A stretch of 64,000 bases of DNA from Alterinioella nitratireducens (GTDB taxonomy: Bacteria > Pseudomonadota > Alphaproteobacteria > Rhodobacterales > Rhodobacteraceae). The translations under genes and the position numbers were made by a program. Where the stretch lies: assembly GCF_013155465.1 (NCBI RefSeq), contig NZ_JABJVX010000001.1, positions 62,001 through 126,000 of the forward strand, given 5' to 3'. Positions within the stretch are counted from its first letter, which is position 1. Each line of letters starts with the position of its first letter. Below the pieces are notes generated by a model, which did not search any database, was not told the origin of the DNA, and saw only the letters and a program-made list of their open reading frames with translations. Positions 1 to 64,000 of the stretch are shown here, one piece after another.

Positions 1-533
1 CCCGCCATCAGCGCCTGCGGCAGCTTTGCGCCGAGGATGGAGAGCGGCCAGTTCCACGGCACGATCAGGGCGGCCACCCCGCGCGGCTGGCGGGTGATGA
101 TGGTGTCGAAAGGCGGGCCGGTGAGGTGTTCATCCGTCGCAAGACGGTCCGCATAGGAGGCGGTGAGGCGGAAGCGGTCGCCGAGGCGGGCCATCTCCAG
201 CTGGCATTCCTTGAGGATCTTGCCATGTTCGCGGCAGAAGAGGCGGGCGCGGGCGGCGAGATCCTCCGCATCCGCCGTCAGCGCGTCGGCGATCCGGGTC
301 AGATGGTCGGCCCGCTCGGCATAGCTGAGCGCGGCCCAAGACGGGTAGGCGGCATGGGCGGCCCGCACCGCCGCGTCCACATCCTCGGGCGATCCGGCGG
401 CGGCATGGCCGACCAGCTCCTCGGGGCGGGCCGGGTTGTGCAGCGCGTAGCGGCGGTTCCCGGTTGCGGGCCGCGCCTCGCCATTCACGAAAAGATGGGT
501 CTCGACCGGGCTGTCGCCCATGGTCAGGGTCAT
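1..533 (-). CDS. Aldehyde dehydrogenase, N-terminal part (cut by window edge)
   Basis: This NAD(P)-dependent aldehyde dehydrogenase family protein is open to the left edge, so only about 177 N-terminal residues are visible. The start is the ATG at 531-533, with GGGAGGAG about seven bases upstream. The early FVNGE stretch, the helix with AYPSWAALS, and the PWNWPLSILGAKLPQALMAG block of the cofactor-binding domain are characteristic of the family. The catalytic Glu and Cys lie outside the window, so substrate cannot be judged. It is divergent from a GntR regulator, which is its likely controller. Family assignment is firm; substrate is unknown. Confidence 0.88.
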   Translation of the reverse strand, partial: MTLTMGDSPVETHLFVNGEARPATGNRRYALHNPARPEELVGHAAAGSPEDVDAAVRAAHAAYPSWAALSYAERADHLTRIADALTADAEDLAARARLFCREHGKILKECQLEMARLGDRFRLTASYADRLATDEHLTGPPFDTIITRQPRGVAALIVPWNWPLSILGAKLPQALMA

Positions 534-629
534 TGGATGGCTCCTCCCAAAGCCTGGACCCGCGCCCCAGGGGGGCATGAGTCGTTAACGGATAGGAGAC
601 CCAATTATGGATACAAAATAAACCCTAAA

Positions 630-646
630 CTTGGGGATAGTCCAAG
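630..646. promoter_or_regulatory. Candidate GntR operator between ALDH and regulator genes
   Basis: The 156-base divergent spacer holds an inverted repeat CTTGG-N7-CCAAG. Direct repeats ATACAAA lie on either side, at 611-617 and 673-679, in a locally AT-rich patch. FCD-type GntR proteins bind short palindromes in their own divergent promoters, so this is a plausible operator by position. No direct evidence is available. Confidence 0.35.
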
Positions 647-689
647 AAACCGCTCGACAAGCACGATTTCGAATACAAATATCGGGTTC

Positions 690-1379
690 ATGTCCTCCAG
701 CGGTCAACATGTCCTTGCCGTCGTCCGGCGTCAGATCCTCAGCGGCGCGCGCGCCCCCGGTGAGAAGATCAGCGAGGTTGCGGTGGCCGGCGAGCTTGCG
801 GTGTCGCGCACGCCCGCGCGCACGGCTTTGGCAGCGCTTGAGGCCGAGGGGCTGATCGAAAAGCGCAAGGGGCGCGGCTACACCGTGCGCTCGATCTCGC
901 AATCCGACGTGGCCAATGCCATCGCGGTCAAGGCGGCGCTGGAATCGCTGGCCGCCAAGACGCTGGCCGAGCGGGGGCTCAATGCCGAGACAGACGCCGC
1001 GCTCTGCCGTTCCATCGCCGTGACGCAGGCGATGCTAGAGGGCGACGCGCCGGTGACCGAGCATTTCGAGACCTATCACGAGGCCAATGTGCTGTTTCAC
1101 GAGACCATCATGCGGGCCTGCGGCAACGACCTGATCGCGCATGCCTTCGAGCGCATCGCGATGCTGCCCTTCGCCGCCCTCGGCGCGCTGTCTTTCGAGG
1201 CGACGGACCCAAGGCGCGAGCGGATGCGCCTGACAGTGGGCCATTCGCAGCATGTCATCATCCTGGACGCCCTGCGCAAACGCGATGCGGGCCGCGCCGA
1301 GGCGATGATGCGCGAGCACAGCCACGCGACGATGAATTACGGCGAGCTGTTCTCGCGCGATCTGGGGCGGGCGGAATGA
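690..1379 (+). CDS. GntR family transcriptional regulator, FCD subfamily
   Basis: A 229-residue DNA-binding regulator. The N-terminal winged helix-turn-helix (about residues 8-72) contains the typical LAVSRTPARTALAALEAEGL recognition segment. The C-terminal all-helical FCD ligand domain has His residues in the HEANVLFHETIM and VGHSQH stretches, which usually bind metal and a carboxylate ligand. The ATG at 690 was chosen because the open frame upstream has no GntR-like content. The stop overlaps the ATG of the next gene (ATGA), so it is co-transcribed with the SDR. It probably controls the divergent aldehyde dehydrogenase and this operon. Confidence 0.87.
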   Translation: MSSSGQHVLAVVRRQILSGARAPGEKISEVAVAGELAVSRTPARTALAALEAEGLIEKRKGRGYTVRSISQSDVANAIAVKAALESLAAKTLAERGLNAETDAALCRSIAVTQAMLEGDAPVTEHFETYHEANVLFHETIMRACGNDLIAHAFERIAMLPFAALGALSFEATDPRRERMRLTVGHSQHVIILDALRKRDAGRAEAMMREHSHATMNYGELFSRDLGRAE

Positions 1380-2113
1380 CCGGGCGGCTGAGCGGCAAGG
1401 CGGCGATCGTGACCGGCGGGGCCAGGGGGCTGGGGCTGGTTTTCGTGCGCGCGCTGCTGGCGGAAGGCGCGCGGGTGCTGGCGGTGGATATCGCCGATAT
1501 CGGCGCGGCAGAGGCGGCGGGCGCGCGGGCGATGCGGGCCGACATCACGCAAGCGGCGGACGAGGTGGCCCGCGCCTGCCAGGAGGCGTTCGGGCGCATC
1601 GACATCCTGGTCAACAACGCCGCGCTCTATGCCAGCCTGCCCGTGGCGCGCTATGACGCAATCGACCTTGAGACCTGGGACCGCGTGATGGCGGTGAACG
1701 TGACCGGCACCTACAAGATGATCCGCGCCACCGCCCCGGTGATGGAGGCGGCGGGGGCGGGCAAGATCGTCAACATCACGTCCGGAACAGTCAAGAAAGG
1801 GATGGGGGGGATGCTGCATTACGTCTCCTCCAAGGGCGCGGTGCAGGCGATGACGCGGGCCCTGTCGCGGGAATTGGGGCCATCGGGCGTCTGCGTGAAC
1901 AACCTTGCCCCCGGTCTGACGCTGTCGGACAGCATCCTGGCGAACCCGGACCATGTCGAGGCGACGCGGGCCAAGGTTCTGGCCAGCCGCGCGATCCCGA
2001 GGGACGGGCTGCCCGAGGACCTGGTGGGCGCGCTGGTCTTCCTGTGCTCGGACGAGAGCGATTTCATGACCGGGCAGACGGTGGCGGTGGATGGCGGGTC
2101 GGTGAATACGTGA
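1376..2113 (+). CDS. SDR family NAD(P)-dependent oxidoreductase
   Basis: A classical short-chain dehydrogenase of 245 residues. The TGGARGLG dinucleotide motif is at 13-20, NNAA at 80-83, the structural Asn near 108, Ser136, and the catalytic YVSSK at 149-153. The C-terminal DGG motif is typical of the FabG-like branch. It overlaps the GntR gene by four bases and faces an aldehyde dehydrogenase. The pair could oxidise an alcohol or sugar to an aldehyde and then an acid. Family is certain; substrate unknown. Confidence 0.87.
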   Translation: MTGRLSGKAAIVTGGARGLGLVFVRALLAEGARVLAVDIADIGAAEAAGARAMRADITQAADEVARACQEAFGRIDILVNNAALYASLPVARYDAIDLETWDRVMAVNVTGTYKMIRATAPVMEAAGAGKIVNITSGTVKKGMGGMLHYVSSKGAVQAMTRALSRELGPSGVCVNNLAPGLTLSDSILANPDHVEATRAKVLASRAIPRDGLPEDLVGALVFLCSDESDFMTGQTVAVDGGSVNT

Positions 2114-2310
2114 GGTGTGTCTTGCGCGCCAAGTCGGAATAGCGGCACAGCCGCCCGACCATCGACGGGCCGCCCCCCGGACCGGCGATTTGGCTGATCT
2201 TGGTGCAACGATTGAGTGGTGGAGTAATTTGGCAGGCATAAATCACTCGGAACAGATGTTGGATCGCCGATCCGCGGCCCGTCGCTGGCCGGGAGGTGCG
2301 GGCAACCACC

Positions 2311-3108
2311 TCAATCAATCTTCGACGCATCCTTGTACATCACCCGGTGCCGCCGCGTCTTGATCCACTCCTCCAGTTCCGCATCGCTGATGAACTGGTC
2401 GCGGTCGTAGCGGTCCCAGTGCCGGATTTCCTCCATCGGGCGGCGCCAGCGCTTGTAGGGCGCGGCGGCGGGCGGGCCGAAGAGGAAGATGTCGAGGACC
2501 GAGATTTCCTCGGGGATGCCCAGCAGGGGCCGCATCGCCTCCTGCGCCTCCTCCTGGCCGATGGCGGTGACCCACCAGACGTTGTAGCCAAGCGCCGCGG
2601 CGGCCAGATGCGCCGACATGGTCGAGGCGGCGACGGATTGCAGCAAGATGCGCTCGGCGTTTTCCTTGTACATCCGGTCGAGGTCGGAGCCGTCATTCAG
2701 CACCGGGAAGGCGTTGATCCAGCGCATGTCGGAACAGACCACGATGAACCCCGGCGCGGTGGCGAGGCCACGATAATCCGGCGTCGGGAACTTCATCCTG
2801 GCCTTGGCGCGGAACCGCTGTTCGGCGACGAAATAATCGGTGATCTGTTGTTTCACGCCCGCGTCGCGCACCACGATATATTGCCAGGGCTGCGCGTTGG
2901 CGCCTGATGGTCCGTGGCGGGCGGCCTCCAGGATCAGGTCGTAATGCGCCTCGGGCACGACGTAGCCCGCGTCGAACTTGCGCACCGTGACGCGGTTGCG
3001 AATGACCTGCATCAGCGCGTCATAGCGGGTGCGGTCGCCGATCTCGGGCAGGTCGACCTCGGCCTCGGCGGCGTCGAGATCGACGGCGGATGTGGTTTCT
3101 TCGCTCAT
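2311..3108 (-). CDS. Nitroreductase family FMN oxidoreductase
   Basis: A 265-residue protein of the FMN-dependent nitroreductase fold. It shows the phosphate-contacting RNRVTVRKF segment near residues 37-45, the PSGANAQPW flavin-binding motif, and a C-terminal G-x-P-containing loop. A strong GGGAGG site precedes the ATG at 3106-3108. It is convergent with the SDR gene across a 197-base spacer that shows no clear terminator. The family reduces nitro groups, quinones or enones, and some members dehalogenate or dehydrogenate. Nothing here fixes the substrate. Confidence 0.85.
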   Translation of the reverse strand: MSEETTSAVDLDAAEAEVDLPEIGDRTRYDALMQVIRNRVTVRKFDAGYVVPEAHYDLILEAARHGPSGANAQPWQYIVVRDAGVKQQITDYFVAEQRFRAKARMKFPTPDYRGLATAPGFIVVCSDMRWINAFPVLNDGSDLDRMYKENAERILLQSVAASTMSAHLAAAALGYNVWWVTAIGQEEAQEAMRPLLGIPEEISVLDIFLFGPPAAAPYKRWRRPMEEIRHWDRYDRDQFISDAELEEWIKTRRHRVMYKDASKID

Positions 3109-3163
3109 GTGCTCCCTCCCGGTTTCTGCGCAAGGGTAGCACCGGGGCGCGTTTTGCCAAATC

Positions 3164-5476
3164 TCAATCGGTCGAGTGCAAGAGGTTCGCCATCAGGCGG
3201 AAGGCCCCCGGCGTCAGTTTCTCCATCTGGTGATGCACGATGAGGGCGCAATGGGTGTGGCGGCCCTGGCCGATCCGCGCGGACAGCAGCGCGCCCTTGT
3301 GCGGGGCCTCGTCGGGGTCGGCCATGGAGAGGAGGGGGGTATAGACCTCATCCCAGGACTTCGCGAAATAGAGCCCGCGTTCCTTGTGCCACCCGTTCCA
3401 ATCCTGCGCGCCGATGCGGTTGGGCGTGGTCAGGAGGGGGTGGTCGGGGGTGAGATGCGTGACCTCGGCGGCCTCGTCGGTGACGCGCCAGCGCAGCGAA
3501 GGCGAGCCGATTTGCAGGCGTTCGGGGGGCGTGGCGTCGGGATCCCAGTTGTCGCCGGGGCGATGGTAGAGCGTGACCAGGTTGCCGCCCGCGCGGGTCC
3601 ATTCGTGCAGCGCGGGCAGGGTGTCCAGCAGGTCGGGGCGGAAGCGGAAGGCGAAGACGCCGACCAGCACCGTGTCGAACCCCGCGAAGGGGGCGGAGGC
3701 GGCGAGGTGCGCGGGCGTCAGGGCGGTGACATCGCAGCCAAGGGCGGCCAGCCAGTCGCCCACACGGTCATTGCCGCCGCCGATATAGGCGATGCGGGCC
3801 TCGGGAAGCGTGACCGTCAGGGCGCGGATGCGCAGGCGGGTCGGAAAGCTGCGCAGGCGCGGGGCGATATGGTCGTAACGGAAGAGATGCGTGGTCTGCG
3901 CGGGCCTGCCGTCGAGGGTGAGGGGCAGATCGTAGAGGCCGGGGGCGAGGTCGTCGGGCGCGGTGATCCGCACCCGGTTGCCGTCCCAGGTCTGGCCCCA
4001 GCCGGGCGGCAGGTCGAAACCGGGGGTGCCTTCGGTGCGGGCGGTCAGGTCCAGCGTGACGCCGCGATCCGGCGCGGCGAGGTTCAGCACCACGGCATCG
4101 CGCGAGAGGGTCGCGCGGGCGGTGGGCAGGACCAGCGGCGGCACCTCCAGCGGCAGGTAGGACCGGGTTCCCGCGACGGTGACGGCAAGGCGCGGGCGGG
4201 CCGGGTGCAGCGGGTCGTGCCGGTCGGGATAGGGGTCCGAGGGGGGCGCGTCTGGGCCTGCGGTGATGTGGCTGGCATCGCCGCTCCAGCCCTCGGGCAG
4301 GTCGGGGCTGAGGGTGGCCCCGGCTTGTGGGTTGTATTCGAGATGCAAGGCTGTGGTTTGGCCGGGAATCAGCACGTCGTCGGCCAGCCAGCCGCGGGCG
4401 TCCGTGTTGGCCGCGATACGGATGACGCGGGCGAGTTGCGCCTGTTTGCGGGTCAGGCGGTGGTGATGCTCCGGGATGATGGTGTCCAGCGCGGCAGTGA
4501 TCGCGGCGTGAGCGTCGAGCGCGTTGGATTGCACGGCGGCACGGTCAGGGAAAGCAGAGAGCGCGGCGTCGATGGCCCGGCTCGCGGCTTTCAGGTCGGG
4601 GCCGTCGCCAAGATCGTCCAGGCGCATCGGCAGGCCATCGGTGACTGCACTGCGATCCGCACCGACCTCGGAGCGCACCAGGTGCAGCGGCCAGCCGGGA
4701 TGCGGGGCAGCCCCGGTCCAATGGCCCATGCCTTGCGTCTTGTGGAACCAGCGCGAGTGCTGGCCGATGCGGGGCCAGGGCCAGCCGGAAACAGGTTCGT
4801 GCCCCTCGCCGCCGATGCGCAGGGTTTCCTTGGGCGGCGGCAGCTCGTCATCATAGGAGCCGCCGGCGCCGGACCAGGCGGGCAGGTAGAGCTTGGCGAC
4901 CTGCCAGGGCGGCAGATCGGAGCCGTCAAAGCCGGGATCGGCGGCGAGGTCCATCACCAGATGCGCGGCCTCGGTCATGGCGCGGTGGTGGCCGTGCTGG
5001 CCGGGAATGTCGAGGAAGGTGGGGCAGATGATGTCCGGTCTGTCCGTCCGCACGAGATCGACGAAACGGGCGAGGGTGCGCGCGCGGCCCCATTTGCCCA
5101 TGGTCTCGACGCCCGATTTGGAGAAGCCGAAATCGAAGATGCTGTCCCCGGGGCTCTCCGAAAGCCAGTAGAGACGCATATCCAGCACATCCGCGGCGCG
5201 CTCCATCTCGGCGGTGCGCAGGGTGCCCAGATCCTCGGTCACCTCGCTGCCGATATCGTTCTGCCCGCCCTCGCCGCGATTGGCGCAGATATAGGACAGG
5301 TTCACCCCGTCGCGGAAGGTGAGCGCGGCCAGCATGGTCGAGGTCTCGTCATCCGGATGCGCGCCGGTATTCATGAAGGTGGTGACGGATCTCAGCGGTT
5401 GCAGCGCGCGCCAGAGGGTCAGCATCAGGGGCTGGGCCAGGTCACGGGCGATGCGGTCGGGTTGGGTCAGCGGCAT
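3164..5476 (-). CDS. PIG-L family deacetylase with C-terminal ThuA/glutaminase-like domain
   Basis: A large (770-residue) predicted zinc N-deacetylase. The LmbE/PIG-L motif AHPDDE is at residues 39-44, and the partner HHRAM zinc-ligand stretch follows around residue 160. The middle is a beta-rich region. The last 200 or so residues (IAYIGGGNDRVGDWL through ALIVHHQME) resemble a ThuA/class I glutamine amidotransferase-like fold. Ordinary PIG-L enzymes have about 230-300 residues, so this is a multidomain form. The start at 5476 was taken because the sequence upstream is the tail of the ROK gene in another frame. It lies 23 bases after that gene, so they form a unit. Members deacetylate N-acetylglucosamine-type substrates, which suits the adjacent sugar importer. 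Confidence 0.82.
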   Translation of the reverse strand: MPLTQPDRIARDLAQPLMLTLWRALQPLRSVTTFMNTGAHPDDETSTMLAALTFRDGVNLSYICANRGEGGQNDIGSEVTEDLGTLRTAEMERAADVLDMRLYWLSESPGDSIFDFGFSKSGVETMGKWGRARTLARFVDLVRTDRPDIICPTFLDIPGQHGHHRAMTEAAHLVMDLAADPGFDGSDLPPWQVAKLYLPAWSGAGGSYDDELPPPKETLRIGGEGHEPVSGWPWPRIGQHSRWFHKTQGMGHWTGAAPHPGWPLHLVRSEVGADRSAVTDGLPMRLDDLGDGPDLKAASRAIDAALSAFPDRAAVQSNALDAHAAITAALDTIIPEHHHRLTRKQAQLARVIRIAANTDARGWLADDVLIPGQTTALHLEYNPQAGATLSPDLPEGWSGDASHITAGPDAPPSDPYPDRHDPLHPARPRLAVTVAGTRSYLPLEVPPLVLPTARATLSRDAVVLNLAAPDRGVTLDLTARTEGTPGFDLPPGWGQTWDGNRVRITAPDDLAPGLYDLPLTLDGRPAQTTHLFRYDHIAPRLRSFPTRLRIRALTVTLPEARIAYIGGGNDRVGDWLAALGCDVTALTPAHLAASAPFAGFDTVLVGVFAFRFRPDLLDTLPALHEWTRAGGNLVTLYHRPGDNWDPDATPPERLQIGSPSLRWRVTDEAAEVTHLTPDHPLLTTPNRIGAQDWNGWHKERGLYFAKSWDEVYTPLLSMADPDEAPHKGALLSARIGQGRHTHCALIVHHQMEKLTPGAFRLMANLLHSTD

Positions 5477-5499
5477 GGGGGCCTCGGGGTCTTGGGGGG

Positions 5500-6669
5500 T
5501 CAGATCTCCGCGGCCATGCGCGGGGTGAAGGCGTGGTTGATAATGAGCGCGGCGGCGCCTTGCGTGGCGGTGAGGGGCCCGCAGGTGCCGCAAATGAGGC
5601 GCGGATGGGCGCGACCGGGGCGGTTGGCGACGGACCGGTCGGACAGGGCCACGCGGGCCAGAAGCGCCTTGAGAAGCGGCTCGGGCAGGGCGCCGCCCGC
5701 GATGACAGTGTCGGGATCGTAGAGGTTTTCGACGGTCAGGACGGCGTGCGAGAGGGCCTGGCCTGCATCCTCCAGCCAGTCCATCAGCACCGGGTTCCGC
5801 GCAAGAAACAGCGCCTCCAACGCGGCGGAGGTTTCGGCCTCTTCGCCGGTCGCGGCCAGCCGGTCGCGCAGGGCGAAGCGGCTGGCGATCTGTTCCAGCG
5901 CCACGAATTGCCCGCGATGGGGAACCGCGATCTGGCCGATCTCACCGGCATTGCCGCGCGCGCCGCGCAACAGGCTGCGCTCGGCGATCACGCCAAGCCC
6001 GATGCCGGTGCCGAAATAGAGGCAGGCGAAACTGCCAAGCCCCTGGCCGTGGCCCGAGACCATCTCGGCCATGGCCGCCGCGCTGGCGTCGTTCTCGATG
6101 ATGACGGGCAGGTCGAGCGCCTGGGCCAGACGCGCCAACGCGTCCTCCTCGGCCCAACCCGGCAGGTCGGAGGCGGCCCCCGAGAGGCCCGTCACCCCGA
6201 ACGGCCCCGGCATCACGACACCCGCACCGATGAGCCTATCGGCCCCGGTTTCGGCCACCGCCATCTCCTTGATCTGACGCAGTTTTTCGCAAACCGTCGC
6301 AGGGGCGGCATCGGTCAGCCGGTCGCGGTGCGAGAAGAGGATCCGCCCGTCCAGATCGCTGATCGCGACCAGTAGCGCCTCGGGCCGCACCTCGACGCCG
6401 AGCGCCAGCCCCGCGCGCGCATCCAGCGCGTATTGCATCGCGGGCAGGCCCCGGCCCTGGCTGAGTTTCCCGGCCTCGACCAGCCAGCCCTCGGCGACCA
6501 GGTCTGCGATGATATTGCTGACGGCCTGCGTCGACAGCCCGCTTTCGCGCGCGATCTGCGCCCGCCCGCTGGCCCCGGTGGCGCGGACATGGCGCAGCAC
6601 CAGCGACCGGTTATAGGCGCGGCTGCGCAGGGCGTTCGACCCGGCAGGGGGCGGGGGGATCAGACTCAT
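5500..6669 (-). CDS. ROK family transcriptional regulator (NagC/Mlc type)
   Basis: A 389-residue regulator. The N-terminal MarR-like winged helix is at about residues 20-75 (QIARESGLSTQAVSNIIADL). A ROK sugar-kinase-like domain follows, with NDASAAAMAEM, the phosphate loop FGTGIGLG and GNAGEIGQ. The usual ROK zinc motif (C-x-C-G-x2-G-C after GEIGH) is not visible: the corresponding stretch reads HRGQFVALEQIA without cysteine. It is divergent from the sugar ABC operon and upstream of the PIG-L deacetylase. It most likely represses both and responds to the imported sugar. Confidence 0.88.
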   Translation of the reverse strand: MSLIPPPPAGSNALRSRAYNRSLVLRHVRATGASGRAQIARESGLSTQAVSNIIADLVAEGWLVEAGKLSQGRGLPAMQYALDARAGLALGVEVRPEALLVAISDLDGRILFSHRDRLTDAAPATVCEKLRQIKEMAVAETGADRLIGAGVVMPGPFGVTGLSGAASDLPGWAEEDALARLAQALDLPVIIENDASAAAMAEMVSGHGQGLGSFACLYFGTGIGLGVIAERSLLRGARGNAGEIGQIAVPHRGQFVALEQIASRFALRDRLAATGEEAETSAALEALFLARNPVLMDWLEDAGQALSHAVLTVENLYDPDTVIAGGALPEPLLKALLARVALSDRSVANRPGRAHPRLICGTCGPLTATQGAAALIINHAFTPRMAAEI

Positions 6670-6706
6670 GGTGAAATCAGAGCTACCGCAGGGCGCTTGT
6701 TAATTC

Positions 6707-6720
6707 AACTTGATTGAGTT
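6707..6720. promoter_or_regulatory. Candidate ROK operator in divergent spacer
   Basis: An AT-rich island in an otherwise GC-rich 134-base divergent spacer carries an imperfect palindrome with outer arms AACT and AGTT (10 of 14 positions symmetric). It is flanked by TTAATT-like runs. NagC/Mlc-type repressors bind AT-rich dyads, and this is the only one between the ROK gene and the binding-protein gene. Confidence 0.4.
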
Positions 6721-6803
6721 AATTTTGGATTCGCGCCCCGAGGAGACACGAGAGGGCGAGTGGGCCATCACCGGCCACCACCAGACAGGGAGCCTAGACC
6801 ACC

Positions 6804-8066
6804 ATGATACGGAACCTCCGCCACGCCGCCCTTGGGGCCACACTCAGCACCGCCGCGATGATCGCCGCCGCCCCCGCGCAGGCCCAAGTGACCATTGAAT
6901 ACTGGCAGTATTTCTTCGAAGCCCGCGTCACCGCGATGGAGCAGCTGATCGAAAACTTCGAGGCCGCGAACCCCGACATCACCGTCAACATGACGACCTT
7001 CCCCTATGCCGATTACCGCACCCGGACCGCCGTTGCGATCCCGGCGGGCGAAGGCCCGGATGTGGTGCAGCTCTTCTATGGCTGGCTGAATGACTATATC
7101 GAGGCCGAGCTGATCCAGCCGCTGCCGGTCGAGGCCTTCCCGCCCGACGAGATCAACGCGGAATTCTTCCCGATGGTGCAGGCCATGGAACGTGACGGCC
7201 AGTATTACGCGCTGCCGACCGCGGTGCGCAGCCTGGCGCTCTTCTACAACAACCGCCTCTTCGAGGCCGCCGACATCGACGGTCCGCCCGAGACGCTGGA
7301 TGAAATGGTCGAGATCGCGGCCGCCCTGACCGAACGCGATGGCGCGGGCAACATCACCCAGGTGGGCCTGACCTCGGGCATGACCGCGCAGGACCACCAT
7401 TGGTGGCGCGAGGTTCTGGTGCGCCAGTTCGGCGGGGAACCCTACACCGACGGCTACCGCAACGTGGCTTACGATTCCGAGGCCGGGCTTGCGGCGCTCA
7501 ACTTCTACCATGGCCTCTCGGCCGAGCATGGCGTGACGGATGCGGGCTTCATGGACGAGCCGCAGGCCGCCTTCCGCGCCGGACGCGCGGGCATGCATAT
7601 CGACGGCTCGTTCCGCATCGGCGCGCTGGAAGGCACGCGCGGCCTGGATTGGGGCGTGACGGAACTGCCGGCAGGGCCCGATGGCACGCGGTCGAACTAT
7701 TCCTCCTACTGGGTGAACGCGATCACCAGCCGCGCCGAGGGCGAAGAATATGACGCGGCGGTCCTGTTCATGGATTACATCACCTCGCCCGAGGCGATGC
7801 AGATCTGGCTGGACACGGTCGGCGAACTGCCCGCGCGCGAATCGGTCGGCATGATCGACGAGAACGCCGAGCATCCCGTCTACGGCCCCTTCATCCGTGG
7901 CCTGGAATACGCCAACACCACCATCTTCGCCGATGAATCCGCGCAGCGGCAGATCCTGGTCGAGATGCTGGAGCGCATCAACCTGCAAGGCCAGGATCCG
8001 GCGGAAAGCCTGGCCCAGGCCGCCGCGGCCGAGCAGGACTTGCTCGACGCCTATTACGGCGAGTAA
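6804..8066 (+). CDS. Sugar-type ABC transporter, extracellular solute-binding protein
   Basis: A 420-residue periplasmic binding protein of the family 1 (maltose/glycerol-phosphate type) fold. A Sec signal peptide covers about residues 1-27 and ends at AQAQ. The mature part begins VTIEYWQYF and carries the family features FEAANPDITV, EGPDVVQLFYGW and the ALPTAVRSLALFYNN hinge. It is the first gene of an operon with two permeases, a lyase, an ATPase and a kinase. The substrate is probably a sugar or amino-sugar derivative. A strong stem-loop follows the gene, as is usual where the binding protein must be made in excess. Confidence 0.93.
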   Translation: MIRNLRHAALGATLSTAAMIAAAPAQAQVTIEYWQYFFEARVTAMEQLIENFEAANPDITVNMTTFPYADYRTRTAVAIPAGEGPDVVQLFYGWLNDYIEAELIQPLPVEAFPPDEINAEFFPMVQAMERDGQYYALPTAVRSLALFYNNRLFEAADIDGPPETLDEMVEIAAALTERDGAGNITQVGLTSGMTAQDHHWWREVLVRQFGGEPYTDGYRNVAYDSEAGLAALNFYHGLSAEHGVTDAGFMDEPQAAFRAGRAGMHIDGSFRIGALEGTRGLDWGVTELPAGPDGTRSNYSSYWVNAITSRAEGEEYDAAVLFMDYITSPEAMQIWLDTVGELPARESVGMIDENAEHPVYGPFIRGLEYANTTIFADESAQRQILVEMLERINLQGQDPAESLAQAAAAEQDLLDAYYGE

Positions 8067-8081
8067 CGGCAGACAACTTCC

Positions 8082-8109
8082 CCGGCCCGCCACGTCCCCG
8101 GCGGGCCGG
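8082..8109 (+). terminator. Intra-operon stem-loop after binding-protein gene
   Basis: A perfect 10-base-pair stem (CCGGCCCGCC / GGCGGGCCGG) with an eight-base loop lies 15 bases after the stop of the binding-protein gene. There is no U-run. This suits an mRNA-stabilising or partly terminating hairpin that raises binding-protein expression over the permeases. Confidence 0.7.
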
Positions 8110-8144
8110 ACACATTCCCCGCAGACCTCGTCAGGCCAGACCCG

Positions 8145-9038
8145 ATGTCCTTCTACCGCGCCCTCTCCATTCGCCAAAAACGCACCCTCTGGGCCTGGGG
8201 TTTCCTGGCCGTGCCCATCATCTTCTACGTGGTGATCCGGTTCTACCCAACCGGCAACGCGATGGTGCTGAGTTTCCAGAGCTGGAACCTGCTGGGTGAC
8301 CGCGAATGGGCGGGGCTGGCCAATTACCGGGTGCTGTTCAGCGATCCGGTGTTCTGGCAGGTGTTCTGGAACACGTTCAAATACCTGCTGATCGGCACGC
8401 CCATCAGCCTGGTGATCAGCTTTTTCATCGCCTATCACCTCGACAAGGTCCGCTTTGCGCATGGCTTCCTGCGGGCGCTCTATTTCCTGCCTTTCATGAC
8501 CTCCGCCGTGGCCATGGCCTGGGTCTGGCGCTGGTTCTACCAGGGCGTGCCCATCGGCCTGTTCAACAACATGCTGGCCTCGGTCGGCATTGGGCAGGTG
8601 GAGTTCCTGAATTCCACCACCAACGCGCTGCCGTCGATCCTGGCGCCCGCCGTCTGGGCCGGACTGGGGTTCCAGGTGATCATCTTCATGGCCGGTTTGC
8701 GCGCCATCCCGCGCAGCTATTACGAGGCCGCCGAGATCGACGGCGTGTCGAAATGGACGGTGCTGTGGGAGATCACGATCCCGCTTCTGCGGCCCACCAT
8801 CGTCTTCATCGTCGTCTTCTCCTCGATCGGGTTCTTGCGCATCTTCGACCATGTCTTCAACATGACCACGAACAATCCCGGCGGGCCGCTCAACTCGACC
8901 AAACCGCTGGTCCTGATGATCTACGAGACCGCGTTCCGCAGCTTCGACATGGGCTATGCCGCGGCGCAGACGGTGGTTCTGTTCCTGATCCTGCTGGTCG
9001 TGAGCCTGATCCAGCTGCGCATCCTGAGGGACAGCTGA
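8145..9038 (+). CDS. Sugar ABC transporter permease (MalF/UgpA-like)
   Basis: A 297-residue inner-membrane permease with about six transmembrane helices. It carries the cytoplasmic EAA loop (EAAEIDGVSKWTVLWEI, about residue 190), which contacts the ATPase. It opens with a short cytoplasmic tail and the helix LWAWGFLAVPIIFYVVIRF. It lies between the binding-protein stem-loop and the second permease and ends one base before that gene starts. It forms the heterodimeric channel with the next gene. Confidence 0.92.
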   Translation: MSFYRALSIRQKRTLWAWGFLAVPIIFYVVIRFYPTGNAMVLSFQSWNLLGDREWAGLANYRVLFSDPVFWQVFWNTFKYLLIGTPISLVISFFIAYHLDKVRFAHGFLRALYFLPFMTSAVAMAWVWRWFYQGVPIGLFNNMLASVGIGQVEFLNSTTNALPSILAPAVWAGLGFQVIIFMAGLRAIPRSYYEAAEIDGVSKWTVLWEITIPLLRPTIVFIVVFSSIGFLRIFDHVFNMTTNNPGGPLNSTKPLVLMIYETAFRSFDMGYAAAQTVVLFLILLVVSLIQLRILRDS

Positions 9039-9039
9039 G

Positions 9040-9921
9040 ATGACCGCCACCGACACCCAGATCCGCGCCACCTCCGCCGCCCTGCTGGAGGGCACCCGCG
9101 CCAAGCAGCGCCGAAGCCTCGGCCAGACGATCCGCTGGCTCTTGCTCTTCGCGGGCGGCATCGCGATGATCATGCCGATCGCCTACATGCTGTCCACCTC
9201 GCTGAAATGGCCGTATGAGGTCTATAATGTGGGCCTCATCCCCGAGGAGCCGCATCTGGAGAACTACGCCTATGTGCTCGAAGATGGCCGTTTCTTCGGC
9301 TGGTTCATCAACTCGCTGATCATCGCGGTGCTGACCACGGTCTCGAACCTCTTCTTCGACAGCCTCGTCGGCTACACGCTGTGCAAATTCACGTTTCGCG
9401 GGCGCCAGATCGTCTTCATCGCGATCCTGTCGACGCTGATGATCCCGACCGAGATGCTGGTGATCCCGTGGTATATCATGAGCCAGAGCTTCGGCTGGCT
9501 GGACAGCTATTGGGGCATCATGTTCCCCGGCCTGATGACCGCCTTCGGCGTCTTCCTGATGCGGCAATTCTTCCAGACCGTGCCGGACGATTTCATCGAG
9601 GCCGCGCGCATCGACGGGCTGAACGAGTTCCAGATCTACTGGTCGGTCGCGCTGCCGATGGTCAAGCCGGCGCTGGCGGCCTTGGCGATCTTCGTCTTCC
9701 TGGGCAACTGGACGGCGTTCCTGTGGCCGCTCATTGTGACCACCGACGCCGCGCTCTACACGCTGCCGGTGGGGCTGTCCTCGTTCGGGGACGAGGCCGA
9801 TGTGCAATGGGAGCTGATCATGACGGGGGCGGCGATCTCGACCCTGCCGACACTGATCGTGTTCCTGATCTTCCAGCGTTTCATCATCCAGGGCGTGGCG
9901 ATGGCAGGTCTCAAGGGATGA
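9040..9921 (+). CDS. Sugar ABC transporter permease (MalG/UgpE-like)
   Basis: A 293-residue permease with six predicted transmembrane helices. The EAA loop EAARIDGLNEFQIYWSV lies around residues 187-203. The long N-terminal tail before the first helix (IRWLLLFAGGIAMIMPIAYM) is usual for the MalG branch. The ATG follows the previous stop by one base. It is the second half of the import channel. The downstream 136 bases contain the inverted repeat at 9951-10018. Confidence 0.92.
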   Translation: MTATDTQIRATSAALLEGTRAKQRRSLGQTIRWLLLFAGGIAMIMPIAYMLSTSLKWPYEVYNVGLIPEEPHLENYAYVLEDGRFFGWFINSLIIAVLTTVSNLFFDSLVGYTLCKFTFRGRQIVFIAILSTLMIPTEMLVIPWYIMSQSFGWLDSYWGIMFPGLMTAFGVFLMRQFFQTVPDDFIEAARIDGLNEFQIYWSVALPMVKPALAALAIFVFLGNWTAFLWPLIVTTDAALYTLPVGLSSFGDEADVQWELIMTGAAISTLPTLIVFLIFQRFIIQGVAMAGLKG

Positions 9922-9950
9922 TTGTGCGCCAGGATCCACCGTTCCGCCGT

Positions 9951-10018
9951 GAGTATTTTTGCCAAGAAGATGCGGAAAATTCGACTAAAATTGCCTCATC
10001 TTCTTGGTCCAAATACTC
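9951..10018. repeat. Inverted pair of the GAGTATTT...CCAAGAAGATG repeat
   Basis: Two copies of a 22-base element face each other at 9951-9972 and 9997-10018, separated by 24 AT-rich bases. They match at 19 of 22 positions and could fold into a long hairpin between the permease and lyase genes. Single copies of the same element occur at 46394-46415 and 62351-62372. The sequence looks like an intergenic family rather than a gene part. Confidence 0.75.
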
Positions 10019-10057
10019 GAATCCGACCCCTGCCGCGGGCGCTATCGGTGCAAGAGA

Positions 10058-11548
10058 ATGACCGACAGTTCCACCTTCCCCGACCCGACCTATCGCGACA
10101 CGGTTCTGGCGCCGCTCTTCGAGGGGGTGAAGACCCATTTCGCAGGGCACATGGCGGCGATCAACCGGGCACATCTGGTGATGCTGACCGAGACCGGCAT
10201 TCTGGGCGCGACGGAAAGCGGCCGGATCGCGGGCGCGCTGCGCGACATCGAGGCGGAGACCGATCTCGAGACGCTCAGCTATACCGGCGAGCACGAGGAT
10301 TATTTCTTCTATGTCGAGGCCGAGTTGAAGCGGCGCCTGGGGCCGGATCTGGGCGGCATGCTGCACACCGCGCGCTCGCGCAACGACATGGATCATACCG
10401 TGTTCAAGCTGACCTTGCAGACCCGCGTCGCGGCGATGCTGGAGGGGATGACGGGCCTGGCCGAGGCGCTGATCGCGAAGGCGCGGGAAGACCGCGATAC
10501 CGCCATCGTCGCCTATACCCATGGCCAGCCGGCGCAACCGTCGACCTTCGGCCATTACCTTGCCGCCGCAATCGAGGTGCTGCTCTCTGACATCGCGCGG
10601 TTGGCGCGGGAGGCGGGCGCGCTGGATCTCTGCCCGATGGGGGCCGCCGCGATCACCACCTCGGGCTTTCCCATCGACCGGGCGCGGGTCGCGGAGCTTT
10701 TGGGCTTTGCCGCGCCGAAACAGAACTCCTATGGCTGCATCGCCTCGGTCGATTACATCACCGGGCTTTATTCGGCCCTGAAACTGCCCTTCCTGCATCT
10801 GGGCCGGGTGATCCAGGACATGGCCTTCTGGTCCGCCTTCGAGGTTGGCCAGCTGCATGTGCCCAATTCGCTGGTCCAGATCAGCTCGATCATGCCGCAA
10901 AAGCGCAACCCGGTGCCGATCGAGCATATGCGCCACCTGGCCAGCGTCACCGTGGGGCGGTGCGAGACGATGCTGGGCACGATGCACAACACGCCCTTCA
11001 CCGACATGAACGATAGCGAGGGCGAGGTGCAGGCGGCGGGCTATGACGCCTTTGCCTCGGGCGGGCGGGTCATCGCGCTGCTGACCGCGTTCCTGCCCGC
11101 GTGCAGGATCGACGAGGGCCGGGTGCGCGCCAATGCCGATGCGGCCTGCGTCACCGTCACGGAACTGGCCGATACGCTGGTCCGGGTTGAGGGGCTGTCT
11201 TTCCGGCAGGCGCATGAGGTCGCGGCGAAAACGGCGCGGGCTGTCATCGCCGAGGGCTGCACCCTGGGGGCGGGATACGGCGATTTCGCCGCCGCCTTCC
11301 GGGCCGAGACGGGGCGCGATCCGGGCCTCTCCGAGGAGGAATTCGCGCAGGCCACCTCGCTTGACGGCTTCATCGCCCGGCGCGACCGGTTCGGCGGGCC
11401 CGCGCCCGCGCCGATGAATGCCGCACTTGAGGGATATGCCGCCGGGCTGGACGGGTTGCGCGCCGATCTGGCCGCCATCCAGACCCGCCGCCGAGATGCC
11501 GAAACCGCGCTGACCACAGCCTTTACCCAATTGACGGAGCCCGCCTGA
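10058..11548 (+). CDS. Argininosuccinate lyase-like enzyme in a sugar ABC operon
   Basis: A 496-residue member of the aspartase/fumarase/argininosuccinate lyase superfamily. These enzymes break C-N bonds by eliminating fumarate or a similar product. Diagnostic segments are TARSRND (104-110), YTHGQPAQP (153-161) and the signature [10 protein letters not shown] (276-285) with the catalytic serine. The ATG at 10058 was chosen after the intergenic repeat. No other arginine-biosynthesis gene is nearby: it is followed with an overlapping TGATG by the transporter ATPase and then a sugar kinase. A catabolic lyase on an N-substituted substrate is therefore more likely than ArgH housekeeping. That is inference from context. 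Confidence 0.8.
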
Positions 11549-12609
11549 TGTCCGACCTCGCCCTGCGCAACCTGGTCAAGAGCTATGACAAGACGCAAGT
11601 GCTGCACTCGATCAACCTCGATGTGGCCGATGGGGAGTTTGTCGTCTTTGTCGGCCCGTCCGGCTGCGGCAAGTCCACCACGCTCAGGATGATCGCGGGG
11701 CTGGAGGAGGTGACCTCGGGCGAGATCGAGATCGGGGGCCGGGTGGTCAACAACCTGGAGCCCAAGGAACGCGACATCGCCATGGTGTTCCAGAATTACG
11801 CGATCTATCCGCATATGACGGTGCGCAAGAATATCGGCTTTGGGCTGCGGTCGTCGAAGCTGTCGAAACCCGAGAAGGAGGCCCGCATCGACGAGGTGGC
11901 GGGTATCCTGGGCATGACCGATCTGCTGGCGCGCAAGCCCGCGCAGCTCAGTGGCGGGCAGCGCCAGAGGGTCGCCATCGGGCGTGCCATGGTGCGCGAT
12001 CCGGCGGTGTTCCTCTTTGATGAGCCGCTCAGCAACCTTGACGCGCAATTGCGCACCCAGATGCGGCTGGAGATCAAGAAACTGCACCGCCGCGTCGGCA
12101 ACACGATCATTTTTGTCACCCATGACCAGGTCGAAGCCATGACCATGGCCGACCGGATCGTGATCATGAAGGACGGCCATATCCAGCAGGTCGGCACGCC
12201 CGACGAAGTCTATCACAAGCCCGCCAACACCTTCGTTGCGCAATTCATCGGCGCGCCGTCGATGAACCTCCTGGAGGGGACGGTCGAAGACGGCGCTGTT
12301 TCGCTGACGGGCGGCGGGTCGGTGCCTCTGACGCAGGTCAAGGTGGCCGAGGGGCGCGCGGTCAAGTTGGGCGTGCGGCCCGAGGATCTGCACCTGGCAA
12401 CGGAGGGCGATACGCTCTTTGAGGGCGAGGTATCGGTGGCCGAGCCGCTGGGCGCGGAGACGCTGCTCTACGTGACATTGGCGGGGCGCGAGATCATCGC
12501 CACGGGGCCGGGACGCAACCCGCCCAAGGCCGGGGATCATGTGCGCCTGAGCGCCGATCCCGCGCAGATGCACGTCTTCGATGCCGAGACGGGCGCGGTG
12601 ATCGCGTGA
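11548..12609 (+). CDS. Sugar ABC transporter ATP-binding protein (UgpC/MsmK-like)
   Basis: A 353-residue ATPase. It has Walker [10 protein letters not shown] (about 38-46), a Q-loop in [10 protein letters not shown], signature LSGGQRQR, Walker [16 protein letters not shown], and a His switch in THDQ. The C-terminal TOBE regulatory region (GVRPEDLHL) marks the carbohydrate-importer ATPases. The start overlaps the lyase stop, and the stop overlaps the kinase start. It powers the importer encoded at 6804-9921. Confidence 0.94.
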
Positions 12610-13496
12610 GCGGGCAGACCGTCATCTGTGCGGGCCGCATCTATTGCGACCTGGTGTTTTCCGGCCTCGACGGTCCGCCCGAACCGGGGCGCGAGGTCTT
12701 CGCGGAAGCGCTGGCGCTGCGGGCTGGCGGCGGGGCCTATATCACGGCGGCCTATCTGTCGGCGCTCGGGGGGCAGGCGGGGCTGATGGGGGTGTTGCCC
12801 GCGCCCCCGTTCGCCGATTGCGTGACGCGCGAGATGGCGCAGAACCGGGTGCGCTCGCATTGCAGCGCGGCCGGTGCGGGCGATCCGCAGATCACGGTGG
12901 CGCTGGCCCGGGGCGGCGACCGGAGCTTCATCACCCGGCGCGTCGGCGCGGCGCTTGCGGGGGCTGACCTGCCACCCGCAAGGCACCTGCATATCGGCGA
13001 ACTGACCACGGCGCTGGAGCATCCCGAATTGATTGCCAGGGCGCGGGCGCGGGCCATGTCGGTCTCGCTCGATTGCAGTTGGGACGCTCGCGCGCTGGCG
13101 GATCCCGGGACGGCGGAGGTGATCGCCTCGGTCGACATCTTCCTGCCGAACGCGGCGGAAATGGAGGCGCTGGCGGCAAGCGGCATCGCGGTCGCGCCGC
13201 GCCTGATGAGCGTCATCAAGCGCGGGGCGGAGGGCGCGACGCTGATCGGCGCGGAGGGCGCGCGGATCGAGGCGGCGGCGATCCCCACGACGCCAGTGGA
13301 TACCACCGGCGCGGGCGATGCGTTCAACGCGGGCTTTCTGGCCGCCTGGCTCGACGGGGCGGAGATGGCCGAGGCGCTGGCCCAGGCCAATCGCTGCGGG
13401 TCCATCGCCGTGGGCCGGATCGGCGGGGCGGGCGCGCTGCCGGATTTGCGCCTGCCCGAGACGGGGATCTCAGGTCAGGCGCGCCGTCAGGTGTGA
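12606..13496 (+). CDS. PfkB family carbohydrate kinase
   Basis: A 296-residue ribokinase-fold kinase. The C-terminal PfkB signature [13 protein letters not shown] starts at residue 232, with catalytic Asp238. The N-terminal glycine pair region is [18 protein letters not shown]. The start is a GTG that overlaps the ATPase stop. As the last gene of the importer operon it likely phosphorylates the sugar released after import or cleavage. Its 3' end overlaps the convergent P450 gene by 27 bases. Candidate substrates include ribose, fructose or 2-keto-sugars; the sequence does not decide. Confidence 0.88.
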
Positions 13497-14660
13497 GACC
13501 AGCGTGAACATCGGCGAATGGGTGTAGCCGTAATCCTCGACCGTCAGGTCGGGAAAGTCGCGGGCAAGGCGGGTGATGACCTGCTCCACCTCCATCGTCA
13601 CCGCGTAGCGCCCGATGCACGAAAAGATGCCGCCGCCGAAATTCAGGTGCGGCGGTTCCTCGGTCCGGTCGATATCGAACCGCTCCGGGTTGGCGTAGTA
13701 GCGCCCGTCCCAATGCGTGGCCCCGATATTGGCGAAGACCGGCGTGCCGCGTGGGATGGCGACATCCGCGATCTGCATATCCTCCATCGCCTCGCGCGAC
13801 GTGGAAATGCTGCGCGGGCGGTAGCGCATGACCTCACGCACGGCGGCGGGGACCAGCGCTGGATCACGGTGCAGGCGCGCCCAGATCCCGGGCCGGGTGG
13901 CAAGCTCGATCACCGCGATGCCGATCTGGTGCGAGGAATTGTCGGTATTGGCCTCGGCCAGCTTGATGACCCAGTTGCGCAGGTCGTCGGCGTCCAGATG
14001 TCCGGCCTTCTCGGCGGCGATCAGGTCTGACAGAAGATCATCGGCGGGGCTGGCGCGGCGGTCCGCGATGCGGGCATCGACGAAATCTATCAGCGCCTCG
14101 AAGGCGTCGAGAATCTCCTGCCGGTGCGCGGGGTTTCGGGTATGGACCTTCTGCACCGAATGCGAGGTGCGGGCGACGAAGGCGGCCTCCTCGAAGGGTG
14201 CGCCGATCCAGTAGCAATAGACGGCAGACGGGGTGGGGTCGCAGAGCGCGCCGATCAGGTCGACCGATTGGTCGCGCGGGATGGCGTCGATCACCCGGTC
14301 GACCACCTTTTCGATGTCGCCGCGAAACCGCTCGGTCCCCTCCGGCCCCATCAGGCGGGTGACGGGCAGGCGCAGGTCGCGCCGTCTTGGCCCGCGATTG
14401 TGAAACGAGATCGAGTTGCGCTTGTAGTCCAGCGGGCGGCCCTCGGGCAGGCCAAGCACGTTCATCAGCTTGGGATGCCCGGTGCCAAGCTGGCGGTCGA
14501 GGATGGCCTGGCGGCAGAGGTCGTAATCGAGGATTTCCACCCCCCGCGCGCTGCGCGCCACCTGCCAGTTCCGGGCCCACCCGGCCAGTGTTTCGAACGG
14601 CGCGCGCTGGTAGTCAGCGCTGTCAAAATCCAGTTCGGGCAAGTCTTCGATGGTCTGCAT
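13470..14660 (-). CDS. Cytochrome P450
   Basis: A soluble bacterial P450 of 396 residues. It contains the K-helix EVMR (E-x-x-R), the heme loop FGGGIFSCIG with the proximal cysteine ligand, and an I-helix EANTDNSS that departs from the usual A/G-G-x-D/E-T-T by having Asn and Ser around the acidic residue. The start at 14660 is supported by AGGAGG seven bases upstream; a longer frame to 14696 lacks such a site. No ferredoxin or ferredoxin reductase gene is adjacent. It faces a 2-oxoglutarate dioxygenase gene divergently. Substrate unknown. Confidence 0.92.
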   Translation of the reverse strand: MQTIEDLPELDFDSADYQRAPFETLAGWARNWQVARSARGVEILDYDLCRQAILDRQLGTGHPKLMNVLGLPEGRPLDYKRNSISFHNRGPRRRDLRLPVTRLMGPEGTERFRGDIEKVVDRVIDAIPRDQSVDLIGALCDPTPSAVYCYWIGAPFEEAAFVARTSHSVQKVHTRNPAHRQEILDAFEALIDFVDARIADRRASPADDLLSDLIAAEKAGHLDADDLRNWVIKLAEANTDNSSHQIGIAVIELATRPGIWARLHRDPALVPAAVREVMRYRPRSISTSREAMEDMQIADVAIPRGTPVFANIGATHWDGRYYANPERFDIDRTEEPPHLNFGGGIFSCIGRYAVTMEVEQVITRLARDFPDLTVEDYGYTHSPMFTLVSHLTARLT

Positions 14661-14741
14661 GAACGGCCCTCCTGCTGTCCGTAAAAGAATAGACATAATC
14701 GCGGTGCGCTGGCAAAGTCATCCTGTCAGGAAGGGGCAGCC

Positions 14742-14849
14742 ATGCCGACCCGTGTCCAGCAATTCCACAGACGCCTGACCGGATCGTGGTCGGCCCGGTC
14801 GTCCTGGCCCTGTTTCATCGTCAATTGCCGCAGCTCTCCCGGCTTCTGA
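14742..14849 (+). CDS. Possible short leader ORF upstream of the dioxygenase
   Basis: A 35-codon frame begins at an ATG preceded by AGGAAGGGGCAGCC, a plausible ribosome binding site, and ends 33 bases before the dioxygenase start. The peptide is arginine- and serine-rich and resembles nothing I recognise. It may be a leader peptide or chance. The 222-base divergent spacer (14661-14882) otherwise shows no recognisable element. Confidence 0.2.
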   Translation: MPTRVQQFHRRLTGSWSARSSWPCFIVNCRSSPGF

Positions 14850-14882
14850 TCCTTCACCCGATCAGACAACAGGAGAATGACC

Positions 14883-15668
14883 ATGAAAGACCGAACGACA
14901 CCGACCCCGGTGCAGGAGGCATACGCGCGCGATGGCGTCGTCCTCTTGCAAAACGTCCTGACGCCCGACTGGCTGGAAAAGCTGCGCGCGGCGGTGGACG
15001 AGGAAATCAAGCGCGGCGAGAGGTATTTCGCCTACAAGAACATGCGCGAGAGGCCCGGAACCTTCCAGGATTACTGCCTGACCTCGGATATCGGCGCGCG
15101 GGTCGCGGAGGTTGCGGGCTCGCCCTGGACCTCGCTGATCTATGACCAGCTTTTCGTGAAGGAGCCGGACACCAAGACCCAGACCGGCTGGCACACGGAT
15201 CAGCCTTATTGGCCGGTCGCGGGGCCGATCATGACGATGTGGATCGCGCTGGACGAGGTGGACCCCGACAACGGCGCGCTGGAATTCGTGCGCGGCAGCC
15301 ACGCCTGGGGGGCGAAATACCGGCCCTTCAAGACCGATCAGAAGGGCGCGTTCCTGCATTACATGGAAGAGGGCAACCCCGACTATATCGACATGCCCGA
15401 TTTCGAGGCCGACCGGGACCGGTATGACATGCTGCATTTCGCGCATATGAACCCCGGCGATGCGCTGGCCTTCGACGGCATGACGGTGCATTCGGCGATG
15501 GGCAACCGGACCACGACCCGGCGCAGGCGCGGCTATGCGATCCGGTTCGCGGTGGAGGGGGCCACCTATGAGCCGCGCGATTCCGTCACTGAATGGCTGC
15601 ATGATGACAGCCTCGCCCCCGGCGCGCCGTTTCGCGGCGGGCGGTTTCCGGTGATCCACGGGGCATGA
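14883..15668 (+). CDS. Phytanoyl-CoA dioxygenase (PhyH) family protein
   Basis: A non-heme Fe(II)/2-oxoglutarate-dependent oxygenase of 261 residues. The facial triad is visible as H-T-D in GWHTDQPYW (about residue 103) and a distal His in MTVHSAMGN, followed by the Arg-rich TTRRRRGYAIRF segment that binds 2-oxoglutarate. The ATG at 14883 is preferred over 14877 because AGGAG lies seven bases before it. The family hydroxylates small metabolites, lipids and, in ectoine hydroxylase, amino-acid derivatives. It is divergent from the P450 and convergent with the Rieske oxygenase. Confidence 0.88.
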   Translation: MKDRTTPTPVQEAYARDGVVLLQNVLTPDWLEKLRAAVDEEIKRGERYFAYKNMRERPGTFQDYCLTSDIGARVAEVAGSPWTSLIYDQLFVKEPDTKTQTGWHTDQPYWPVAGPIMTMWIALDEVDPDNGALEFVRGSHAWGAKYRPFKTDQKGAFLHYMEEGNPDYIDMPDFEADRDRYDMLHFAHMNPGDALAFDGMTVHSAMGNRTTTRRRRGYAIRFAVEGATYEPRDSVTEWLHDDSLAPGAPFRGGRFPVIHGA

Positions 15669-15703
15669 CAGGGGCGGGCCGGCGGCGGACCTCCGGCCCA
15701 TCT

Positions 15704-16738
15704 TCACACCACGGTCTCGGTCGCCTCCGCCTGGATGGCGCGGTCGAGTCCCTGCCGGAACAGCTTGGCCCCCTTGTCGAGGCCAAGGTCGATATGCGGC
15801 GTGACCGCGTGTTTCATGCCCACATGGACCTTTTCCAGGATCGCCTTGTCTTCCAGAAACGCCATCCGCGCGCCGTCATTCATGTAGCGCGAGATGTCCT
15901 CGTCCCCGGCATGGTCGCTGCGGTGCTGGAACCAGAAATAGCGCGTCTTGTCCTCGGTGATCGGCGTCATGAAATTGTAGGAGATGTTGGTGAAGGTCTC
16001 ATCGACCGGCGCGCTGTCATAGCCACCGGTTCCGACCGGCGTGTAGACCGATTTGTTGAGGCCGATGGCGGGGCGGCACATCTCGTAATGTTGCAGCCGG
16101 TCGCACATGCCCTCGAAGCGCACCAGCCTGGCGTAATAGGGCGAGGGCGGTTGCCCGAAGATCCACCGCGAGACGATCACGCCACGGTCGGTCTTGTTCA
16201 CATCCAGCGGTTCCTCATCCGTGCCCGCGCCGGCGAAGCTGGTGACATGGACCCAGGCGACATGGCTGGGATCGAGCAGGTTGTCGCAGACCCAGAGGTA
16301 GTTGCAATCGACATCCATCACCCCGCCATCGGTGAGGCCCCAGGTGGGATCGTCGTAATTCTCGACCTCGAAGATCGTGTCGGGATCGGCCAGCGCGGGG
16401 TCGCCCATCCAGATCCAGAGCAGGCGGTAGCGGTCCACGACGGGGTAGGATTTCACCACCGCGCGGCGCGGGGTCATGCCGCGCTGCGTGGGGCTGTCGA
16501 TACAGATGCCGGTGCAGTCGAACTTGAGCCCGTGATAGCCGCATTCGACCGTGTCGCCGATCAGGTTGCCATCCGAGAGCGGCAGCTTGCGATGCGGGCA
16601 GGCGTTTTCCAGCGCGACGGGCGTGCCATCCTCCTGCCGGTAGAACACGATATTCTCGCCCAGGAAGGTCTCGGCCTGCAATTCGCGGCCCACATCCTTG
16701 CTCCACGCCGCGACATACCAGCAATTCCTCAGAAACAT
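15704..16738 (-). CDS. Rieske non-heme iron oxygenase, VanA-like alpha subunit
   Basis: A 344-residue ring-hydroxylating or O/N-demethylating oxygenase. The Rieske [2Fe-2S] ligands are C47-x-H49 and C66-x2-H69. The mononuclear iron site is D156-x2-H159-x4-H164 in NLLDPSHVAWVH. The start MFLRNCWYVAAW is typical of the vanillate demethylase group, and GAGG sits seven bases upstream of the ATG at 16738. A TTG two codons earlier is less likely. No reductase gene is adjacent, so electrons must come from elsewhere. A LysR-type box lies about 90 bases upstream. Substrate unknown. Confidence 0.9.
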   Translation of the reverse strand: MFLRNCWYVAAWSKDVGRELQAETFLGENIVFYRQEDGTPVALENACPHRKLPLSDGNLIGDTVECGYHGLKFDCTGICIDSPTQRGMTPRRAVVKSYPVVDRYRLLWIWMGDPALADPDTIFEVENYDDPTWGLTDGGVMDVDCNYLWVCDNLLDPSHVAWVHVTSFAGAGTDEEPLDVNKTDRGVIVSRWIFGQPPSPYYARLVRFEGMCDRLQHYEMCRPAIGLNKSVYTPVGTGGYDSAPVDETFTNISYNFMTPITEDKTRYFWFQHRSDHAGDEDISRYMNDGARMAFLEDKAILEKVHVGMKHAVTPHIDLGLDKGAKLFRQGLDRAIQAEATETVV

Positions 16739-16824
16739 CCGCAAGCCTCGCCCCTCTTGTTCCGGTTGCGCCGAGTATGCGCCGATGCGCCGCCCAACGC
16801 CATGCCGGATCGGTTATGCGTGGC

Positions 16825-16839
16825 ATTAGGCTGGCTAAT
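16825..16839. promoter_or_regulatory. ATTAG-N5-CTAAT box upstream of the Rieske oxygenase gene
   Basis: A perfect inverted repeat ATTAG-GCTGG-CTAAT lies 87-101 bases before the oxygenase start and touches the stop codon of the LysR gene. The same arms and spacing recur at 17769-17783. The T-N11-A geometry is that of LysR-type activators. Confidence 0.65.
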
Positions 16840-17768
16840 CAGGAAACGGGGCCGGGGATCTCGGGCTGCGTCTCGGCCTCGGATTTGATCCAGGCCAGGA
16901 ACTCGCGGATCTTGGGGCTGTCATCGCCGCCCTTGCGGCGGACAAGCCAGTAGGACAAGGGCGAATCCGTGATCTGCGGGAAGGGCCGCACGAGGCGTCC
17001 ATCACAGAGCGCGTCGATGACCAACGGTTCGCGCCCAAGTGCCACGCCGACGCCCTCGATCGCGGCTTGCGTGACCATGTTGGCCTGCCCGAACCGGCGC
17101 GAGCGCGCGCCCACAGGCAGGCTCACGCCGACCCTGGCAGCCCAGTAGCTCCAGGTCGGGTTCTTGTCGCCGAAGGTCAGGGTTTCATTCTCCAGCAGCG
17201 TGTGATGGGCCAGATCCTCGATGCGGCGCAGCGGATGCGGGCGGCTGAGAAGGGCGGGGGCGCAAACGGGAAAGAGCCGCTCGTTCAGCAGCAGATCGAC
17301 CTCCGCATCGGGGTGCTGGCCAAGGCCGTAGCGAATCCCGATATCGGCATCGACGGCAGAGAACGGCACCTGCCCGGTATCGGTCGCAACGGAGATCGAG
17401 AGGTCGGGATGGGCCAGGTCGAAGCGCAACAGGCGCGGGAACAGCCAGGTGAAGGCAAAGCCCGGCAAGCAACTGATCACAATGGTCTTGTCGGCGCGGG
17501 TGCGGTCGCGCAGCCGGGCGCAGACATCCGAGATGCGGCCAAGACCGGCGGCGATGGCCTGGGCCAGTTCCTCGCCCTCGCGCGTCGGCGAGGAGCCGCG
17601 CGCGCCGCGCACCAGCAGGTCTTGCCCCAGCCATTCCTCAAGCGCCTTCACATGCTGGCTGATGGCGCTCTGGCTGACGCCCAGTTCATCGGCGGCGGCG
17701 GAAAACCCGCCCTGGCGGACGACGGCCTCGAAGGCGCGCAGGGCGGAGAAGGGGAGGTTGAGGATCAT
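16839..17768 (-). CDS. LysR family transcriptional regulator (GcvA-like)
   Basis: A 309-residue regulator. The N-terminal helix-turn-helix runs over about residues 5-64 (FEAVVRQGGFSAAADELGVSQSAISQHVKAL). A periplasmic-binding-like effector domain begins near residue 92. The FSALRAFEAV opening and the GIRYGLG stretch are typical of the GcvA/AmpR subgroup. The start at 17768 was chosen by family length, and the open frame upstream has no homology features. It lies between the Rieske oxygenase and the divergent M29-fold gene. Identical palindromes lie at its 5' and 3' edges, suggesting autoregulation and control of both neighbours. Confidence 0.9.
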   Translation of the reverse strand: MILNLPFSALRAFEAVVRQGGFSAAADELGVSQSAISQHVKALEEWLGQDLLVRGARGSSPTREGEELAQAIAAGLGRISDVCARLRDRTRADKTIVISCLPGFAFTWLFPRLLRFDLAHPDLSISVATDTGQVPFSAVDADIGIRYGLGQHPDAEVDLLLNERLFPVCAPALLSRPHPLRRIEDLAHHTLLENETLTFGDKNPTWSYWAARVGVSLPVGARSRRFGQANMVTQAAIEGVGVALGREPLVIDALCDGRLVRPFPQITDSPLSYWLVRRKGGDDSPKIREFLAWIKSEAETQPEIPGPVS

Positions 17769-17783
17769 ATTAGCCAGTCTAAT
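17769..17783. promoter_or_regulatory. ATTAG-N5-CTAAT box in the LysR divergent promoter
   Basis: A perfect inverted repeat ATTAG-CCAGT-CTAAT begins immediately before the LysR start codon and lies 77 bases before the divergent gene at 17860. It shares arms and spacing with the box at 16825-16839. Its position allows autorepression together with activation of the divergent gene. Confidence 0.65.
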
Positions 17784-17859
17784 GCCAACCATTACAGGTT
17801 TCAAATAGTCGTGATGCAACCGGCGCGGTAGTCTGGCGGGCGCAAGGATAGGAACGACC

Positions 17860-18972
17860 ATGACCGACATGACGCCCGAACGCGGCGCGCGCAACCTGCT
17901 GCTCAACTGTGCCGAGGCCAAGCCCGGTGAGCGGCTGCTGATTGCCTATGAGCCGCCCGGCTACGGCTATTTCGACGCAGACGCCGTGCCATGCGTGGCA
18001 GCGGCGGCTGAGGGGCTTGGCCTGCATGTCGATACGGTCGATGTCGGTTTCAACCCCGACAACCCGCATTTGCCCGCGCATCTGCTGCACCGCTTCGAGG
18101 CCGCCGATATCGTGCTGTTCCTGGCGCGTCTCGGCGATCAGCTGCGCTTTTCCGAGATGCCGCAGGGCAAGAAGATCATCGTCAGCTTCGCGCTGAACCG
18201 CGAGCTTTTCGGCTCGGGCTTCGCCAATGGGCATCACGACGCGTTCCTGGAGATCAAGGACGCGGTGAACGGCGTGCTGGACCGCGCCACCCATGTCCGG
18301 CTGACCTGCCCCGCAGGCACCGACATCACCGGTCGGCCCGAGATGAACCTCGAGGCCGATGGCGACACCTCGATCCTGCGCTTTCCGATGTCGGTCTTCA
18401 CGCCGGTCCCGGCCTACACGTTCTCGGGCCGCGCCGCGCTGGCGGGGTTCCTGACCGGCACCGGGTCACGCTATTACGACGACTATAATGTCGAGTTCGA
18501 CGCGCAGGTCTTCGCCCGGTTTGAACAAGGCCGCCTGACCGGGTTCGAGGGCGGGGCCAGCGACGTCGCCCGCGCCAATGCGCATTACGACCGGGTGTCG
18601 GAAAAATTCGGGATCGACCGCAACTTCATCCATTCCTGGCACGCGGGCATCCACCCCGGCTGCGGCTTTCCCTGGGACATGCGCGAGAATTACGAGAAAT
18701 GGGGCGGCGCGGCTTTCGGCAATCCGCGCATCCTGCATTTTCACACCTGCGGGGCCTATGCGCCGGGCGAGATCAGCTGGAACATCGTCGATCCGACCAT
18801 CGTGATCGACGGCGTGACCTTCTGGGATCGCGGCGTGTTTCATGCCGAACGCCTGCCGGGTGGCGCGGCGATCCTGGCGCAATACCCCTGTGCCGCCGCC
18901 CTCTTTGCCCATCCCGCCCGCGATATCGGCTTTCGCCCCGATCCCGCGCCGCAGATGTTGGCCACGGCTTGA
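17860..18972 (+). CDS. M29 aminopeptidase-fold protein (NicX-like candidate)
   Basis: A 370-residue protein that resembles the M29 leucyl aminopeptidase fold. The fold also includes the 2,5-dihydroxypyridine 5,6-dioxygenase NicX. Likely metal-site histidines occur in NFIHSWHAGIHPG and ILHFHTCG, and a conserved-looking RPEMNLEADGDTS loop sits mid-protein. It is transcribed divergently from LysR and next to several oxygenases. A ring-opening or hydrolytic step in the same catabolic route is therefore plausible. I cannot decide between peptidase and dioxygenase activity from the sequence alone. Confidence 0.6.
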   Translation: MTDMTPERGARNLLLNCAEAKPGERLLIAYEPPGYGYFDADAVPCVAAAAEGLGLHVDTVDVGFNPDNPHLPAHLLHRFEAADIVLFLARLGDQLRFSEMPQGKKIIVSFALNRELFGSGFANGHHDAFLEIKDAVNGVLDRATHVRLTCPAGTDITGRPEMNLEADGDTSILRFPMSVFTPVPAYTFSGRAALAGFLTGTGSRYYDDYNVEFDAQVFARFEQGRLTGFEGGASDVARANAHYDRVSEKFGIDRNFIHSWHAGIHPGCGFPWDMRENYEKWGGAAFGNPRILHFHTCGAYAPGEISWNIVDPTIVIDGVTFWDRGVFHAERLPGGAAILAQYPCAAALFAHPARDIGFRPDPAPQMLATA

Positions 18973-18981
18973 TCGAATCGC

Positions 18982-18999
18982 CTGATACTTGCTAATCAG
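18982..18999. promoter_or_regulatory. Possible third, degenerate LysR box
   Basis: CTGAT-N8-ATCAG encloses the half-site GCTAATCAG, which also occurs at the box at 16825 (GCTAATCAGG). The left ATTAG half is not conserved. It lies about 115 bases before the desaturase-like gene. It is offered only as a candidate half-site. Confidence 0.3.
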
Positions 19000-19005
19000 A
19001 CCTCA

Positions 19006-19093
19006 ATGAGGGCGCAGATGAGCGTGCCCTCATGGTGCGGAGCACTCCCGTCTCCGGTCGCTGGTCCTGGAAGGGCTGATCGCCCCCGCCAGC
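19006..19093 (+). promoter_or_regulatory. Hairpin-rich leader upstream of the desaturase-like gene
   Basis: Within the 141-base spacer, several stems can form on the plus strand. One is ATGAGGGC/GCCCTCAT at 19006-19013 and 19026-19033. A second is CGGAG/CTCCG at 19038-19042 and 19052-19056. A third is GCTGG/CCAGC at 19060-19064 and 19089-19093, which encloses GGGC/GCCC. No known riboswitch core is recognised. It may be a structured leader or a terminator-like region of the upstream gene. Confidence 0.35.
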
Positions 19094-19113
19094 ACAAATT
19101 CACGAGACTTCAC

Positions 19114-20052
19114 ATGACAAACGCGATTGTCACGCCTCTGACGCAGGCTTTGGCCGAGGGGAAACTGACCCGCGCCGAGTTGAAAGAGCTCATGCAGCGG
19201 TCGAACGGACCGGGGCTGGTGCATCTGGCGCTCTGGCTTCTGCTGCTGGCCACGACCACGACGCTGGTGGTGCTGGCCTGGAACAGCTGGCTGATCTGGC
19301 CCGCGATGTTCGTGCAGGGCGTGGTGCTGGTGCATCATTTCTCGCTGCAACATGAATGCGTGCATTACACGGTCTTTCGCACCCGCTGGCTGAACGACCT
19401 GGTGGGGCAGGTCTGTGGCTATATCATCCTGCTTCCGCACCGGTTCTTTCGCTACGAGCATTGCGATCACCACACCTATACGCAGGTGACGGGGCAGGAT
19501 CCCGAACAGGTGCCGATGCCGGAAACGATCTGGCAATATCTGCTGTATCTCTCGGCGCTGCCATATTGGAAAACCAAGTTCACCGAGGTGTTCCGCCACG
19601 CGATGGGGCGGCTTTCCGAGACGGAAAAGGGCTTCATCCCCAAGGTCGAGCACGCCGCCGTCTACCGCGACGCGCGGATGATGTTGGGCTTCTATGCGGC
19701 TGTGATCCTGGGCATGGCGCTGACGGGCTGGTGGGGGCTGATCTGGCTCTGGTTCATTCCGCTTCTGCTTGGTGAACCGGTGATGCGCTTCATCCGCATG
19801 ACGGAACATGTGGGCCGCCCCACGGTGCCGCAGATGCACGAGAACACGCGCACCAGCCTGGTGTCGCTGCCATTGCGGTTCCTGTGCTGGAACATGAACT
19901 ATCACGCCGAGCATCACTATGTCGCCTCGGTGCCGTTCCACCGCCTGCCCGTGCTGCATGAGAAGCTGCGCGATCACATCTTCGTCGAGAAGGGCGGCTA
20001 TCTCGGCGCGCATCGCGACATCCTGCGCCAGATCTTCGCGAGGCAGGCATGA
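19114..20052 (+). CDS. Membrane fatty-acid desaturase/hydroxylase family di-iron enzyme
   Basis: A 312-residue membrane protein with several hydrophobic segments (about 35-75, 95-108 and 185-220). It has the three histidine boxes of the family: HECVH (80-84), HCDHH (116-120) and HAEHH (264-268). These bind two irons and activate oxygen. The ATG at 19114 was chosen by family start. Its stop overlaps the ATG of a Rieske ferredoxin, which suggests that protein is its dedicated electron donor. The family includes lipid desaturases and small-molecule hydroxylases. Adjacency to sarcosine oxidase and other oxygenases favours a catabolic substrate, which is inference. Confidence 0.85.
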   Translation: MTNAIVTPLTQALAEGKLTRAELKELMQRSNGPGLVHLALWLLLLATTTTLVVLAWNSWLIWPAMFVQGVVLVHHFSLQHECVHYTVFRTRWLNDLVGQVCGYIILLPHRFFRYEHCDHHTYTQVTGQDPEQVPMPETIWQYLLYLSALPYWKTKFTEVFRHAMGRLSETEKGFIPKVEHAAVYRDARMMLGFYAAVILGMALTGWWGLIWLWFIPLLLGEPVMRFIRMTEHVGRPTVPQMHENTRTSLVSLPLRFLCWNMNYHAEHHYVASVPFHRLPVLHEKLRDHIFVEKGGYLGAHRDILRQIFARQA

Positions 20053-20360
20053 GCCGGGACTGGCGCGACCTGATCGCGGTCACGGAGCTTGAGGAGAACT
20101 GGGTCACGCGGGTGGATCTGGGGCCCCGCAAGCTGGCCGTCTACGACACGCCTTCGGGGGTGCATGTATCGCTGGCTTTGTGCAATCACGGCGGTGCGGA
20201 CCTGTGTGACGGGTATTTCGACGGCCATGTCATCGAATGCCCGCTGCATCAGGGCGCGTTCGATGTGCGCGACGGGCGGGCGGTATCCGCGCCTGCGACA
20301 CGCCCGATGAAGGTCTTCGAGGCCCGCGTGCGGGACGGCATGGTGCAGGTCAGGGCGTGA
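20049..20360 (+). CDS. Rieske [2Fe-2S] ferredoxin
   Basis: A small 103-residue Rieske-type ferredoxin. The ligands are C45-x-H47 and C64-x2-H67, within CNHGGADLCDGYF and ECPLHQGAFD. It is a soluble electron carrier without a membrane anchor. It overlaps the desaturase-like gene by four bases (ATGA), so the two are translationally coupled. Its 3' end overlaps the convergent soxG by 11 bases. No reductase is adjacent. Confidence 0.9.
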   Translation: MSRDWRDLIAVTELEENWVTRVDLGPRKLAVYDTPSGVHVSLALCNHGGADLCDGYFDGHVIECPLHQGAFDVRDGRAVSAPATRPMKVFEARVRDGMVQVRA

Positions 20361-20841
20361 TCCGGGCCAGCATCTCGGTAATCCAGGGGGCATAGCTGCG
20401 GTCGATGGCGACCTCGAAGCCGTGCCCGCCGCGCGTGATCAGGGCCTTCTGGGTGAAGAATTCGGTGAAGTCGGCCCCGTCATCGGGGAAGGTTTCAAGG
20501 TCCAGCGGGCAGCCGGTGGCGGTGACATGCGCGGCATCGGGGCCGGTGATGCGGACCCAGGCATAGACATCCGAGACCCGCACGATGCTGATCTCGGGCG
20601 GCGCGTCGGCGGGTTTGAGGGCATCGGTCAGGGCCTCCTCGCGGGTCAGGTCGGCGATCAGCAGCCAGTGATCGGGGCCGATATGGGCGAGGGTCTTGCC
20701 GTCTTCCCGCACCCGTCGGTTCGGAGCATCGGGAAAGCCGGGCAGGGTGTCGCCCGCCCAATCCGCCAGCGCGGCTTGCGGCCCCTTGAGGTCGAAGATC
20801 GCGCGCACTGGACCGTCCGTGATCGCCACATCATAGCTCAT
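20350..20841 (-). CDS. soxG: Sarcosine oxidase gamma subunit
   Basis: A 163-residue subunit of heterotetrameric sarcosine oxidase, recognised by position after soxA and by the YAWVRITGPDA and GCPLDLETFP segments. The ATG at 20841 overlaps the soxA stop. The complex oxidatively demethylates sarcosine to glycine in the cytoplasm and passes the one-carbon unit to tetrahydrofolate. It is the last gene of the soxBDAG operon and ends inside the convergent ferredoxin gene. Confidence 0.9.
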   Translation of the reverse strand: MSYDVAITDGPVRAIFDLKGPQAALADWAGDTLPGFPDAPNRRVREDGKTLAHIGPDHWLLIADLTREEALTDALKPADAPPEISIVRVSDVYAWVRITGPDAAHVTATGCPLDLETFPDDGADFTEFFTQKALITRGGHGFEVAIDRSYAPWITEMLARITP

Positions 20842-23669
20842 GCGCGCAGCCTTTCGCCCTCGGGATCGTAATGGATGGGGGCGGTGATGCGCACCGGCAG
20901 AACCTCGTCCTTGACCCGCACATGTGCCATTTCCCCATGCTGTGACGCGCCGTTCTCCAAAAGCGCGAGGCCGATCCAGCGGTCCTGCACGACGCTCCAG
21001 ACGCAGGCGGTGACCAGCCCCTCGGTCGCGCGGGTCTTGCCCCCCGGTGTCAGCGGCGCGCCCTCGGGCACCTGGCGGTCGGGTTCGGGCAGGAACCCCA
21101 CCAGTTCGCGGCGCACTGCCCCGCCCGCGCGTCGCAGCGCGATCGAGCGTTTGCCGATATAGTCGGCCTTCTTCTTCGACATCGCCCATCCCAGGCCCAG
21201 GTCATGCGGATCGACCGTGCCGTCGACCTCATGCGCCAGCGACAGGAACGCCTTTTCGACGCGCAAGACGTGGTTGGCCTCGGAGCCGACGGGCTGGATG
21301 CCGTGGGATGCGCCTGCCGCCATGATCTTTTCCCACAATTCGGGCAGGTGGCGCGGGGCGACGTTGATCTCGAACGAGAGTTCGCCGGTGAAGCTGACGC
21401 GCACGACACGGGCGGGCAGGCCCGCGACGGTGCCGTCTGCGAACCCCATGAAGGGCAGCGCCTTGCGCGTGAGGTCGATATCGCCGCCGAGCGCCATCAT
21501 CACCTCGCGCGCCTTCGGGCCGCAAACCGTGGCATTGGCCCATTGGCTGGTCACATCGGTGAGGAAGATCTGCCAGTCGGGGAATTGGGTCTGCGCCAGT
21601 TCCTCCATATGGGACTGAACCGCCGCCGCGTGGCCGGTGGAGGCCGAGACGATCCAGCGATGCTCCGACAGGCGCAACACGACGCCATCGTCGAAGATCA
21701 GCCCGTCATCGGTCAGCATCAGCCCGTAGCGCCCGCGCCCCGGTTGCAGCCCCGACATGATGTTGGTGTAGAGATGGTCGAGGAAGCGGCCCACATCGCG
21801 GCCTTTGATCTCGAACGTGCCAAGCGGCGATCCGTCATAGATTCCGACGCCTTCACGCACCACGCGGGCCTCGCGGTTGACGCTGTCCTGAAAGCTCTCG
21901 TCGGGACGCGGGAAATAGCCAGGCCGCTGCCAGCGCGCGCCGGCCTCATACATCACCGCGCCCCGGGCCTTGTTCCAATCGGTCAGGGGCGTGTGGCGAT
22001 AGGGCAGGGTGACCGGGCCGTCGCGTTGCCCCGCGATGGCCCCGAAGGAGACCGGCGTATAGGGCGAGCGAAACGTGGTGGTGCCAACCTCCTCCATCCG
22101 CGCGCCCTGTTGCAGGGCCACGGTGCCGATGATGTTGATATTGCCGGTCTTGCCCTGGTCGATGCCCATGCCGCCCGTGGTATAGCGCTTGACATGTTCC
22201 ACATTGCCATAGCCCTCGCGCAGGGCCAGGTGCACGTCATCGACGGTCACGTCATTCTGGATATCGAGAAACGCCTTGCCCTTGGCGGCTTCGACACGCC
22301 ACAGGGGCTGGACCTTGTAGGGGGCCTCGCCCGGCAGGGTCAGGTCGCCCGCCGCAGCACCGATGGCACGGACGGATTGCACAGGCGCGTCGGGGAGGAA
22401 GCTGGCGATTTTCTCGTCATAGCGCAGGGTGCCGCGCGATTGCGACCAGAGATGCACCGCCGGGTTCCAGCCGCCGGATTGGGCCAGAAGGTCGCATTGG
22501 ATGCGCCGGGTGGGGCCGCCCTGGATAGGTGCGACCTCGACGACGCGCAAGCGACGATGACCGCGCGCCCGCGTGACAACATGGGCGGGCAGGATCTCGA
22601 TACCGGGGACAAACTCGCGGGTCTCCTGCGGCACCTCGGCGCGGCTGTCGATGATGGCGGCGACCGTGATGCCCGCTGCGGCCAGATCGGCGGCGACGGC
22701 ATAGGCGCTGCTGTTATTGGTGAAGATCACCGCGCGGCGCCCCGGCGTCACGGCATAGCGGTTCACATAGGCCTGCGCGGCCGAGGCCAGCATCACGCCG
22801 GGGCGGTCGTTATTGCCGAAGACAAGTGTGCGCTCGATCGCGCCGGTGGCAAGGATCACGCGAGCCGCGCGGATGCGCCAGCTGCGTTCCAGAAGGCCAT
22901 GGCCGGGGCTGCTTTCGTTCACCATCAGGTAATTGTGCTCGCGATAGGCCCAGGCGGTCGCGTCTTGCAGATGGGTGACATTGGGCAGGGCGGCAAGCTC
23001 CGAGACGGTCTCCGCCACCCAGTCCAGCGCCGGTTTTCCGTCCACCTCCAGCCGCCGGTTGAGCAGGCTGCCGCCCGGCTCGATCCCCTCATCGACCAGC
23101 ATCACCCGCGCACCGTCGCGGCCCGCCTCCAGTGCGGCGCGCAGGCCTGCGGGCCCGGCCCCGACGACCAGCAGGTCGGCATGGGCAAAGCGCGCCTCGA
23201 ACCGGCCTTCGGGCGGCGCGGCGGGTGCGCCCGCCAACCCCGCGGCACGGCGGATCGACGGCTCATATAGATGCCAGTTCGGCCATTTGAACGTCTTGTA
23301 ATAGAAGCCCGCGGGCAGGAAGCGCGCGGCGATCTGCGTCATCGCGCCAAGGTCGAACGCGGGCGAGGGCCAGCAATTGACCGAGCGCGCCTTGAGCCCG
23401 TCGCGCAAGGGCACCGTGGTGGCGGGGCGGTTGGCCGAGGCGTCGCGGCCTTCCAGTTCCACCAGCGTGCCGGGCTCCTCGACGCCCGATCCGACGATGC
23501 CGCGCGGGCGGTGGTATTTGAAACTGCGCGCGGTCAGGCGGATGCCGTTGGCCAATAGCGCCGAGGCCAGCGTGTCGCCATGAAACCCCGACAGGCTGCG
23601 TCCGTTGAAGGTGAAGGAGATGCGGCGCGTGCGGTCGATGCGGCCGCCATCGGGCAATCGGTTACGCAT
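20838..23669 (-). CDS. soxA: Sarcosine oxidase alpha subunit
   Basis: A 943-residue large subunit. An N-terminal ferredoxin-like fold (FTFNGRSLSGFHGDTLASALLANG) precedes a pyridine-nucleotide disulfide oxidoreductase domain with the NAD/FAD-binding GAGPAGLRAALEAG near residue 178. The C-terminal half is an aminomethyltransferase (GcvT) folate domain with SFTGELSFEI. The start MRNRLPDGGRIDRTR at 23669 matches the family better than an ATG seven codons upstream. It overlaps soxD by eight bases. The protein binds NAD and the tetrahydrofolate acceptor. Confidence 0.93.
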   Translation of the reverse strand: MRNRLPDGGRIDRTRRISFTFNGRSLSGFHGDTLASALLANGIRLTARSFKYHRPRGIVGSGVEEPGTLVELEGRDASANRPATTVPLRDGLKARSVNCWPSPAFDLGAMTQIAARFLPAGFYYKTFKWPNWHLYEPSIRRAAGLAGAPAAPPEGRFEARFAHADLLVVGAGPAGLRAALEAGRDGARVMLVDEGIEPGGSLLNRRLEVDGKPALDWVAETVSELAALPNVTHLQDATAWAYREHNYLMVNESSPGHGLLERSWRIRAARVILATGAIERTLVFGNNDRPGVMLASAAQAYVNRYAVTPGRRAVIFTNNSSAYAVAADLAAAGITVAAIIDSRAEVPQETREFVPGIEILPAHVVTRARGHRRLRVVEVAPIQGGPTRRIQCDLLAQSGGWNPAVHLWSQSRGTLRYDEKIASFLPDAPVQSVRAIGAAAGDLTLPGEAPYKVQPLWRVEAAKGKAFLDIQNDVTVDDVHLALREGYGNVEHVKRYTTGGMGIDQGKTGNINIIGTVALQQGARMEEVGTTTFRSPYTPVSFGAIAGQRDGPVTLPYRHTPLTDWNKARGAVMYEAGARWQRPGYFPRPDESFQDSVNREARVVREGVGIYDGSPLGTFEIKGRDVGRFLDHLYTNIMSGLQPGRGRYGLMLTDDGLIFDDGVVLRLSEHRWIVSASTGHAAAVQSHMEELAQTQFPDWQIFLTDVTSQWANATVCGPKAREVMMALGGDIDLTRKALPFMGFADGTVAGLPARVVRVSFTGELSFEINVAPRHLPELWEKIMAAGASHGIQPVGSEANHVLRVEKAFLSLAHEVDGTVDPHDLGLGWAMSKKKADYIGKRSIALRRAGGAVRRELVGFLPEPDRQVPEGAPLTPGGKTRATEGLVTACVWSVVQDRWIGLALLENGASQHGEMAHVRVKDEVLPVRITAPIHYDPEGERLRA

Positions 23670-23913
23670 CCGGCGCCTCTGTGATGTCATGCGTGCGCGT
23701 GTCGCGCCAGATCGTCAGCCAAACCCCACAACCGCGCGCGTGGTGCCAGCGTTCATGGACCGGCCCGAGCGGGTTGGGCACCTGCATCAGGTAATCGACC
23801 CATTGTGCATCCGTCACGGCATTTGGGTCGGGGCGGTCGGGTTTGACCGGGCCGCCATAGGCGAATTCGCTCTCGTTGCGCGGCCCGCAGAAGGGGCAGG
23901 GGATCAGCATCAT
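23662..23913 (-). CDS. soxD: Sarcosine oxidase delta subunit
   Basis: An 83-residue zinc-binding subunit. The N-terminal CPFCG knuckle and the later H-x-ARGCGVW segment (HHARGCGVWL) supply the Cys/His ligands. Two consecutive ATG codons precede LIPCPFCG; the first is used here. It lies nine bases after soxB and overlaps soxA, keeping the canonical B-D-A-G order. Confidence 0.93.
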   Translation of the reverse strand: MMLIPCPFCGPRNESEFAYGGPVKPDRPDPNAVTDAQWVDYLMQVPNPLGPVHERWHHARGCGVWLTIWRDTRTHDITEAPDA

Positions 23914-23921
23914 GGACTGCG

Positions 23922-25172
23922 TTACCTCGCCGTTGTGGTGCCGGTTTCCATCACATAGTCGAGGTGACGGAAGCGTTTCAGCGTGAAATCGGCCATCAGG
24001 GGATGCGGGCGTCCGGTGGCGACCAGATGCGCCAGCGTGAGGCCGCCCGCAGGAATGGCCTTGTAGCCGCCCCACCAACCGGCGGTGACGAAAAGGCCGG
24101 GAATGTCGGTCTCATCCATGATCGGCGAGGCATCCTGCGCGATGTCCAGGTGCCCGCCCCATTGCCGCATCAGTTTCAGCCGCTTGAAGGACGGGAAAAG
24201 CGACAGCATCGCGGTCACGGTATCCTCGAACACGTTTTGCTTGATGTCGCGGCGAAAGCTCTGGCCGGGATCGGGTGCGCCGCCGATGACCATCTCGCCC
24301 TTGTCGGACTGGCTGAAGTAGAAGCCGCTATCGGGGCAGTTCACGATCACGTCGACCAGCGGCTTGACCGGCTCCGAGACGAAGGCCGTCAGGTTCATCG
24401 TGCGCAGGGGCAGGCGCAGCCCGGCGGTTTCGGTGATCGTCGTGGTATGGCCCGAGACGGCGACCACGACCTTGCCCGCGCGCACGGTGCCGCGATTGGT
24501 CTCGACCCCCTCGATCTTGCCATCCGGCCCCCGGATCAGCGATAGCACCGGCGTCTGTTGCTGGATCTCGACCCCCATCGCGTCGGCGGCGCGGGCATAG
24601 CCCCAGGCGACCGCGTCATGGCGGTTCACGGCGGCGTCGGTATGGACCATGCCGCCCAGGATCGGCAGGCGCGCATCGGGCCCGCCCCCCGTCAGGGCGG
24701 GGATGCGGCGGCGGACCTCCTCGGTCGAGATCGGCTGATAGGTGGAGCCGTAGATATCCATCACCAGTTGACGGCGGCGCAGCTCCCGCATCTTGCCCCA
24801 GGTCTGGACGACATCGACCATGCTGCGCTTGGAGTGCATCATGTTGAAGTTCAGCGCCTTGGTCAGACCCTCATAGAGTTCCACCGATTTCACGTAGAAC
24901 GGGATCGAGGCATCGCGCATGTAGTTCGACCGGATGGTGACGGTATTGCGCGCGATATTGCCACCGCCAAGCCAGCCGCGTTCCAGCACCGCGACGTCTG
25001 TGATCCCGTGCTCCTTGGCCAGGTAATAGGCAGTGGCCAGCCCATGCCCGCCCGCGCCGATGATCACCACCTCATAGCGAGGCTTCAAGGGCGGCGCGCG
25101 CCAGGCGCGGGTCCAGCCCTGGTGTTTGTTCAGCCCGTGGCGGAGCAGGGAGAGAAGGGAGTAGTCTTGCAT
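23922..25172 (-). CDS. soxB: Sarcosine oxidase beta subunit
   Basis: A 416-residue flavoprotein subunit. The Rossmann motif IIGAGGHGLATAYYLA is near residue 37. The NRHDAVAWGYARAA segment contains the histidine that carries covalent FMN in characterised enzymes. The C-terminal GWWGGYKAIPAGG flavin-binding stretch is present. The start MQDYSLLSLLRHGL at 25172 is standard for the family, though the ribosome binding site is weak. It is the first gene of the operon and is divergent from an XRE-cupin regulator, with a palindrome between them. Confidence 0.94.
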   Translation of the reverse strand: MQDYSLLSLLRHGLNKHQGWTRAWRAPPLKPRYEVVIIGAGGHGLATAYYLAKEHGITDVAVLERGWLGGGNIARNTVTIRSNYMRDASIPFYVKSVELYEGLTKALNFNMMHSKRSMVDVVQTWGKMRELRRRQLVMDIYGSTYQPISTEEVRRRIPALTGGGPDARLPILGGMVHTDAAVNRHDAVAWGYARAADAMGVEIQQQTPVLSLIRGPDGKIEGVETNRGTVRAGKVVVAVSGHTTTITETAGLRLPLRTMNLTAFVSEPVKPLVDVIVNCPDSGFYFSQSDKGEMVIGGAPDPGQSFRRDIKQNVFEDTVTAMLSLFPSFKRLKLMRQWGGHLDIAQDASPIMDETDIPGLFVTAGWWGGYKAIPAGGLTLAHLVATGRPHPLMADFTLKRFRHLDYVMETGTTTAR

Positions 25173-25185
25173 GATGGTTATATGT

Positions 25186-25200
25186 TTTACTTTCAGTAAA
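25186..25200. promoter_or_regulatory. Palindromic operator candidate between soxB and its regulator
   Basis: A perfect inverted repeat TTTACT-TTC-AGTAAA sits 14 bases before soxB and 33 bases before the XRE-cupin start. It lies within a short AT-rich patch of the 60-base divergent spacer. XRE regulators bind such short dyads, so repression of soxBDAG and autoregulation are likely. Confidence 0.6.
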
Positions 25201-25232
25201 GACGCGTCAAGTGATTCCCTGTGAGGCAGGCC

Positions 25233-25811
25233 ATGGCCGAGAAATCCGAGATCGACATCGCCGTGGGCCGCGCCCTGAACCGGCTGCGCGGTGAACGGGG
25301 CTTGACCGTGACCGCGCTGGCCGAGGGCGCCGGGGTCTCGCCGCCTATGATCAGCCGGATCGAGAAGGGGCAGGTCTCCCCGTCGCTCTCGACGCTTGCC
25401 GCGCTGGCGGGCGCCTTGCAGGTGCCGGTGATGGCGCTGCTGGCGGCCAGCGACACCCCCGCCGATGTGCATCATGTCAAGGCGGGCGGGGGCTTGCCCT
25501 CGCGCCGGATCACCGAGGGCCACGCGCATGATTACCTGCTGCTCGGCAAGCACGGATCACCGGGCGGCCGGTTCGAGGCGGCCGAGATCACCATCGCGCG
25601 GGATCAGGCGGGGCGGCTGCCGACCTATCAGCATGAGGGCCACGTCTTCATTCACCTTCTGGAGGGGCAGGCGCGCTATCGCTGCGGCGGGGATATATTC
25701 GATCTGGGACCGGGCGATACGCTCAGCTTCGATGCCAAGCTGGCGCATGGCTTCGCGGAGATCCTCAGCGACCGGGTGCGTTTCGTCACCGTGTCGTCAA
25801 GGCCCGCCTAG
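25233..25811 (+). CDS. XRE family regulator with C-terminal cupin domain
   Basis: A 192-residue regulator. The N-terminal lambda-repressor-like helix-turn-helix spans about residues 12-68 (ALAEGAGVSPPMISRIEKGQVSPSL). A cupin sensor domain follows from about residue 115, with a GHVFIHLLEGQARY barrel strand and GPGDTLSFDA. The ATG at 25233 has GAGG six bases upstream. It is divergent from soxB and probably senses a methylated amine or amino acid. A paralogue lies at 30096-30686. Its stop overlaps the convergent permease gene by four bases. Confidence 0.89.
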   Translation: MAEKSEIDIAVGRALNRLRGERGLTVTALAEGAGVSPPMISRIEKGQVSPSLSTLAALAGALQVPVMALLAASDTPADVHHVKAGGGLPSRRITEGHAHDYLLLGKHGSPGGRFEAAEITIARDQAGRLPTYQHEGHVFIHLLEGQARYRCGGDIFDLGPGDTLSFDAKLAHGFAEILSDRVRFVTVSSRPA

Positions 25812-26692
25812 CTGGCGCGTTTCTTGCCGCGCTCCAGCCGGGCGAACAACCGGCTGAGGCCGAAACAGACGATGAAGTAGAAGCCCGCCGTGGTGATCCA
25901 GGCTTCGAAGATCAGCCGCGACGAGGCGACAAGCTGCACCGTGGCGAAGGTCAGCTCGTAGACCGAGATCAGCGAGATGATCGAGCTGTCCTTGATCAGC
26001 GTGATGAACTGGTTGGCGAGCGGCGGGATCACCCGCTTCATCGCCTGCGGCAGCACGATATAGCGCATCTCCTGCATCCGGCTCATGCCGATGGATTTCG
26101 CCGCCTCGCGCTGGCCGCGCGGGATCGACTGGATGCCGGCGCGCACGATCTCGCCGACAAAGGCGCTCTCGAACAAGGCCAGCACGATGACGCCCGAGAC
26201 GAGCGAGGGAAAGCGGCGCATCTCGCCGAAGAAGAACTCCCACACGCCGTTGTTTTCCTGCCGCGCGATGCCGCGCGCCCACCGTTCGAGGTTCAGGACG
26301 TCGATCAGTTGCTGGCTGAGGAAGAAGAAGAAGATGAAGACCACCACGACGGGCGGGATGTTGCGCAGAAGCTCCAGGTAGGTGCGCGCCAGCATCCGCA
26401 CGGTCAGGTTGGTCGAACAGCGCGCGATGCCCAGGATGGTGCCCAGGATCAGCGCCAGCACGCTGGCATAGATCGAGATGCGGATGGTGGCGACAAGGCC
26501 GCGCAGCAGGATATTGGCGAACCATTCCTCGCGCCCCGTATGCCAGCCGACGATATAGGAGGGGATCAGGTGCCAGCGCCACGCATAGTTCAGCGTGCCC
26601 TCGATAGTGAACCAGATATAGCCGAAAAACCCGATCAGCACGGCCAGGATCAGGTAGTCGGGCCATTTCAGTTTGCGGAGGAAGCTGGTCAC
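25808..26692 (-). CDS. Polar amino-acid ABC transporter permease (second)
   Basis: A 294-residue HisMQ-type permease with the EAA loop EAAKSIGMSRMQEMRYIVLP around residues 196-215. A large periplasmic insertion near residues 30-60 (WHLIPSYIVGWHTGREEWF) and a second near 135-160 are typical of the longer amino-acid permeases. The start is a GTG with a weak ribosome site. It is the last gene of the importer operon. Its 3' end overlaps the XRE-cupin gene. Confidence 0.91.
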   Translation of the reverse strand: MTSFLRKLKWPDYLILAVLIGFFGYIWFTIEGTLNYAWRWHLIPSYIVGWHTGREEWFANILLRGLVATIRISIYASVLALILGTILGIARCSTNLTVRMLARTYLELLRNIPPVVVVFIFFFFLSQQLIDVLNLERWARGIARQENNGVWEFFFGEMRRFPSLVSGVIVLALFESAFVGEIVRAGIQSIPRGQREAAKSIGMSRMQEMRYIVLPQAMKRVIPPLANQFITLIKDSSIISLISVYELTFATVQLVASSRLIFEAWITTAGFYFIVCFGLSRLFARLERGKKRAS

Positions 26693-26719
26693 GGGCGGGC
26701 TGGCCTTTCGGGTTGATCA

Positions 26720-26739
26720 GGGGGCGGCGGCCCGCCCCC
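26720..26739 (-). terminator. Stem-loop after amino-acid binding-protein gene
   Basis: An eight-base-pair GC stem (GGGGGCGG / CCGCCCCC) with a four-base loop lies just after the binding-protein stop, between it and the next permease gene. There is no U-run. It probably stabilises the upstream mRNA or partly terminates transcription. Confidence 0.6.
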
Positions 26740-26750
26740 CGTCTTGGTGA

Positions 26751-27584
26751 TTACTGCGCGACCTGGTCTGCCCATTCGTCACCGGCGAACCAGTAATCAT
26801 GGCGCTCCTGCAACCAGCCCGAGCGCCATTGCTGCGCGATCCAGTTGTTGAAGAAGTTCAGCGCATCGGGGTCGCCCTTGCGCAAGGCAAACGCCTCGCC
26901 GCGCGGATCGTAGAGCTCATCGAAGGGCACCGTCAGGACGTCCGGGTAGCGGTTCGCCTCCCGGTTCGGGGTCGGCTGCGAGGCCATCGTGGCGTGGGCG
27001 TTGCCGTTCAGCACTTCCTGCGCCGATGCGCCGTCCTCGTCGAACAGCAGCAGCTGCGCCTCGGGGAATTGCCGCGCGATGACCGTGGCGGGCGTGGCCC
27101 CGCGACGGGCGGCAAAGATCACGTCGGGCGAGTTGTAATCCTCCAGGCTCATGCCCTCGGTCATTTCCGTATTGGCCAGGATCGCCAGGCCCGAGAAGGC
27201 GTAGGGGTCGGTGAAGTTCACCGTCAGGTTCCGGGCCGGCGTGACCGACATGCCGGAAATGATGACGTCGAAATTGCCGCCCAGAAGCGCGGGGATGATG
27301 CCGTCCCAGGAGGTCGGCACGAACTCGACCTCGACGCCCATATCCGCGGCCAGTTGACGGCCCACATCCAGCTCGAAGCCGATCAGCTCGCCGTTCACGT
27401 CGCGCATCGACCACGGCACGAAGAGCGACAGGCCGATGCGGATCACGCCCTCCTCCTGGATGCTTTCGATGACGCTTTCGCTGGACAGGGCCTGCGTCGC
27501 GCTTTGCGCGCTGGCGGGCAGGGCGAGGCCCATGGCGGCGACCGCGCCCAGGGCGGCCCCGAATACTCTGCGTGTCAATGTCAT
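26751..27584 (-). CDS. Amino-acid ABC transporter substrate-binding protein
   Basis: A 277-residue periplasmic protein of the family 3 (polar amino acid) type. A signal peptide covers about residues 1-26 and ends ASAQS. The two-lobed signature includes IRIGLSLFVPWSMRDVNGEL, ELDVGRQLAADMGVEVEFVP and the NFTDPYAFSGLAI segment. The ATG at 27584 was chosen because the signal peptide starts there. The ligand is not predictable. Proximity to sarcosine oxidase makes a methylated amine or amino acid a reasonable guess only. Confidence 0.92.
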   Translation of the reverse strand: MTLTRRVFGAALGAVAAMGLALPASAQSATQALSSESVIESIQEEGVIRIGLSLFVPWSMRDVNGELIGFELDVGRQLAADMGVEVEFVPTSWDGIIPALLGGNFDVIISGMSVTPARNLTVNFTDPYAFSGLAILANTEMTEGMSLEDYNSPDVIFAARRGATPATVIARQFPEAQLLLFDEDGASAQEVLNGNAHATMASQPTPNREANRYPDVLTVPFDELYDPRGEAFALRKGDPDALNFFNNWIAQQWRSGWLQERHDYWFAGDEWADQVAQ

Positions 27585-27628
27585 GTCGTCTCTCTCCTTG
27601 TTGGCAGGTTTCTTGGTCTGGTTTCTGG

Positions 27629-28474
27629 TTACTGGTCGACCGCGTATCTTTTCTCCAGGAAGGACACGCCCACCGACAGGATCAGGGTCACGGCCATGTA
27701 GACCAGCGCCACGGTGAACCAGATCTCGAAGCTCATGAACGTGTCGGAAATGATGTTGCGCCCGATGGTGGTCAGCTCGGCCACCGCGATGACGCTGACG
27801 ATGGCCGAGGATTTGATCAGGTGGACGACCTCGCCGGTCATCGGCGGCAGCATGAAGCGCACCGATTGCGGCAAGATGATATAGCGATAGGTCTGCCCGG
27901 TGGTCATGCCGATGGATTTCGCGGCTTCCCACTGGCCCACGGCGACCGCGTTGATGCCCGCGCGCAGGATCTCCGAGATCAGCGCGGAATGGAACACCGC
28001 CAGCGTCAGCACCGACGCGGTGTAGCGGTCAAGCCCGAAGATCGGCCCGAGCACGTAGTAGAAGAGGTAGAGCAGCACCAGAAGCGGGATGTTGCGGATG
28101 AATTCCAGAAAGGCGATGGCGACAGCCGAGCCCACGACTAGCCCGGACAGGCGCAGAAGCGCGATCAGCAGGCCGATGGCCGTGGCCAGCGCGAAGGCGG
28201 TCAGCGACAGCTGGATCGTGACGCCGAGCCCATAGAACATCTCGCCCATCTCGATGCCGTCATCGGTGAAGGTCCACAGGAATTGCGGCACCCGGTGCCA
28301 TTGCCAGTTATAGCCCATGTTCTGCGCGCCGGTGAACGAGCCATAGATGATCGCGGCCATCACGGCGGCATAGATCAGCACCGAAACGATGGTCGAGCCA
28401 AAGAAGCGCTGGATCGCGGGCGGCTGGCGCAGGGCCGCGCCCCTGGGTTGATGGGTGTCCGGCGCGGCGCTCAC
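27629..28474 (-). CDS. Polar amino-acid ABC transporter permease (first)
   Basis: A 281-residue HisMQ-type inner-membrane permease with the EAA loop EAAKSIGMTTGQTYRYIILP. A hydrophobic helix follows the SBP-facing N-terminal tail (STIVSVLIYAAVMAAIIYG). The GTG at 28474 is preferred, as GGAG lies eight bases upstream. TTG at 28480 overlapping the ATPase stop is the alternative. It pairs with the permease at 25808-26692. Confidence 0.9.
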   Translation of the reverse strand: MSAAPDTHQPRGAALRQPPAIQRFFGSTIVSVLIYAAVMAAIIYGSFTGAQNMGYNWQWHRVPQFLWTFTDDGIEMGEMFYGLGVTIQLSLTAFALATAIGLLIALLRLSGLVVGSAVAIAFLEFIRNIPLLVLLYLFYYVLGPIFGLDRYTASVLTLAVFHSALISEILRAGINAVAVGQWEAAKSIGMTTGQTYRYIILPQSVRFMLPPMTGEVVHLIKSSAIVSVIAVAELTTIGRNIISDTFMSFEIWFTVALVYMAVTLILSVGVSFLEKRYAVDQ

Positions 28475-28476
28475 GC

Positions 28477-29223
<747 letters not shown>

Positions 29224-29424
29224 GAAAGGTCCATCTCGCGGCGTAAGAGGGTGGAGAGACACCATTTAGCGCAGTAGATCGGGGATTCGGCAAAGGCTTT
29301 TCCGGTCCGTGACGCGCGGCTGCGGGGCCTTTGCGCCAGGGGCGGCCGGGTCCGGGTTCCTCGTGGCAGCGGGTCGTGCAAGGCCCTGTCCCCCTTAAAG
29401 GGTGTTGCGTCTCATTGAATAAAC

Positions 29425-29439
29425 TTGCGTATCGCGCAA
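29425..29439. promoter_or_regulatory. Inverted repeat in the divergent spacer 29224-29509
   Basis: TTGCG-TATCG-CGCAA lies about 70 bases before the AhpD-like gene. The 286-base spacer also holds the small palindrome CCCTT-A-AAGGG at 29392-29402. Promoters for the importer and the AhpD/XRE operon must lie here. The repeat is a candidate operator for the XRE-cupin regulator. Confidence 0.35.
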
Positions 29440-29509
29440 CAATCGTCAAGAATAATCTGTAGGTAAGGGGCCACTTGGCTCATTTGCGCGGTGAATCAAG
29501 GAGGAGTTG

Positions 29510-30094
29510 ATGTCAGCCTGGATTAAGATGATCCCCGATGAAGACGCGGACCCGGCGCTGGAGGCCGCGCTGGATCGCGCCCGCACGCCGCATGGCACGG
29601 TCGATAACGTGATGCGCGTCCATTCGCTGCGCCCTGCCACCATGCACGGGCATGTCACGCTCTACCGCGCCTGCCTGCATGACGACACCAACACCGTGGC
29701 GATGTGGTTCCAGGAGGTCATCGCCTCCTATGTCTCGACGCTGAACGACTGCGCCTATTCCTATGCCAATCACTGGGCCAATGCGCGCCACCTGATCGGC
29801 GACGATGTCCGCGCCGACCGGATCGAATCCGCCCTCAAGGCGCATAAGCCCGATGACGCCTTCAGGGGCGCGGAACTGGCGGCGCTGCGCTATGCCGAAA
29901 AGCTGACGCTCTACCCCGGCACGATGGTCGAAACCGATGTCACCGCCCTGCGCGAGGCCGGATGGACCGATGGCGAGATCCTCGAGATCAACCAGATCGT
30001 CGGGTATTTCTGCTACGCCAACCGGCTCCTGAACGGGCTGGGCGTCCGGACCGATGGCGATGTCGTCGGCTACTATGCCAGCGGCCAGCCCTGA
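29510..30094 (+). CDS. Carboxymuconolactone decarboxylase/AhpD-like protein
   Basis: A 194-residue all-helical protein of the CMD/AhpD superfamily (peroxidase-related group). The active-site region NDCAYSYANH has Cys81, Ser84 and His88, so the second Cys of the AhpD C-x-x-C pair is replaced by Ser. GAGGAG precedes the ATG at 29510. It is followed two bases after its stop by an XRE-cupin regulator, then a MATE exporter and a deacylase, which suggests one operon. A role in oxidant defence or in a decarboxylase-like reaction cannot be separated here. Confidence 0.82.
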   Translation: MSAWIKMIPDEDADPALEAALDRARTPHGTVDNVMRVHSLRPATMHGHVTLYRACLHDDTNTVAMWFQEVIASYVSTLNDCAYSYANHWANARHLIGDDVRADRIESALKAHKPDDAFRGAELAALRYAEKLTLYPGTMVETDVTALREAGWTDGEILEINQIVGYFCYANRLLNGLGVRTDGDVVGYYASGQP

Positions 30095-30095
30095 G

Positions 30096-30686
30096 ATGGC
30101 CGCGCCCGCGCCCCATCCCCCCCGCATCGAGGACGGCATCGGTGCCGCGCTGCGCGACCTGCGGCAAAGCCGGGGCCAATCGGCGCGCTGGGTGGCGGAA
30201 CGGGCGGGAATATCCGCGGCGATGGTCAGCCGGATCGAGAACGGGCTGGTCTCGCCCTCGATCACGACGCTTGAGGCGCTGGCCCGCACGCTGGAGGTGC
30301 CGATTGCCACGCTCTTCCGCGAGGCGCGCCCGCAACACAGCGACTACACGCTGGTGCGTTGTGGCGAGGGGCTGAAATCGACCCGGATCACCGACAATCA
30401 TCGCCATGAATATGTCAACCTGGCCCTGCATTCGCGCAAGGATCTGCGGTTCCAGGCGCGCCGGGTGACTCTGTTGCGTGACAGCGGCCCGCCGCCCAAC
30501 TATGTCGGCCACGGTGTCGTTTTCGTGCAGGCGCTGGCAGGCGAGGCGGTCTACCTCTATGGCAAGCAGCACTTCACCTTGCGCGCGGGCGACAGCCTCA
30601 GCGTCGATGCGGAGCTGAACCACGGCTTCGTCGAGGTGATCACACCCGAGTTCGAATTCCTGACCGTGCAGGCCGAACGCCCCTGA
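30096..30686 (+). CDS. XRE family regulator with cupin domain (paralogue)
   Basis: A 196-residue regulator. Its helix-turn-helix (about residues 15-75, WVAERAGISAAMVSRIENGLVSPSI) and cupin domain (from about residue 125, with FVQALAGEAVYLYGKQHFTL and AGDSLSVDAELNHGF) parallel the protein at 25233-25811. The ATG at 30096 directly after the upstream stop is chosen; an in-frame ATG at 30075 is possible. It likely controls its own operon and perhaps the divergent amino-acid importer. Confidence 0.87.
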   Translation: MAAPAPHPPRIEDGIGAALRDLRQSRGQSARWVAERAGISAAMVSRIENGLVSPSITTLEALARTLEVPIATLFREARPQHSDYTLVRCGEGLKSTRITDNHRHEYVNLALHSRKDLRFQARRVTLLRDSGPPPNYVGHGVVFVQALAGEAVYLYGKQHFTLRAGDSLSVDAELNHGFVEVITPEFEFLTVQAERP

Positions 30687-30697
30687 AAGGCCCCGCC

Positions 30698-32095
30698 ATG
30701 GCAACGCCCCTGAACAGTGACCTGACCAGCGGACCGGTGTCGGGCCATTTCCGCGCGCTGGCCGTTCCCGCCGCGATCGGGATGCTGTTCAACACGCTCT
30801 ACAACATCGTCGACATGTATTTCGCGGGGCTTCTGTCCACCGCCGCGCAGGCTGGTATCGCGCTGGGGTTTCAGGCTTTCTTCATCTCGATGTCGGTGGG
30901 GATCGGCATGTCGGCTGCGATGGGCGCGCTGGTGGGCAACGCGCTGGGGGCCAAGGATCGCCGCCGCGCCCGCAGGCTGATCGCGCAGGGCATCAGCTTC
31001 GGGCTGATGGCCTCGGTGATCCTGGCGCTCGCAGGCAGCGTCTATGGCCCCGCGATCATCCGGCTGGTCTCGGAACCCGGCGAATATCGCGACGCGGGCA
31101 TCCGCTATTTCCTGTGGCTGTCGCTGGCCCTGCCGGGCTTCCTGCTGGCCTTTGCCTGCAACGGCATCTTGCAGGCGCATGGCGACGGGCAGTCGATGCG
31201 GCGGGCCCTGATGTGGGCGTTCTTCGCCAATATCGGGCTGAACCCGCTGTTCATCTATGGCATTCCGGGGGTCTGGGGCGGCATGGGGTTCGACGGGCTG
31301 GCGGTCTCGACCGTGGTCAGCCAGACCGGCGTGATGGCCTACATGATCCGGCAGGTGTTGCGGCTGGACACCACAACCAACCTGCGCGCCCGCAACTTCC
31401 GCCCGCGCCTGCGCCGGGTCAAGGATATCGCGATGCAGGCGCTGCCCTCGGCGGTGTCCTTCATGATCATGATCCTCTCGGCCTTCGTGGTGCAATTCGC
31501 GCTCAAGGATTTCGGCGAACACGCCATCGCGGGTTACGGTGTGGCGATCCGGCTGGAGCAGATCCTTCTGCTGCCCGTCCTCGGCGTGACCGGCGCGCTT
31601 CTGCCCATCGCCTCGCAGCATTTCGGCGCGGGAAACGCGCAGGGCGTGCGCGATGCCGTGTTCTTCTGCCTCAAGGTCGGGCTCATCATGACGCTGATCG
31701 CGGCACCTGTCCTTTGGATTTTCGGCCGCTTCATCCTGGGCTTCTTCACCGATGACCCGGACGTGATCCGGGTGGGCGTGGCCTATCTGCGCGTCGATGG
31801 GGTGATCTTGCCCATCTACATGCTGCTCTTCGCCATCACCTCGTTCCTGCAGGCCATGAAACGCCCGATCTGGACCGTCTGGATCAGCCTCTACCGGCAG
31901 GGCTTTGGCGTCGCCTTCTTCATCTGGGTCTTCGTGGGCGTCCTGGGGTTCTCCGAGATCGGCGTCTGGTTCGGCGTTGCGGCGGCGGTCTCGACGGGCG
32001 CGCTGATCGCGGTTTTTATCGCCGAACGGGTGGCCCAGGCCGAGATCGGCGGGCTCTTCCGTCCCGTCCCCCCCAGGGAGGCCCCGATTGGCTGA
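30698..32095 (+). CDS. MATE family efflux transporter
   Basis: A 465-residue multidrug and toxic-compound extrusion protein with about 12 transmembrane helices in two similar halves. MatE features include LAVPAAIGMLFNTLYNIVDMYFAG at the N-terminus and the matching ALPSAVSFMIMILSAFVVQF in the second half. It is coupled by cation or proton antiport. It lies 11 bases after the regulator and overlaps the deacylase gene, so export may belong to the same small pathway. Confidence 0.92.
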   Translation: MATPLNSDLTSGPVSGHFRALAVPAAIGMLFNTLYNIVDMYFAGLLSTAAQAGIALGFQAFFISMSVGIGMSAAMGALVGNALGAKDRRRARRLIAQGISFGLMASVILALAGSVYGPAIIRLVSEPGEYRDAGIRYFLWLSLALPGFLLAFACNGILQAHGDGQSMRRALMWAFFANIGLNPLFIYGIPGVWGGMGFDGLAVSTVVSQTGVMAYMIRQVLRLDTTTNLRARNFRPRLRRVKDIAMQALPSAVSFMIMILSAFVVQFALKDFGEHAIAGYGVAIRLEQILLLPVLGVTGALLPIASQHFGAGNAQGVRDAVFFCLKVGLIMTLIAAPVLWIFGRFILGFFTDDPDVIRVGVAYLRVDGVILPIYMLLFAITSFLQAMKRPIWTVWISLYRQGFGVAFFIWVFVGVLGFSEIGVWFGVAAAVSTGALIAVFIAERVAQAEIGGLFRPVPPREAPIG

Positions 32096-33080
32096 GCCCG
32101 GTATCCTGCACGCCAGCGTCGATCTGGACGCCACGGGCCGCCACGTGGGCGACCTGATGCTGAAGCACTCCGACAATTCCAACCCGCTGGGGTATCACCC
32201 GATCCCGGTCATTTCGCTGAAAGGCGGCGATGGCCCCGTGGTGCTGATCACCGGCGGCACCCATGGCGATGAGTTCGAGGGGCCCTCGGCGATCATGCGA
32301 CTGGCCGCGCGTCTCGCGCCCGAGAGCCTTTCCGGTCAGGTCATCTTGATGCCCGCGCTGAACGCGCCCGCCCTGCAAGCGTCTTCCCGCGTCTCGCCGC
32401 TGGACGGGGCCAACCTCAACCGCGCCTTTCCGGGCGATCCCCTGGGCGGGCCGACCGCCATCATCGCGGCCCATATCGCCGACCTCCTGACCCGCTGCGA
32501 CGGGGCGATCGACCTTCATTCGGGCGGCAAGGCGTCGTTCTTCGCGCCCTGCGCGCTGGCCACCCAATCCGCCGATCCCGCCTTGCGCGCCGCCAACCTG
32601 AACCTCGCCCGCGCCTTCGGCCTGCCGCTGATCTGGGAGCTTGGGGGTCATAACGATGCCCGTTCGCTCAACGGTGCTGCCGATGCCGCTGGTATCCCGA
32701 TGATCGCGACCGAGCTTGGCGGCGGCGGCGGGGTCGACCCTGCCATCACCGACGCGACCGAGGCGGGGCTGATCGGCGCGCTGACCCATCTGGGCCTGTT
32801 GGCGGGCGAGGCCCCTTTGAGAGATGCGCGCCGGGTCGAGATCGCCTCGCCGCATCAGTCGCTCTACGCGCCGGGCGCGGGCATCTTCGACCGGGCCGTC
32901 AGCGCGGGGCAGGATGTGCGCAAGGGCGACATCGCCGGACAGTTCCATTTCGTGATGGAGCCCGAGCGCCCCTCTCTCCCCGTCCGGGTCGCGCAGGATG
33001 GCTTCATCCTCGCCCATACCTGCCGGGGCCATGTCACGCGCGGCGAGTTGCTGGCGCTGGTGGCGCAGGACGTGGCCTAA
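32088..33080 (+). CDS. Succinylglutamate desuccinylase/aspartoacylase family deacylase
   Basis: A 330-residue zinc carboxypeptidase-fold deacylase. The H59-x2-E62 ligand pair sits in GGTHGDEFEG, the third His in DLHSGG, and the catalytic Glu in TELGGGG. The C-terminal region (APGAGIFDRAVSAGQDVRKGD) is a biotinyl-lipoyl-like lobe common in this family. The start is a TTG with GGGAGG six bases upstream, overlapping the MATE stop. Relatives remove N-acyl groups from amino acids, such as DoeB on N-acetyl-diaminobutyrate. The exact substrate is open. Confidence 0.86.
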   Translation: MAEPGILHASVDLDATGRHVGDLMLKHSDNSNPLGYHPIPVISLKGGDGPVVLITGGTHGDEFEGPSAIMRLAARLAPESLSGQVILMPALNAPALQASSRVSPLDGANLNRAFPGDPLGGPTAIIAAHIADLLTRCDGAIDLHSGGKASFFAPCALATQSADPALRAANLNLARAFGLPLIWELGGHNDARSLNGAADAAGIPMIATELGGGGGVDPAITDATEAGLIGALTHLGLLAGEAPLRDARRVEIASPHQSLYAPGAGIFDRAVSAGQDVRKGDIAGQFHFVMEPERPSLPVRVAQDGFILAHTCRGHVTRGELLALVAQDVA

Positions 33081-34258
33081 CCCGTCCGCCGCCCGAACCA
33101 GCGCGCCAGCGGGGCCGCCGTCATCCCGTGCAACAGCGCGCTGATCCAGACCGCGTTGATCGCCAGGTTCAGCACCGCCTCGGCCCAGTCTGCCTGCAAA
33201 TCATCGACAACCAGCAGCGCGAAAAGCGCGGTGGCCAGCCCCCTCGGCCCGAACCAGCCGAAAAAGCCGCGTGTCAGGGGATCGGCGTCGGTGCCGGTCA
33301 GCGACAGCCAGATCGCGACAGGCCGCAGGATGAAGAGGCTGACGAGGATCAGCGCAAGATGCGGCAAGGTCAGCGAGGCCGCCGCCTGAGGCACCAGCAC
33401 GGCCCCCAACAGAAGGAACGCGCCCCAGGATAGCAGCTTGCCCTCGCTCTCGGTGAACTCGTAGACGAAGGCGCAGGCCCCGCGCACCACCGCGCCGAAG
33501 GCGAAGCCGCCGGTGAAGGCCGCGACGAAGCCGTTGCCGCCGACCGCCCCCGCCGCAAGATAGCAACATGCCGCCAGCGCCAGCGTGCCGATGCCCTCAT
33601 GGACATCGTCGGTGGCCCGCGCGGCCTGCGCTTTCAGCAGCAGCAAGCCGCCAATCGCGCCAATGCCGACGCCCACCAGCGGGCCGAGCAGCACCTGTCT
33701 TGCCGCGAATATCGTCCATCCGCCCTCGGGCGCGGCCCCGGCAGGCGCGGCGAGGGTGGCCATCATCAGGACCAGCGGCAAGGCCAGCCCGTCATTCAGC
33801 CCGCTTTCCACCGTCAGCGCGCGGCGGTGGCGTTCGGGCACGTCCCTGTTGCTGATCACCGCATCGCCAAGTGCTGCATCGGTCGGCACCAGAATGGCGG
33901 CGATCAGCGCCACCATGGCAAGGGGCCAACCCGGCAACAGCAGCCAGCCCGCGACCCAGCCGAAGGCAAAGCACAGCGGAATCCCGATCACCAGCATCCG
34001 CACCGGCCAGGCGCTGTGATGCTTCAACCCGTCATGATCGACCCGCGCCGCATCGAGGAAAAGCAGCACGATCAGCGTGATCTCGGCCATCAGATGCAGC
34101 GCGCGTTCGGTGGCGGCCTCGGGGACCAGCCCACCGAGGTTCAGCGCCACGCCGAGACCCAGGAACACCATCGGCGCGGTCAGGATCGTCGAGGACAGCC
34201 GCTTGGCCACTGTCGAGAAGAGGACCAGGAAAGCGGCGATCAGGAGGTAGGGGGTCAT
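33077..34258 (-). CDS. Cation:proton antiporter (CPA1/NhaP-like)
   Basis: A 393-residue membrane protein with about 12 hydrophobic segments. It contains the CPA1 ion-site motifs TDAALGDAV and ESGLNDGLALPLV. It exchanges Na+ or K+ for protons. The start at 34258 begins with a hydrophobic helix MTPYLLIAAFLVLFS. It lies 32 bases after nagA on the same strand and may be read through from that operon. Its 3' end overlaps the convergent deacylase gene by four bases. Confidence 0.88.
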   Translation of the reverse strand: MTPYLLIAAFLVLFSTVAKRLSSTILTAPMVFLGLGVALNLGGLVPEAATERALHLMAEITLIVLLFLDAARVDHDGLKHHSAWPVRMLVIGIPLCFAFGWVAGWLLLPGWPLAMVALIAAILVPTDAALGDAVISNRDVPERHRRALTVESGLNDGLALPLVLMMATLAAPAGAAPEGGWTIFAARQVLLGPLVGVGIGAIGGLLLLKAQAARATDDVHEGIGTLALAACCYLAAGAVGGNGFVAAFTGGFAFGAVVRGACAFVYEFTESEGKLLSWGAFLLLGAVLVPQAAASLTLPHLALILVSLFILRPVAIWLSLTGTDADPLTRGFFGWFGPRGLATALFALLVVDDLQADWAEAVLNLAINAVWISALLHGMTAAPLARWFGRRTG

Positions 34259-34290
34259 GGGTGGCAGGCCCTCATGGCTTGGTCGGGCGG

Positions 34291-35436
34291 TCAGCCTGGT
34301 CCGATGCGGGTGCCATCTTTCCATACCGCCCGCAGACCGTCCGTCGCAAGATGGATGAAATCGGCCCGCGCGCCGGGGCGCAGGTGGCCGAAATCGCCCG
34401 CCCCGATCAGCTCCGCCGGGATCGAGGTCGCCATGGCCAGCGCGTGATCCCTGTCGCAGATACCCCAGGCGGAGAGGTTGTGAATGGCCGTCGGCAGGTC
34501 CAGATCGGCCCCCGCCAGCGTGCCGTTTTCCAGCGTCAGCCGACCGCCCGCGCGCCGGATCTCGCGCCCGTTCAGCGTGAACGCCTGCTGCTCGGACCCC
34601 GCCACCGACATCGCGTCGCTGACAAGAAAGATCCGCCCCGGCCCGGTCTTCGCCGCCATCGCGGCGCGGATCGTGGCAGGGTGGACATGCACGCCATCGG
34701 CGATCAGCCCCGCCGACAGGCGCCCCTCGGCCAGCACCGCGCCGACAAGGCCGGGTTCACGGTTGCCAAGCTGGCTCATCGCGTTGAAGAGATGCGTGGC
34801 GCAAGCCGCGCCCGCCTCCACCGCCGCGACGCAGGCGTCAAACCCTGCATCGCTATGGCCAAGCGAGACCAGCACCCCCGCCCCGGTCAGCGCCCGGATC
34901 TGCTCGGACGTCACGGCTTCGGGGGCCAGCGTCATCTTCAGCACGGGCAGGCGCGCCGCCGCCGCACAGAGCATCTCCAGATCGCCGTCCCCCATCGCCC
35001 GGATGAGGCTTGGATCATGCGCGCCCTTGCGGGCAACCGACAGGTGCGGCCCTTCCAGATGCAGACCGGCAATCCCCGCCACGCCCTGAGCAATCGCGGC
35101 CTCCACCGCGTCGATGGCGGCGCGGCTATGGGGGGGGGTGTCGGTGATCAGCGTCGGCAGGATCGCGGTCGCGCCAAGCCCGATATGGGCGCGCGCCATG
35201 ACCCGCAGCGTGTCGACCGAGGGGTCATCGTTGAACATCACCCCGCCGCCGCCATTGACCTGAAGATCGACCAGACCCGGCGCGATCACGCCGCCCTCCA
35301 GCCGCGTGACCTCGGCGCCTTCCGGCACATCCGGCACGATGCCGACGATGCGCCCCCCCTCGACCAGCAGCGCCTGGCCAGAGACCCGGGCCCCGCCGTC
35401 GAAAATCTCGGCCCCGAGATAAGCGCGCAACGTCAT
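34291..35436 (-). CDS. nagA: N-acetylglucosamine-6-phosphate deacetylase
   Basis: A 381-residue amidohydrolase. Metal and catalytic residues are visible as Glu128 in LHLEGPH, His194 in GHSDAG, His215 in THLFNAM and Asp274 in SDAMS. The DLQVNGGGG loop replaces the first HxH, as is typical of NagA. It converts GlcNAc-6-P to GlcN-6-P and acetate. It overlaps the SIS deaminase gene by four bases in the minus-strand amino-sugar operon. Confidence 0.94.
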   Translation of the reverse strand: MTLRAYLGAEIFDGGARVSGQALLVEGGRIVGIVPDVPEGAEVTRLEGGVIAPGLVDLQVNGGGGVMFNDDPSVDTLRVMARAHIGLGATAILPTLITDTPPHSRAAIDAVEAAIAQGVAGIAGLHLEGPHLSVARKGAHDPSLIRAMGDGDLEMLCAAAARLPVLKMTLAPEAVTSEQIRALTGAGVLVSLGHSDAGFDACVAAVEAGAACATHLFNAMSQLGNREPGLVGAVLAEGRLSAGLIADGVHVHPATIRAAMAAKTGPGRIFLVSDAMSVAGSEQQAFTLNGREIRRAGGRLTLENGTLAGADLDLPTAIHNLSAWGICDRDHALAMATSIPAELIGAGDFGHLRPGARADFIHLATDGLRAVWKDGTRIGPG

Positions 35437-36455
35437 ACCGTCTCCGTCACTTTCTTGAGGTGGCGCGGCGCGTCGGGGTTGATGCCCCGGTCGGCGGCGA
35501 CCTCGTTGACCATGGAATAGAACGACACCATCAGCGACACCGCATCGGTCAGCGCGTGATCGGTGCGCACGAAACTCAGGCTTTCCGCCTTGCAGGGCTG
35601 GTCCGAGGTGATGAAGGCCCGCGCGCCCTTGGCGACCAGTTGGTCGGCCACGTCCAGAACCGCGCGCTTGGCCGCGTCATTGGTGGCGAAAAGCAGCACC
35701 GGAAAGCCGTCATCGACGATCGAGACCGGCCCGTGCAGCACCTCGGCCGCCGAATAGCTTTCGGCATGGATCTGGCAGGTTTCCTTGAATTTCAGCGCGG
35801 CCTCGTTGGAGATCGCCCAGGACGGCCCGCGCCCCAAGGTGAAGAGGGAATGTTTCTCGGCAATCGCCGCGCGCAGCTCGGGCCAGGTGCCTTCCGCCGC
35901 CTTGGCGAACGCTTCGGGGGCAGATCGCAACCCCTGCCGCAGCGCCTCGTCGTCCTTCCAATCCGCCAGCAGCATCAGCCCGGCCATCGCCGAGGTGATG
36001 AAGGTCTTGGTCGCCGCGACGCTGCGTTCGGGACCGGCCTGGATGTCGATGCAATGCGCTGCCACCTCGGCCAGCAGCGAGGTGGCATCATTCGTCACCG
36101 CCACCGCCATCGCGCCGCTTTCGCCTGCCGATTTCGTCATCGCGACAATGTCGGGGCTCTTGCCCGACTGGCTGACGGCAAGGCAGATCGAGCGGCCAAG
36201 GTTCAGCTTCGCGCCGTAGATCGAGGCCACCGAGGGCCCAATGGAGGCGACGGGCAGGCCAAGCTCCAGCTCGAAGGCGTATTTCAGGAAGGTGCAGGCA
36301 TGGTCGGACGAGCCACGCGCCACGGTCACGGCATAGGCCGGGTCGGCCTCGCGCGCGGCGGCCGCGATCCGCGCGATGGGGTCCGCGCCCTGGGACAGCA
36401 GCCGTTCCACCGCTTCCGGAATTTCGAGGATTTCGCGCCGCATCTGGCTGGTCAT
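35433..36455 (-). CDS. SIS domain glucosamine-6-phosphate deaminase-like protein
   Basis: A 340-residue double-SIS protein related to the isomerase half of GlmS and to NagB-II/AgaS deaminases. Phosphosugar motifs are VARGSSDHACTFLKY, SQSGKSPD and the C-terminal region ending APRHLKKVTETV. No glutamine amidotransferase domain is present, so it deaminates rather than synthesises. It follows the GntR gene and precedes nagA. It gives fructose-6-phosphate from GlcN-6-P in the expected pathway. The ATG at 36455 is the family start MTSQMRREILEIP. Confidence 0.9.
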   Translation of the reverse strand: MTSQMRREILEIPEAVERLLSQGADPIARIAAAAREADPAYAVTVARGSSDHACTFLKYAFELELGLPVASIGPSVASIYGAKLNLGRSICLAVSQSGKSPDIVAMTKSAGESGAMAVAVTNDATSLLAEVAAHCIDIQAGPERSVAATKTFITSAMAGLMLLADWKDDEALRQGLRSAPEAFAKAAEGTWPELRAAIAEKHSLFTLGRGPSWAISNEAALKFKETCQIHAESYSAAEVLHGPVSIVDDGFPVLLFATNDAAKRAVLDVADQLVAKGARAFITSDQPCKAESLSFVRTDHALTDAVSLMVSFYSMVNEVAADRGINPDAPRHLKKVTETV

Positions 36456-36474
36456 GTCTGATCTTTCCTGTTTG

Positions 36475-37224
36475 TCAAAGCCGCAGCTCGGCCACGAAAT
36501 CGTAGGCATCGCCGCGATAGATGGATTTGGTGAACTCGACCACCCGGCCCGAGGGCAGGTAGGAGACCCGCTCGATCCTGAGCCCCGCCGCGCCAGGCTC
36601 GACGCCGAGCAGCCCTGCATCCTCCTCGCCCAGGTTGATGGCCGAGATCTTCTGGATCGCGCGCACCGGTCGGTTGCCATCGTGTTCCAGCACCTCGTAA
36701 AGCGACGTGGTGACCGCCACCGGGTTGGGCAGGATATCGACGGGCAGGGACGCCTTTTCAATCGCCATGGGCCTGTCATCGGCCAGCCTGAGCCGCGCAA
36801 TGCGCGCGACCGAGGCATTGGCGGGCAGGGCCAGCGCGATGGTTTCCTCGGGCGAGGGCAGGCAGACCGAGCGTTCCAGCCAGACCACCGTGGGCGTCAT
36901 GCCGCGCCGGGTCATGTCCTCGGAGAACGAGGTCAGGTGCGACAGCGATTGCTGCACCCTTTCGCCGCGGTCGGTCACGAACGAGCCCGAGCCCTGCCGC
37001 TGTACGACATGGCCTTCCTCGACCAGCGCCTGAATTGCCTTGCGCACGGTGACACGGCTGAGGTCGGTCAGCGCGGCGATGTCGCGTTCGGGGGGCAGGG
37101 CGGCACCGGGGGGCAAAAGGCCGGTCTCGATGGCCTCGGCAATGCGCCCGCGCAACTGCACGTAGCGCGGTCCGGCGGCGGCCTCGTTTCGCGGCATGGC
37201 GCGCAGGTGGTCGGCGATGCTCAT
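36475..37224 (-). CDS. GntR/HutC family regulator of the amino-sugar locus (NagR-like)
   Basis: A 249-residue regulator. The N-terminal winged helix (about 22-90, PPERDIAALTDLSRVTVRKAIQALVEEG) is joined to a UTRA effector domain that usually binds GlcNAc-6-P or GlcN-6-P. It overlaps the kinase gene by four bases. Two matching operator-like sites lie in the divergent spacer at 38085-38222. Confidence 0.91.
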   Translation of the reverse strand: MSIADHLRAMPRNEAAAGPRYVQLRGRIAEAIETGLLPPGAALPPERDIAALTDLSRVTVRKAIQALVEEGHVVQRQGSGSFVTDRGERVQQSLSHLTSFSEDMTRRGMTPTVVWLERSVCLPSPEETIALALPANASVARIARLRLADDRPMAIEKASLPVDILPNPVAVTTSLYEVLEHDGNRPVRAIQKISAINLGEEDAGLLGVEPGAAGLRIERVSYLPSGRVVEFTKSIYRGDAYDFVAELRL

Positions 37225-38084
37225 GTCTCCACCCCCGCCGCCAGGGTCAAGGCCCCGTCCAGGGCGCTGCCTGCGGGCTCGGCAAAGCTGGCGGCAACAT
37301 CGGCGGGAAGGAACCCGGCATAATGCGGGGCCAGACCGCCGATAGGGCAGAGCACCTCGCCTGGGGTCCAGCCCAGACGGTTCAGCCCGTGCAGGATATA
37401 GTCCGCCCCTTCGCGCAGGATCTCCCAGGCGATGATGTCGCCCGCGCGGGCGGCGTCCAGGATCATCGGCGCGAGGGTGGCGAACTCGGCGGCACTGGCA
37501 TCGCGCGCGAAGCGCAACAGCCCCACGGGGGACGAATCGTATCGGGCATGGATCGCGTCGGTGAAGGGCGTCGCCTCGGCCAGCCCGTCCAGCACATGCA
37601 GCGCGCGTTGCAGGGCGCGGCGGCCCAGGTAGGCGCCCGACGCCTCATCGCCCAGGACCAACCCCCATCCCCCGATCAGCCGAACCCGCCCCTCGGCGCG
37701 GCGGGCCAGGAACGATCCGGTGCCGATCCCCATCACCGCGCCGTCGCGCGCGCCCAAGGCGCCCACGACCGCCGTGATCCGGTCATCCGAGACCGCGATG
37801 CGATGGATCGGCAGCGCCTCCGCGACGCGGGAGGCAGCTTCGGGGCCGGTGACACCGGCCAGTCCCAGATAGGCCCGTGCAGAGCGAAGATCGGCCAGCC
37901 CCGCCTTGTCGGCCAATGCGGCCAGCCCGTCTTTCAGGGTGATCACGGCCCGGTCGAAATCGCTGTGAACATTGGCCGATCCGCCGCGATGCTCGATCCG
38001 CTCGCCATCGTGCAGCAGCGCAAAGCGGCATTGTGTGCCGCCGCCGTCGATACCGATCAGTATATCCGGGTCATGTGTCGTCAT
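37221..38084 (-). CDS. BadF/BadG family N-acetylglucosamine kinase-like protein
   Basis: A 287-residue ASKHA-fold kinase. The phosphate-1 loop is GIDGGGTQCRFAL (residues 11-23) and the second is GIGTGSFLARR. The GGWGLVLGDEASGAYLGRRAL segment is characteristic of GlcNAc kinases of this family. It phosphorylates imported amino sugars to give the substrate of MurQ or NagA. It is the first gene of the minus-strand operon and faces the murQ-like gene. Confidence 0.9.
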   Translation of the reverse strand: MTTHDPDILIGIDGGGTQCRFALLHDGERIEHRGGSANVHSDFDRAVITLKDGLAALADKAGLADLRSARAYLGLAGVTGPEAASRVAEALPIHRIAVSDDRITAVVGALGARDGAVMGIGTGSFLARRAEGRVRLIGGWGLVLGDEASGAYLGRRALQRALHVLDGLAEATPFTDAIHARYDSSPVGLLRFARDASAAEFATLAPMILDAARAGDIIAWEILREGADYILHGLNRLGWTPGEVLCPIGGLAPHYAGFLPADVAASFAEPAGSALDGALTLAAGVET

Positions 38085-38087
38085 GAA

Positions 38088-38107
38088 AATACCAATACGA
38101 TACCTAT
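38088..38107. promoter_or_regulatory. NagR-type operator candidate, site A
   Basis: AATACC-N6-ATACCTAT lies just before the kinase start. The reverse complement of the same pattern with identical spacing is found at 38177-38196. The ATACC units repeat every 11 bases, about one helical turn. Both sites flank the divergent promoters of the amino-sugar locus. Confidence 0.6.
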
Positions 38108-38176
38108 AGGAGGAAATCCAGCGAATACTGGTGAGAACGGGCGATTTTTCAGCGAAGAAAGAAAACCTCTTGGCAG

Positions 38177-38196
38177 ATAGGTATTAGAAAGGTATT
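38177..38196. promoter_or_regulatory. NagR-type operator candidate, site B
   Basis: ATAGGTAT-N6-GGTATT is the inverted counterpart of site A at 38088-38107 and lies 27 bases before the murQ-like start. The pair suggests a regulator that controls both arms, probably the GntR protein encoded in the minus arm. Confidence 0.6.
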
Positions 38197-38222
38197 GTTT
38201 TTGATGTGGAGGGGGAATCACC

Positions 38223-39116
38223 ATGACGGCACCAGTGACCGAGCATCTGCACGATCAGGCCAAGGGGCTGGATGCGTTGCCGTGTGACGTGATCGCCGGT
38301 CACCTGCTTTCGGCGCAGGCCGAGGCGCTGGCCGCCGTCTCCCATGCCACCACACAGATTGCGCAGGCCGGTCAGGTCATGGCCGACACGCTGGCGGGCG
38401 GCGGGCGGCTGATCTATGCCGCCGCCGGATCCTCCGGCCTGATGGCGATGGCCGATGCCTGTGAGCTTGCCGGAACCTATGGGACCGACCCGGATGCCGT
38501 CTCGATCCTGATGGCGGGCGGTCTGCCGCAGGACGCGGCCATGCCCGGCGGGACCGAGGATGATGAGGACGAAGCCACACGCGCCGCCGGGATCATCACC
38601 GCCAGGGACGCCGTCATCGTCCTCTCCGCCTCCGGCACCACGCCTTACGCGCTGCGCATTGCCGAAATCGCCAGGGCGCGCGGGGCGAGTGTCATCGCTA
38701 TCGCCAACAACGCGGATGTGCCGCTCTTCGCCCATGCCGGCGTGGCCATCTGCCTGCCGACCCCGCCCGAACTGATCGCGGGCTCCACCCGGATGGGGGC
38801 GGGCACGGCGCAGAAGGTGGCGCTCAACATGATGTCCACGATCATGGGGGTGGCGCTTGGCCATGTGCATGACGGGATGATGGTGAATGTCCGCGCCGAC
38901 AATGCCAAGCTGATGGGCCGCGCGGCCGGCATGGTGGCCCGTATCGCCAAGGTCTCCGAGGCCGAGGCGCGGAAACATCTGGCGGCCACGGGCGGCGCGG
39001 TCAAACCCGCGATCCTGCAAGCGGCGGGCGCGACCCCGGCGCGGGCCGAGGAGCTTTTGCACCGGACGCGCGGCCATATCCGCGCCGCGCTTATTGCCAT
39101 GAACATCCCCGCCTGA
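38223..39116 (+). CDS. murQ: N-acetylmuramic acid 6-phosphate etherase
   Basis: A 297-residue SIS-domain etherase that splits D-lactate from MurNAc-6-P to give GlcNAc-6-P. Both catalytic glutamates of the E. coli enzyme appear to be kept: Glu81 in ADACELAGTYG and Glu112 in GGTEDD. The IAGSTRMGAGTAQKVALNMMSTIMG block is diagnostic. A GGAGGGGG site precedes the ATG. As first gene of the plus arm, it links muramic-acid recycling to the NagA, SIS and kinase arm. Confidence 0.9.
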   Translation: MTAPVTEHLHDQAKGLDALPCDVIAGHLLSAQAEALAAVSHATTQIAQAGQVMADTLAGGGRLIYAAAGSSGLMAMADACELAGTYGTDPDAVSILMAGGLPQDAAMPGGTEDDEDEATRAAGIITARDAVIVLSASGTTPYALRIAEIARARGASVIAIANNADVPLFAHAGVAICLPTPPELIAGSTRMGAGTAQKVALNMMSTIMGVALGHVHDGMMVNVRADNAKLMGRAAGMVARIAKVSEAEARKHLAATGGAVKPAILQAAGATPARAEELLHRTRGHIRAALIAMNIPA

Positions 39117-39160
39117 CCAAAGCGGCGGGGACAAGACCAGGACAAAAAGGGAGGAACCAC

Positions 39161-40414
39161 ATGTCCATGAAGAAACTCACTGCCAGCCTGCTGGCGACCA
39201 CGATCCTGACGACGGCGGCGTCGGCGCAGGATGTGACCCTGACCATCGAAAGCTGGCGCAATGACGACCTCGTGCTCTGGCAGGACGTGATCATCCCCGC
39301 CTTCGAGGCCGAGAATCCCGGCATCAGCATCGAGTTTTCCCCCTCGGCCCCGGCGGAATACAACGCGGTCCTGAACTCCAAGCTTGACGCAGGCTCGGCC
39401 GGTGACCTGATCACCTGCCGTCCCTTCGATGCCTCGCTGGCGCTTTACGAGGCCGGTCACCTGCAAGACCTCTCCGATCTGGACGCGATGGAGAATTTCT
39501 CGGACGTGGCGCAATCGGCGTGGCAGACCGACGATGGCTCGGCCACCTTCTGCGTGCCGATGGCAAGCGTTATCCACGGCTTCATCTACAATGCCGACGC
39601 CTTCGAGGAAGTCGGCGTCGACCTGCCCGAAACGGTCGACGAATTCTTTGCCGTGCTGGACGCCTTCCAGGAGGATGGCAGCTATATCCCGATGGCGATG
39701 GGCACCAACGACCAATGGGAAGCCGCGACCATGGGCTACCAGAATATCGGCCCCAACTACTGGGGCGGCGAGGAAGGTCGCCTGGCCCTGATCGCGGGCG
39801 AGCAATCGCTGACCGATGAGCCCTGGGTCGAACCCTACCGCCAGTTGGCGCGTTGGGGCGATTACCTTGGCCGGGGCCATCAGGCACAGACCTACCCCGA
39901 TAGCCAGAACCTCTTTACCCTCGGTCGCGCGGCGATCTACCCGGCGGGCTCGTGGGAGATCTCGGGCTTCAACAACCTGGCCGATTTCGAGATGGGCGCC
40001 TTCCCGCCGCCGGTCCCGAACGCGGGCGATGAATGCTATATCTCGGATCACACCGACATCGCCATCGGCATGAACGCCAACACGGAACATCCCGAAGAAA
40101 CACGGATTTTCCTGGAATGGGTCGGCTCCGAGGAATTCGCGACGATCTATTCCAACGCGTTGCCGGGCTTCTTCTCGCTTTCGGATTTCGACATCGCGCA
40201 GGAGGATCCGCTGGCACAGGAATTCGTCTCCTGGCGGGACCAATGTGACTCGACGATCCGGTCCACCTACCAGATCCTGTCGCGCGGCACGCCGAACCTG
40301 GAAAACGACACCTGGAACGCATCGGCACAGGTGATCCGTGGCACCGAAACCCCGGAAGAGGCCGCCGCCCGCCTGCAAGAGGGCCTGGCCAGCTGGTACG
40401 AGCCGCAGCAGTAA
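39161..40414 (+). CDS. Sugar ABC transporter extracellular solute-binding protein
   Basis: A 417-residue family 1 binding protein. Its signal peptide is at about residues 1-22, ending ASAQD. The mature part begins VTLTIESWRNDD and contains the family stretch IIPAFEAENPGISIEF. GGGAGG precedes the ATG. The operon context predicts an amino sugar such as GlcNAc, chitobiose or MurNAc as ligand. A long perfect stem-loop follows the gene. Confidence 0.93.
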   Translation: MSMKKLTASLLATTILTTAASAQDVTLTIESWRNDDLVLWQDVIIPAFEAENPGISIEFSPSAPAEYNAVLNSKLDAGSAGDLITCRPFDASLALYEAGHLQDLSDLDAMENFSDVAQSAWQTDDGSATFCVPMASVIHGFIYNADAFEEVGVDLPETVDEFFAVLDAFQEDGSYIPMAMGTNDQWEAATMGYQNIGPNYWGGEEGRLALIAGEQSLTDEPWVEPYRQLARWGDYLGRGHQAQTYPDSQNLFTLGRAAIYPAGSWEISGFNNLADFEMGAFPPPVPNAGDECYISDHTDIAIGMNANTEHPEETRIFLEWVGSEEFATIYSNALPGFFSLSDFDIAQEDPLAQEFVSWRDQCDSTIRSTYQILSRGTPNLENDTWNASAQVIRGTETPEEAAARLQEGLASWYEPQQ

Positions 40415-40436
40415 CACCTCCCCCCTGTTGCTCACC

Positions 40437-40467
40437 GTCCGGGCGCGCGCGTCTCTCGCGCCCGGAC
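40437..40467 (+). terminator. Intra-operon stem-loop after amino-sugar binding-protein gene
   Basis: A perfect 11-base-pair stem (GTCCGGGCGCG / CGCGCCCGGAC) with a nine-base loop lies 22 bases after the binding-protein stop and before the permease start. There is no U-run. Similar hairpins follow the other two binding-protein genes of the window. Confidence 0.7.
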
Positions 40468-40489
40468 ACCAAAACCCCCGGAGGGTCCG

Positions 40490-41404
40490 ATGAAAAACGC
40501 CCGCATCCGTTGGCATATCCTGGTGTTCCTGGCCCCCGCCGTGCTGGTCTACACCGCGATCATGATCATCCCGCTGTTCAACACGCTGCGCCTGTCTCTC
40601 TACACGGAAGTGGGCCAGGAGCGGGTCTTTGCGGGGCTGGAGAACTTCCGCACCCTCTTTGGCGATCCGCGCTGGTCGGCCAGTTTCTGGAACGCGCTGG
40701 CCAACAATTTCTGGTTCTTCATCATCCATATGCTGGTGCAGAACCCCATCGGCATCCTGCTGGCCGCGATCCTCAGCCATCCGTCCCTGCGCTTCGCCAC
40801 GCTCTACCGCACCGCGATTTTCGTGCCGACCATCCTCAGCTTCGTCATCGTCGGCTTTGCCTGGAAACTGATCCTGTCGCCCATCTGGGGCATCGCGCCC
40901 GAGATGATGGACGCGGTCGGCCTGGGCGATTTCTACCAGCCGTGGCTGGGGCTGGAGGAAACCTCGCTGACCACGCTGGCGCTGATCTCCGTCTGGCAAT
41001 TCGTCGGCATCCCGATGATGCTGATCTATGCCGCGCTGCTGACCATCCCCGACGAGATACTTGAGGCTGGCGAATGCGACGGCGTCACCGGGCTGGCGGC
41101 GTTCTGGAAAATCAAGCTGCCGCTGATCCTGCCCTCGATCGGGATCATCTCGATCCTGACCTTCGTGGGCAATTTCAACGCGTTTGACCTGATCTACGCC
41201 GCGCAAGGAGCCTTGGCGGGGCCGAATTTCTCGACCGACATCCTCGGCACCTTCATGTATCGCACCTTCTTCGGCTTCCAGCTGCAACTGGGCGATCCGC
41301 ATATGGGTTCGGCCATCGCCAGCGCCATGTTCGCCATCATCCTCATCGGGGTCTGCATTTACCTCTTCGGTATCCAGACCCGGATGCGGCGCTACCAGTT
41401 CTGA
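40490..41404 (+). CDS. Sugar ABC transporter permease (MalF-like)
   Basis: A 304-residue inner-membrane permease with six predicted helices. It starts with IRWHILVFLAPAVLVYTAIMII. The EAA loop reads EAGECDGVTGLAAFWKI, an unusual Cys-containing variant of EAAxIDG. GGAGGG precedes the ATG. It lies between the stem-loop and its partner permease, which follows after 13 bases. Confidence 0.92.
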   Translation: MKNARIRWHILVFLAPAVLVYTAIMIIPLFNTLRLSLYTEVGQERVFAGLENFRTLFGDPRWSASFWNALANNFWFFIIHMLVQNPIGILLAAILSHPSLRFATLYRTAIFVPTILSFVIVGFAWKLILSPIWGIAPEMMDAVGLGDFYQPWLGLEETSLTTLALISVWQFVGIPMMLIYAALLTIPDEILEAGECDGVTGLAAFWKIKLPLILPSIGIISILTFVGNFNAFDLIYAAQGALAGPNFSTDILGTFMYRTFFGFQLQLGDPHMGSAIASAMFAIILIGVCIYLFGIQTRMRRYQF

Positions 41405-41417
41405 GGAGGGCAGGGAC

Positions 41418-42257
41418 ATGAACAAGGCCCGCAGAAACCCGGTCAACATGATCGCCGCGCATGGCATCCTGATCGCCTACACGATCATCGCGCTCTTCCC
41501 GGTCGTCGTGATCCTGATCAACAGCTTCAAGACCCGCCGCGCGATATTCCGCGAGCCACTGGCGGTGCCGGATGCCGAGAGCTTTTCGACCATCGGTTAC
41601 CAGACTGTTTTCAACCAGGGCGACTTCTTCCTCTATTTCCAGAACTCGATGATCGTGACGGTGGCCTCGCTGTTCTTCGTGCTTCTCTTCGGCGCGATGG
41701 CGGCCTTCGCGCTGGCCGAATACCGGTTCAAGGGCAACACGCTGATGGGGCTGTATCTTGCGCTCGGCATCATGATCCCCATTCGCATCGGCACTGTGGC
41801 GATATTGGAGATGATGGTCGCGACCGGCCTCGTGAACACGCTCTGGGCGCTGATCCTGGTCTATACCGCGCAAGGGTTGCCGCTGGCCGTCTTCATCCTG
41901 TCGGAATTCATGCGCACGGTCAGCGATGACCTGAAGAACGCGGGGCGCATCGACGGGCTGTCGGAATACACCATCTTCTTCCGCCTCGTGCTGCCGCTGG
42001 TGCGCCCCGCAATGGCGACGGTCGCGGTGTTCAACATGATCCCGATCTGGAACGACCTGTGGTTTCCGCTCATCCTGGCCCCCGCCGAGGCGACCAAGAC
42101 GCTGACCCTGGGCAGCCAGGTCTTCATCGGGCAGTTCGTGACGGATTGGAACGCGGTGCTATCGGCGCTCAGCATGGCGATCCTGCCGGTGATGGTGCTC
42201 TACGTGATCTTCTCGCGGCAACTGATCCGCGGCATCACCTCGGGGGCAGTCAAATGA
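41418..42257 (+). CDS. Sugar ABC transporter permease (MalG-like)
   Basis: A 279-residue permease with six hydrophobic segments. The coupling loop NAGRIDGLSEYTIFFRLVLP sits near residues 174-193. GAGGAGGG precedes the ATG. Its stop overlaps the start of the oxidoreductase gene (ATGA). It completes the amino-sugar import channel. Confidence 0.92.
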   Translation: MNKARRNPVNMIAAHGILIAYTIIALFPVVVILINSFKTRRAIFREPLAVPDAESFSTIGYQTVFNQGDFFLYFQNSMIVTVASLFFVLLFGAMAAFALAEYRFKGNTLMGLYLALGIMIPIRIGTVAILEMMVATGLVNTLWALILVYTAQGLPLAVFILSEFMRTVSDDLKNAGRIDGLSEYTIFFRLVLPLVRPAMATVAVFNMIPIWNDLWFPLILAPAEATKTLTLGSQVFIGQFVTDWNAVLSALSMAILPVMVLYVIFSRQLIRGITSGAVK

Positions 42258-43288
42258 CCAAGGTTCTCATCGCAGGTCTTGGCAATATGGGCCTCAGCCA
42301 CGCGCTGGCCCATCACGCCCACGCCGAGGCGCAGATCGTCGGGTTGGTTAACCGCTCCGGCAAGGTCAGCCACCCTGATCTGCAAGGCTACAAGGTCTTC
42401 ACCGATTTCCACGCCGCGCTGTCCGAGACCAAACCCGACCTTGCCGTCATCGCCACCTATACTGACACCCATGTCGATTACGCCATCGCGGCAATGGAGG
42501 CAGGCGCGCATGTCTTTGTCGAGAAGCCACTGGCGATGACGGTTGCCGACGCAAGGCGCGTCACCGACAAGGCGAAGGAGACCGGCAGGAAGCTGGTCGT
42601 CGGCTACATCCTGCGCCACCATCCAAGCTGGCAGCGCCTCATCGCCGAGGCGCGCGCCCTTGGCGGGCCCTTCGTCTTCCGCCTCAACCTCAACCAGCAA
42701 TCCACGGGCGCTGAGTGGGAGACGCATAAGGCGCTCATGCAGACAACCTCGCCCATCGTCGATTGCGGCGTGCATTACGTCGATGTCATGTGCCAGATCA
42801 CCGATGCGCTTCCGGTGCGTGTCAACGGGATGGGCCTGCGCCTGACCGACGAGATCCCTGCCGACATGTATAATTACGGCCAGTTCCAGGTTGTCTTCAA
42901 TGATGGCAGCATCGGCTGGTACGAGGCCGGATGGGGCCCGATGATGTCGGAAACCGCCTTCTTTGTGAAGGATATCGTCAGCCCCAATGGCGCGGTCTCC
43001 ATCGTCGAGGGCAACACGGGCGCCTCGGCGGATGTCGACGGCCACACCAGGGTGGGCAACATCCTCGTCCACCGCCCCTCGGGCGACCGCCTGATCGAGG
43101 CCGAGGACGAGCCCGGCCATGACGCGCTCTGCGCCGCCGAACAGGCCTATATGCTGCGCGCCATTGCCGAGGATATCGACCTTTCCCGCCATATGCAGGA
43201 CGCGGTGCAATCGCTCGCCATCTGCCTTGCCGCCGATGAAAGCATCCGCACAGGGCGGCCCATTGACCTCGAGGAACAGCCCCAATGA
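42254..43288 (+). CDS. Gfo/Idh/MocA family oxidoreductase
   Basis: A 344-residue NAD(P)-dependent sugar oxidoreductase. The Rossmann GLGNMG is near the N-terminus. The EKPLAMT motif with the catalytic Lys lies near residue 95, and a C-terminal substrate domain contains the DCGVHYVD histidine. It sits between the permease and ATPase genes with four-base overlaps on both sides. It likely acts on the imported sugar, for example an anhydro or 3-keto derivative. Substrate not determined. Confidence 0.9.
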
Positions 43289-44289
43289 CAGCCCTTTCCC
43301 TGAAGAACGTGAACAAGAGCTTTGGCGAGGTGCATGTCCTCAAGGATATCAGCCTGGAGGTCGAGGAGGGCGAGTTCGTCGTTTTCGTCGGCCCCTCGGG
43401 CTGCGGCAAGTCCACGCTTCTGCGCGTCATCGCGGGGCTGGAGGATGCAACCTCCGGCACCGTCGAGATCGCGGGCGACGTGGTCAACAGCGTGCCGCCC
43501 GCCAAGCGCGGCATCGCGATGGTGTTTCAAAGCTACGCGCTCTACCCGCATCTTTCGGTCAGGGACAACATGTCGCTCGGCCTGAAACAGGAACGCCAGC
43601 CCAAGGACGAGATCGCCGCGCGGGTGGCCGAGGCTGCCCGGATGCTGTCGCTTGGCGACTATCTCGACCGCCGCCCATCCGAGCTGTCCGGCGGCCAGCG
43701 CCAGCGCGTCGCCATCGGCCGCGCCGTGGTGCGCAAGCCCAAGCTCTTCCTCTTCGATGAGCCGCTGTCGAATCTCGATGCCGCTCTGCGCATGAACACG
43801 CGGGTCGAGATCGCGCGCCTGCACCGCACGCTGGAAGCCTCGATGATCTACGTCACCCATGACCAGACCGAGGCGATGACGCTGGCCGACAAGATCGTCG
43901 TGCTGCGCGATGGCCGGGTGGAACAGGTGGGCAGCCCGATGGAGCTTTACAACAACCCCGCCAACCAGTTCGTCGCAGGATTTCTCGGCGCGCCCTCGAT
44001 GAATTTCCTCGCCGCGCCGCTGGTCGGCGGACCGGCGGGGCAGACCCTGGGCATCCGGCCCGAACATCTGCAAATCGCCGATGGGGGCCGTATCGGGGCC
44101 ACCGTCACCCATGTCGAGAACCTGGGCGGCGACACCAATGTGCTGGCCCATCTGCCCGATGAGACGCTGATCACCGTGCGCCTCTTCGGGCAGCACCGGA
44201 TCGAACCCGAGAGCGCCATCACCCTCGATTTCGACGATGCGCAGGCCTATCATTTCGACGCCGAGGGGGCACGGCTGCGCGCGGCCTGA
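43285..44289 (+). CDS. Sugar ABC transporter ATP-binding protein (UgpC/MsmK-like)
   Basis: A 334-residue ATPase. It has Walker [11 protein letters not shown]-loop [10 protein letters not shown], signature LSGGQRQR, Walker [16 protein letters not shown] and His switch [10 protein letters not shown]-terminal TOBE region follows (GIRPEHLQI). It overlaps the oxidoreductase gene and ends the plus-strand amino-sugar operon. Confidence 0.94.
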
Positions 44290-44377
44290 CCCCCCGCGCG
44301 AGGCCCCTATACAAAGGCCCTCGGACAGGATAGGAGCGGCCCCTTGGCCCCTCCCTGACCTGAAACGAAGTCCTTCC

Positions 44378-46288
44378 GTGAAACAAGCCCTATACGACGC
44401 CATCGCCGCGCGCGGCTACGAAACCCTGACCCCGGTGCAGGAAGCGGTGACCGCGCCTGACCTGACGGGCCGCGACATGCTGGTCTCGGCGCAGACCGGA
44501 TCGGGCAAGACGCTTGGCTTCGGCCTCGCCATCGCGCCCACTGTCCTGGGCGAGGAGGAGGCGTTCGGCCCTGCCGCGGCACCCCTGGCCCTGATCATCG
44601 CACCGACGCGGGAACTGGCCTTGCAGGTCAAGCGCGAACTGTCCTGGCTCTATGCGGGCGCGAACGCGCAATTGGCCTCCTGCGTCGGCGGCATGGACAT
44701 GCGCGACGAACGCCGGGCGCTGGCGCGCGGCGCGCATATCGTGGTGGCGACACCGGGCCGCTTGCGCGACCACATCACGCGCGGCTCCATCGACCTTTCT
44801 GCGATCCGTGCCGTGGTGCTGGACGAGGCCGACGAGATGCTGGACCTCGGCTTTCGCGAAGACCTCGAATTCATCCTTGGCGAGGCCCCAGAGACGCGCC
44901 AGACGCTGCTGTTTTCCGCCACCGTCCCCGCCGCCATCGCGCGGCTGGCGCAAAGCTACCAGCGCGATGCGGAACGCGTCTCCACCGCTGGCGAAAAACA
45001 GCAGCATGCCGATATCGAATACCGCGCGCTCTCTGTCTCGGCCCGTGACGCGGAAAACGCCATCATCAACGTGCTGCGCTACTACGAGGCGCCGAATGCC
45101 ATCGTCTTCGCCAATACCCGCGCGATGGTGAACCGGCTGACGACGCGGCTATCGAACCGGGGCTTTCCGGTGGTGGCGCTGTCGGGGGAACTCAGCCAAT
45201 CGGAACGCACCCACGCCCTGCAAGCGATGCGCGACGGGCGCGCGCGCGTCTGCGTGGCGACGGATGTAGCCGCGCGGGGGATCGACCTGCCCAATCTCGA
45301 CCTGGTGGTCCATGCCGAACTGCCCTCGAACCACGAGACGCTCTTGCATCGTTCGGGCCGGACGGGGCGGGCCGGACGCAAGGGGGTCAGTGCCCTCATT
45401 GTGCCGCCTGCGGTGCGCAAGAAGGCCGAGCGCATCCTGAAATTCGCCAAGCTCATGGCCGAATGGGCCGAGGCCCCCGGTGCCGAGGCGGTGATGGAAC
45501 GCGACGAGGCGCGGATGCTGGCCGATGAAAGCTGGATCCAAGGCGTGACCGAAAGCGAGGCCGCGCCGGTCGCCAAGCTGATGGAAGCCTTCACGCCCGA
45601 GCAGATTGCCGCCGCCTACCTCCGCCTCTACCACGCCCGCCATTCCGCGCCCGAGGATCTGAGCGAGGTCGATGCCAAACCCGCCCCGCGTGCGGCCTTC
45701 GGCCCCTCGGCCTGGTATGCGCTGGAGGGCGGGCAGGCCGTGGGGGCCGAGCCGCGCCGGCTGCTGCCGATGCTGTGCAAGGCCGGGGGGCTCTCGAAAG
45801 AGGATATCGGCGCGATCCGTATTCATCACGAGACAAGTTTCATCGAGATCCGGCAAAGCGCCGTGGCGGGCTTCGAGGCCGAGATCGGGCCGGAGATGAC
45901 CGTGGAGGGCGCCAAACTGAGCCGCCGGGACGGCGCGCCCGAGATGGGTCGCGGACCCAAGCCCGAGCGTCCCGCCCGCAATCCGGCCCCCGCGAAACCC
46001 GATGGCACCACCACGCCGGTCGACTGGAACGACGCGCCCGCATCGAAACCGAAAAAGCCCAAGCCGGGGGCCGAGAAACCGCGCAAGCCGCGAAACAAGG
46101 ACAAGGCGCGCGCCGAGGCGCGGCCCGAAGGCGTGGTGACCAAGCACAAGCCGCGCGGGGCCAAGCCTGCGGCCAAGCCAAAAGGCCCGCCGCCGCCCAA
46201 GGGCAAGCCGTCCTCGAAGAAGAACAAGGCACGGACCGGGGCCGCCAACCCCGGCGCGCGAATGGGCGGACCCCGGCGCAAGGGGTAA
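44378..46288 (+). CDS. DEAD-box ATP-dependent RNA helicase (DeaD/DbpA-like)
   Basis: A helicase of about 636 residues. Its motifs run in order: Q motif GYETLTPVQ, AQTGSGKT, PTRELALQ, TPGRL, DEAD in VLDEADEMLDLGF, SAT, VATDVAARGID and HRSGRTGRAGR. A DbpA-type RNA-binding domain follows (about 455-535). The Lys/Pro/Ala-rich tail is intrinsically disordered, as in cold-shock and ribosome-assembly helicases. The start is uncertain: GTG at 44378 lacks a clear ribosome site, and the open frame reaches 44237. A rho-independent terminator follows. Confidence 0.9.
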   Translation: MKQALYDAIAARGYETLTPVQEAVTAPDLTGRDMLVSAQTGSGKTLGFGLAIAPTVLGEEEAFGPAAAPLALIIAPTRELALQVKRELSWLYAGANAQLASCVGGMDMRDERRALARGAHIVVATPGRLRDHITRGSIDLSAIRAVVLDEADEMLDLGFREDLEFILGEAPETRQTLLFSATVPAAIARLAQSYQRDAERVSTAGEKQQHADIEYRALSVSARDAENAIINVLRYYEAPNAIVFANTRAMVNRLTTRLSNRGFPVVALSGELSQSERTHALQAMRDGRARVCVATDVAARGIDLPNLDLVVHAELPSNHETLLHRSGRTGRAGRKGVSALIVPPAVRKKAERILKFAKLMAEWAEAPGAEAVMERDEARMLADESWIQGVTESEAAPVAKLMEAFTPEQIAAAYLRLYHARHSAPEDLSEVDAKPAPRAAFGPSAWYALEGGQAVGAEPRRLLPMLCKAGGLSKEDIGAIRIHHETSFIEIRQSAVAGFEAEIGPEMTVEGAKLSRRDGAPEMGRGPKPERPARNPAPAKPDGTTTPVDWNDAPASKPKKPKPGAEKPRKPRNKDKARAEARPEGVVTKHKPRGAKPAAKPKGPPPPKGKPSSKKNKARTGAANPGARMGGPRRKG

Positions 46289-46313
46289 CTGTCGCGCCCG
46301 TTACCAGATTGAA

Positions 46314-46343
46314 AATCCTGGCGGATTTGCCGGATTCTTTTTT
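46314..46343 (+). terminator. Rho-independent terminator of the helicase gene
   Basis: A stem of AATCC/GGATT and GGC/GCC with one bulged T and a six-base loop is followed by CTTTTTT. It lies 25 bases after the helicase stop. Confidence 0.75.
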
Positions 46344-46393
46344 GGGCGACGCGCCATGGTTGGCGGGGTGGTCGGGGCCGCCGGTGCGCCGGT

Positions 46394-46415
46394 GAGTATT
46401 TGGACCAAGAAGATG
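46394..46415. repeat. GAGTATTT...CCAAGAAGATG intergenic repeat
   Basis: A single copy of the 22-base element sits between the helicase terminator and the 3' end of the minus-strand hydantoinase gene. It is identical to the copy at 62351-62372 and closely matches the inverted pair at 9951-10018. Confidence 0.75.
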
Positions 46416-46423
46416 GGGTGGGG

Positions 46424-48424
46424 TCAGTGCGCCATGCGCGGGCGGCCCGAGGCGGTGACGGTCAGCGTGGCCTCGACGAACACCTCGCGGCCCTCGACTT
46501 CTGCGCCCTTGATCTCCTGCGTCGTGGCCAGCGTGACATGCGCGGCCCCGGCCCGGATGGCGGCGTCGTGGGCGTCCAGGCGCAGGGCGGTTTCAAGGGC
46601 GGCCAGCGCGGCCTCGGCGCTCGGGTAGAGGGCCGGGCCGCTTGCCAGATGCGCGGTGTAGCGGCCCGCGCCGTCGCTGGTGACGGTGCCGGTGGCGCGC
46701 TGGCTGATCTGGCCGACCACCGCGCCGATCGCGTTGGCGACACCGGCATGGGCGGGCAGGATCATGCGGGCGCCAAGTGCCGCACCCACCGCCGGGTAAT
46801 AGGTAGGCGCGGAGGCACCGAGCCCGATCACCGGCACGCCTATCCGGGCTGTCATCTCGATGATGCCGCCGTGATGGGCAAGGCCCGCGCGGGTCAGCGG
46901 ATGATGGGCGAGGCTACGCGGATCGGAGCCCCTGAAGCCGGGATCCTCGGCGAAGGCGGCCTCAAGCAGCGTGTCCCGGGTCTGCGCGGTCACCTGGTCG
47001 ATGACGAGCCGGGCGAAACCTTCCGCGTCCGGGGCGCGGTGCAGGCCGTTTCCGGCGCGCTTGCGGTTCATCAGGGCGATGCCCTTGCGCGCGGCGCTGG
47101 CATCCCAGGCGCCAGAGAGCCCCAGGACATGCGCCGCATCGGTCGGCGTCACGCCCGCCAGCATCACCAGGCCGCGGGCCACCAGCCGGTCGAGCGCGGG
47201 CATCTCCAGCCGTGATTTCAGGAGGCCCGACAAGGGCAGGGCGCCCGTGATCCGCTCCAGCAAGGCCGCATCGCGGGGCGGCAGGCCGTCACCCGCCCCC
47301 GCCATCCGGATCACGAAGCGCCCATCGTGATCGCCAGGCTGGTCGCGCGCCAGCGCCCGGTCCAGCGCGTCATGCACCATGTCGGGGTGATCAATCGCAA
47401 TGAGGCACAGCGGCAGCACCCGGCGCGGCCCCAGCCGCATCCCGCCAGCCAGCCCCTCATCCTGCAGATGCACCTCGCTATCGCCGCCGAGCCCGGTGGT
47501 GCGCATCGCCACCGCCTCGACCATGGTGCGGTGGCCGCCGACCAGCGCGCCCTCTGCGTCGATTTCGGGCAGCCCGTGTTTCAGCAGCGCCACATCGGTC
47601 GTAGTGCCGCCGATATCGGAAACCAGCGCGGTCTGCTCGCCGGTCAGCCAATGCGCGCCGACCAGCGAGGCGGCGGGGCCGGAGAGGATGGTCTCGATGG
47701 GCCGCTCGCGCACCATCTGGGCCGAGATCAACGCCCCGTCGCCGCGCACCACCATCAGCGGCACCGCGATGCCGCGCGCCGCCAGGTGGCGTTCGCAGGC
47801 CGCGACCAGCGTGGCGATCTTGCCGATGAGCCGCGCGTTCAGCACCGCCGTCAGCGCCCGTTTGGGGCCGTTCAGCCTGGCCGATAACTCATGGCCGCAG
47901 GTCACGGGCAGGCCGGTCGCGGCGGCGATGATGTCGCGCGCGCGCATCTCGTGGGCCGGGTTGCGGGTGGCGAAGCGGGCGGTGACGGCAAAGCCCGCGA
48001 TGCTGCTGCCGAGGCGCTGCAGTTCCGAGGCAAGCAACGCCTCGTCCAGCGGCGCGGCTTCCCCGCCGGAAGCCCCGTGCCCGCCCGCAATCACGATGAC
48101 CGGATCGCCGCCCATGGCCTCTGCCAGGCCCGCGCGGGCAAGGTCCGCGCCCGTGAAGCCGATCGCCACCAGCGCCACGCGCCCGCCCTGGCCCTCGACC
48201 AGCGCATTCGTCGCCAGCGTGGTCGAGAGCGAGACCAGCGCGATATCCTGCGGCCCCACACCCGCCGCCGCCAGCGCCGCATCGACCGCGCCGCCGATGC
48301 CGATGGCCAGGTCGTCGCGCGTGGTCAGCGCCTTGGCCGAGCCTAATACGGCCCGCGCTTCGGCGTCGATCACCACCGCATCGGTATAGGTGCCGCCCGT
48401 GTCGACCCCCAGAGAATAGCCCAT
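46424..48424 (-). CDS. Hydantoinase/oxoprolinase family protein, HyuA-like (unpaired)
   Basis: A 666-residue ATP-dependent amidohydrolase of the HyuA group. The N-terminal ATPase-like motif is GVDTGGTYTDAVV (residues 6-18), the second domain opens with SDIGGTTTDVALL, and the LSTTLATNALVEG segment is typical. Relatives open hydantoins, 5-oxoproline or activate acetone carboxylation, usually with a HyuB partner. None is adjacent; the nearest HyuB at 53764 already has its own HyuA. It is divergent from glutaminase. Substrate unknown. Confidence 0.86.
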   Translation of the reverse strand: MGYSLGVDTGGTYTDAVVIDAEARAVLGSAKALTTRDDLAIGIGGAVDAALAAAGVGPQDIALVSLSTTLATNALVEGQGGRVALVAIGFTGADLARAGLAEAMGGDPVIVIAGGHGASGGEAAPLDEALLASELQRLGSSIAGFAVTARFATRNPAHEMRARDIIAAATGLPVTCGHELSARLNGPKRALTAVLNARLIGKIATLVAACERHLAARGIAVPLMVVRGDGALISAQMVRERPIETILSGPAASLVGAHWLTGEQTALVSDIGGTTTDVALLKHGLPEIDAEGALVGGHRTMVEAVAMRTTGLGGDSEVHLQDEGLAGGMRLGPRRVLPLCLIAIDHPDMVHDALDRALARDQPGDHDGRFVIRMAGAGDGLPPRDAALLERITGALPLSGLLKSRLEMPALDRLVARGLVMLAGVTPTDAAHVLGLSGAWDASAARKGIALMNRKRAGNGLHRAPDAEGFARLVIDQVTAQTRDTLLEAAFAEDPGFRGSDPRSLAHHPLTRAGLAHHGGIIEMTARIGVPVIGLGASAPTYYPAVGAALGARMILPAHAGVANAIGAVVGQISQRATGTVTSDGAGRYTAHLASGPALYPSAEAALAALETALRLDAHDAAIRAGAAHVTLATTQEIKGAEVEGREVFVEATLTVTASGRPRMAH

Positions 48425-48536
48425 CGCGCGCGCCCTTTTCGCTGCCCCATTCCGCCTCTAGCCCAAGTTGGACCCCACGTCACGCCCCCTGACGGATGGC
48501 TTGCGTTTCGCCGTCCAGCGCCCGATTGTGCGGCCC

Positions 48537-49472
48537 ATGACGGACGGCCCGAGCCATGACGACTTGCAGGATTTCCTGACCGATCTCGACGCCGAGCTGC
48601 GCGCCGAGGCCGATTGGGGCACGCCGGCGGGCTACATCCCCGAGCTTGCCGATGTCGCACCCGATCAGTTCGGGATCTCGGTGGCGCTTGCGGGCGGGCG
48701 GGTGATCTCGGCAGGCGCGCATGACACGCGGTTTTCGATCCAGTCGGTCTCCAAGGTTTTCACGCTGGCCTGCGTGTTGGGCCGGATCGGCGATCAGCTC
48801 TGGCGGCGGGTGGGGCGGGAACCTTCGGGCACCTCCTTCGATTCCATCGTGCTGCTGGAACGCGAGCAGGGCCGCCCGCGCAACCCCTTCATCAACGCGG
48901 GCGCCATCGTGACCACCGATGCGCTGCTGGACGGGCGGATGCCGAACCTGGCGCTGTCCGAGATCATCGGCTTCCTGCGCGCAGCGTCGGAGGATGCCGA
49001 TATCCATATCGACGCCGCCGTCGCCGCGTCGGAGGAGCGCACCGGCTATCGCAACGTGGCGCTGGCCAACTACCTGGCCTCGCACAAGAACCTGTTCAAC
49101 CCGCCGGAACTGACGCTTGGCACCTATTACCACCAATGCGCCATTGCGATGACCACGGATCAACTGGCGCGGGCGGGCCGCGTCTTTGCAGGGCTACCCG
49201 ACGCGCCGCGCATGATCTCGACCGAACGGGCGCGCCGGATCAACGCGCTGATGATGACCTGCGGGCATTACGACGGCTCGGGCGAATTCGCCTTCGGCGT
49301 CGGCCTGCCCGGCAAGAGCGGCGTGGGTGGCGGCATCTTGATGGTGGCCCCCGGCCGCGCCTCGATCGCGGTCTGGTCGCCCGGGCTGAACCGCTATGGC
49401 AATTCCCAGGTCGGCACCCGCGCGGCGGAGCGGCTGGCGCGCTTCACCGGCTGGTCGGTCTTCGGCGGCTGA
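48537..49472 (+). CDS. glsA: Glutaminase A
   Basis: A 311-residue serine-dependent beta-lactamase-fold glutaminase that hydrolyses L-glutamine to glutamate and ammonia. The S70-x-x-K73 catalytic pair is in IQSVSKVF. Substrate-binding segments are PFINAGAI, YYHQCAI and GKSGVGGGI. The ATG at 48537 gives the usual length of about 310; a frame to 48468 is less likely. It is followed by a CoA-transferase gene. Confidence 0.93.
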   Translation: MTDGPSHDDLQDFLTDLDAELRAEADWGTPAGYIPELADVAPDQFGISVALAGGRVISAGAHDTRFSIQSVSKVFTLACVLGRIGDQLWRRVGREPSGTSFDSIVLLEREQGRPRNPFINAGAIVTTDALLDGRMPNLALSEIIGFLRAASEDADIHIDAAVAASEERTGYRNVALANYLASHKNLFNPPELTLGTYYHQCAIAMTTDQLARAGRVFAGLPDAPRMISTERARRINALMMTCGHYDGSGEFAFGVGLPGKSGVGGGILMVAPGRASIAVWSPGLNRYGNSQVGTRAAERLARFTGWSVFGG

Positions 49473-49486
49473 GAAGGAGAGAGAGA

Positions 49487-50689
49487 GTGCCCATGCAATC
49501 CCCCCTCAAAGGCATCCGCGTGCTGGACCTGACCAACGTGCTTTCGGGGCCGTTCTGCTGCGCGCAACTGGCCTATCTGGGGGCCGAGGTGATCAAGGTC
49601 GAGGTGCCGGGCCGGGGAGATCTGGCGCGCCAGCTTGGGGCCGACCCGGCGTTGAATGCGGGTCTCATGGGCGTGTCATTCCTGGCGCAGAACGCGGGCA
49701 AGCGGTCGCTGACGCTGAACCTCAAGCACGCGCGTGGCAAGGCGATCCTGAAGCGCCTTGTGGCCGGGGCCGATGTGCTGGTGGAAAACTTCCGCCCCGG
49801 CGTGATGGACCGGTTGGGCGTGGGCTATGAGACCCTGCGCGCGGAAAACCCCCGGCTGATCTACTGCGCCATATCGGGCTTTGGCCAGACCGGCCCGATG
49901 CGCGATCTGCCCGCCTATGACCAGATCATTCAAGGGCTGTCCGGCGCGATGTCGATCACCGGCGACGGCGACAGCGCGCCGATGCGCGCGGGTTTTCCCA
50001 TGGCCGACACGATCGGCGGGCTGACGGCGGCGATGGCGATCAACGCGGCGCTGGCGGGGCGGGGCGAGGCGGGCAGCTTCATCGACGTCTCGATGCTCGA
50101 CTCGGTGCTGGCGACAATGGGGTGGGTGGTGTCGAATTACCTCATCGCGGGGCAGGTGCCGGTGCCGATGGGCAACGCCAATTTCACCGCAGCCCCCTCG
50201 GGCGCGTTCCGCACCGCCACCGCGCCGATCAACCTCGCCGCCAACAAGCAGGAACAGTTCGAGGCGTTGTGCGACGTGATCGACCGGCCTGATCTGGTGC
50301 GCAATCCGCGATTTGCCAGGCGGCAGGACCGGCTGGAGAATCGCGCCGCGCTGACCGAGGAAGTCGAGGCCGGGTTCGCGGCGTTCGATGTCGAAACGCT
50401 GGTGACGCGGTTGAACGCGGCAGGCGTTCCTGCCGGACCGATCCTGACCGTCCCCGAGGCGCTGGCGCTGGAGCAGGTGCGGGGCCGCGATTTCCTGCGC
50501 GCCTTTCCCGAGACGCCCGGCGTGGACAAAACCGTCACCAACGCACGCGCCGGATACCAGATGGACGGGGCCGCCCCGGATGTGGACCGCGCGCCGCCCG
50601 CCCTGGGCCAGGACACCGACGCGATCCTGACCGATCTGGGATACGAGGCCGGTGACATCGCCGATCTGCGTGCCGACGGGGTGATCTGA
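49487..50689 (+). CDS. CaiB/BaiF family CoA-transferase
   Basis: A family III CoA-transferase of about 400 residues that moves CoA between carboxylic acids. The N-terminal GIRVLDLTNVLSGPFC, the VENFRPGVMDRLG stretch, and the catalytic Asp in PAYDQIIQGLSG are typical. GTG at 49487 is favoured by AGGAG seven bases upstream; ATG at 49493 is the alternative. It lies 14 bases after glutaminase and nine bases before the LysR gene. Substrate unknown. Confidence 0.89.
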   Translation: MPMQSPLKGIRVLDLTNVLSGPFCCAQLAYLGAEVIKVEVPGRGDLARQLGADPALNAGLMGVSFLAQNAGKRSLTLNLKHARGKAILKRLVAGADVLVENFRPGVMDRLGVGYETLRAENPRLIYCAISGFGQTGPMRDLPAYDQIIQGLSGAMSITGDGDSAPMRAGFPMADTIGGLTAAMAINAALAGRGEAGSFIDVSMLDSVLATMGWVVSNYLIAGQVPVPMGNANFTAAPSGAFRTATAPINLAANKQEQFEALCDVIDRPDLVRNPRFARRQDRLENRAALTEEVEAGFAAFDVETLVTRLNAAGVPAGPILTVPEALALEQVRGRDFLRAFPETPGVDKTVTNARAGYQMDGAAPDVDRAPPALGQDTDAILTDLGYEAGDIADLRADGVI

Positions 50690-50698
50690 GGCGATGCG

Positions 50699-51607
50699 GT
50701 GATCTCCAACACACTCACCCTCAAACAGCTCGAGGCGCTCGTCTGGGTCGCTGATCTCGGCAGTTTCCGCAAGGCGGCGGCGCATCTCGGCACGACGCAG
50801 CCCAATATCTCGGCCCGGATCGCGGCGCTGGAAACCACGCTCGGCTTCAGCCTGATGGCGCGCGATGCCGGATCGGTCGAGATGACACCGCGCGGGCTGG
50901 ATGTCCTTGAACAGGCGCGAAAATCCCTGCGCGCGGTCGAGGGCGTGCTGGACGTGGCCGCCCGGCCCGACCTGGCCGAGGATCGGCTGCGCCTTGGTGT
51001 CACCGAGCTGATCGCGACGACATGGCTGCATGATTTCCTGCGCGCGCTCAGGCAGGACTATCCGCGCGTCACGGTCGAGCTGACCGTCGATCTGTCGCGC
51101 ACCCTGGATGCGGAGCTTGCCGCCAATGCGCTGGATCTCGCCTTGCAGAACGCGCCGTTTTCGCACGCGGCCACGGGGGAAATCACCTTGGGATCATACG
51201 GTTACGCCTGGGTCGCTGCGCCTGATCTCATGTCCGGTATCGACCCATCCACGGGCGTGGCGGGGCTGACCGCGCCGATCCTGACCCATGCCCGCCACAC
51301 TCAGGCCTTCCAGGAATTGCAGGCCCACCTGGCCCCCGGTCCCGCGCCCCGGCTGGTGCCATCCAGCAGCCTCAATTCGGCGATCCTGATGGCGGTGAAC
51401 GGCATGGGCGTGGCAATGGTGCCGCGCGCGATGGTGGCGGGGCACCTGGCGGGCGGGACGCTTGCAGAGGTGGACCTTGGCTGGCAACCCGAACCGCTTG
51501 ATTTCGCAGCCCGTTTTCACGCCGACCGCGCGGCGGGGGTGGTCAGGAAAGCGGCGGACCTGGCGGCACGGGTGGCGGCAGAGGATCAATTGAGCGGATC
51601 ACATTGA
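50699..51607 (+). CDS. LysR family transcriptional regulator
   Basis: A 302-residue regulator. Its N-terminal helix-turn-helix (about residues 7-66, WVADLGSFRKAAAHLGTTQPNISARI) is joined to a substrate-binding-like effector domain. The start is a GTG. It is on the same strand as the hydantoinase operon. A 22-base palindrome that overlaps its stop codon and precedes HyuA is the probable binding site. Confidence 0.89.
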   Translation: MISNTLTLKQLEALVWVADLGSFRKAAAHLGTTQPNISARIAALETTLGFSLMARDAGSVEMTPRGLDVLEQARKSLRAVEGVLDVAARPDLAEDRLRLGVTELIATTWLHDFLRALRQDYPRVTVELTVDLSRTLDAELAANALDLALQNAPFSHAATGEITLGSYGYAWVAAPDLMSGIDPSTGVAGLTAPILTHARHTQAFQELQAHLAPGPAPRLVPSSSLNSAILMAVNGMGVAMVPRAMVAGHLAGGTLAEVDLGWQPEPLDFAARFHADRAAGVVRKAADLAARVAAEDQLSGSH

Positions 51608-51627
51608 TCAAATCGAATAATTTGATC
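51606..51627. promoter_or_regulatory. Perfect palindrome before the HyuAB operon
   Basis: GATCAAAT-N6-ATTTGATC, with spacer CGAATA, overlaps the LysR stop codon and ends 52 bases before the HyuA start. It is in an AT-rich island. Its position suits LysR control of the downstream operon. Confidence 0.6.
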
Positions 51628-51679
51628 TGATACAACGCGCCGCGTATCGTCGCGCCGGATCAGCTTCAGGGGACCGCGA

Positions 51680-53767
51680 ATGGCAACAACTACCAACCGG
51701 CTCGGCGTCGATATTGGCGGCACCTTCACCGATGTGGTTCTGGAAACCGACAGGGGCCAGTTTTCCACCAAGGTGCTGACCACCTATGCCGCGCCCGAGG
51801 AGGCCATTATCGACGGCATGGGCCAGGTCTGTGCCAAGGCGGGGATCGCGGCGTCGCAGATCGGCCAGATCATCCACGGCACCACGCTGGCCACCAATGC
51901 CCTTATTGAACGGCGCGGGGCCAAGACCGCGCTGATCACCACGCAAGGGTTCCGCGATACCATTGAAATGCGGACAGAATCCCGGTTCGAGCAATATGAC
52001 CTGAACCTGGAATTGCCGGAGCCTCTCTTGCCCCGCCAACGCCGCTACACGGTGGCCGAGCGCGTCGATGCGTCCGGCAATATCCTGATCCCGCTGGACC
52101 TGGCGGAGGTCGAGCGGCTGGTCGACCGGCTGGCCGAGGCCGGGTATGACAGCATCGCCGTGGGGCTCTTGCACTCCTACGCCAACGACGTCCACGAGCG
52201 GATGATCCGCGATGTGCTGCGCGACCGGATGCAGGATGCGATGGTCTCGATCTCCTCCGAGGTCAGCCCGCAGATGCGCGAATATGAACGCTTCAACACC
52301 GTCGTCGCCAATGCCTATATCAAGCCCTTGATGAAAAGCTACCTGTCGCGGCTGGAGGGGCGGCTGCGCGGTGAGGGTGTCACCTGCAACATCTTCCTGA
52401 TGCACTCGGGCGGCGGCATCATCAGCCTTGAGAACGCGGCCGGTTTTCCCGTGCGGCTGGTCGAATCCGGCCCCGCCGGGGGGGCGGTCTTCGCCGCGCA
52501 TATTGCCGCGCGCTACGGGCTCGACAAGGTGTTGAGTTTCGACATGGGCGGCACCACCGCCAAGATCTGCCTGATCAAGCACCAGACGCCCAAGACCTCG
52601 CGCGTGTTCGAGGTTGCGCGGAGTTACCGCTTCAAGAAGGGCTCCGGCATGCCGATTTCCATTCCCGTCATCGACATGGTCGAGATCGGGGCGGGCGGCG
52701 GCAGCCTGGCCCATGTCGATGCGATGCGCCAGATCCGGGTGGGCCCGGAAAGCGCGGGCTCGGAACCCGGCCCGGCCTGTTACGGGCGCGGCGGCGACAA
52801 GCCTGCCGTGACCGATGCCGACCTTGTCCTGGGCAAGCTGGACCCGGAGAATTTCGCCGGCGGCTCCATCGCGCTGCATCCTGACCGCTCCGAACAAGCG
52901 TTGACGCATGTCTTGGGCGAGGTGCTGGAGATGGACGCGGGCGAGGCGGCCTTTGGCCTCGCCGAGGTTGTCGACGAGAACATGGCCAATGCCGCGCGGG
53001 TTCATGCGGTGGAGAACGGCGAAGACCTGTCCGACTACACGATGATCGCCTTTGGCGGCGCGGCGCCCCTTCATGCCGGGCGGCTGTGTGAGAAACTGGG
53101 CGTCGACCGCTTGCTGGTCCCGCCCGGCGCGGGCGTGGGCAGCGCCATCGGCTTCCTGCGCGCGCCGTTCAGTTTCGAGGCCAACCGCTCGGTCTACATG
53201 CGCCTGTCGGAGTTTGACCCCGCCACGATCACCGGCCTGTTGGAGGAGCTGCGGACCGAGGCCACCGGGTTCGTGCGGAATTGCGACGAGAACGCTGAGA
53301 TCCTGACCGAATACAAGGTCTACATGCGCTATGCGGGGCAGGGGTGGGAGATCCCCATCGTGCTGGACGCGGCGCAGGCCACCGCCCCGGATGCGAAAAC
53401 CTTCCTGGCGCTTTTCGAGGCGGACTATGCCAAGCTCTTCGGGCGCAGCGTCAAGGGCATGGATGTGGAGATCACCGTCTGGTCGGTCAACGCCACCACC
53501 CCGCCCGAACATGTCGCCCGCGTCGATGCCGCGCAGGCCGCCGGACCGGCGACGCCGACTGGACAGCGACCGCTTTTCGATCCGGCCTTGGCGAAAATGA
53601 CGACAGCGGACGTTGTCCGGCGTGCAGACATTGGCCTTGGCGAGACCGTAAAGGGCCCCGCCGCGATCACCGAGGATGAGACCACGATCATCCTGCCCGC
53701 CAGCCGGGGCGCCATTCGCCAGGCCGATGGCTGCATCGACATCACCCGTACAAAGGACACGCCATGA
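51680..53767 (+). CDS. Hydantoinase/oxoprolinase A subunit (HyuA)
   Basis: A 695-residue ATP-dependent A subunit. It has the N-terminal GVDIGGTFTDVVLE motif (residues 8-21), HGTTLATNALIERRG, and the second-domain SFDMGGTTAKICLI. The ribosome site AGGGGA lies six bases before the ATG. It overlaps HyuB by four bases, the standard pair of N-methylhydantoinase, 5-oxoprolinase or acetone-carboxylase-like enzymes. The class is firm. The exact lactam or hydantoin substrate cannot be assigned. Confidence 0.91.
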   Translation: MATTTNRLGVDIGGTFTDVVLETDRGQFSTKVLTTYAAPEEAIIDGMGQVCAKAGIAASQIGQIIHGTTLATNALIERRGAKTALITTQGFRDTIEMRTESRFEQYDLNLELPEPLLPRQRRYTVAERVDASGNILIPLDLAEVERLVDRLAEAGYDSIAVGLLHSYANDVHERMIRDVLRDRMQDAMVSISSEVSPQMREYERFNTVVANAYIKPLMKSYLSRLEGRLRGEGVTCNIFLMHSGGGIISLENAAGFPVRLVESGPAGGAVFAAHIAARYGLDKVLSFDMGGTTAKICLIKHQTPKTSRVFEVARSYRFKKGSGMPISIPVIDMVEIGAGGGSLAHVDAMRQIRVGPESAGSEPGPACYGRGGDKPAVTDADLVLGKLDPENFAGGSIALHPDRSEQALTHVLGEVLEMDAGEAAFGLAEVVDENMANAARVHAVENGEDLSDYTMIAFGGAAPLHAGRLCEKLGVDRLLVPPGAGVGSAIGFLRAPFSFEANRSVYMRLSEFDPATITGLLEELRTEATGFVRNCDENAEILTEYKVYMRYAGQGWEIPIVLDAAQATAPDAKTFLALFEADYAKLFGRSVKGMDVEITVWSVNATTPPEHVARVDAAQAAGPATPTGQRPLFDPALAKMTTADVVRRADIGLGETVKGPAAITEDETTIILPASRGAIRQADGCIDITRTKDTP

Positions 53768-55461
53768 ACCCCTCGACCGTCGCCTATCAGGTCATGTGGA
53801 ACCGCCTCATCTCGGTGGTGGAGGAACAGGCGCAGGCCCTTGTGCGCACCGCCTTTTCCACGTCCGTGCGCGAAGCGGGTGACCTCTCGGCCGGGGTCTA
53901 TGACGTGGATGGAAACATGCTGGCGCAGGCCGTCACCGGCACACCGGGCCATGTCAACGCGATGGCCGATGCGGTGGCGCATTTCATCCGCCGCATCGGC
54001 CGCGAGAACATCCGCGCGGGCGATGTCTACCTGACCAACAACCCGTGGGAGGGCACCGGCCACCTGCATGATTTCACCGTGGTCTCGCCGTCCTTCCACA
54101 AGGGTCGGCTCGCCGGGTTCTTCGCCTGCACCGCGCATGTCGTCGATGTCGGCGGGCGCGGGTTCGGCGCGGATGCCAACAGCGTCTACGAGGAGGGGCT
54201 GCACGTCCCCATCATGCACTTCGCCCGCGAGGGCGAGGTGGACGAGACCCTGCTGCACCTCATCCGGGGCAATGTGCGCGAGCCGGGGCAGGTGATCGGC
54301 GACCTCTACGCGCTGGCAACCTGCAACGAGATCGGGCATCGGCGGCTTGTCGACATGATGCAGGAATTTGCGCTGGACGACCTCTCGGGCATCGGCGGCT
54401 TCATTATGGAGAACTCCCGCCGCGCCACGCTGGAGCGGATCAAAGCCCTGCCGCGAGAGGTGGCGGAAGGCGCGATGACCGTGGACGGGTTCGACCGTCC
54501 CATCACGCTCAAGGTCAGGCTGACCATCGAGGAGGACCGCATCATCACCGATTTCGCGGGCTCCTCGCCCGTTGACAAGAAGGGCATCAACTGCCCGCTG
54601 GTCTATGCCAAGGCCTATGCCTGCTACGCACTGAAATGCGCCATCGCGCCCGAGATCCCGAACAATGCGGCGTCGCTGGCTCCGTTCGAGGTCACGGCCC
54701 CCGAAAACACCATCGTCAACGCGGCGCATCCCGCCCCCGTGGCCTTGCGCCATATCGTCGGCCATTTCGTCCCCGACGCGGTCTATGACGCGCTGGACAA
54801 GATCATCCCCGGCGTGGTGCCCGCCGAAGGGGCTGGGTGCCTGTGCAATTTCCAGCTGTCCCTGCGCCCCGCCGAGGGGGCGACGGGTGCCGTGCGGGCC
54901 GAAGTGCTGTCGTTCAACTCCGGCGGCTCCGGCGCGCGCCCCGCGCATGACGGGCTCAGTTCCACCGCCTTCCCCTCGGGCGTGATGACGATGCCGGTCG
55001 AGGCCACCGAACATGCCGGTCCGGTGATCATCTGGCGCAAGGAGTTGCGGCCCGATTCTGGCGGCTCGGGGGCGCAGCGCGGCGGGCTCGGTCAATACAT
55101 GGAGGTCGGCGCGCGGGAAGGCCACGAGTTCGATTTCTCCGCCATGTTCGACCGCGTGAAGCATCCTGCGCGCGGACGGCGCGGCGGAGGTTCCGGCGGG
55201 GCCACCACCATCGCGCGCGATGACGGCACCGAAATGCGCGGCAAGGGCAAGCAATTCGTGCCGGAAGGCGCAAGGGTGATGCTGGCGCTGCCGGGCGGCG
55301 CGGGCTATGGCGATGTCGGCCAGCGCGACAGGGCCAAGGTGCGGCGCGACCTTGCGCGCGGCTATATCTCGGCGGAATGTGCGGCGCGCGACTACGGGCT
55401 CAGCGAGACCGAAATCGCCAGGGTGCAAGAGGCCGTGGAGAGGGGCGAGGAGGCGCAATGA
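53764..55461 (+). CDS. Hydantoinase B/oxoprolinase B subunit (HyuB)
   Basis: A 565-residue B subunit. It shows the YQVMWNRLISVVEEQAQALV opening, the NNPWEGTGHLHDF segment near residue 80, and GGSGAQRGGLGQ in the C-terminal third. It pairs with HyuA upstream by a four-base overlap. Its stop overlaps the start of the flavoprotein gene. Together the two subunits catalyse ATP-driven ring opening. Confidence 0.92.
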   Translation: MNPSTVAYQVMWNRLISVVEEQAQALVRTAFSTSVREAGDLSAGVYDVDGNMLAQAVTGTPGHVNAMADAVAHFIRRIGRENIRAGDVYLTNNPWEGTGHLHDFTVVSPSFHKGRLAGFFACTAHVVDVGGRGFGADANSVYEEGLHVPIMHFAREGEVDETLLHLIRGNVREPGQVIGDLYALATCNEIGHRRLVDMMQEFALDDLSGIGGFIMENSRRATLERIKALPREVAEGAMTVDGFDRPITLKVRLTIEEDRIITDFAGSSPVDKKGINCPLVYAKAYACYALKCAIAPEIPNNAASLAPFEVTAPENTIVNAAHPAPVALRHIVGHFVPDAVYDALDKIIPGVVPAEGAGCLCNFQLSLRPAEGATGAVRAEVLSFNSGGSGARPAHDGLSSTAFPSGVMTMPVEATEHAGPVIIWRKELRPDSGGSGAQRGGLGQYMEVGAREGHEFDFSAMFDRVKHPARGRRGGGSGGATTIARDDGTEMRGKGKQFVPEGARVMLALPGGAGYGDVGQRDRAKVRRDLARGYISAECAARDYGLSETEIARVQEAVERGEEAQ

Positions 55462-56654
55462 ACGAAGGGCCAGCGCATGACAGCTATGACGTGGTCATCA
55501 TCGGCGGCGCGATCATGGGGTCGGCGACGGCGTTTTTCCTGACCGACATGGATTTCGACGGGCGCGTGCTGGTCGTCGAGATGGACCCGAGCTATTCCCA
55601 ATGCTCCACCGCGCATACCAACAGCTGCATCCGGCAGCAGTTCTCCTCGGCCCTCAACGTGCGCATCAGCCGGTTCGGGGCGGCGTTCATCACCGACCTG
55701 CCGCGCCGGATGAAGGATCCGGAGGCGCCGCACCTGGCGATCCAGAATTTCGGCTATCTCTACCTGGCCGATAACGACGCCTTCGCCGAGACCCTGCGCG
55801 CCAGTCATGCCGTTCAGGCGGCCTGCGGCGCGGGCACCCGGTTGCTGACCCCCGACCAGATCGCCGAAGCCTATCCTTTCTACAACCTCGACGACATCAT
55901 CCTCGGCTCCCACAACACGGTCGATGAAGGCTATTTCGACGGCGCAAGTGTCTTCGACTGGTTCCGCCGCACCGCCCGCAAGCGCGGGGTGGAGTATGTG
56001 GCGGCTGAGGTCGTCGGCCTTAGCCGCACCGGCCCCCGCATCGACAGCGTAACGCTGAAATCGGGCCGCCGCATCGCCTGCGGGCAGGTCGTCAACGCCG
56101 CCGGTCCCCGCGCCGCGCGCATCGCGGCGATGGCGGGCATCGAGTTGCCCGTGGAACCGCGCAAGCGCTACACTTGGGTGTTCCAGGCCGAAACCCCGCT
56201 GGACCGGCCCCTGCCGCTGACCATCGACCCCTCGGGCGTGCATGTGCGTCAGGAGGGCACGCAATATTACATGGCGGGCGGTCATGCCGAGCAGGATCCC
56301 GCGGTGGAGCCGGATGATTTCGGGATGGATCACAGCCTCTGGCAGGATCACGTCTGGCCCGCGCTGGCGGGTCGCATCCCGGCTTTCGAGGCGATCAAGG
56401 TGATGAATGAATGGGTCGGCCATTACGCCTATAACACGCTGGACCAGAACGCCATTCTGGGGCCGCATCCCGAAATCACGAACTTCCATTTCCAGAACGG
56501 ATTTTCCGGTCACGGCTTGCAGCAATCGCCCGCCATGGGGCGCGGAATGGCGGAATTGCTGACCACCGGCGAATATCGTAGCCTCGATTTGAGCCCGTTC
56601 GGATTTGAGCGGATCGCCACCCACACCCCCCTTGTCGAGAAGGCCGTGATATGA
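55458..56654 (+). CDS. FAD-dependent DAO-type oxidoreductase
   Basis: A 398-residue flavoprotein of the D-amino-acid oxidase/sarcosine dehydrogenase family. The Rossmann GGAIMGSATAFFL is near residue 14, the STAHTNSCIRQQFS cofactor loop follows, and GFSGHGLQQSPAMGRG is near the C-terminus. It overlaps HyuB and the aldolase genes by four bases each. It likely oxidises the amine or hydroxy acid released by HyuAB. Substrate unknown. Confidence 0.89.
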   Translation: MNEGPAHDSYDVVIIGGAIMGSATAFFLTDMDFDGRVLVVEMDPSYSQCSTAHTNSCIRQQFSSALNVRISRFGAAFITDLPRRMKDPEAPHLAIQNFGYLYLADNDAFAETLRASHAVQAACGAGTRLLTPDQIAEAYPFYNLDDIILGSHNTVDEGYFDGASVFDWFRRTARKRGVEYVAAEVVGLSRTGPRIDSVTLKSGRRIACGQVVNAAGPRAARIAAMAGIELPVEPRKRYTWVFQAETPLDRPLPLTIDPSGVHVRQEGTQYYMAGGHAEQDPAVEPDDFGMDHSLWQDHVWPALAGRIPAFEAIKVMNEWVGHYAYNTLDQNAILGPHPEITNFHFQNGFSGHGLQQSPAMGRGMAELLTTGEYRSLDLSPFGFERIATHTPLVEKAVI

Positions 56655-57421
56655 ACCTGCCCGCCAACCCCTTTGCCCGCGCGCTCAAGTCCAGGGACAA
56701 GCAGATCGGCCTCTGGATCAGCCTGGCCAGCAACATCGCCGCCGAGGTGACGGCCCATGCCGGGTTCGATTGGGCGCTGATTGACATGGAGCATTCGCCG
56801 AATGATTACCGGTCCGTCCTGGGGCAGTTGCAGGTCTTTGCAGGCAGTCAGACCACGGCGCTGGTGCGGGTGGAATGGAATGATACCGTCGCGGTCAAGA
56901 AACTGCTCGATATCGGCGCGCAGGGCTTGCTCTTTCCGATGATCCAGAGCGTCGAGGAGGCCCGGCGCGCCGTTGCCGCCACGCGCTATCCGCCAAAGGG
57001 CGCGCGCGGCGTGTCCGGCACCACGCGGGCCACGCGCTATGGTAGGGTCAAGGATTACCTGGCACGGGTCGAGGAGGAGACGGCGATCCTGTTGCAGGTC
57101 GAGACCCAGGCCGCGCTGGACGCGGCGGAAGATATCGCCGCGGTCGATGGTGTTGACGGCATCTTCTTCGGACCTGCCGATATCGGCGCCGATATGGGCC
57201 TGTTGGGCAACCCGATGCACCCCGATATCTGGGCCCGCATCCGCCCCGTCGCAAAGGCGCTGATGGCCAGGGGCATGCCGGTCGGCACGCTGGTCACGGA
57301 TCCCGGTTTCGCGGCGGAACTGATGGATGAGGGCTTTACCTTCGTGGCCTGCGGGCTGGATACCGGCCTGCTGGCGCGGGCCTCGGACAAGCTCCTGGCC
57401 GATGTGAAGGCCCATATGTAA
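56651..57421 (+). CDS. HpcH/HpaI family aldolase
   Basis: A 256-residue class II pyruvate-dependent aldolase. The catalytic His is in MEHSPNDYRSVLGQLQ, the Arg in VRVEWND, and the metal ligands are Glu in QVETQ and Asp in GPADIGADMG. The sequence is close to HpaI, 4-hydroxy-2-oxoheptane-1,7-dioate aldolase. That enzyme is the last step of the homoprotocatechuate pathway encoded from 58812 onward. It lies in the HyuAB operon, so it may serve either route. Confidence 0.87.
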   Translation: MNLPANPFARALKSRDKQIGLWISLASNIAAEVTAHAGFDWALIDMEHSPNDYRSVLGQLQVFAGSQTTALVRVEWNDTVAVKKLLDIGAQGLLFPMIQSVEEARRAVAATRYPPKGARGVSGTTRATRYGRVKDYLARVEEETAILLQVETQAALDAAEDIAAVDGVDGIFFGPADIGADMGLLGNPMHPDIWARIRPVAKALMARGMPVGTLVTDPGFAAELMDEGFTFVACGLDTGLLARASDKLLADVKAHM

Positions 57422-57447
57422 CGTGATGTGACGAAAGGACATTCCCG

Positions 57448-58287
57448 ATGATGAAGAAACTGGTTCTGACCGGTGCCGCCGGGCGGCTCGGCTCCTACCT
57501 GCGCGAACCTCTGGCCGCGATGTGCGACAGCCTGGTATCGACCGATATCAAGGATGATATCGGCACGCTTTACGAGGGCGAGAGCTATGTGCAGGCCGAC
57601 ATCGCCGATCTGGACGCGATGGTGTCGATCACCGAAGGGGCCGATATGGTGATCCATTTCGGGGCCATCGTCGATGAGGGCCCGTTCGAGGAACTCCTGG
57701 GCCCCAACTTCATCGGCGCCTACAACATCTGGGAGGCGGCGCATCGCAACGGGCTGCGGCGCGTGGTCTATGCCAGCTCGATCCACGCGGTCGGCATGTA
57801 TCCCAAGAACCAGCATATCGGCACCGACGTGCCGCACCGGCCCGACACGTTCTACGGCCTCGCCAAGTGCTTTGCCGAGGATCTGGGCAGCATGTATTGG
57901 GACAAGCGCGGATTGGAGAGCGTGTGCCTGCGCATCCTCTCCGCCGCGCAGGTCAACAATCCGCGCGCGCTTGGCTCATGGCTCAGCTATGACGACCTGA
58001 TCCAGCTTGTGACACGCGCCATCGACACGCCGGTGACGGGGTTCTCGATCGTCTACGGCGTCTCGAACAACGACCGCGCGCCGGTGGACAATTCCAGCGC
58101 CGCCTTCCTGGGCTACCGGCCCAAGGACAATGCCGAGGACTACGCGGCGGAGGTGCTGGCCAATTCCGGCCCGCTCGACCCGCAGGATCCCGGCCATATG
58201 TGCCATGGCGGTCCCTTCGCCAGCGTTCCGCTCGGCCAGGGCGCGGTGGCCAGCATGGGCATTGTCGATGACAAGAAAGAGACCTGA
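57448..58287 (+). CDS. NAD-dependent epimerase/dehydratase (uronate dehydrogenase-like)
   Basis: A 279-residue extended SDR. The TGAAGRLG motif is at residues 8-15, SSIHAVGMYP near 108, and the catalytic YGLAK near 135. These features and the length match uronate dehydrogenases, which oxidise galacturonate or glucuronate. The ATG at 57448 has AGGA eight bases upstream. It follows the aldolase by 26 bases. A sugar-acid substrate is inference. Confidence 0.85.
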   Translation: MMKKLVLTGAAGRLGSYLREPLAAMCDSLVSTDIKDDIGTLYEGESYVQADIADLDAMVSITEGADMVIHFGAIVDEGPFEELLGPNFIGAYNIWEAAHRNGLRRVVYASSIHAVGMYPKNQHIGTDVPHRPDTFYGLAKCFAEDLGSMYWDKRGLESVCLRILSAAQVNNPRALGSWLSYDDLIQLVTRAIDTPVTGFSIVYGVSNNDRAPVDNSSAAFLGYRPKDNAEDYAAEVLANSGPLDPQDPGHMCHGGPFASVPLGQGAVASMGIVDDKKET

Positions 58288-58825
58288 TCCGCATCCCGTC
58301 CTGTCCGTGATCTTGCGCCGCTACCGGCCCGAGGTGGCGCAGGAGATCGAAGCGCTTGAGGCGGGCATCCGCGACGCGGTGCAGCGGTGCCGCGGTTTCG
58401 TCGATCTGCGCAGCAGCCGCTCCGAACAGGGCGGCATCTGCGAGCTTGTCACCGTCTTCACCTTCGCCTCCGACGCCGATCTGGCGCGCTGGAACGCCTC
58501 GGAGGCGCGGGCCGATTACGTGGCGAGGCTGGACGCGATCAGCGAGGCCGCCCCGGTTCAGGCCCGGTTCGACGACCTGTCGCTGTTGCCGGGCCCGAAG
58601 GCGCAATTGCGCAAGATCGAGGTCGTCGCGGTCCTGATCTTCTGGATCGTAGTGATCGCCGAGGTGCTGACCCTTCTGGCGGGCTACGTCCTGCCCGACC
58701 GTTTCACCGGCTTCTGGCGCGAGGTCTTGCTGATCTCCGTGAATGTCCTGCTGATCAGCTATATCTTCCTGCCCTGGTCCAGTCGGGCGCTGACACGGCT
58801 CAAATCCCGCCTCAGGGCGCGATGA
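58268..58825 (+). CDS. Antibiotic biosynthesis monooxygenase (ABM) domain protein with two membrane helices
   Basis: A 185-residue protein. An N-terminal ABM ferredoxin-like domain (about residues 10-105, VLSVILRRYRPEVAQEIEALE onward) is joined to two transmembrane segments (about 118-140 and 150-170). This layout is seen in conserved hypothetical proteins of the ABM group. The ATG at 58268 overlaps the upstream gene by 20 bases. Its 3' end overlaps the convergent hpaD by 14 bases. Function unknown. Confidence 0.75.
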   Translation: MTRKRPDPHPVLSVILRRYRPEVAQEIEALEAGIRDAVQRCRGFVDLRSSRSEQGGICELVTVFTFASDADLARWNASEARADYVARLDAISEAAPVQARFDDLSLLPGPKAQLRKIEVVAVLIFWIVVIAEVLTLLAGYVLPDRFTGFWREVLLISVNVLLISYIFLPWSSRALTRLKSRLRAR

Positions 58826-59792
58826 TCGGCTGCGCCTTCAGTTCGGGTTCCGACAGGTCCGCCCCGACGAATTCCGATCCTTCCTCGAACCAGCTGCGCG
58901 GCGCGGGCGCACCCCAGAGCGTCTGGCGCTGCGGGTCTTTCAGATCCCATTTGATCGGCTCCAGGTCGGGATCGACGGTCTGGTAATCCGAGACATAGAT
59001 CTCGATCCGGTTGCCGTCGGGGTCGCGCACGTAAAGGAAGAAGGCGTTGGAAATGCCGTGCCGCCCCGGCCCGCGCTCGATACTGTCCACCCAACCCGTG
59101 GTCGCCATCAGGTCCAGGAGGTCGATGATGGACAGCGCCGAGGGCACCCAGAACGCGGTGTGATGCAGGCGCGGGCCGGTGCCATTGGTGAAGGCCACGT
59201 CATGCACGCCGCCCTTGCGGTGCATCCAGGCGGCCCAGATCTTTCCGCTCTCCTCATCCTCGGTGTATTCGGTCGTGCGGAACCCAATTTCGTTATAGAA
59301 GGCGACGCTGGCATCCACATCCGCCGAGAACATGTTGAAATGGTCGATGCGCAGGGGGCGGACGCCGTTATAAAGCTTGTATTGCTGGTGAATGGGCGCC
59401 AGCCGGTCCATCTGCACGTAGAATTCCAGCGGCACGCCCCAGGGGTCGCGGGTGCGCAATGTCTTGCCCATATAGGGGTTCTCGACCCACTCGGTTGGCA
59501 GGCCCTTGCCCGCAAAGAACGCCTCCGCCTTCTCAAGGTCCGGCTCATCATAGAGCTTGAAGCCCAACACGCCGACCTCGGATGTGCCGGATTTCACAAG
59601 CTTGATCGAGTGATGCCCGCGTTCTTCCATCGCGCGCAGGTAGAGGCTGCTGGCATCCTCATGGCTGACCTGAAGCCCGAGCGTATCGACATAGAATGCC
59701 CGCGACCGCGCGAGGTCTTTGACCCGGTATTCGACATGGCTGAGCCGCACGATGTTGAAAGGCGGATAGAGCACAGGGGGCGGGACGGGCAT
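58812..59792 (-). CDS. hpaD: 3,4-dihydroxyphenylacetate (homoprotocatechuate) 2,3-dioxygenase
   Basis: A 326-residue extradiol dioxygenase of the vicinal oxygen chelate fold that opens the homoprotocatechuate ring. Metal ligands are visible as His151 in RIDHFN, His210/211 in RLHHTAFW and Glu264 in NRIEIYVSDY. It is expressed on the minus strand from its own promoter with an embedded palindrome. Regulator hpaR lies upstream. It begins the meta-cleavage branch completed by hpaE, hpaF, hpaG and hpaH. Confidence 0.92.
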   Translation of the reverse strand: MPVPPPVLYPPFNIVRLSHVEYRVKDLARSRAFYVDTLGLQVSHEDASSLYLRAMEERGHHSIKLVKSGTSEVGVLGFKLYDEPDLEKAEAFFAGKGLPTEWVENPYMGKTLRTRDPWGVPLEFYVQMDRLAPIHQQYKLYNGVRPLRIDHFNMFSADVDASVAFYNEIGFRTTEYTEDEESGKIWAAWMHRKGGVHDVAFTNGTGPRLHHTAFWVPSALSIIDLLDLMATTGWVDSIERGPGRHGISNAFFLYVRDPDGNRIEIYVSDYQTVDPDLEPIKWDLKDPQRQTLWGAPAPRSWFEEGSEFVGADLSEPELKAQPIIAP

Positions 59793-59820
59793 GGCGAACT
59801 CCGACTGGTTGTTATGGTGA

Positions 59821-59850
59821 ACATGTTAAGCAATATATTTAACATGTCAA
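59821..59850 (-). promoter_or_regulatory. hpaD promoter with embedded HpaR-type operator
   Basis: A perfect palindrome ACATGTTAA-N9-TTAACATGT spans 59821-59847. On the minus strand it overlaps a sigma70-like promoter: TTGACA (59845-59850), 16 bases, TAACAT (59823-59828). The layout is repeated before hpaE. Binding of a MarR-type repressor here would block RNA polymerase directly. Confidence 0.7.
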
Positions 59851-59862
59851 CAAAAATTGAGA

Positions 59863-60294
59863 TCAGAGATCGTCCAGCGCCGCCAAGGCGTCCAGCAGCG
59901 CGTCGAGCCTCTCGCGGCCCAAGACATCCTCGAAGCTCTGCGCGATGCGGGCGGCCTGGTCGCGGTTGGCGTCGATGATGGCCTGGCCCTCGGGCGTGAT
60001 GGCCAGGGTCAGGCGGCGGCGGTCCTTCGCGTCGGTGGCCCGTGTGATGAGGCCATTGGCCACCATGTTCTGCGCGATCCGCGTCAGGCTCGGCAAGAGC
60101 AGGCTGGTCTGCTCGGCCAGTTTGCTGGCATCCATGGCCCCGTGCTCGGACAGCACCCGCAACACGCGCCATTGCTGTTCGGTAATGCCCGAGGCCGCCA
60201 GCATCTCGCGGATGGGGGCCATGACCTTTTCCCGCGCGCGGACAAGGGCGAAGGGCAGGGACCGGCGGGCAGGGGGCAGGTCTTGCGGGCTCAT
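59863..60294 (-). CDS. hpaR: MarR family regulator of homoprotocatechuate degradation
   Basis: A 143-residue dimeric winged-helix repressor matching the HpaR/HpcR type. The core WRVLRVLSEHGAMDASKLAEQ and wing ATDAKDRRRLTLAITPEG are visible at about residues 42-105. It lies between hpaD and hpaF, and palindromes are found before hpaD and hpaE. It probably releases DNA when homoprotocatechuate or 4-hydroxyphenylacetate is present. Confidence 0.9.
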   Translation of the reverse strand: MSPQDLPPARRSLPFALVRAREKVMAPIREMLAASGITEQQWRVLRVLSEHGAMDASKLAEQTSLLLPSLTRIAQNMVANGLITRATDAKDRRRLTLAITPEGQAIIDANRDQAARIAQSFEDVLGRERLDALLDALAALDDL

Positions 60295-60313
60295 CTGTCG
60301 GGGCTCACCACGG

Positions 60314-60343
60314 TTGCATGTCTCGGGAATTACTTAATATACT
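60314..60343 (+). promoter_or_regulatory. Putative hpaF promoter
   Basis: TTGCAT (60314-60319) and TATACT (60338-60343) are separated by 18 bases in the divergent hpaR-hpaF spacer. The AT-rich TTACTTA...TAACTTA stretch around it weakly resembles the HpaR palindrome, so a degenerate operator may overlap. Confidence 0.45.
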
Positions 60344-60371
60344 AACTTATTGCCCCTGCACAGGCCCCGCG

Positions 60372-60767
60372 ATGCCGCATTTCATCATCGAATACTCCGC
60401 CAACCTGGAGCCCGCCGTCGATATTGCCGCCCTGTGCGAGGCGGTGCGCGCCACCGCCGCCGGTATGGACTGCTTCCCCACCCCCGGCATCCGCGTGCGC
60501 GCCTTTCGCGCCGATCATGTTGCGATCGCCGATGGCGACCCGCAACACGGGTTTGTCGACATCTCCATCCGCCTGCGCGAGGGGCGTCCGCAAGAGGTGA
60601 AGGAGGCCGCCTGCGAAGGGATTTTCGAGGCCGCCCGCGCCTTTCTGGCCCCGTACATGGACGATCATTCCCTCGCGCTGTCCTTGGAGATGCGCGACAT
60701 CGACGCCAGCCTGTCGCCCAAGACGGGCACGGTGCGGCGGCATCTTCCCGGTCGAGAATTTGGTTGA
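60372..60767 (+). CDS. hpaF: 5-carboxymethyl-2-hydroxymuconate delta-isomerase
   Basis: A 131-residue enzyme of the tautomerase superfamily. Pro2, exposed after Met removal, is the expected catalytic base (MPHFIIEYSANLE). It isomerises 5-carboxymethyl-2-hydroxymuconate in the homoprotocatechuate pathway. The start at 60372 is fixed by that proline. The stop codon touches the next operator. Confidence 0.91.
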   Translation: MPHFIIEYSANLEPAVDIAALCEAVRATAAGMDCFPTPGIRVRAFRADHVAIADGDPQHGFVDISIRLREGRPQEVKEAACEGIFEAARAFLAPYMDDHSLALSLEMRDIDASLSPKTGTVRRHLPGREFG

Positions 60768-60793
60768 CATGTTAAGTAATATGCTTAACATCG
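60764..60793 (+). promoter_or_regulatory. hpaE promoter with embedded HpaR-type operator
   Basis: TTGACA (60764-60769), 16 bases, TAACAT (60786-60791) overlaps the palindrome ACATGTTAA-N9-TTAACATcg (60767-60793). Arms and spacing match the site before hpaD. It begins inside the hpaF stop codon, so hpaE and the downstream genes appear to have their own regulated start. Confidence 0.7.
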
Positions 60794-60820
60794 TAACTGA
60801 ATTGAAGGAGCAGCGCCCCA

Positions 60821-62338
<1,518 letters not shown>

Positions 62339-62350
62339 GCGTCGGGATTT

Positions 62351-62372
62351 GAGTATTTGGACCAAGAAGATG
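62351..62372. repeat. GAGTATTT...CCAAGAAGATG intergenic repeat
   Basis: A 22-base element identical to the copy at 46394-46415, located between hpaE and hpaG and ending 11 bases before the hpaG start. It closely matches the inverted pair at 9951-10018. Confidence 0.75.
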
Positions 62373-62383
62373 GGGGCAGGGTG

Positions 62384-63235
62384 ATGCGATTTGCAACGGT
62401 GCGCGCGGGCCGTGAGCGGCTTTACGGCGCGATTGTCGAGGGCGGGTTCGTGGCGCTGTCACCCGATTTTGCGGAATGGGCCAGCCTGCGCGAGGTGATC
62501 GCGGCGGGCGGGCTGGCGCAGCTGGCCGAGGCCGCCGAGGGGCGCGGCGTGACGCATGAGACCGTCACCTATGACCTGCCCGTGCCCGATGCCCGCGCGA
62601 TCATCTGCGTCGGCGTCAACTTCCCCGACCGCAATGCCGAATACAAGGACGGCACCGATCTGCCGCCCAACATGTCGCTCTTCCCGCGCTTTGCCTCCTC
62701 CTTCACAGGGCATGGCCAGCCGCTGATCCGTCCGCCCGAAAACCACACGCTGGATTACGAGGGCGAGGTCGCGGTGGTCATCGGCAAGACCGGACGGCGG
62801 ATCGCGCAGGCCGACGCCTATGACCATATCGCCGCGCTGACGCTGTGCAACGAGGGCACGATCCGCGATTGGGTGCGCCATGCCAAGTTCAACGTCACCC
62901 AAGGCAAGAACTGGGACCGTTCCGGCGCGATGGGGCCGTGGCTGGTGCCGTTCACCGATCCGGCGCAAATCGACGAGGCGCGCATCGAGACGCGGGTAAA
63001 CGGGGACTTGCGGCAGCAGGACGCGCTTGCCCGCATGATCTTTCCGATCCGCCGCCAGGTCGAATATATCTCGACCTTCATGACGCTGCATCCCGGCGAT
63101 ATCATCGTCACCGGAACCCCGACGGGCGCGGGCGCGCGGTTCGATCCGCCGCGCTATCTTGTGCCCGGCGACGTGGTGGAGGTCACGGCCACCGGCCTCG
63201 GCACCCTGCGCAACAGGGTCGAGGATGAGGCATGA
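62384..63235 (+). CDS. hpaG: Fumarylacetoacetate hydrolase family protein (HpaG-type)
   Basis: A 283-residue FAH-fold enzyme expected to decarboxylate or isomerise 5-oxopent-3-ene-1,2,5-tricarboxylate. Diagnostic pieces are GVNFPDRNAEYK, the metal ligands in LDYEGEVAVVIG, and AKFNVTQGKNWDRSGAMGPW. E. coli HpaG has two fused FAH domains of about 430 residues in total; only one is present here. The ATG at 62384 follows a repeat element. Its stop overlaps the hydratase start. Confidence 0.83.
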   Translation: MRFATVRAGRERLYGAIVEGGFVALSPDFAEWASLREVIAAGGLAQLAEAAEGRGVTHETVTYDLPVPDARAIICVGVNFPDRNAEYKDGTDLPPNMSLFPRFASSFTGHGQPLIRPPENHTLDYEGEVAVVIGKTGRRIAQADAYDHIAALTLCNEGTIRDWVRHAKFNVTQGKNWDRSGAMGPWLVPFTDPAQIDEARIETRVNGDLRQQDALARMIFPIRRQVEYISTFMTLHPGDIIVTGTPTGAGARFDPPRYLVPGDVVEVTATGLGTLRNRVEDEA

Positions 63236-64000
63236 GCCCCGAAGACCACGCCCGCGCCGCCCGCGACCTGCTGGAGGCGGAACGCAGGGGAACCCAGACC
63301 GGCCTGTTGTCGCGGCGTTATCCCGGCATGACGATGGACGATGCCTATGCCGTGCAATCGGCGCTGATAGCGGCGAAACTGGCCGAGGGGCGGCGCGTCA
63401 TCGGCTGGAAGATCGGCCTGACCTCGAAGGCGATGCAGGATGCGCTGAAGATCGACACCCCCGATTCCGGCGTGCTCTTCGATGACATGGCCTTCGATGA
63501 CGGCGTGACAATCCCCGCAGGCCGCTTCATCCAGCCGCGCATCGAGGCCGAGATCGCCTTTGTCATGAAGGCCCCGCTTGGGGGTGCCGACGTGACGCGC
63601 GCCGCTGTGCTGGCCGCGACCGGTTCCGTTGCCCCCGCGCTGGAGATCCTCGACACCCGCATCCTGCGCGCCGACCCCGCGACCGGGCAGACGCGGGTGA
63701 TCACCGACACGATCTCGGACAATGCGGCCAATGCCGGGATCGTTTTGGGCGATGCACGGCATGACCCGGAGGCGGTCGATCTCAGATGGGTCGGGGCTGT
63801 TGTCAGCCGCAACGATGAGGTCGAGGAAACCGGGCTTGGCGCGGGCGTGCTGAACGATCCGGTGGAGGGCATCGTCTGGCTTGCGCGGCGGATGGAGCAA
63901 TACGGCCAACGCATCGAGGCGGGCCAGGTGATCCTCTCGGGTTCGTTCATCCGGCCCGTCGAATGCCCGTCCGGCAGCCGCATCCATGCCGATTTCGGCG
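63232..64000 (+). CDS. hpaH: 2-oxo-hepta-3-ene-1,7-dioate hydratase (cut by window edge)
   Basis: The visible 256 codons match the MhpD/HpaH hydratase family. The features include GWKIGLTSKAMQDALKI, PRIEAEIAFVMK and EILDTRI, with the metal-binding E-x-E in the second. The start overlaps the hpaG stop (ATGA). The enzyme adds water to the hepta-3-ene dioate before aldolase cleavage. The 3' end lies beyond the window by a few residues. Confidence 0.9.
   Translation, partial: MSPEDHARAARDLLEAERRGTQTGLLSRRYPGMTMDDAYAVQSALIAAKLAEGRRVIGWKIGLTSKAMQDALKIDTPDSGVLFDDMAFDDGVTIPAGRFIQPRIEAEIAFVMKAPLGGADVTRAAVLAATGSVAPALEILDTRILRADPATGQTRVITDTISDNAANAGIVLGDARHDPEAVDLRWVGAVVSRNDEVEETGLGAGVLNDPVEGIVWLARRMEQYGQRIEAGQVILSGSFIRPVECPSGSRIHADFG

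Follow-up and report, generated by a model that had tools for sequence, protein, structure and literature searches.

The locus analysed here could well encode, with the chances about even in our judgement, an importer that serves the catabolism of an N-acylated glucosamine carrying a 2-linked succinyl group, the catabolic steps being those that we infer below. N-acetylglucosaminyl-malate or a related bacillithiol backbone is the most likely substrate, as deduced from the enzyme set. The locus occupies positions 3164-13496 of the window, by which we mean the whole 64,000 nt stretch of Alterinioella nitratireducens that was analysed (GCF_013155465.1, NZ_JABJVX010000001.1, positions 62,001-126,000, forward strand).

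Gene content, conservation and candidate operator of the locus

Profile searches recovered all the genes named in an earlier note on this DNA (Table 1), and the coordinates bear out its statement that the lyase gene is inserted between the genes for permease 2 and the ATPase. The lyase and ATPase genes overlap by 1 base and the ATPase and kinase genes by 4 bases. The PIG-L and ROK genes lie on the minus strand and the six other genes on the plus strand, and the locus is therefore a divergent pair of transcription units. Hence the 'operon' of the earlier note stands as a gene set, for which we keep the word, but not as one transcription unit. A MalK/UgpC-type ATPase, an SBP_bac_1/8 binding protein and two permeases together identify the transporter as a CUT1 sugar importer. 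The nearest solved relative of the binding protein is the acarbose/maltose-binding GacH; no specificity could be read from the solved relatives of the kinase and binding protein.

Table 1. Features of the locus and of the distal nag/murQ-like cluster, in window coordinates.
Feature	Position	Strand	Evidence
Large PIG-L (LmbE-like) deacylase, 770 aa	3164..5476	-	PF02585 59.7 bits
ROK-family transcriptional regulator	5500..6669	-	PF00480 106.5 bits; MarR-type match below its cut-off
Palindromic operator candidate TTAAtTCAA-N5-TTGAgTTAA	6700..6722		Between divergent regulator and binding-protein genes
CUT1-type solute-binding protein	6804..8066	+	PF13416 130.3 bits; PF01547 117 bits
Permease 1	8145..9038	+	PF00528 59 bits; UgpA-like 118 bits, below that model's cut-off
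Permease 2	9040..9921	+	PF00528 76.5 bits; UgpE-like 136 bits, below that model's cut-off
ArgH-like lyase, 496 aa	10058..11548	+	Lyase_1 131.8 bits; ASL_C2 39.3 bits
UgpC/MalK-type importer ATPase	11548..12609	+	NF008653 504 bits, cut-off 432 exceeded
PfkB-family sugar kinase (proposed glucosamine 6-kinase)	12606..13496	+	PF00294 116.5 bits
NagA (GlcNAc-6-P deacetylase)	34291..35436	-	TIGR00221 267.8 bits, over cut-off
NagB-II-type SIS deaminase	35433..36455	-	NF046059 287.3 bits, below curated cut-off 430; best in genome
GlcNAc-kinase-like (NagK-like) gene	37221..38084	-	NF046058 157.7 bits, below cut-off 370; same distal cluster

The lyase occurs in 60 of 394 family genomes, its own included (about 15%). 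In all 59 loci fetched from other family genomes it is flanked by the binding protein, both permeases and the ATPase, and the PIG-L gene is present at 58 of these, so the association of the genes is more than chance. The kinase slot holds a ROK-family kinase in place of PfkB at 8 of the 59 loci and no recognised kinase at 11. PIG-L was not seen at loci L071, L111, L113 and L114, nor at those of Roseomonas and Terrarubrum. L108, L109 and L112 gave no match to a CUT1 importer, and there PIG-L and lyase are still paired; the binding-protein and permease genes of L109 and L112 look peptide-type by eye. Some of the gene calls, those behind this last observation included, were made by a script that took the window's codon usage for training and missed genes. 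Four Deinococcus plasmids carry a lyase around 35% identical beside a regulator, a binding protein, permeases, a kinase and another PIG-L subtype, and no ATPase gene was seen in these Deinococcus operons.

The palindrome upstream of the binding-protein gene is the only match to its pattern in the window (0.01 expected) and the only site in the genome with two or fewer mismatches. Such sites occur at 61 of 157 loci, in each case between about 4 and 3 kb upstream of the lyase; since the pattern was derived from these intergenic regions themselves (122 in number), finding it there follows from the design, and a test comes only from its absence elsewhere. No sites were found elsewhere in the stretches scanned at the 157 loci. 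We propose that the ROK regulator would control the operon via this palindrome. A promoter and terminator scan of 6600-6900 found nothing. A window scan found no operator at the nag cluster, and regulation shared with that cluster was set aside, as the pattern's one window site lies outside it.

A fumarase-superfamily lyase apart from ArgH

The Lyase_1 domain and a twelve-residue SS-loop place the lyase in the aspartase/fumarase superfamily, for which a passage of PMC13411527 gives the loop consensus GSSxxPxKxN. The first Gly of the loop is I or V in the alpha-group lyases and G in the Deinococcus lyases. In an alignment that took in the window sequence and 21 of the 77 available lyase sequences, both groups retain Ser, Lys and Asn of the SS-loop as well as the Thr/Ser-His pair, and they have in common a signature of SRND.D.T, two further segments of 11 and 15 residues, and HN.PF.D.ND. 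The lyase thus shares with ArgH the superfamily fold, the SS-loop and the residues that generally handle the succinyl moiety. It differs from ArgH on the arginine side, which the GLPLAY.KD.QEDK segment represents: the ArgH rows retain this segment with small changes, whereas the alpha-type lyases have a conserved ten-residue segment instead. Furthermore, KKNPD of ArgH and EDDS lyase reads KRNPV in the window-type lyases, and the setting is an importer operon.

The earlier note took the gene not to be the housekeeping enzyme and proposed looking for a separate argH and clustering the lyase against ArgH and EDDS lyase. The genome has five Lyase_1 genes, one of them a canonical argH (C42:105167), and in the tree the window-type lyases group apart from both enzymes. 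A branch with 99/96 support sets off 22 alpha-type together with 7 Deinococcus lyases, and four ArgH rows form a group of their own at 100/100 that contains no window-type lyase. A housekeeping ArgH is therefore ruled out, both by the canonical gene elsewhere and by the separate branch. EDDS lyase pairs with a Roseibium Sym1 paralogue at 97/85, outside the window-type and Deinococcus group, a position that is less sure because its branch is long.

By fold, the lyase is closest to the EDDS lyase from Chelativorans sp. BNC1 (Z 37.7, 29% identity), followed by ArgH and delta-crystallin (Z 31.6-36.4); that other fold families are missing from the structure-match lists carries no weight as evidence. 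Besides its place in another tree group, EDDS lyase has TQ where the window-type lyases keep TH, and we know of no PIG-L or kinase partner for it.

The PIG-L deacylase and a probable link to glucosamine-6-phosphate

The PIG-L protein comprises a PIG-L domain (about residues 31-276), a helical stretch, a beta-rich middle (about 360-555) and a GATase1/ThuA-like C-terminal domain (about 558-770), and its structure model has a pLDDT of 91.9. The modelled fold matches MshB (Z 21.4) and BshB (6ull, Z 19.0), and the C-terminal domain matches 2gk3 (Z 16.8). A PF02585 match over the cut-off and an H-x-D-D plus distal His metal site assign the protein to the LmbE-like/PIG-L family, and H40, D42, D43 and H164 are invariant in 38 aligned sequences (that of the window plus 37 out of 69 listed PIG-L sequences). 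It shares the domain fold and the HPDD plus distal HxxH motif with BshB, Bca, MshB and Mca, whose chemistry is on N-acylglucosamine according to a section of a review (PMC4101496). It differs from them in the extra beta-rich and GATase1-like regions, in HGHH instead of HPDH, in very low sequence scores (only 18.8-24.3 bits against the Mca, MshB and BshB2 models) and in the catabolic role that we propose for it. It is not a BshB or Bca proper, with BshB2 at 18.8 bits against a cut-off of 195.25 and no match to BshB1 at E 0.001; the position of BshB Arg109 is Q160 here, as judged by eye.

The product of the pathway is probably glucosamine-6-phosphate. Of the 59 loci, 18 have NagB, NagB-II or NagA close by, as does the Roseomonas locus, and 41 lack a nag gene within about 10 kb; four single-copy control genes lie beside none of the 59. 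This linkage points to glucosamine. A GlcN-6-P deaminase is found in 38 of 40 genomes with the operon versus 13 of 40 without it (p = 4e-9), in a comparison whose genera are not phylogenetically independent; with matches below 200 bits dropped the counts are 34 versus 11. For the operon set, 40 of the 59 genomes were taken by handle order, omitting G142 and G255. For the other set, the range G002 to G062 offered 50 genomes that gave no match, of which 40 were used and ten passed over by hand with no fixed rule. Xylose isomerase is also commoner in the operon genomes (32/40 versus 19/40), so part of the association is general sugar use; it is still significant inside both the xylA-positive and the xylA-negative strata. 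All NagB-II matches in the 80 genomes were below the curated cut-off.

In the window, a nag/murQ-like cluster lies at 34-44 kb, with a murQ-like gene at 38 kb. We propose that its NagA gene is a downstream sink outside the operon and its NagB-II-type deaminase a sink for GlcN-6-P. Known Nag pathways (NagK, NagB-II, NagA) would meet the present one at GlcN-6-P, and the deaminase genes are adjacent to the operon or in the same genomes; the entry differs, in that the lyase and PIG-L would act on a free compound rather than NagK and NagA on GlcNAc.

Proposed pathway, substrate and alternatives

Following uptake of an N-acylglucosamine conjugate by the CUT1 importer, the PIG-L enzyme would remove the N-acyl group and free the amine, and the ArgH-like lyase would then expel fumarate by beta-elimination and free glucosamine. 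The PfkB (or ROK) kinase would convert this to glucosamine-6-phosphate, and NagB or NagB-II would take it on to fructose-6-phosphate. The earlier scheme of import of an N-acylated amino sugar, deacylation, elimination and phosphorylation fits these findings; the N-carboxyalkyl sugar that it offered as a substrate is less favoured. LmbE-like enzymes known by 2014 all act on an N-acylglucosamine core, as part of the review cited above has it (PMC4101496), and the lyase superfamily eliminates groups from succinate derivatives by cleaving C-N, C-O and C-S bonds, in the wording of one section of PMC13411527. One molecule would have to combine an N-acylglucosamine core for PIG-L with a 2-substituted succinate for a fumarate-forming lyase, and an O-linked malate glycoside such as GlcNAc-malate is therefore the simpler solution. 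Bacillithiol biosynthesis passes through such a compound: BshA couples GlcNAc to L-malic acid (stated in a portion of PMC4360819) and BshB deacetylates GlcNAc-Mal (likewise in PMC4101496), and bacillithiol S-conjugates are cleaved by the amidase Bca (again in the same portion of PMC4360819). BshA exceeded the TIGR03999 cut-off in none of 100 family genomes, the present one included (96 had a weaker match), and in 3 of 14 control genomes, which fits bacillithiol use rather than synthesis. A mycothiol-type substrate (GlcNAc-inositol) was not retained, as it offers the lyase no succinyl group to act on. The murQ-like gene raised the possibility of a muramic-acid ether; MurQ cleaves on the sugar side, and fumarate would not arise from a lactyl group; this candidate was therefore also set aside. 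A VOC protein was rejected as a thiol transferase on a weak FosA-type match (22.8 bits).

The lyase might instead cut a C-N bond in an aspartate-type N-substituted amino sugar (N-carboxyalkyl, or an Amadori-type sugar-aspartate) from which PIG-L removes a separate N-acyl group, an alternative that we regard as doubtful. In fructose-asparagine utilisation by the Salmonella fra genes, a conjugate of sugar and aspartate is likewise taken up and then degraded. The nearest folds, EDDS lyase and ArgH, both cleave C-N bonds, and an ArgH-like paralogue around 33% identical on Cereibacter plasmid pB sits beside an asparaginase, an amino-acid importer and a SIS protein, a set that looks like sugar-asparagine use. 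However, the Cereibacter-type asparaginase had no match in 149 window-type loci (59 + 10 + 80, the 80 named loci overlapping in species with the 59 fetched ones and thus not independent of them), where PIG-L and GlcN-6-P deaminases are found instead. The change of KKNPD to KRNPV also argues against it, and PIG-L would have a role only on a sugar whose two nitrogens carry different substituents.

It is improbable that the importer serves a chito-oligosaccharide or other plain GlcNAc glycoside with the lyase as an unrelated side reaction. The resemblance of the PIG-L domain to diacetylchitobiose deacetylases (Z 17.8-18.7 in the fold comparison) and the apparent end product, GlcN-6-P, would suit such a role, but a NagZ-type hexosaminidase query had no match in the same 149 loci and PIG-L and lyase stay paired at the three loci that lack the CUT1 importer. 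Capture of a second argininosuccinate lyase by a sugar operon is very improbable indeed: TIGR00838 gives 281.6 bits against a cut-off of 279.5, 2 bits over (a D. actinosclerus relative, at 244.4, is below it), and relatives in plasmid records are labelled argH, but the canonical argH, the replaced GLPLAY.KD.QEDK segment and the separate branch all argue against it.

Returning to the malate-linked substrate, we suggest, tentatively and at less strength than the importer itself, that non-producing marine Alphaproteobacteria and Deinococcus have a pathway devoted to degrading the bacillithiol backbone, be it as GlcNAc-malate, as GlcN-malate or as bacillithiol itself. The lyase, as a member of the fumarase superfamily, would then break an O-glycoside by fumarate elimination rather than by hydrolysis. 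Among the matches listed from the open-licence literature, we found no description of the operon or of the GlcN-malate core as a nutrient.

The lyase labelled argH in plasmid records appears to belong to an amino-sugar pathway, and since it is present in about 15% of family genomes, arginine-pathway annotation and metabolic models are affected. Bacillithiol-related thiols are the 'most broadly distributed' low-molecular-weight thiols, in the words of a passage in PMC6282198. If the substrate is indeed the bacillithiol backbone, the operon would provide a nutritional fate for such thiols and a new way of cleaving a glycoside.

Gene order and possible regulation of the locus

The window occupies bases 62001-126000 of contig C11 in a host genome of 4.07 Mb. 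Gene calls and profile searches bear out the gene set that the earlier note had described for the sugar importer operon, arranged in two divergent blocks. The lyase and ATPase genes overlap by 1 base and the ATPase and kinase genes by 4 bases, as expected if they share one transcript. Among the matches listed, the closest named relatives of the operon are found in Cohaesibacteraceae, Rhodobacteraceae and other Alphaproteobacteria.

Features of the window, with positions in window coordinates
Feature	Position	Strand or orientation
Nitroreductase-like gene, adjoining PIG-L	2311-3108	
PIG-L protein (770 aa) and ROK regulator	within 3164-13496	minus
CUT1 binding protein, two permeases, lyase, UgpC-type ATPase, PfkB kinase	within 3164-13496	divergent from PIG-L and ROK regulator
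Palindrome	6700-6722	
Cytochrome P450, PhyH, Rieske-type oxygenase, LysR, aminopeptidase, MocD-like desaturase (mostly by eye) and a small gene, adjoining the operon	13470-20360	
Sarcosine-oxidase-type alpha subunit with neighbouring small subunits and regulator	20350-25811	
NagA, NagB-II, GntR regulator, NagK-like kinase, MurQ-like etherase, second CUT1-type importer, UgpC-like ATPase, oxidoreductase (Gfo/Idh-like by eye); GlcNAc/MurNAc-type cluster	34291-44289	

A palindrome, TTAAYTCAA-N5-TTGARTTAA, lies between the regulator and binding-protein genes. The single window site agrees fully with the pattern that was searched (0.01 sites expected) and is the only site in the genome with up to two mismatches. 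At that tolerance a site was present in 61 of 157 loci, always between about 4 and 3 kb upstream of the lyase, the pattern having been derived from 122 of the very regions scanned; the scanned stretches held none elsewhere, and five scrambled-arm patterns gave zero sites. The other 96 loci, including the four Deinococcus loci, had no site.

Several neighbouring genes were also recorded. An EamA/DMT-type exporter gene recurs beside PIG-L in 34 of 59 family (Rhodobacteraceae) loci (near -8.1 kb in locus L092, for example); its query had no match anywhere in the window, where the nitroreductase-like gene holds that place. Six loci (L037, L056, L077, L083, L092 and L094) carry a small VOC-family gene between permease 2 and the lyase, with only weak FosA-type similarity. 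The oxygenase-rich stretch adjoining the operon is not conserved alongside it, and the sarcosine-oxidase-type alpha subunit scores 1141 bits to TIGR01372, just below the cut-off of 1164.

A lyase subfamily distinct from ArgH

The host genome has five Lyase_1 genes, of which two resemble fumC and pcaB (motifs, by eye), a third contains a purB motif, and a fourth is a canonical argH at C42:105167 with both GRSRNDQ and SSIMPQKKNPD. The window lyase is therefore not the housekeeping enzyme, a possibility that the earlier note had asked to be checked. It exceeds the argH model barely, with 281.6 bits against 279.5, which would explain the argH labels on records of its relatives.

In a tree of 42 lyases, 22 of the window type (one from Granulosicoccus) and seven from Deinococcus share one side of a branch with support 99/96. 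Four ArgH proteins group away from them at 100/100 and the EDDS lyase also stands apart, so that the clustering proposed in the earlier note separates this combined group from both. One Geminicoccaceae and one Haladaptatus lyase adjoin the 29, their branches being long and the support weaker; in the alignment they lack the signature of the group. This signature comprises SRND.D.T (ending in A in one row), VAYTH.QPAQP (a one-letter difference in five rows), VQ.SS[IV] followed by ten further residues (T for V in one row), and N.P[FY].D.ND in 29 of 29, with an H before it in all but one row. The residues that we take to be usual for handling a succinyl part, namely the Ser and Asn of SRND, Thr-His, the SS-loop Ser, Lys and Asn, are retained throughout, with Ser-His instead of Thr-His in one row. 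In contrast to ArgH, the group lacks the segment GLPLAY.KD.QEDK and has KRNPV for KKNPD. The structure model of the window lyase (pLDDT 87.0) matches EDDS lyase with Z 37.7 and ArgH/delta-crystallin with Z 31.6-36.4. Residues near the substrate in EDDS lyase are reported to include N113, Q159, N288, D290 and Y320 (PMC12363623), whereas the window lyase has H155 at Q159, V286 at D290, and M317 or D316, depending on the alignment, at Y320. Taken together, these lyases form a separate, misannotated subfamily.

Two Loktanella salsilacus plasmid records, NZ_CP072993.1 and NZ_CP072995.1, each hold a lyase copy. On a plasmid of Roseibium sp. Sym1 (L216), genes for a glutathione-type importer and for a member of the cystathionine gamma-synthase family accompany an ArgH-like gene, whose product is the tree partner of EDDS lyase (97/85).

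Conservation of the gene set and its counterpart in Deinococcus

At E 1e-80 or better, a relative of the lyase was found in 60 of 394 family genomes, the host's own included, with identity of at least 47%. The binding protein, both permeases and the ATPase flank the lyase in all 59 fetched family loci; PIG-L accompanies them in 58 and the ROK regulator in 50. PfkB occupies the position of the kinase in 40 loci and a ROK-family kinase in 8, leaving 11 with neither. Across the class, 12 of 385 genomes matched at E 1e-110, counting the host and one other member of the family. PIG-L was present in 7 of 10 loci from ten other class-level genomes (6 under stricter coverage) and was not matched at the remaining three (L111, L113 and L114). 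At L108, L109 and L112 PIG-L is divergent from the lyase with no CUT1 importer match; the binding-protein and permease genes of L109 and L112 look peptide-type by eye, and L108 is cut by the contig end.

A scan of named genomes gave at least 482 relatives, and the 80 kept come mostly from marine Rhodobacteraceae, together with Roseibium, Cohaesibacter, Pseudovibrio and the gammaproteobacterial Granulosicoccus. PIG-L is present in 72 of these; the other eight (L118, L149, L151, L155, L164, L190, L195 and L196) are cut upstream by a contig end. It is absent from the examined stretch of the Roseomonas and Terrarubrum loci. The lyase gene at G457:C60:1177-2655 (locus L107) has an internal TAG, reflecting either decay or a sequencing error.

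Four Deinococcus plasmids (D. actinosclerus, D. wulumuqiensis, D. deserti and D. ficus) each hold one row in which a ROK regulator and a lyase belonging to this group are joined by a binding protein, two permeases, a short PIG-L and a carbohydrate kinase, with no ATPase gene in the row; three other Deinococcus plasmids show lyase, binding protein and permeases only. Where listed, the Deinococcus lyases are 34-36% identical to the window lyase. The short PIG-L of D. actinosclerus matches MshB best (160.3 bits, under the cut-off), then Mca, BshB2 and BshB1. The assembly of the same functions with another PIG-L subtype is good evidence for a joint role of lyase, deacylase, kinase and importer. 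Three of the four rows encode an additional large protein (L199, D. actinosclerus, 9476-11704; L205, D. wulumuqiensis, 9527-11650; L208, D. ficus, 10499-12763), with PIG-L, NEW3 and CBM9 domains by Pfam in the first, and annotated PIG-L in the second and NEW3 in the third. The first starts, by eye, with a signal-peptide-like stretch, so there may be an exported deacylase.

Probable glucosamine 6-phosphate end point and candidate substrate

In 18 of the 59 family loci, NagB, NagB-II or NagA is encoded no more than about 10 kb away from the lyase, often directly after the kinase. The control genes fumC, argH, pcaB and purB, scanned for in the same way, were found at 0 of 59 loci even when the E-value was relaxed. 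Family-model checks covered five of these linked nag and kinase proteins. NagA exceeds its cut-off; NagB scores 252 bits with a model of a glucosamine-6-phosphate deaminase subfamily and 227.3 bits with TIGR00502, below cut-off in either case; NagB-II gave 286 and 195 bits (cut-off 430), and the ROK kinase 129 bits to the glucokinase family model, again below cut-off. At the Roseomonas locus the ATPase gene is immediately followed by genes for a ROK family protein and a SIS protein.

We compared 40 operon genomes, taken in listing order from the 59 with two passed over, with 40 family genomes lacking the operon, chosen from 50 by setting ten aside by hand under no fixed rule. NagB or NagB-II was found in 38 of the former and 13 of the latter (Fisher p 4e-9; genera not independent), and in 34 and 11 (p 3e-7) once matches under 200 bits were dropped. 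Taken singly, NagB-II (E 1e-45 or better) occurred in 30 operon and 11 non-operon genomes and NagB in 10 and 2; eight of the ten operon genomes without NagB-II carry NagB. The curated cut-off was passed by ten NagB-bearing genomes and by no NagB-II-bearing genome. Xylose isomerase, the control, was also commoner in operon genomes (32 against 19, p 0.005), hence part of the deaminase effect reflects general sugar use. Within xylA-positive genomes a deaminase was present in 31 of 32 operon and 10 of 19 non-operon genomes, and within xylA-negative genomes in 7 of 8 and 3 of 21. The host genome has no TIGR00502 NagB match. The operon product is probably GlcN-6-P, an end point that is well supported.

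PIG-L enzymes act on N-acylglucosamine. In the structure model of the window PIG-L (pLDDT 91.9), the N-terminal domain matches MshB (Z 21.4), B. subtilis BshB (19.0) and B. cereus BC1534 (18.8), as well as diacetylchitobiose deacetylases (17.8-18.7); the C-terminal one matches GATase1/ThuA-like proteins (2gk3, Z 16.8). Its metal ligands are unchanged across 38 sequences. In GlcN-malate the link runs through the C2 oxygen and both carboxylates are free, and we know of no other natural compound fitting as well. The free malate carboxylates are evident from reported pKa values (PMC4065351). Aspartase/fumarase enzymes are described as forming fumarate by elimination from succinate derivatives, and members that cleave C-N, C-O and C-S bonds are known; the proton is taken by the SS-loop serine, and a histidine typically protonates the leaving group (PMC13411527). 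GlcN-malate would lose fumarate, releasing glucosamine for the kinase, and the imported form could be GlcNAc-malate, GlcN-malate or bacillithiol. A malate-linked substrate is our leading inference; against it, PIG-L, kinase and nag genes are each absent at some loci, and the window PIG-L is distant in sequence from known BshB.

Enzymes of this lyase superfamily could conceivably also cut the C-N bond of a sugar-aspartate. On plasmid pB of Cereibacter sphaeroides 2.4.1 (L212) a related but different ArgH-like gene accompanies an asparaginase, an amino-acid importer and a SIS protein, in what looks like a sugar-asparagine utilisation operon whose lyase may act on sugar-aspartate. However, this asparaginase had 0 matches in the 149 window-type loci. 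A NagZ-type hexosaminidase likewise had 0 matches in these loci.

Our literature searches returned no description of this operon, which is real, conserved and amino-sugar catabolic. On the malate-linked reading, its substrate could come from other organisms. Bacteroidetes, Deinococcus-Thermus and Firmicutes are among the groups reported to make bacillithiol or its N-methyl form, or predicted to do so, and Polaribacter sp. MED152 contains N-methyl-bacillithiol (PMC6282198). BshA passed its cut-off in 0 of 100 family genomes, 21 of which hold the lyase. It is therefore plausible that these bacteria are marine consumers of the bacillithiol of others.
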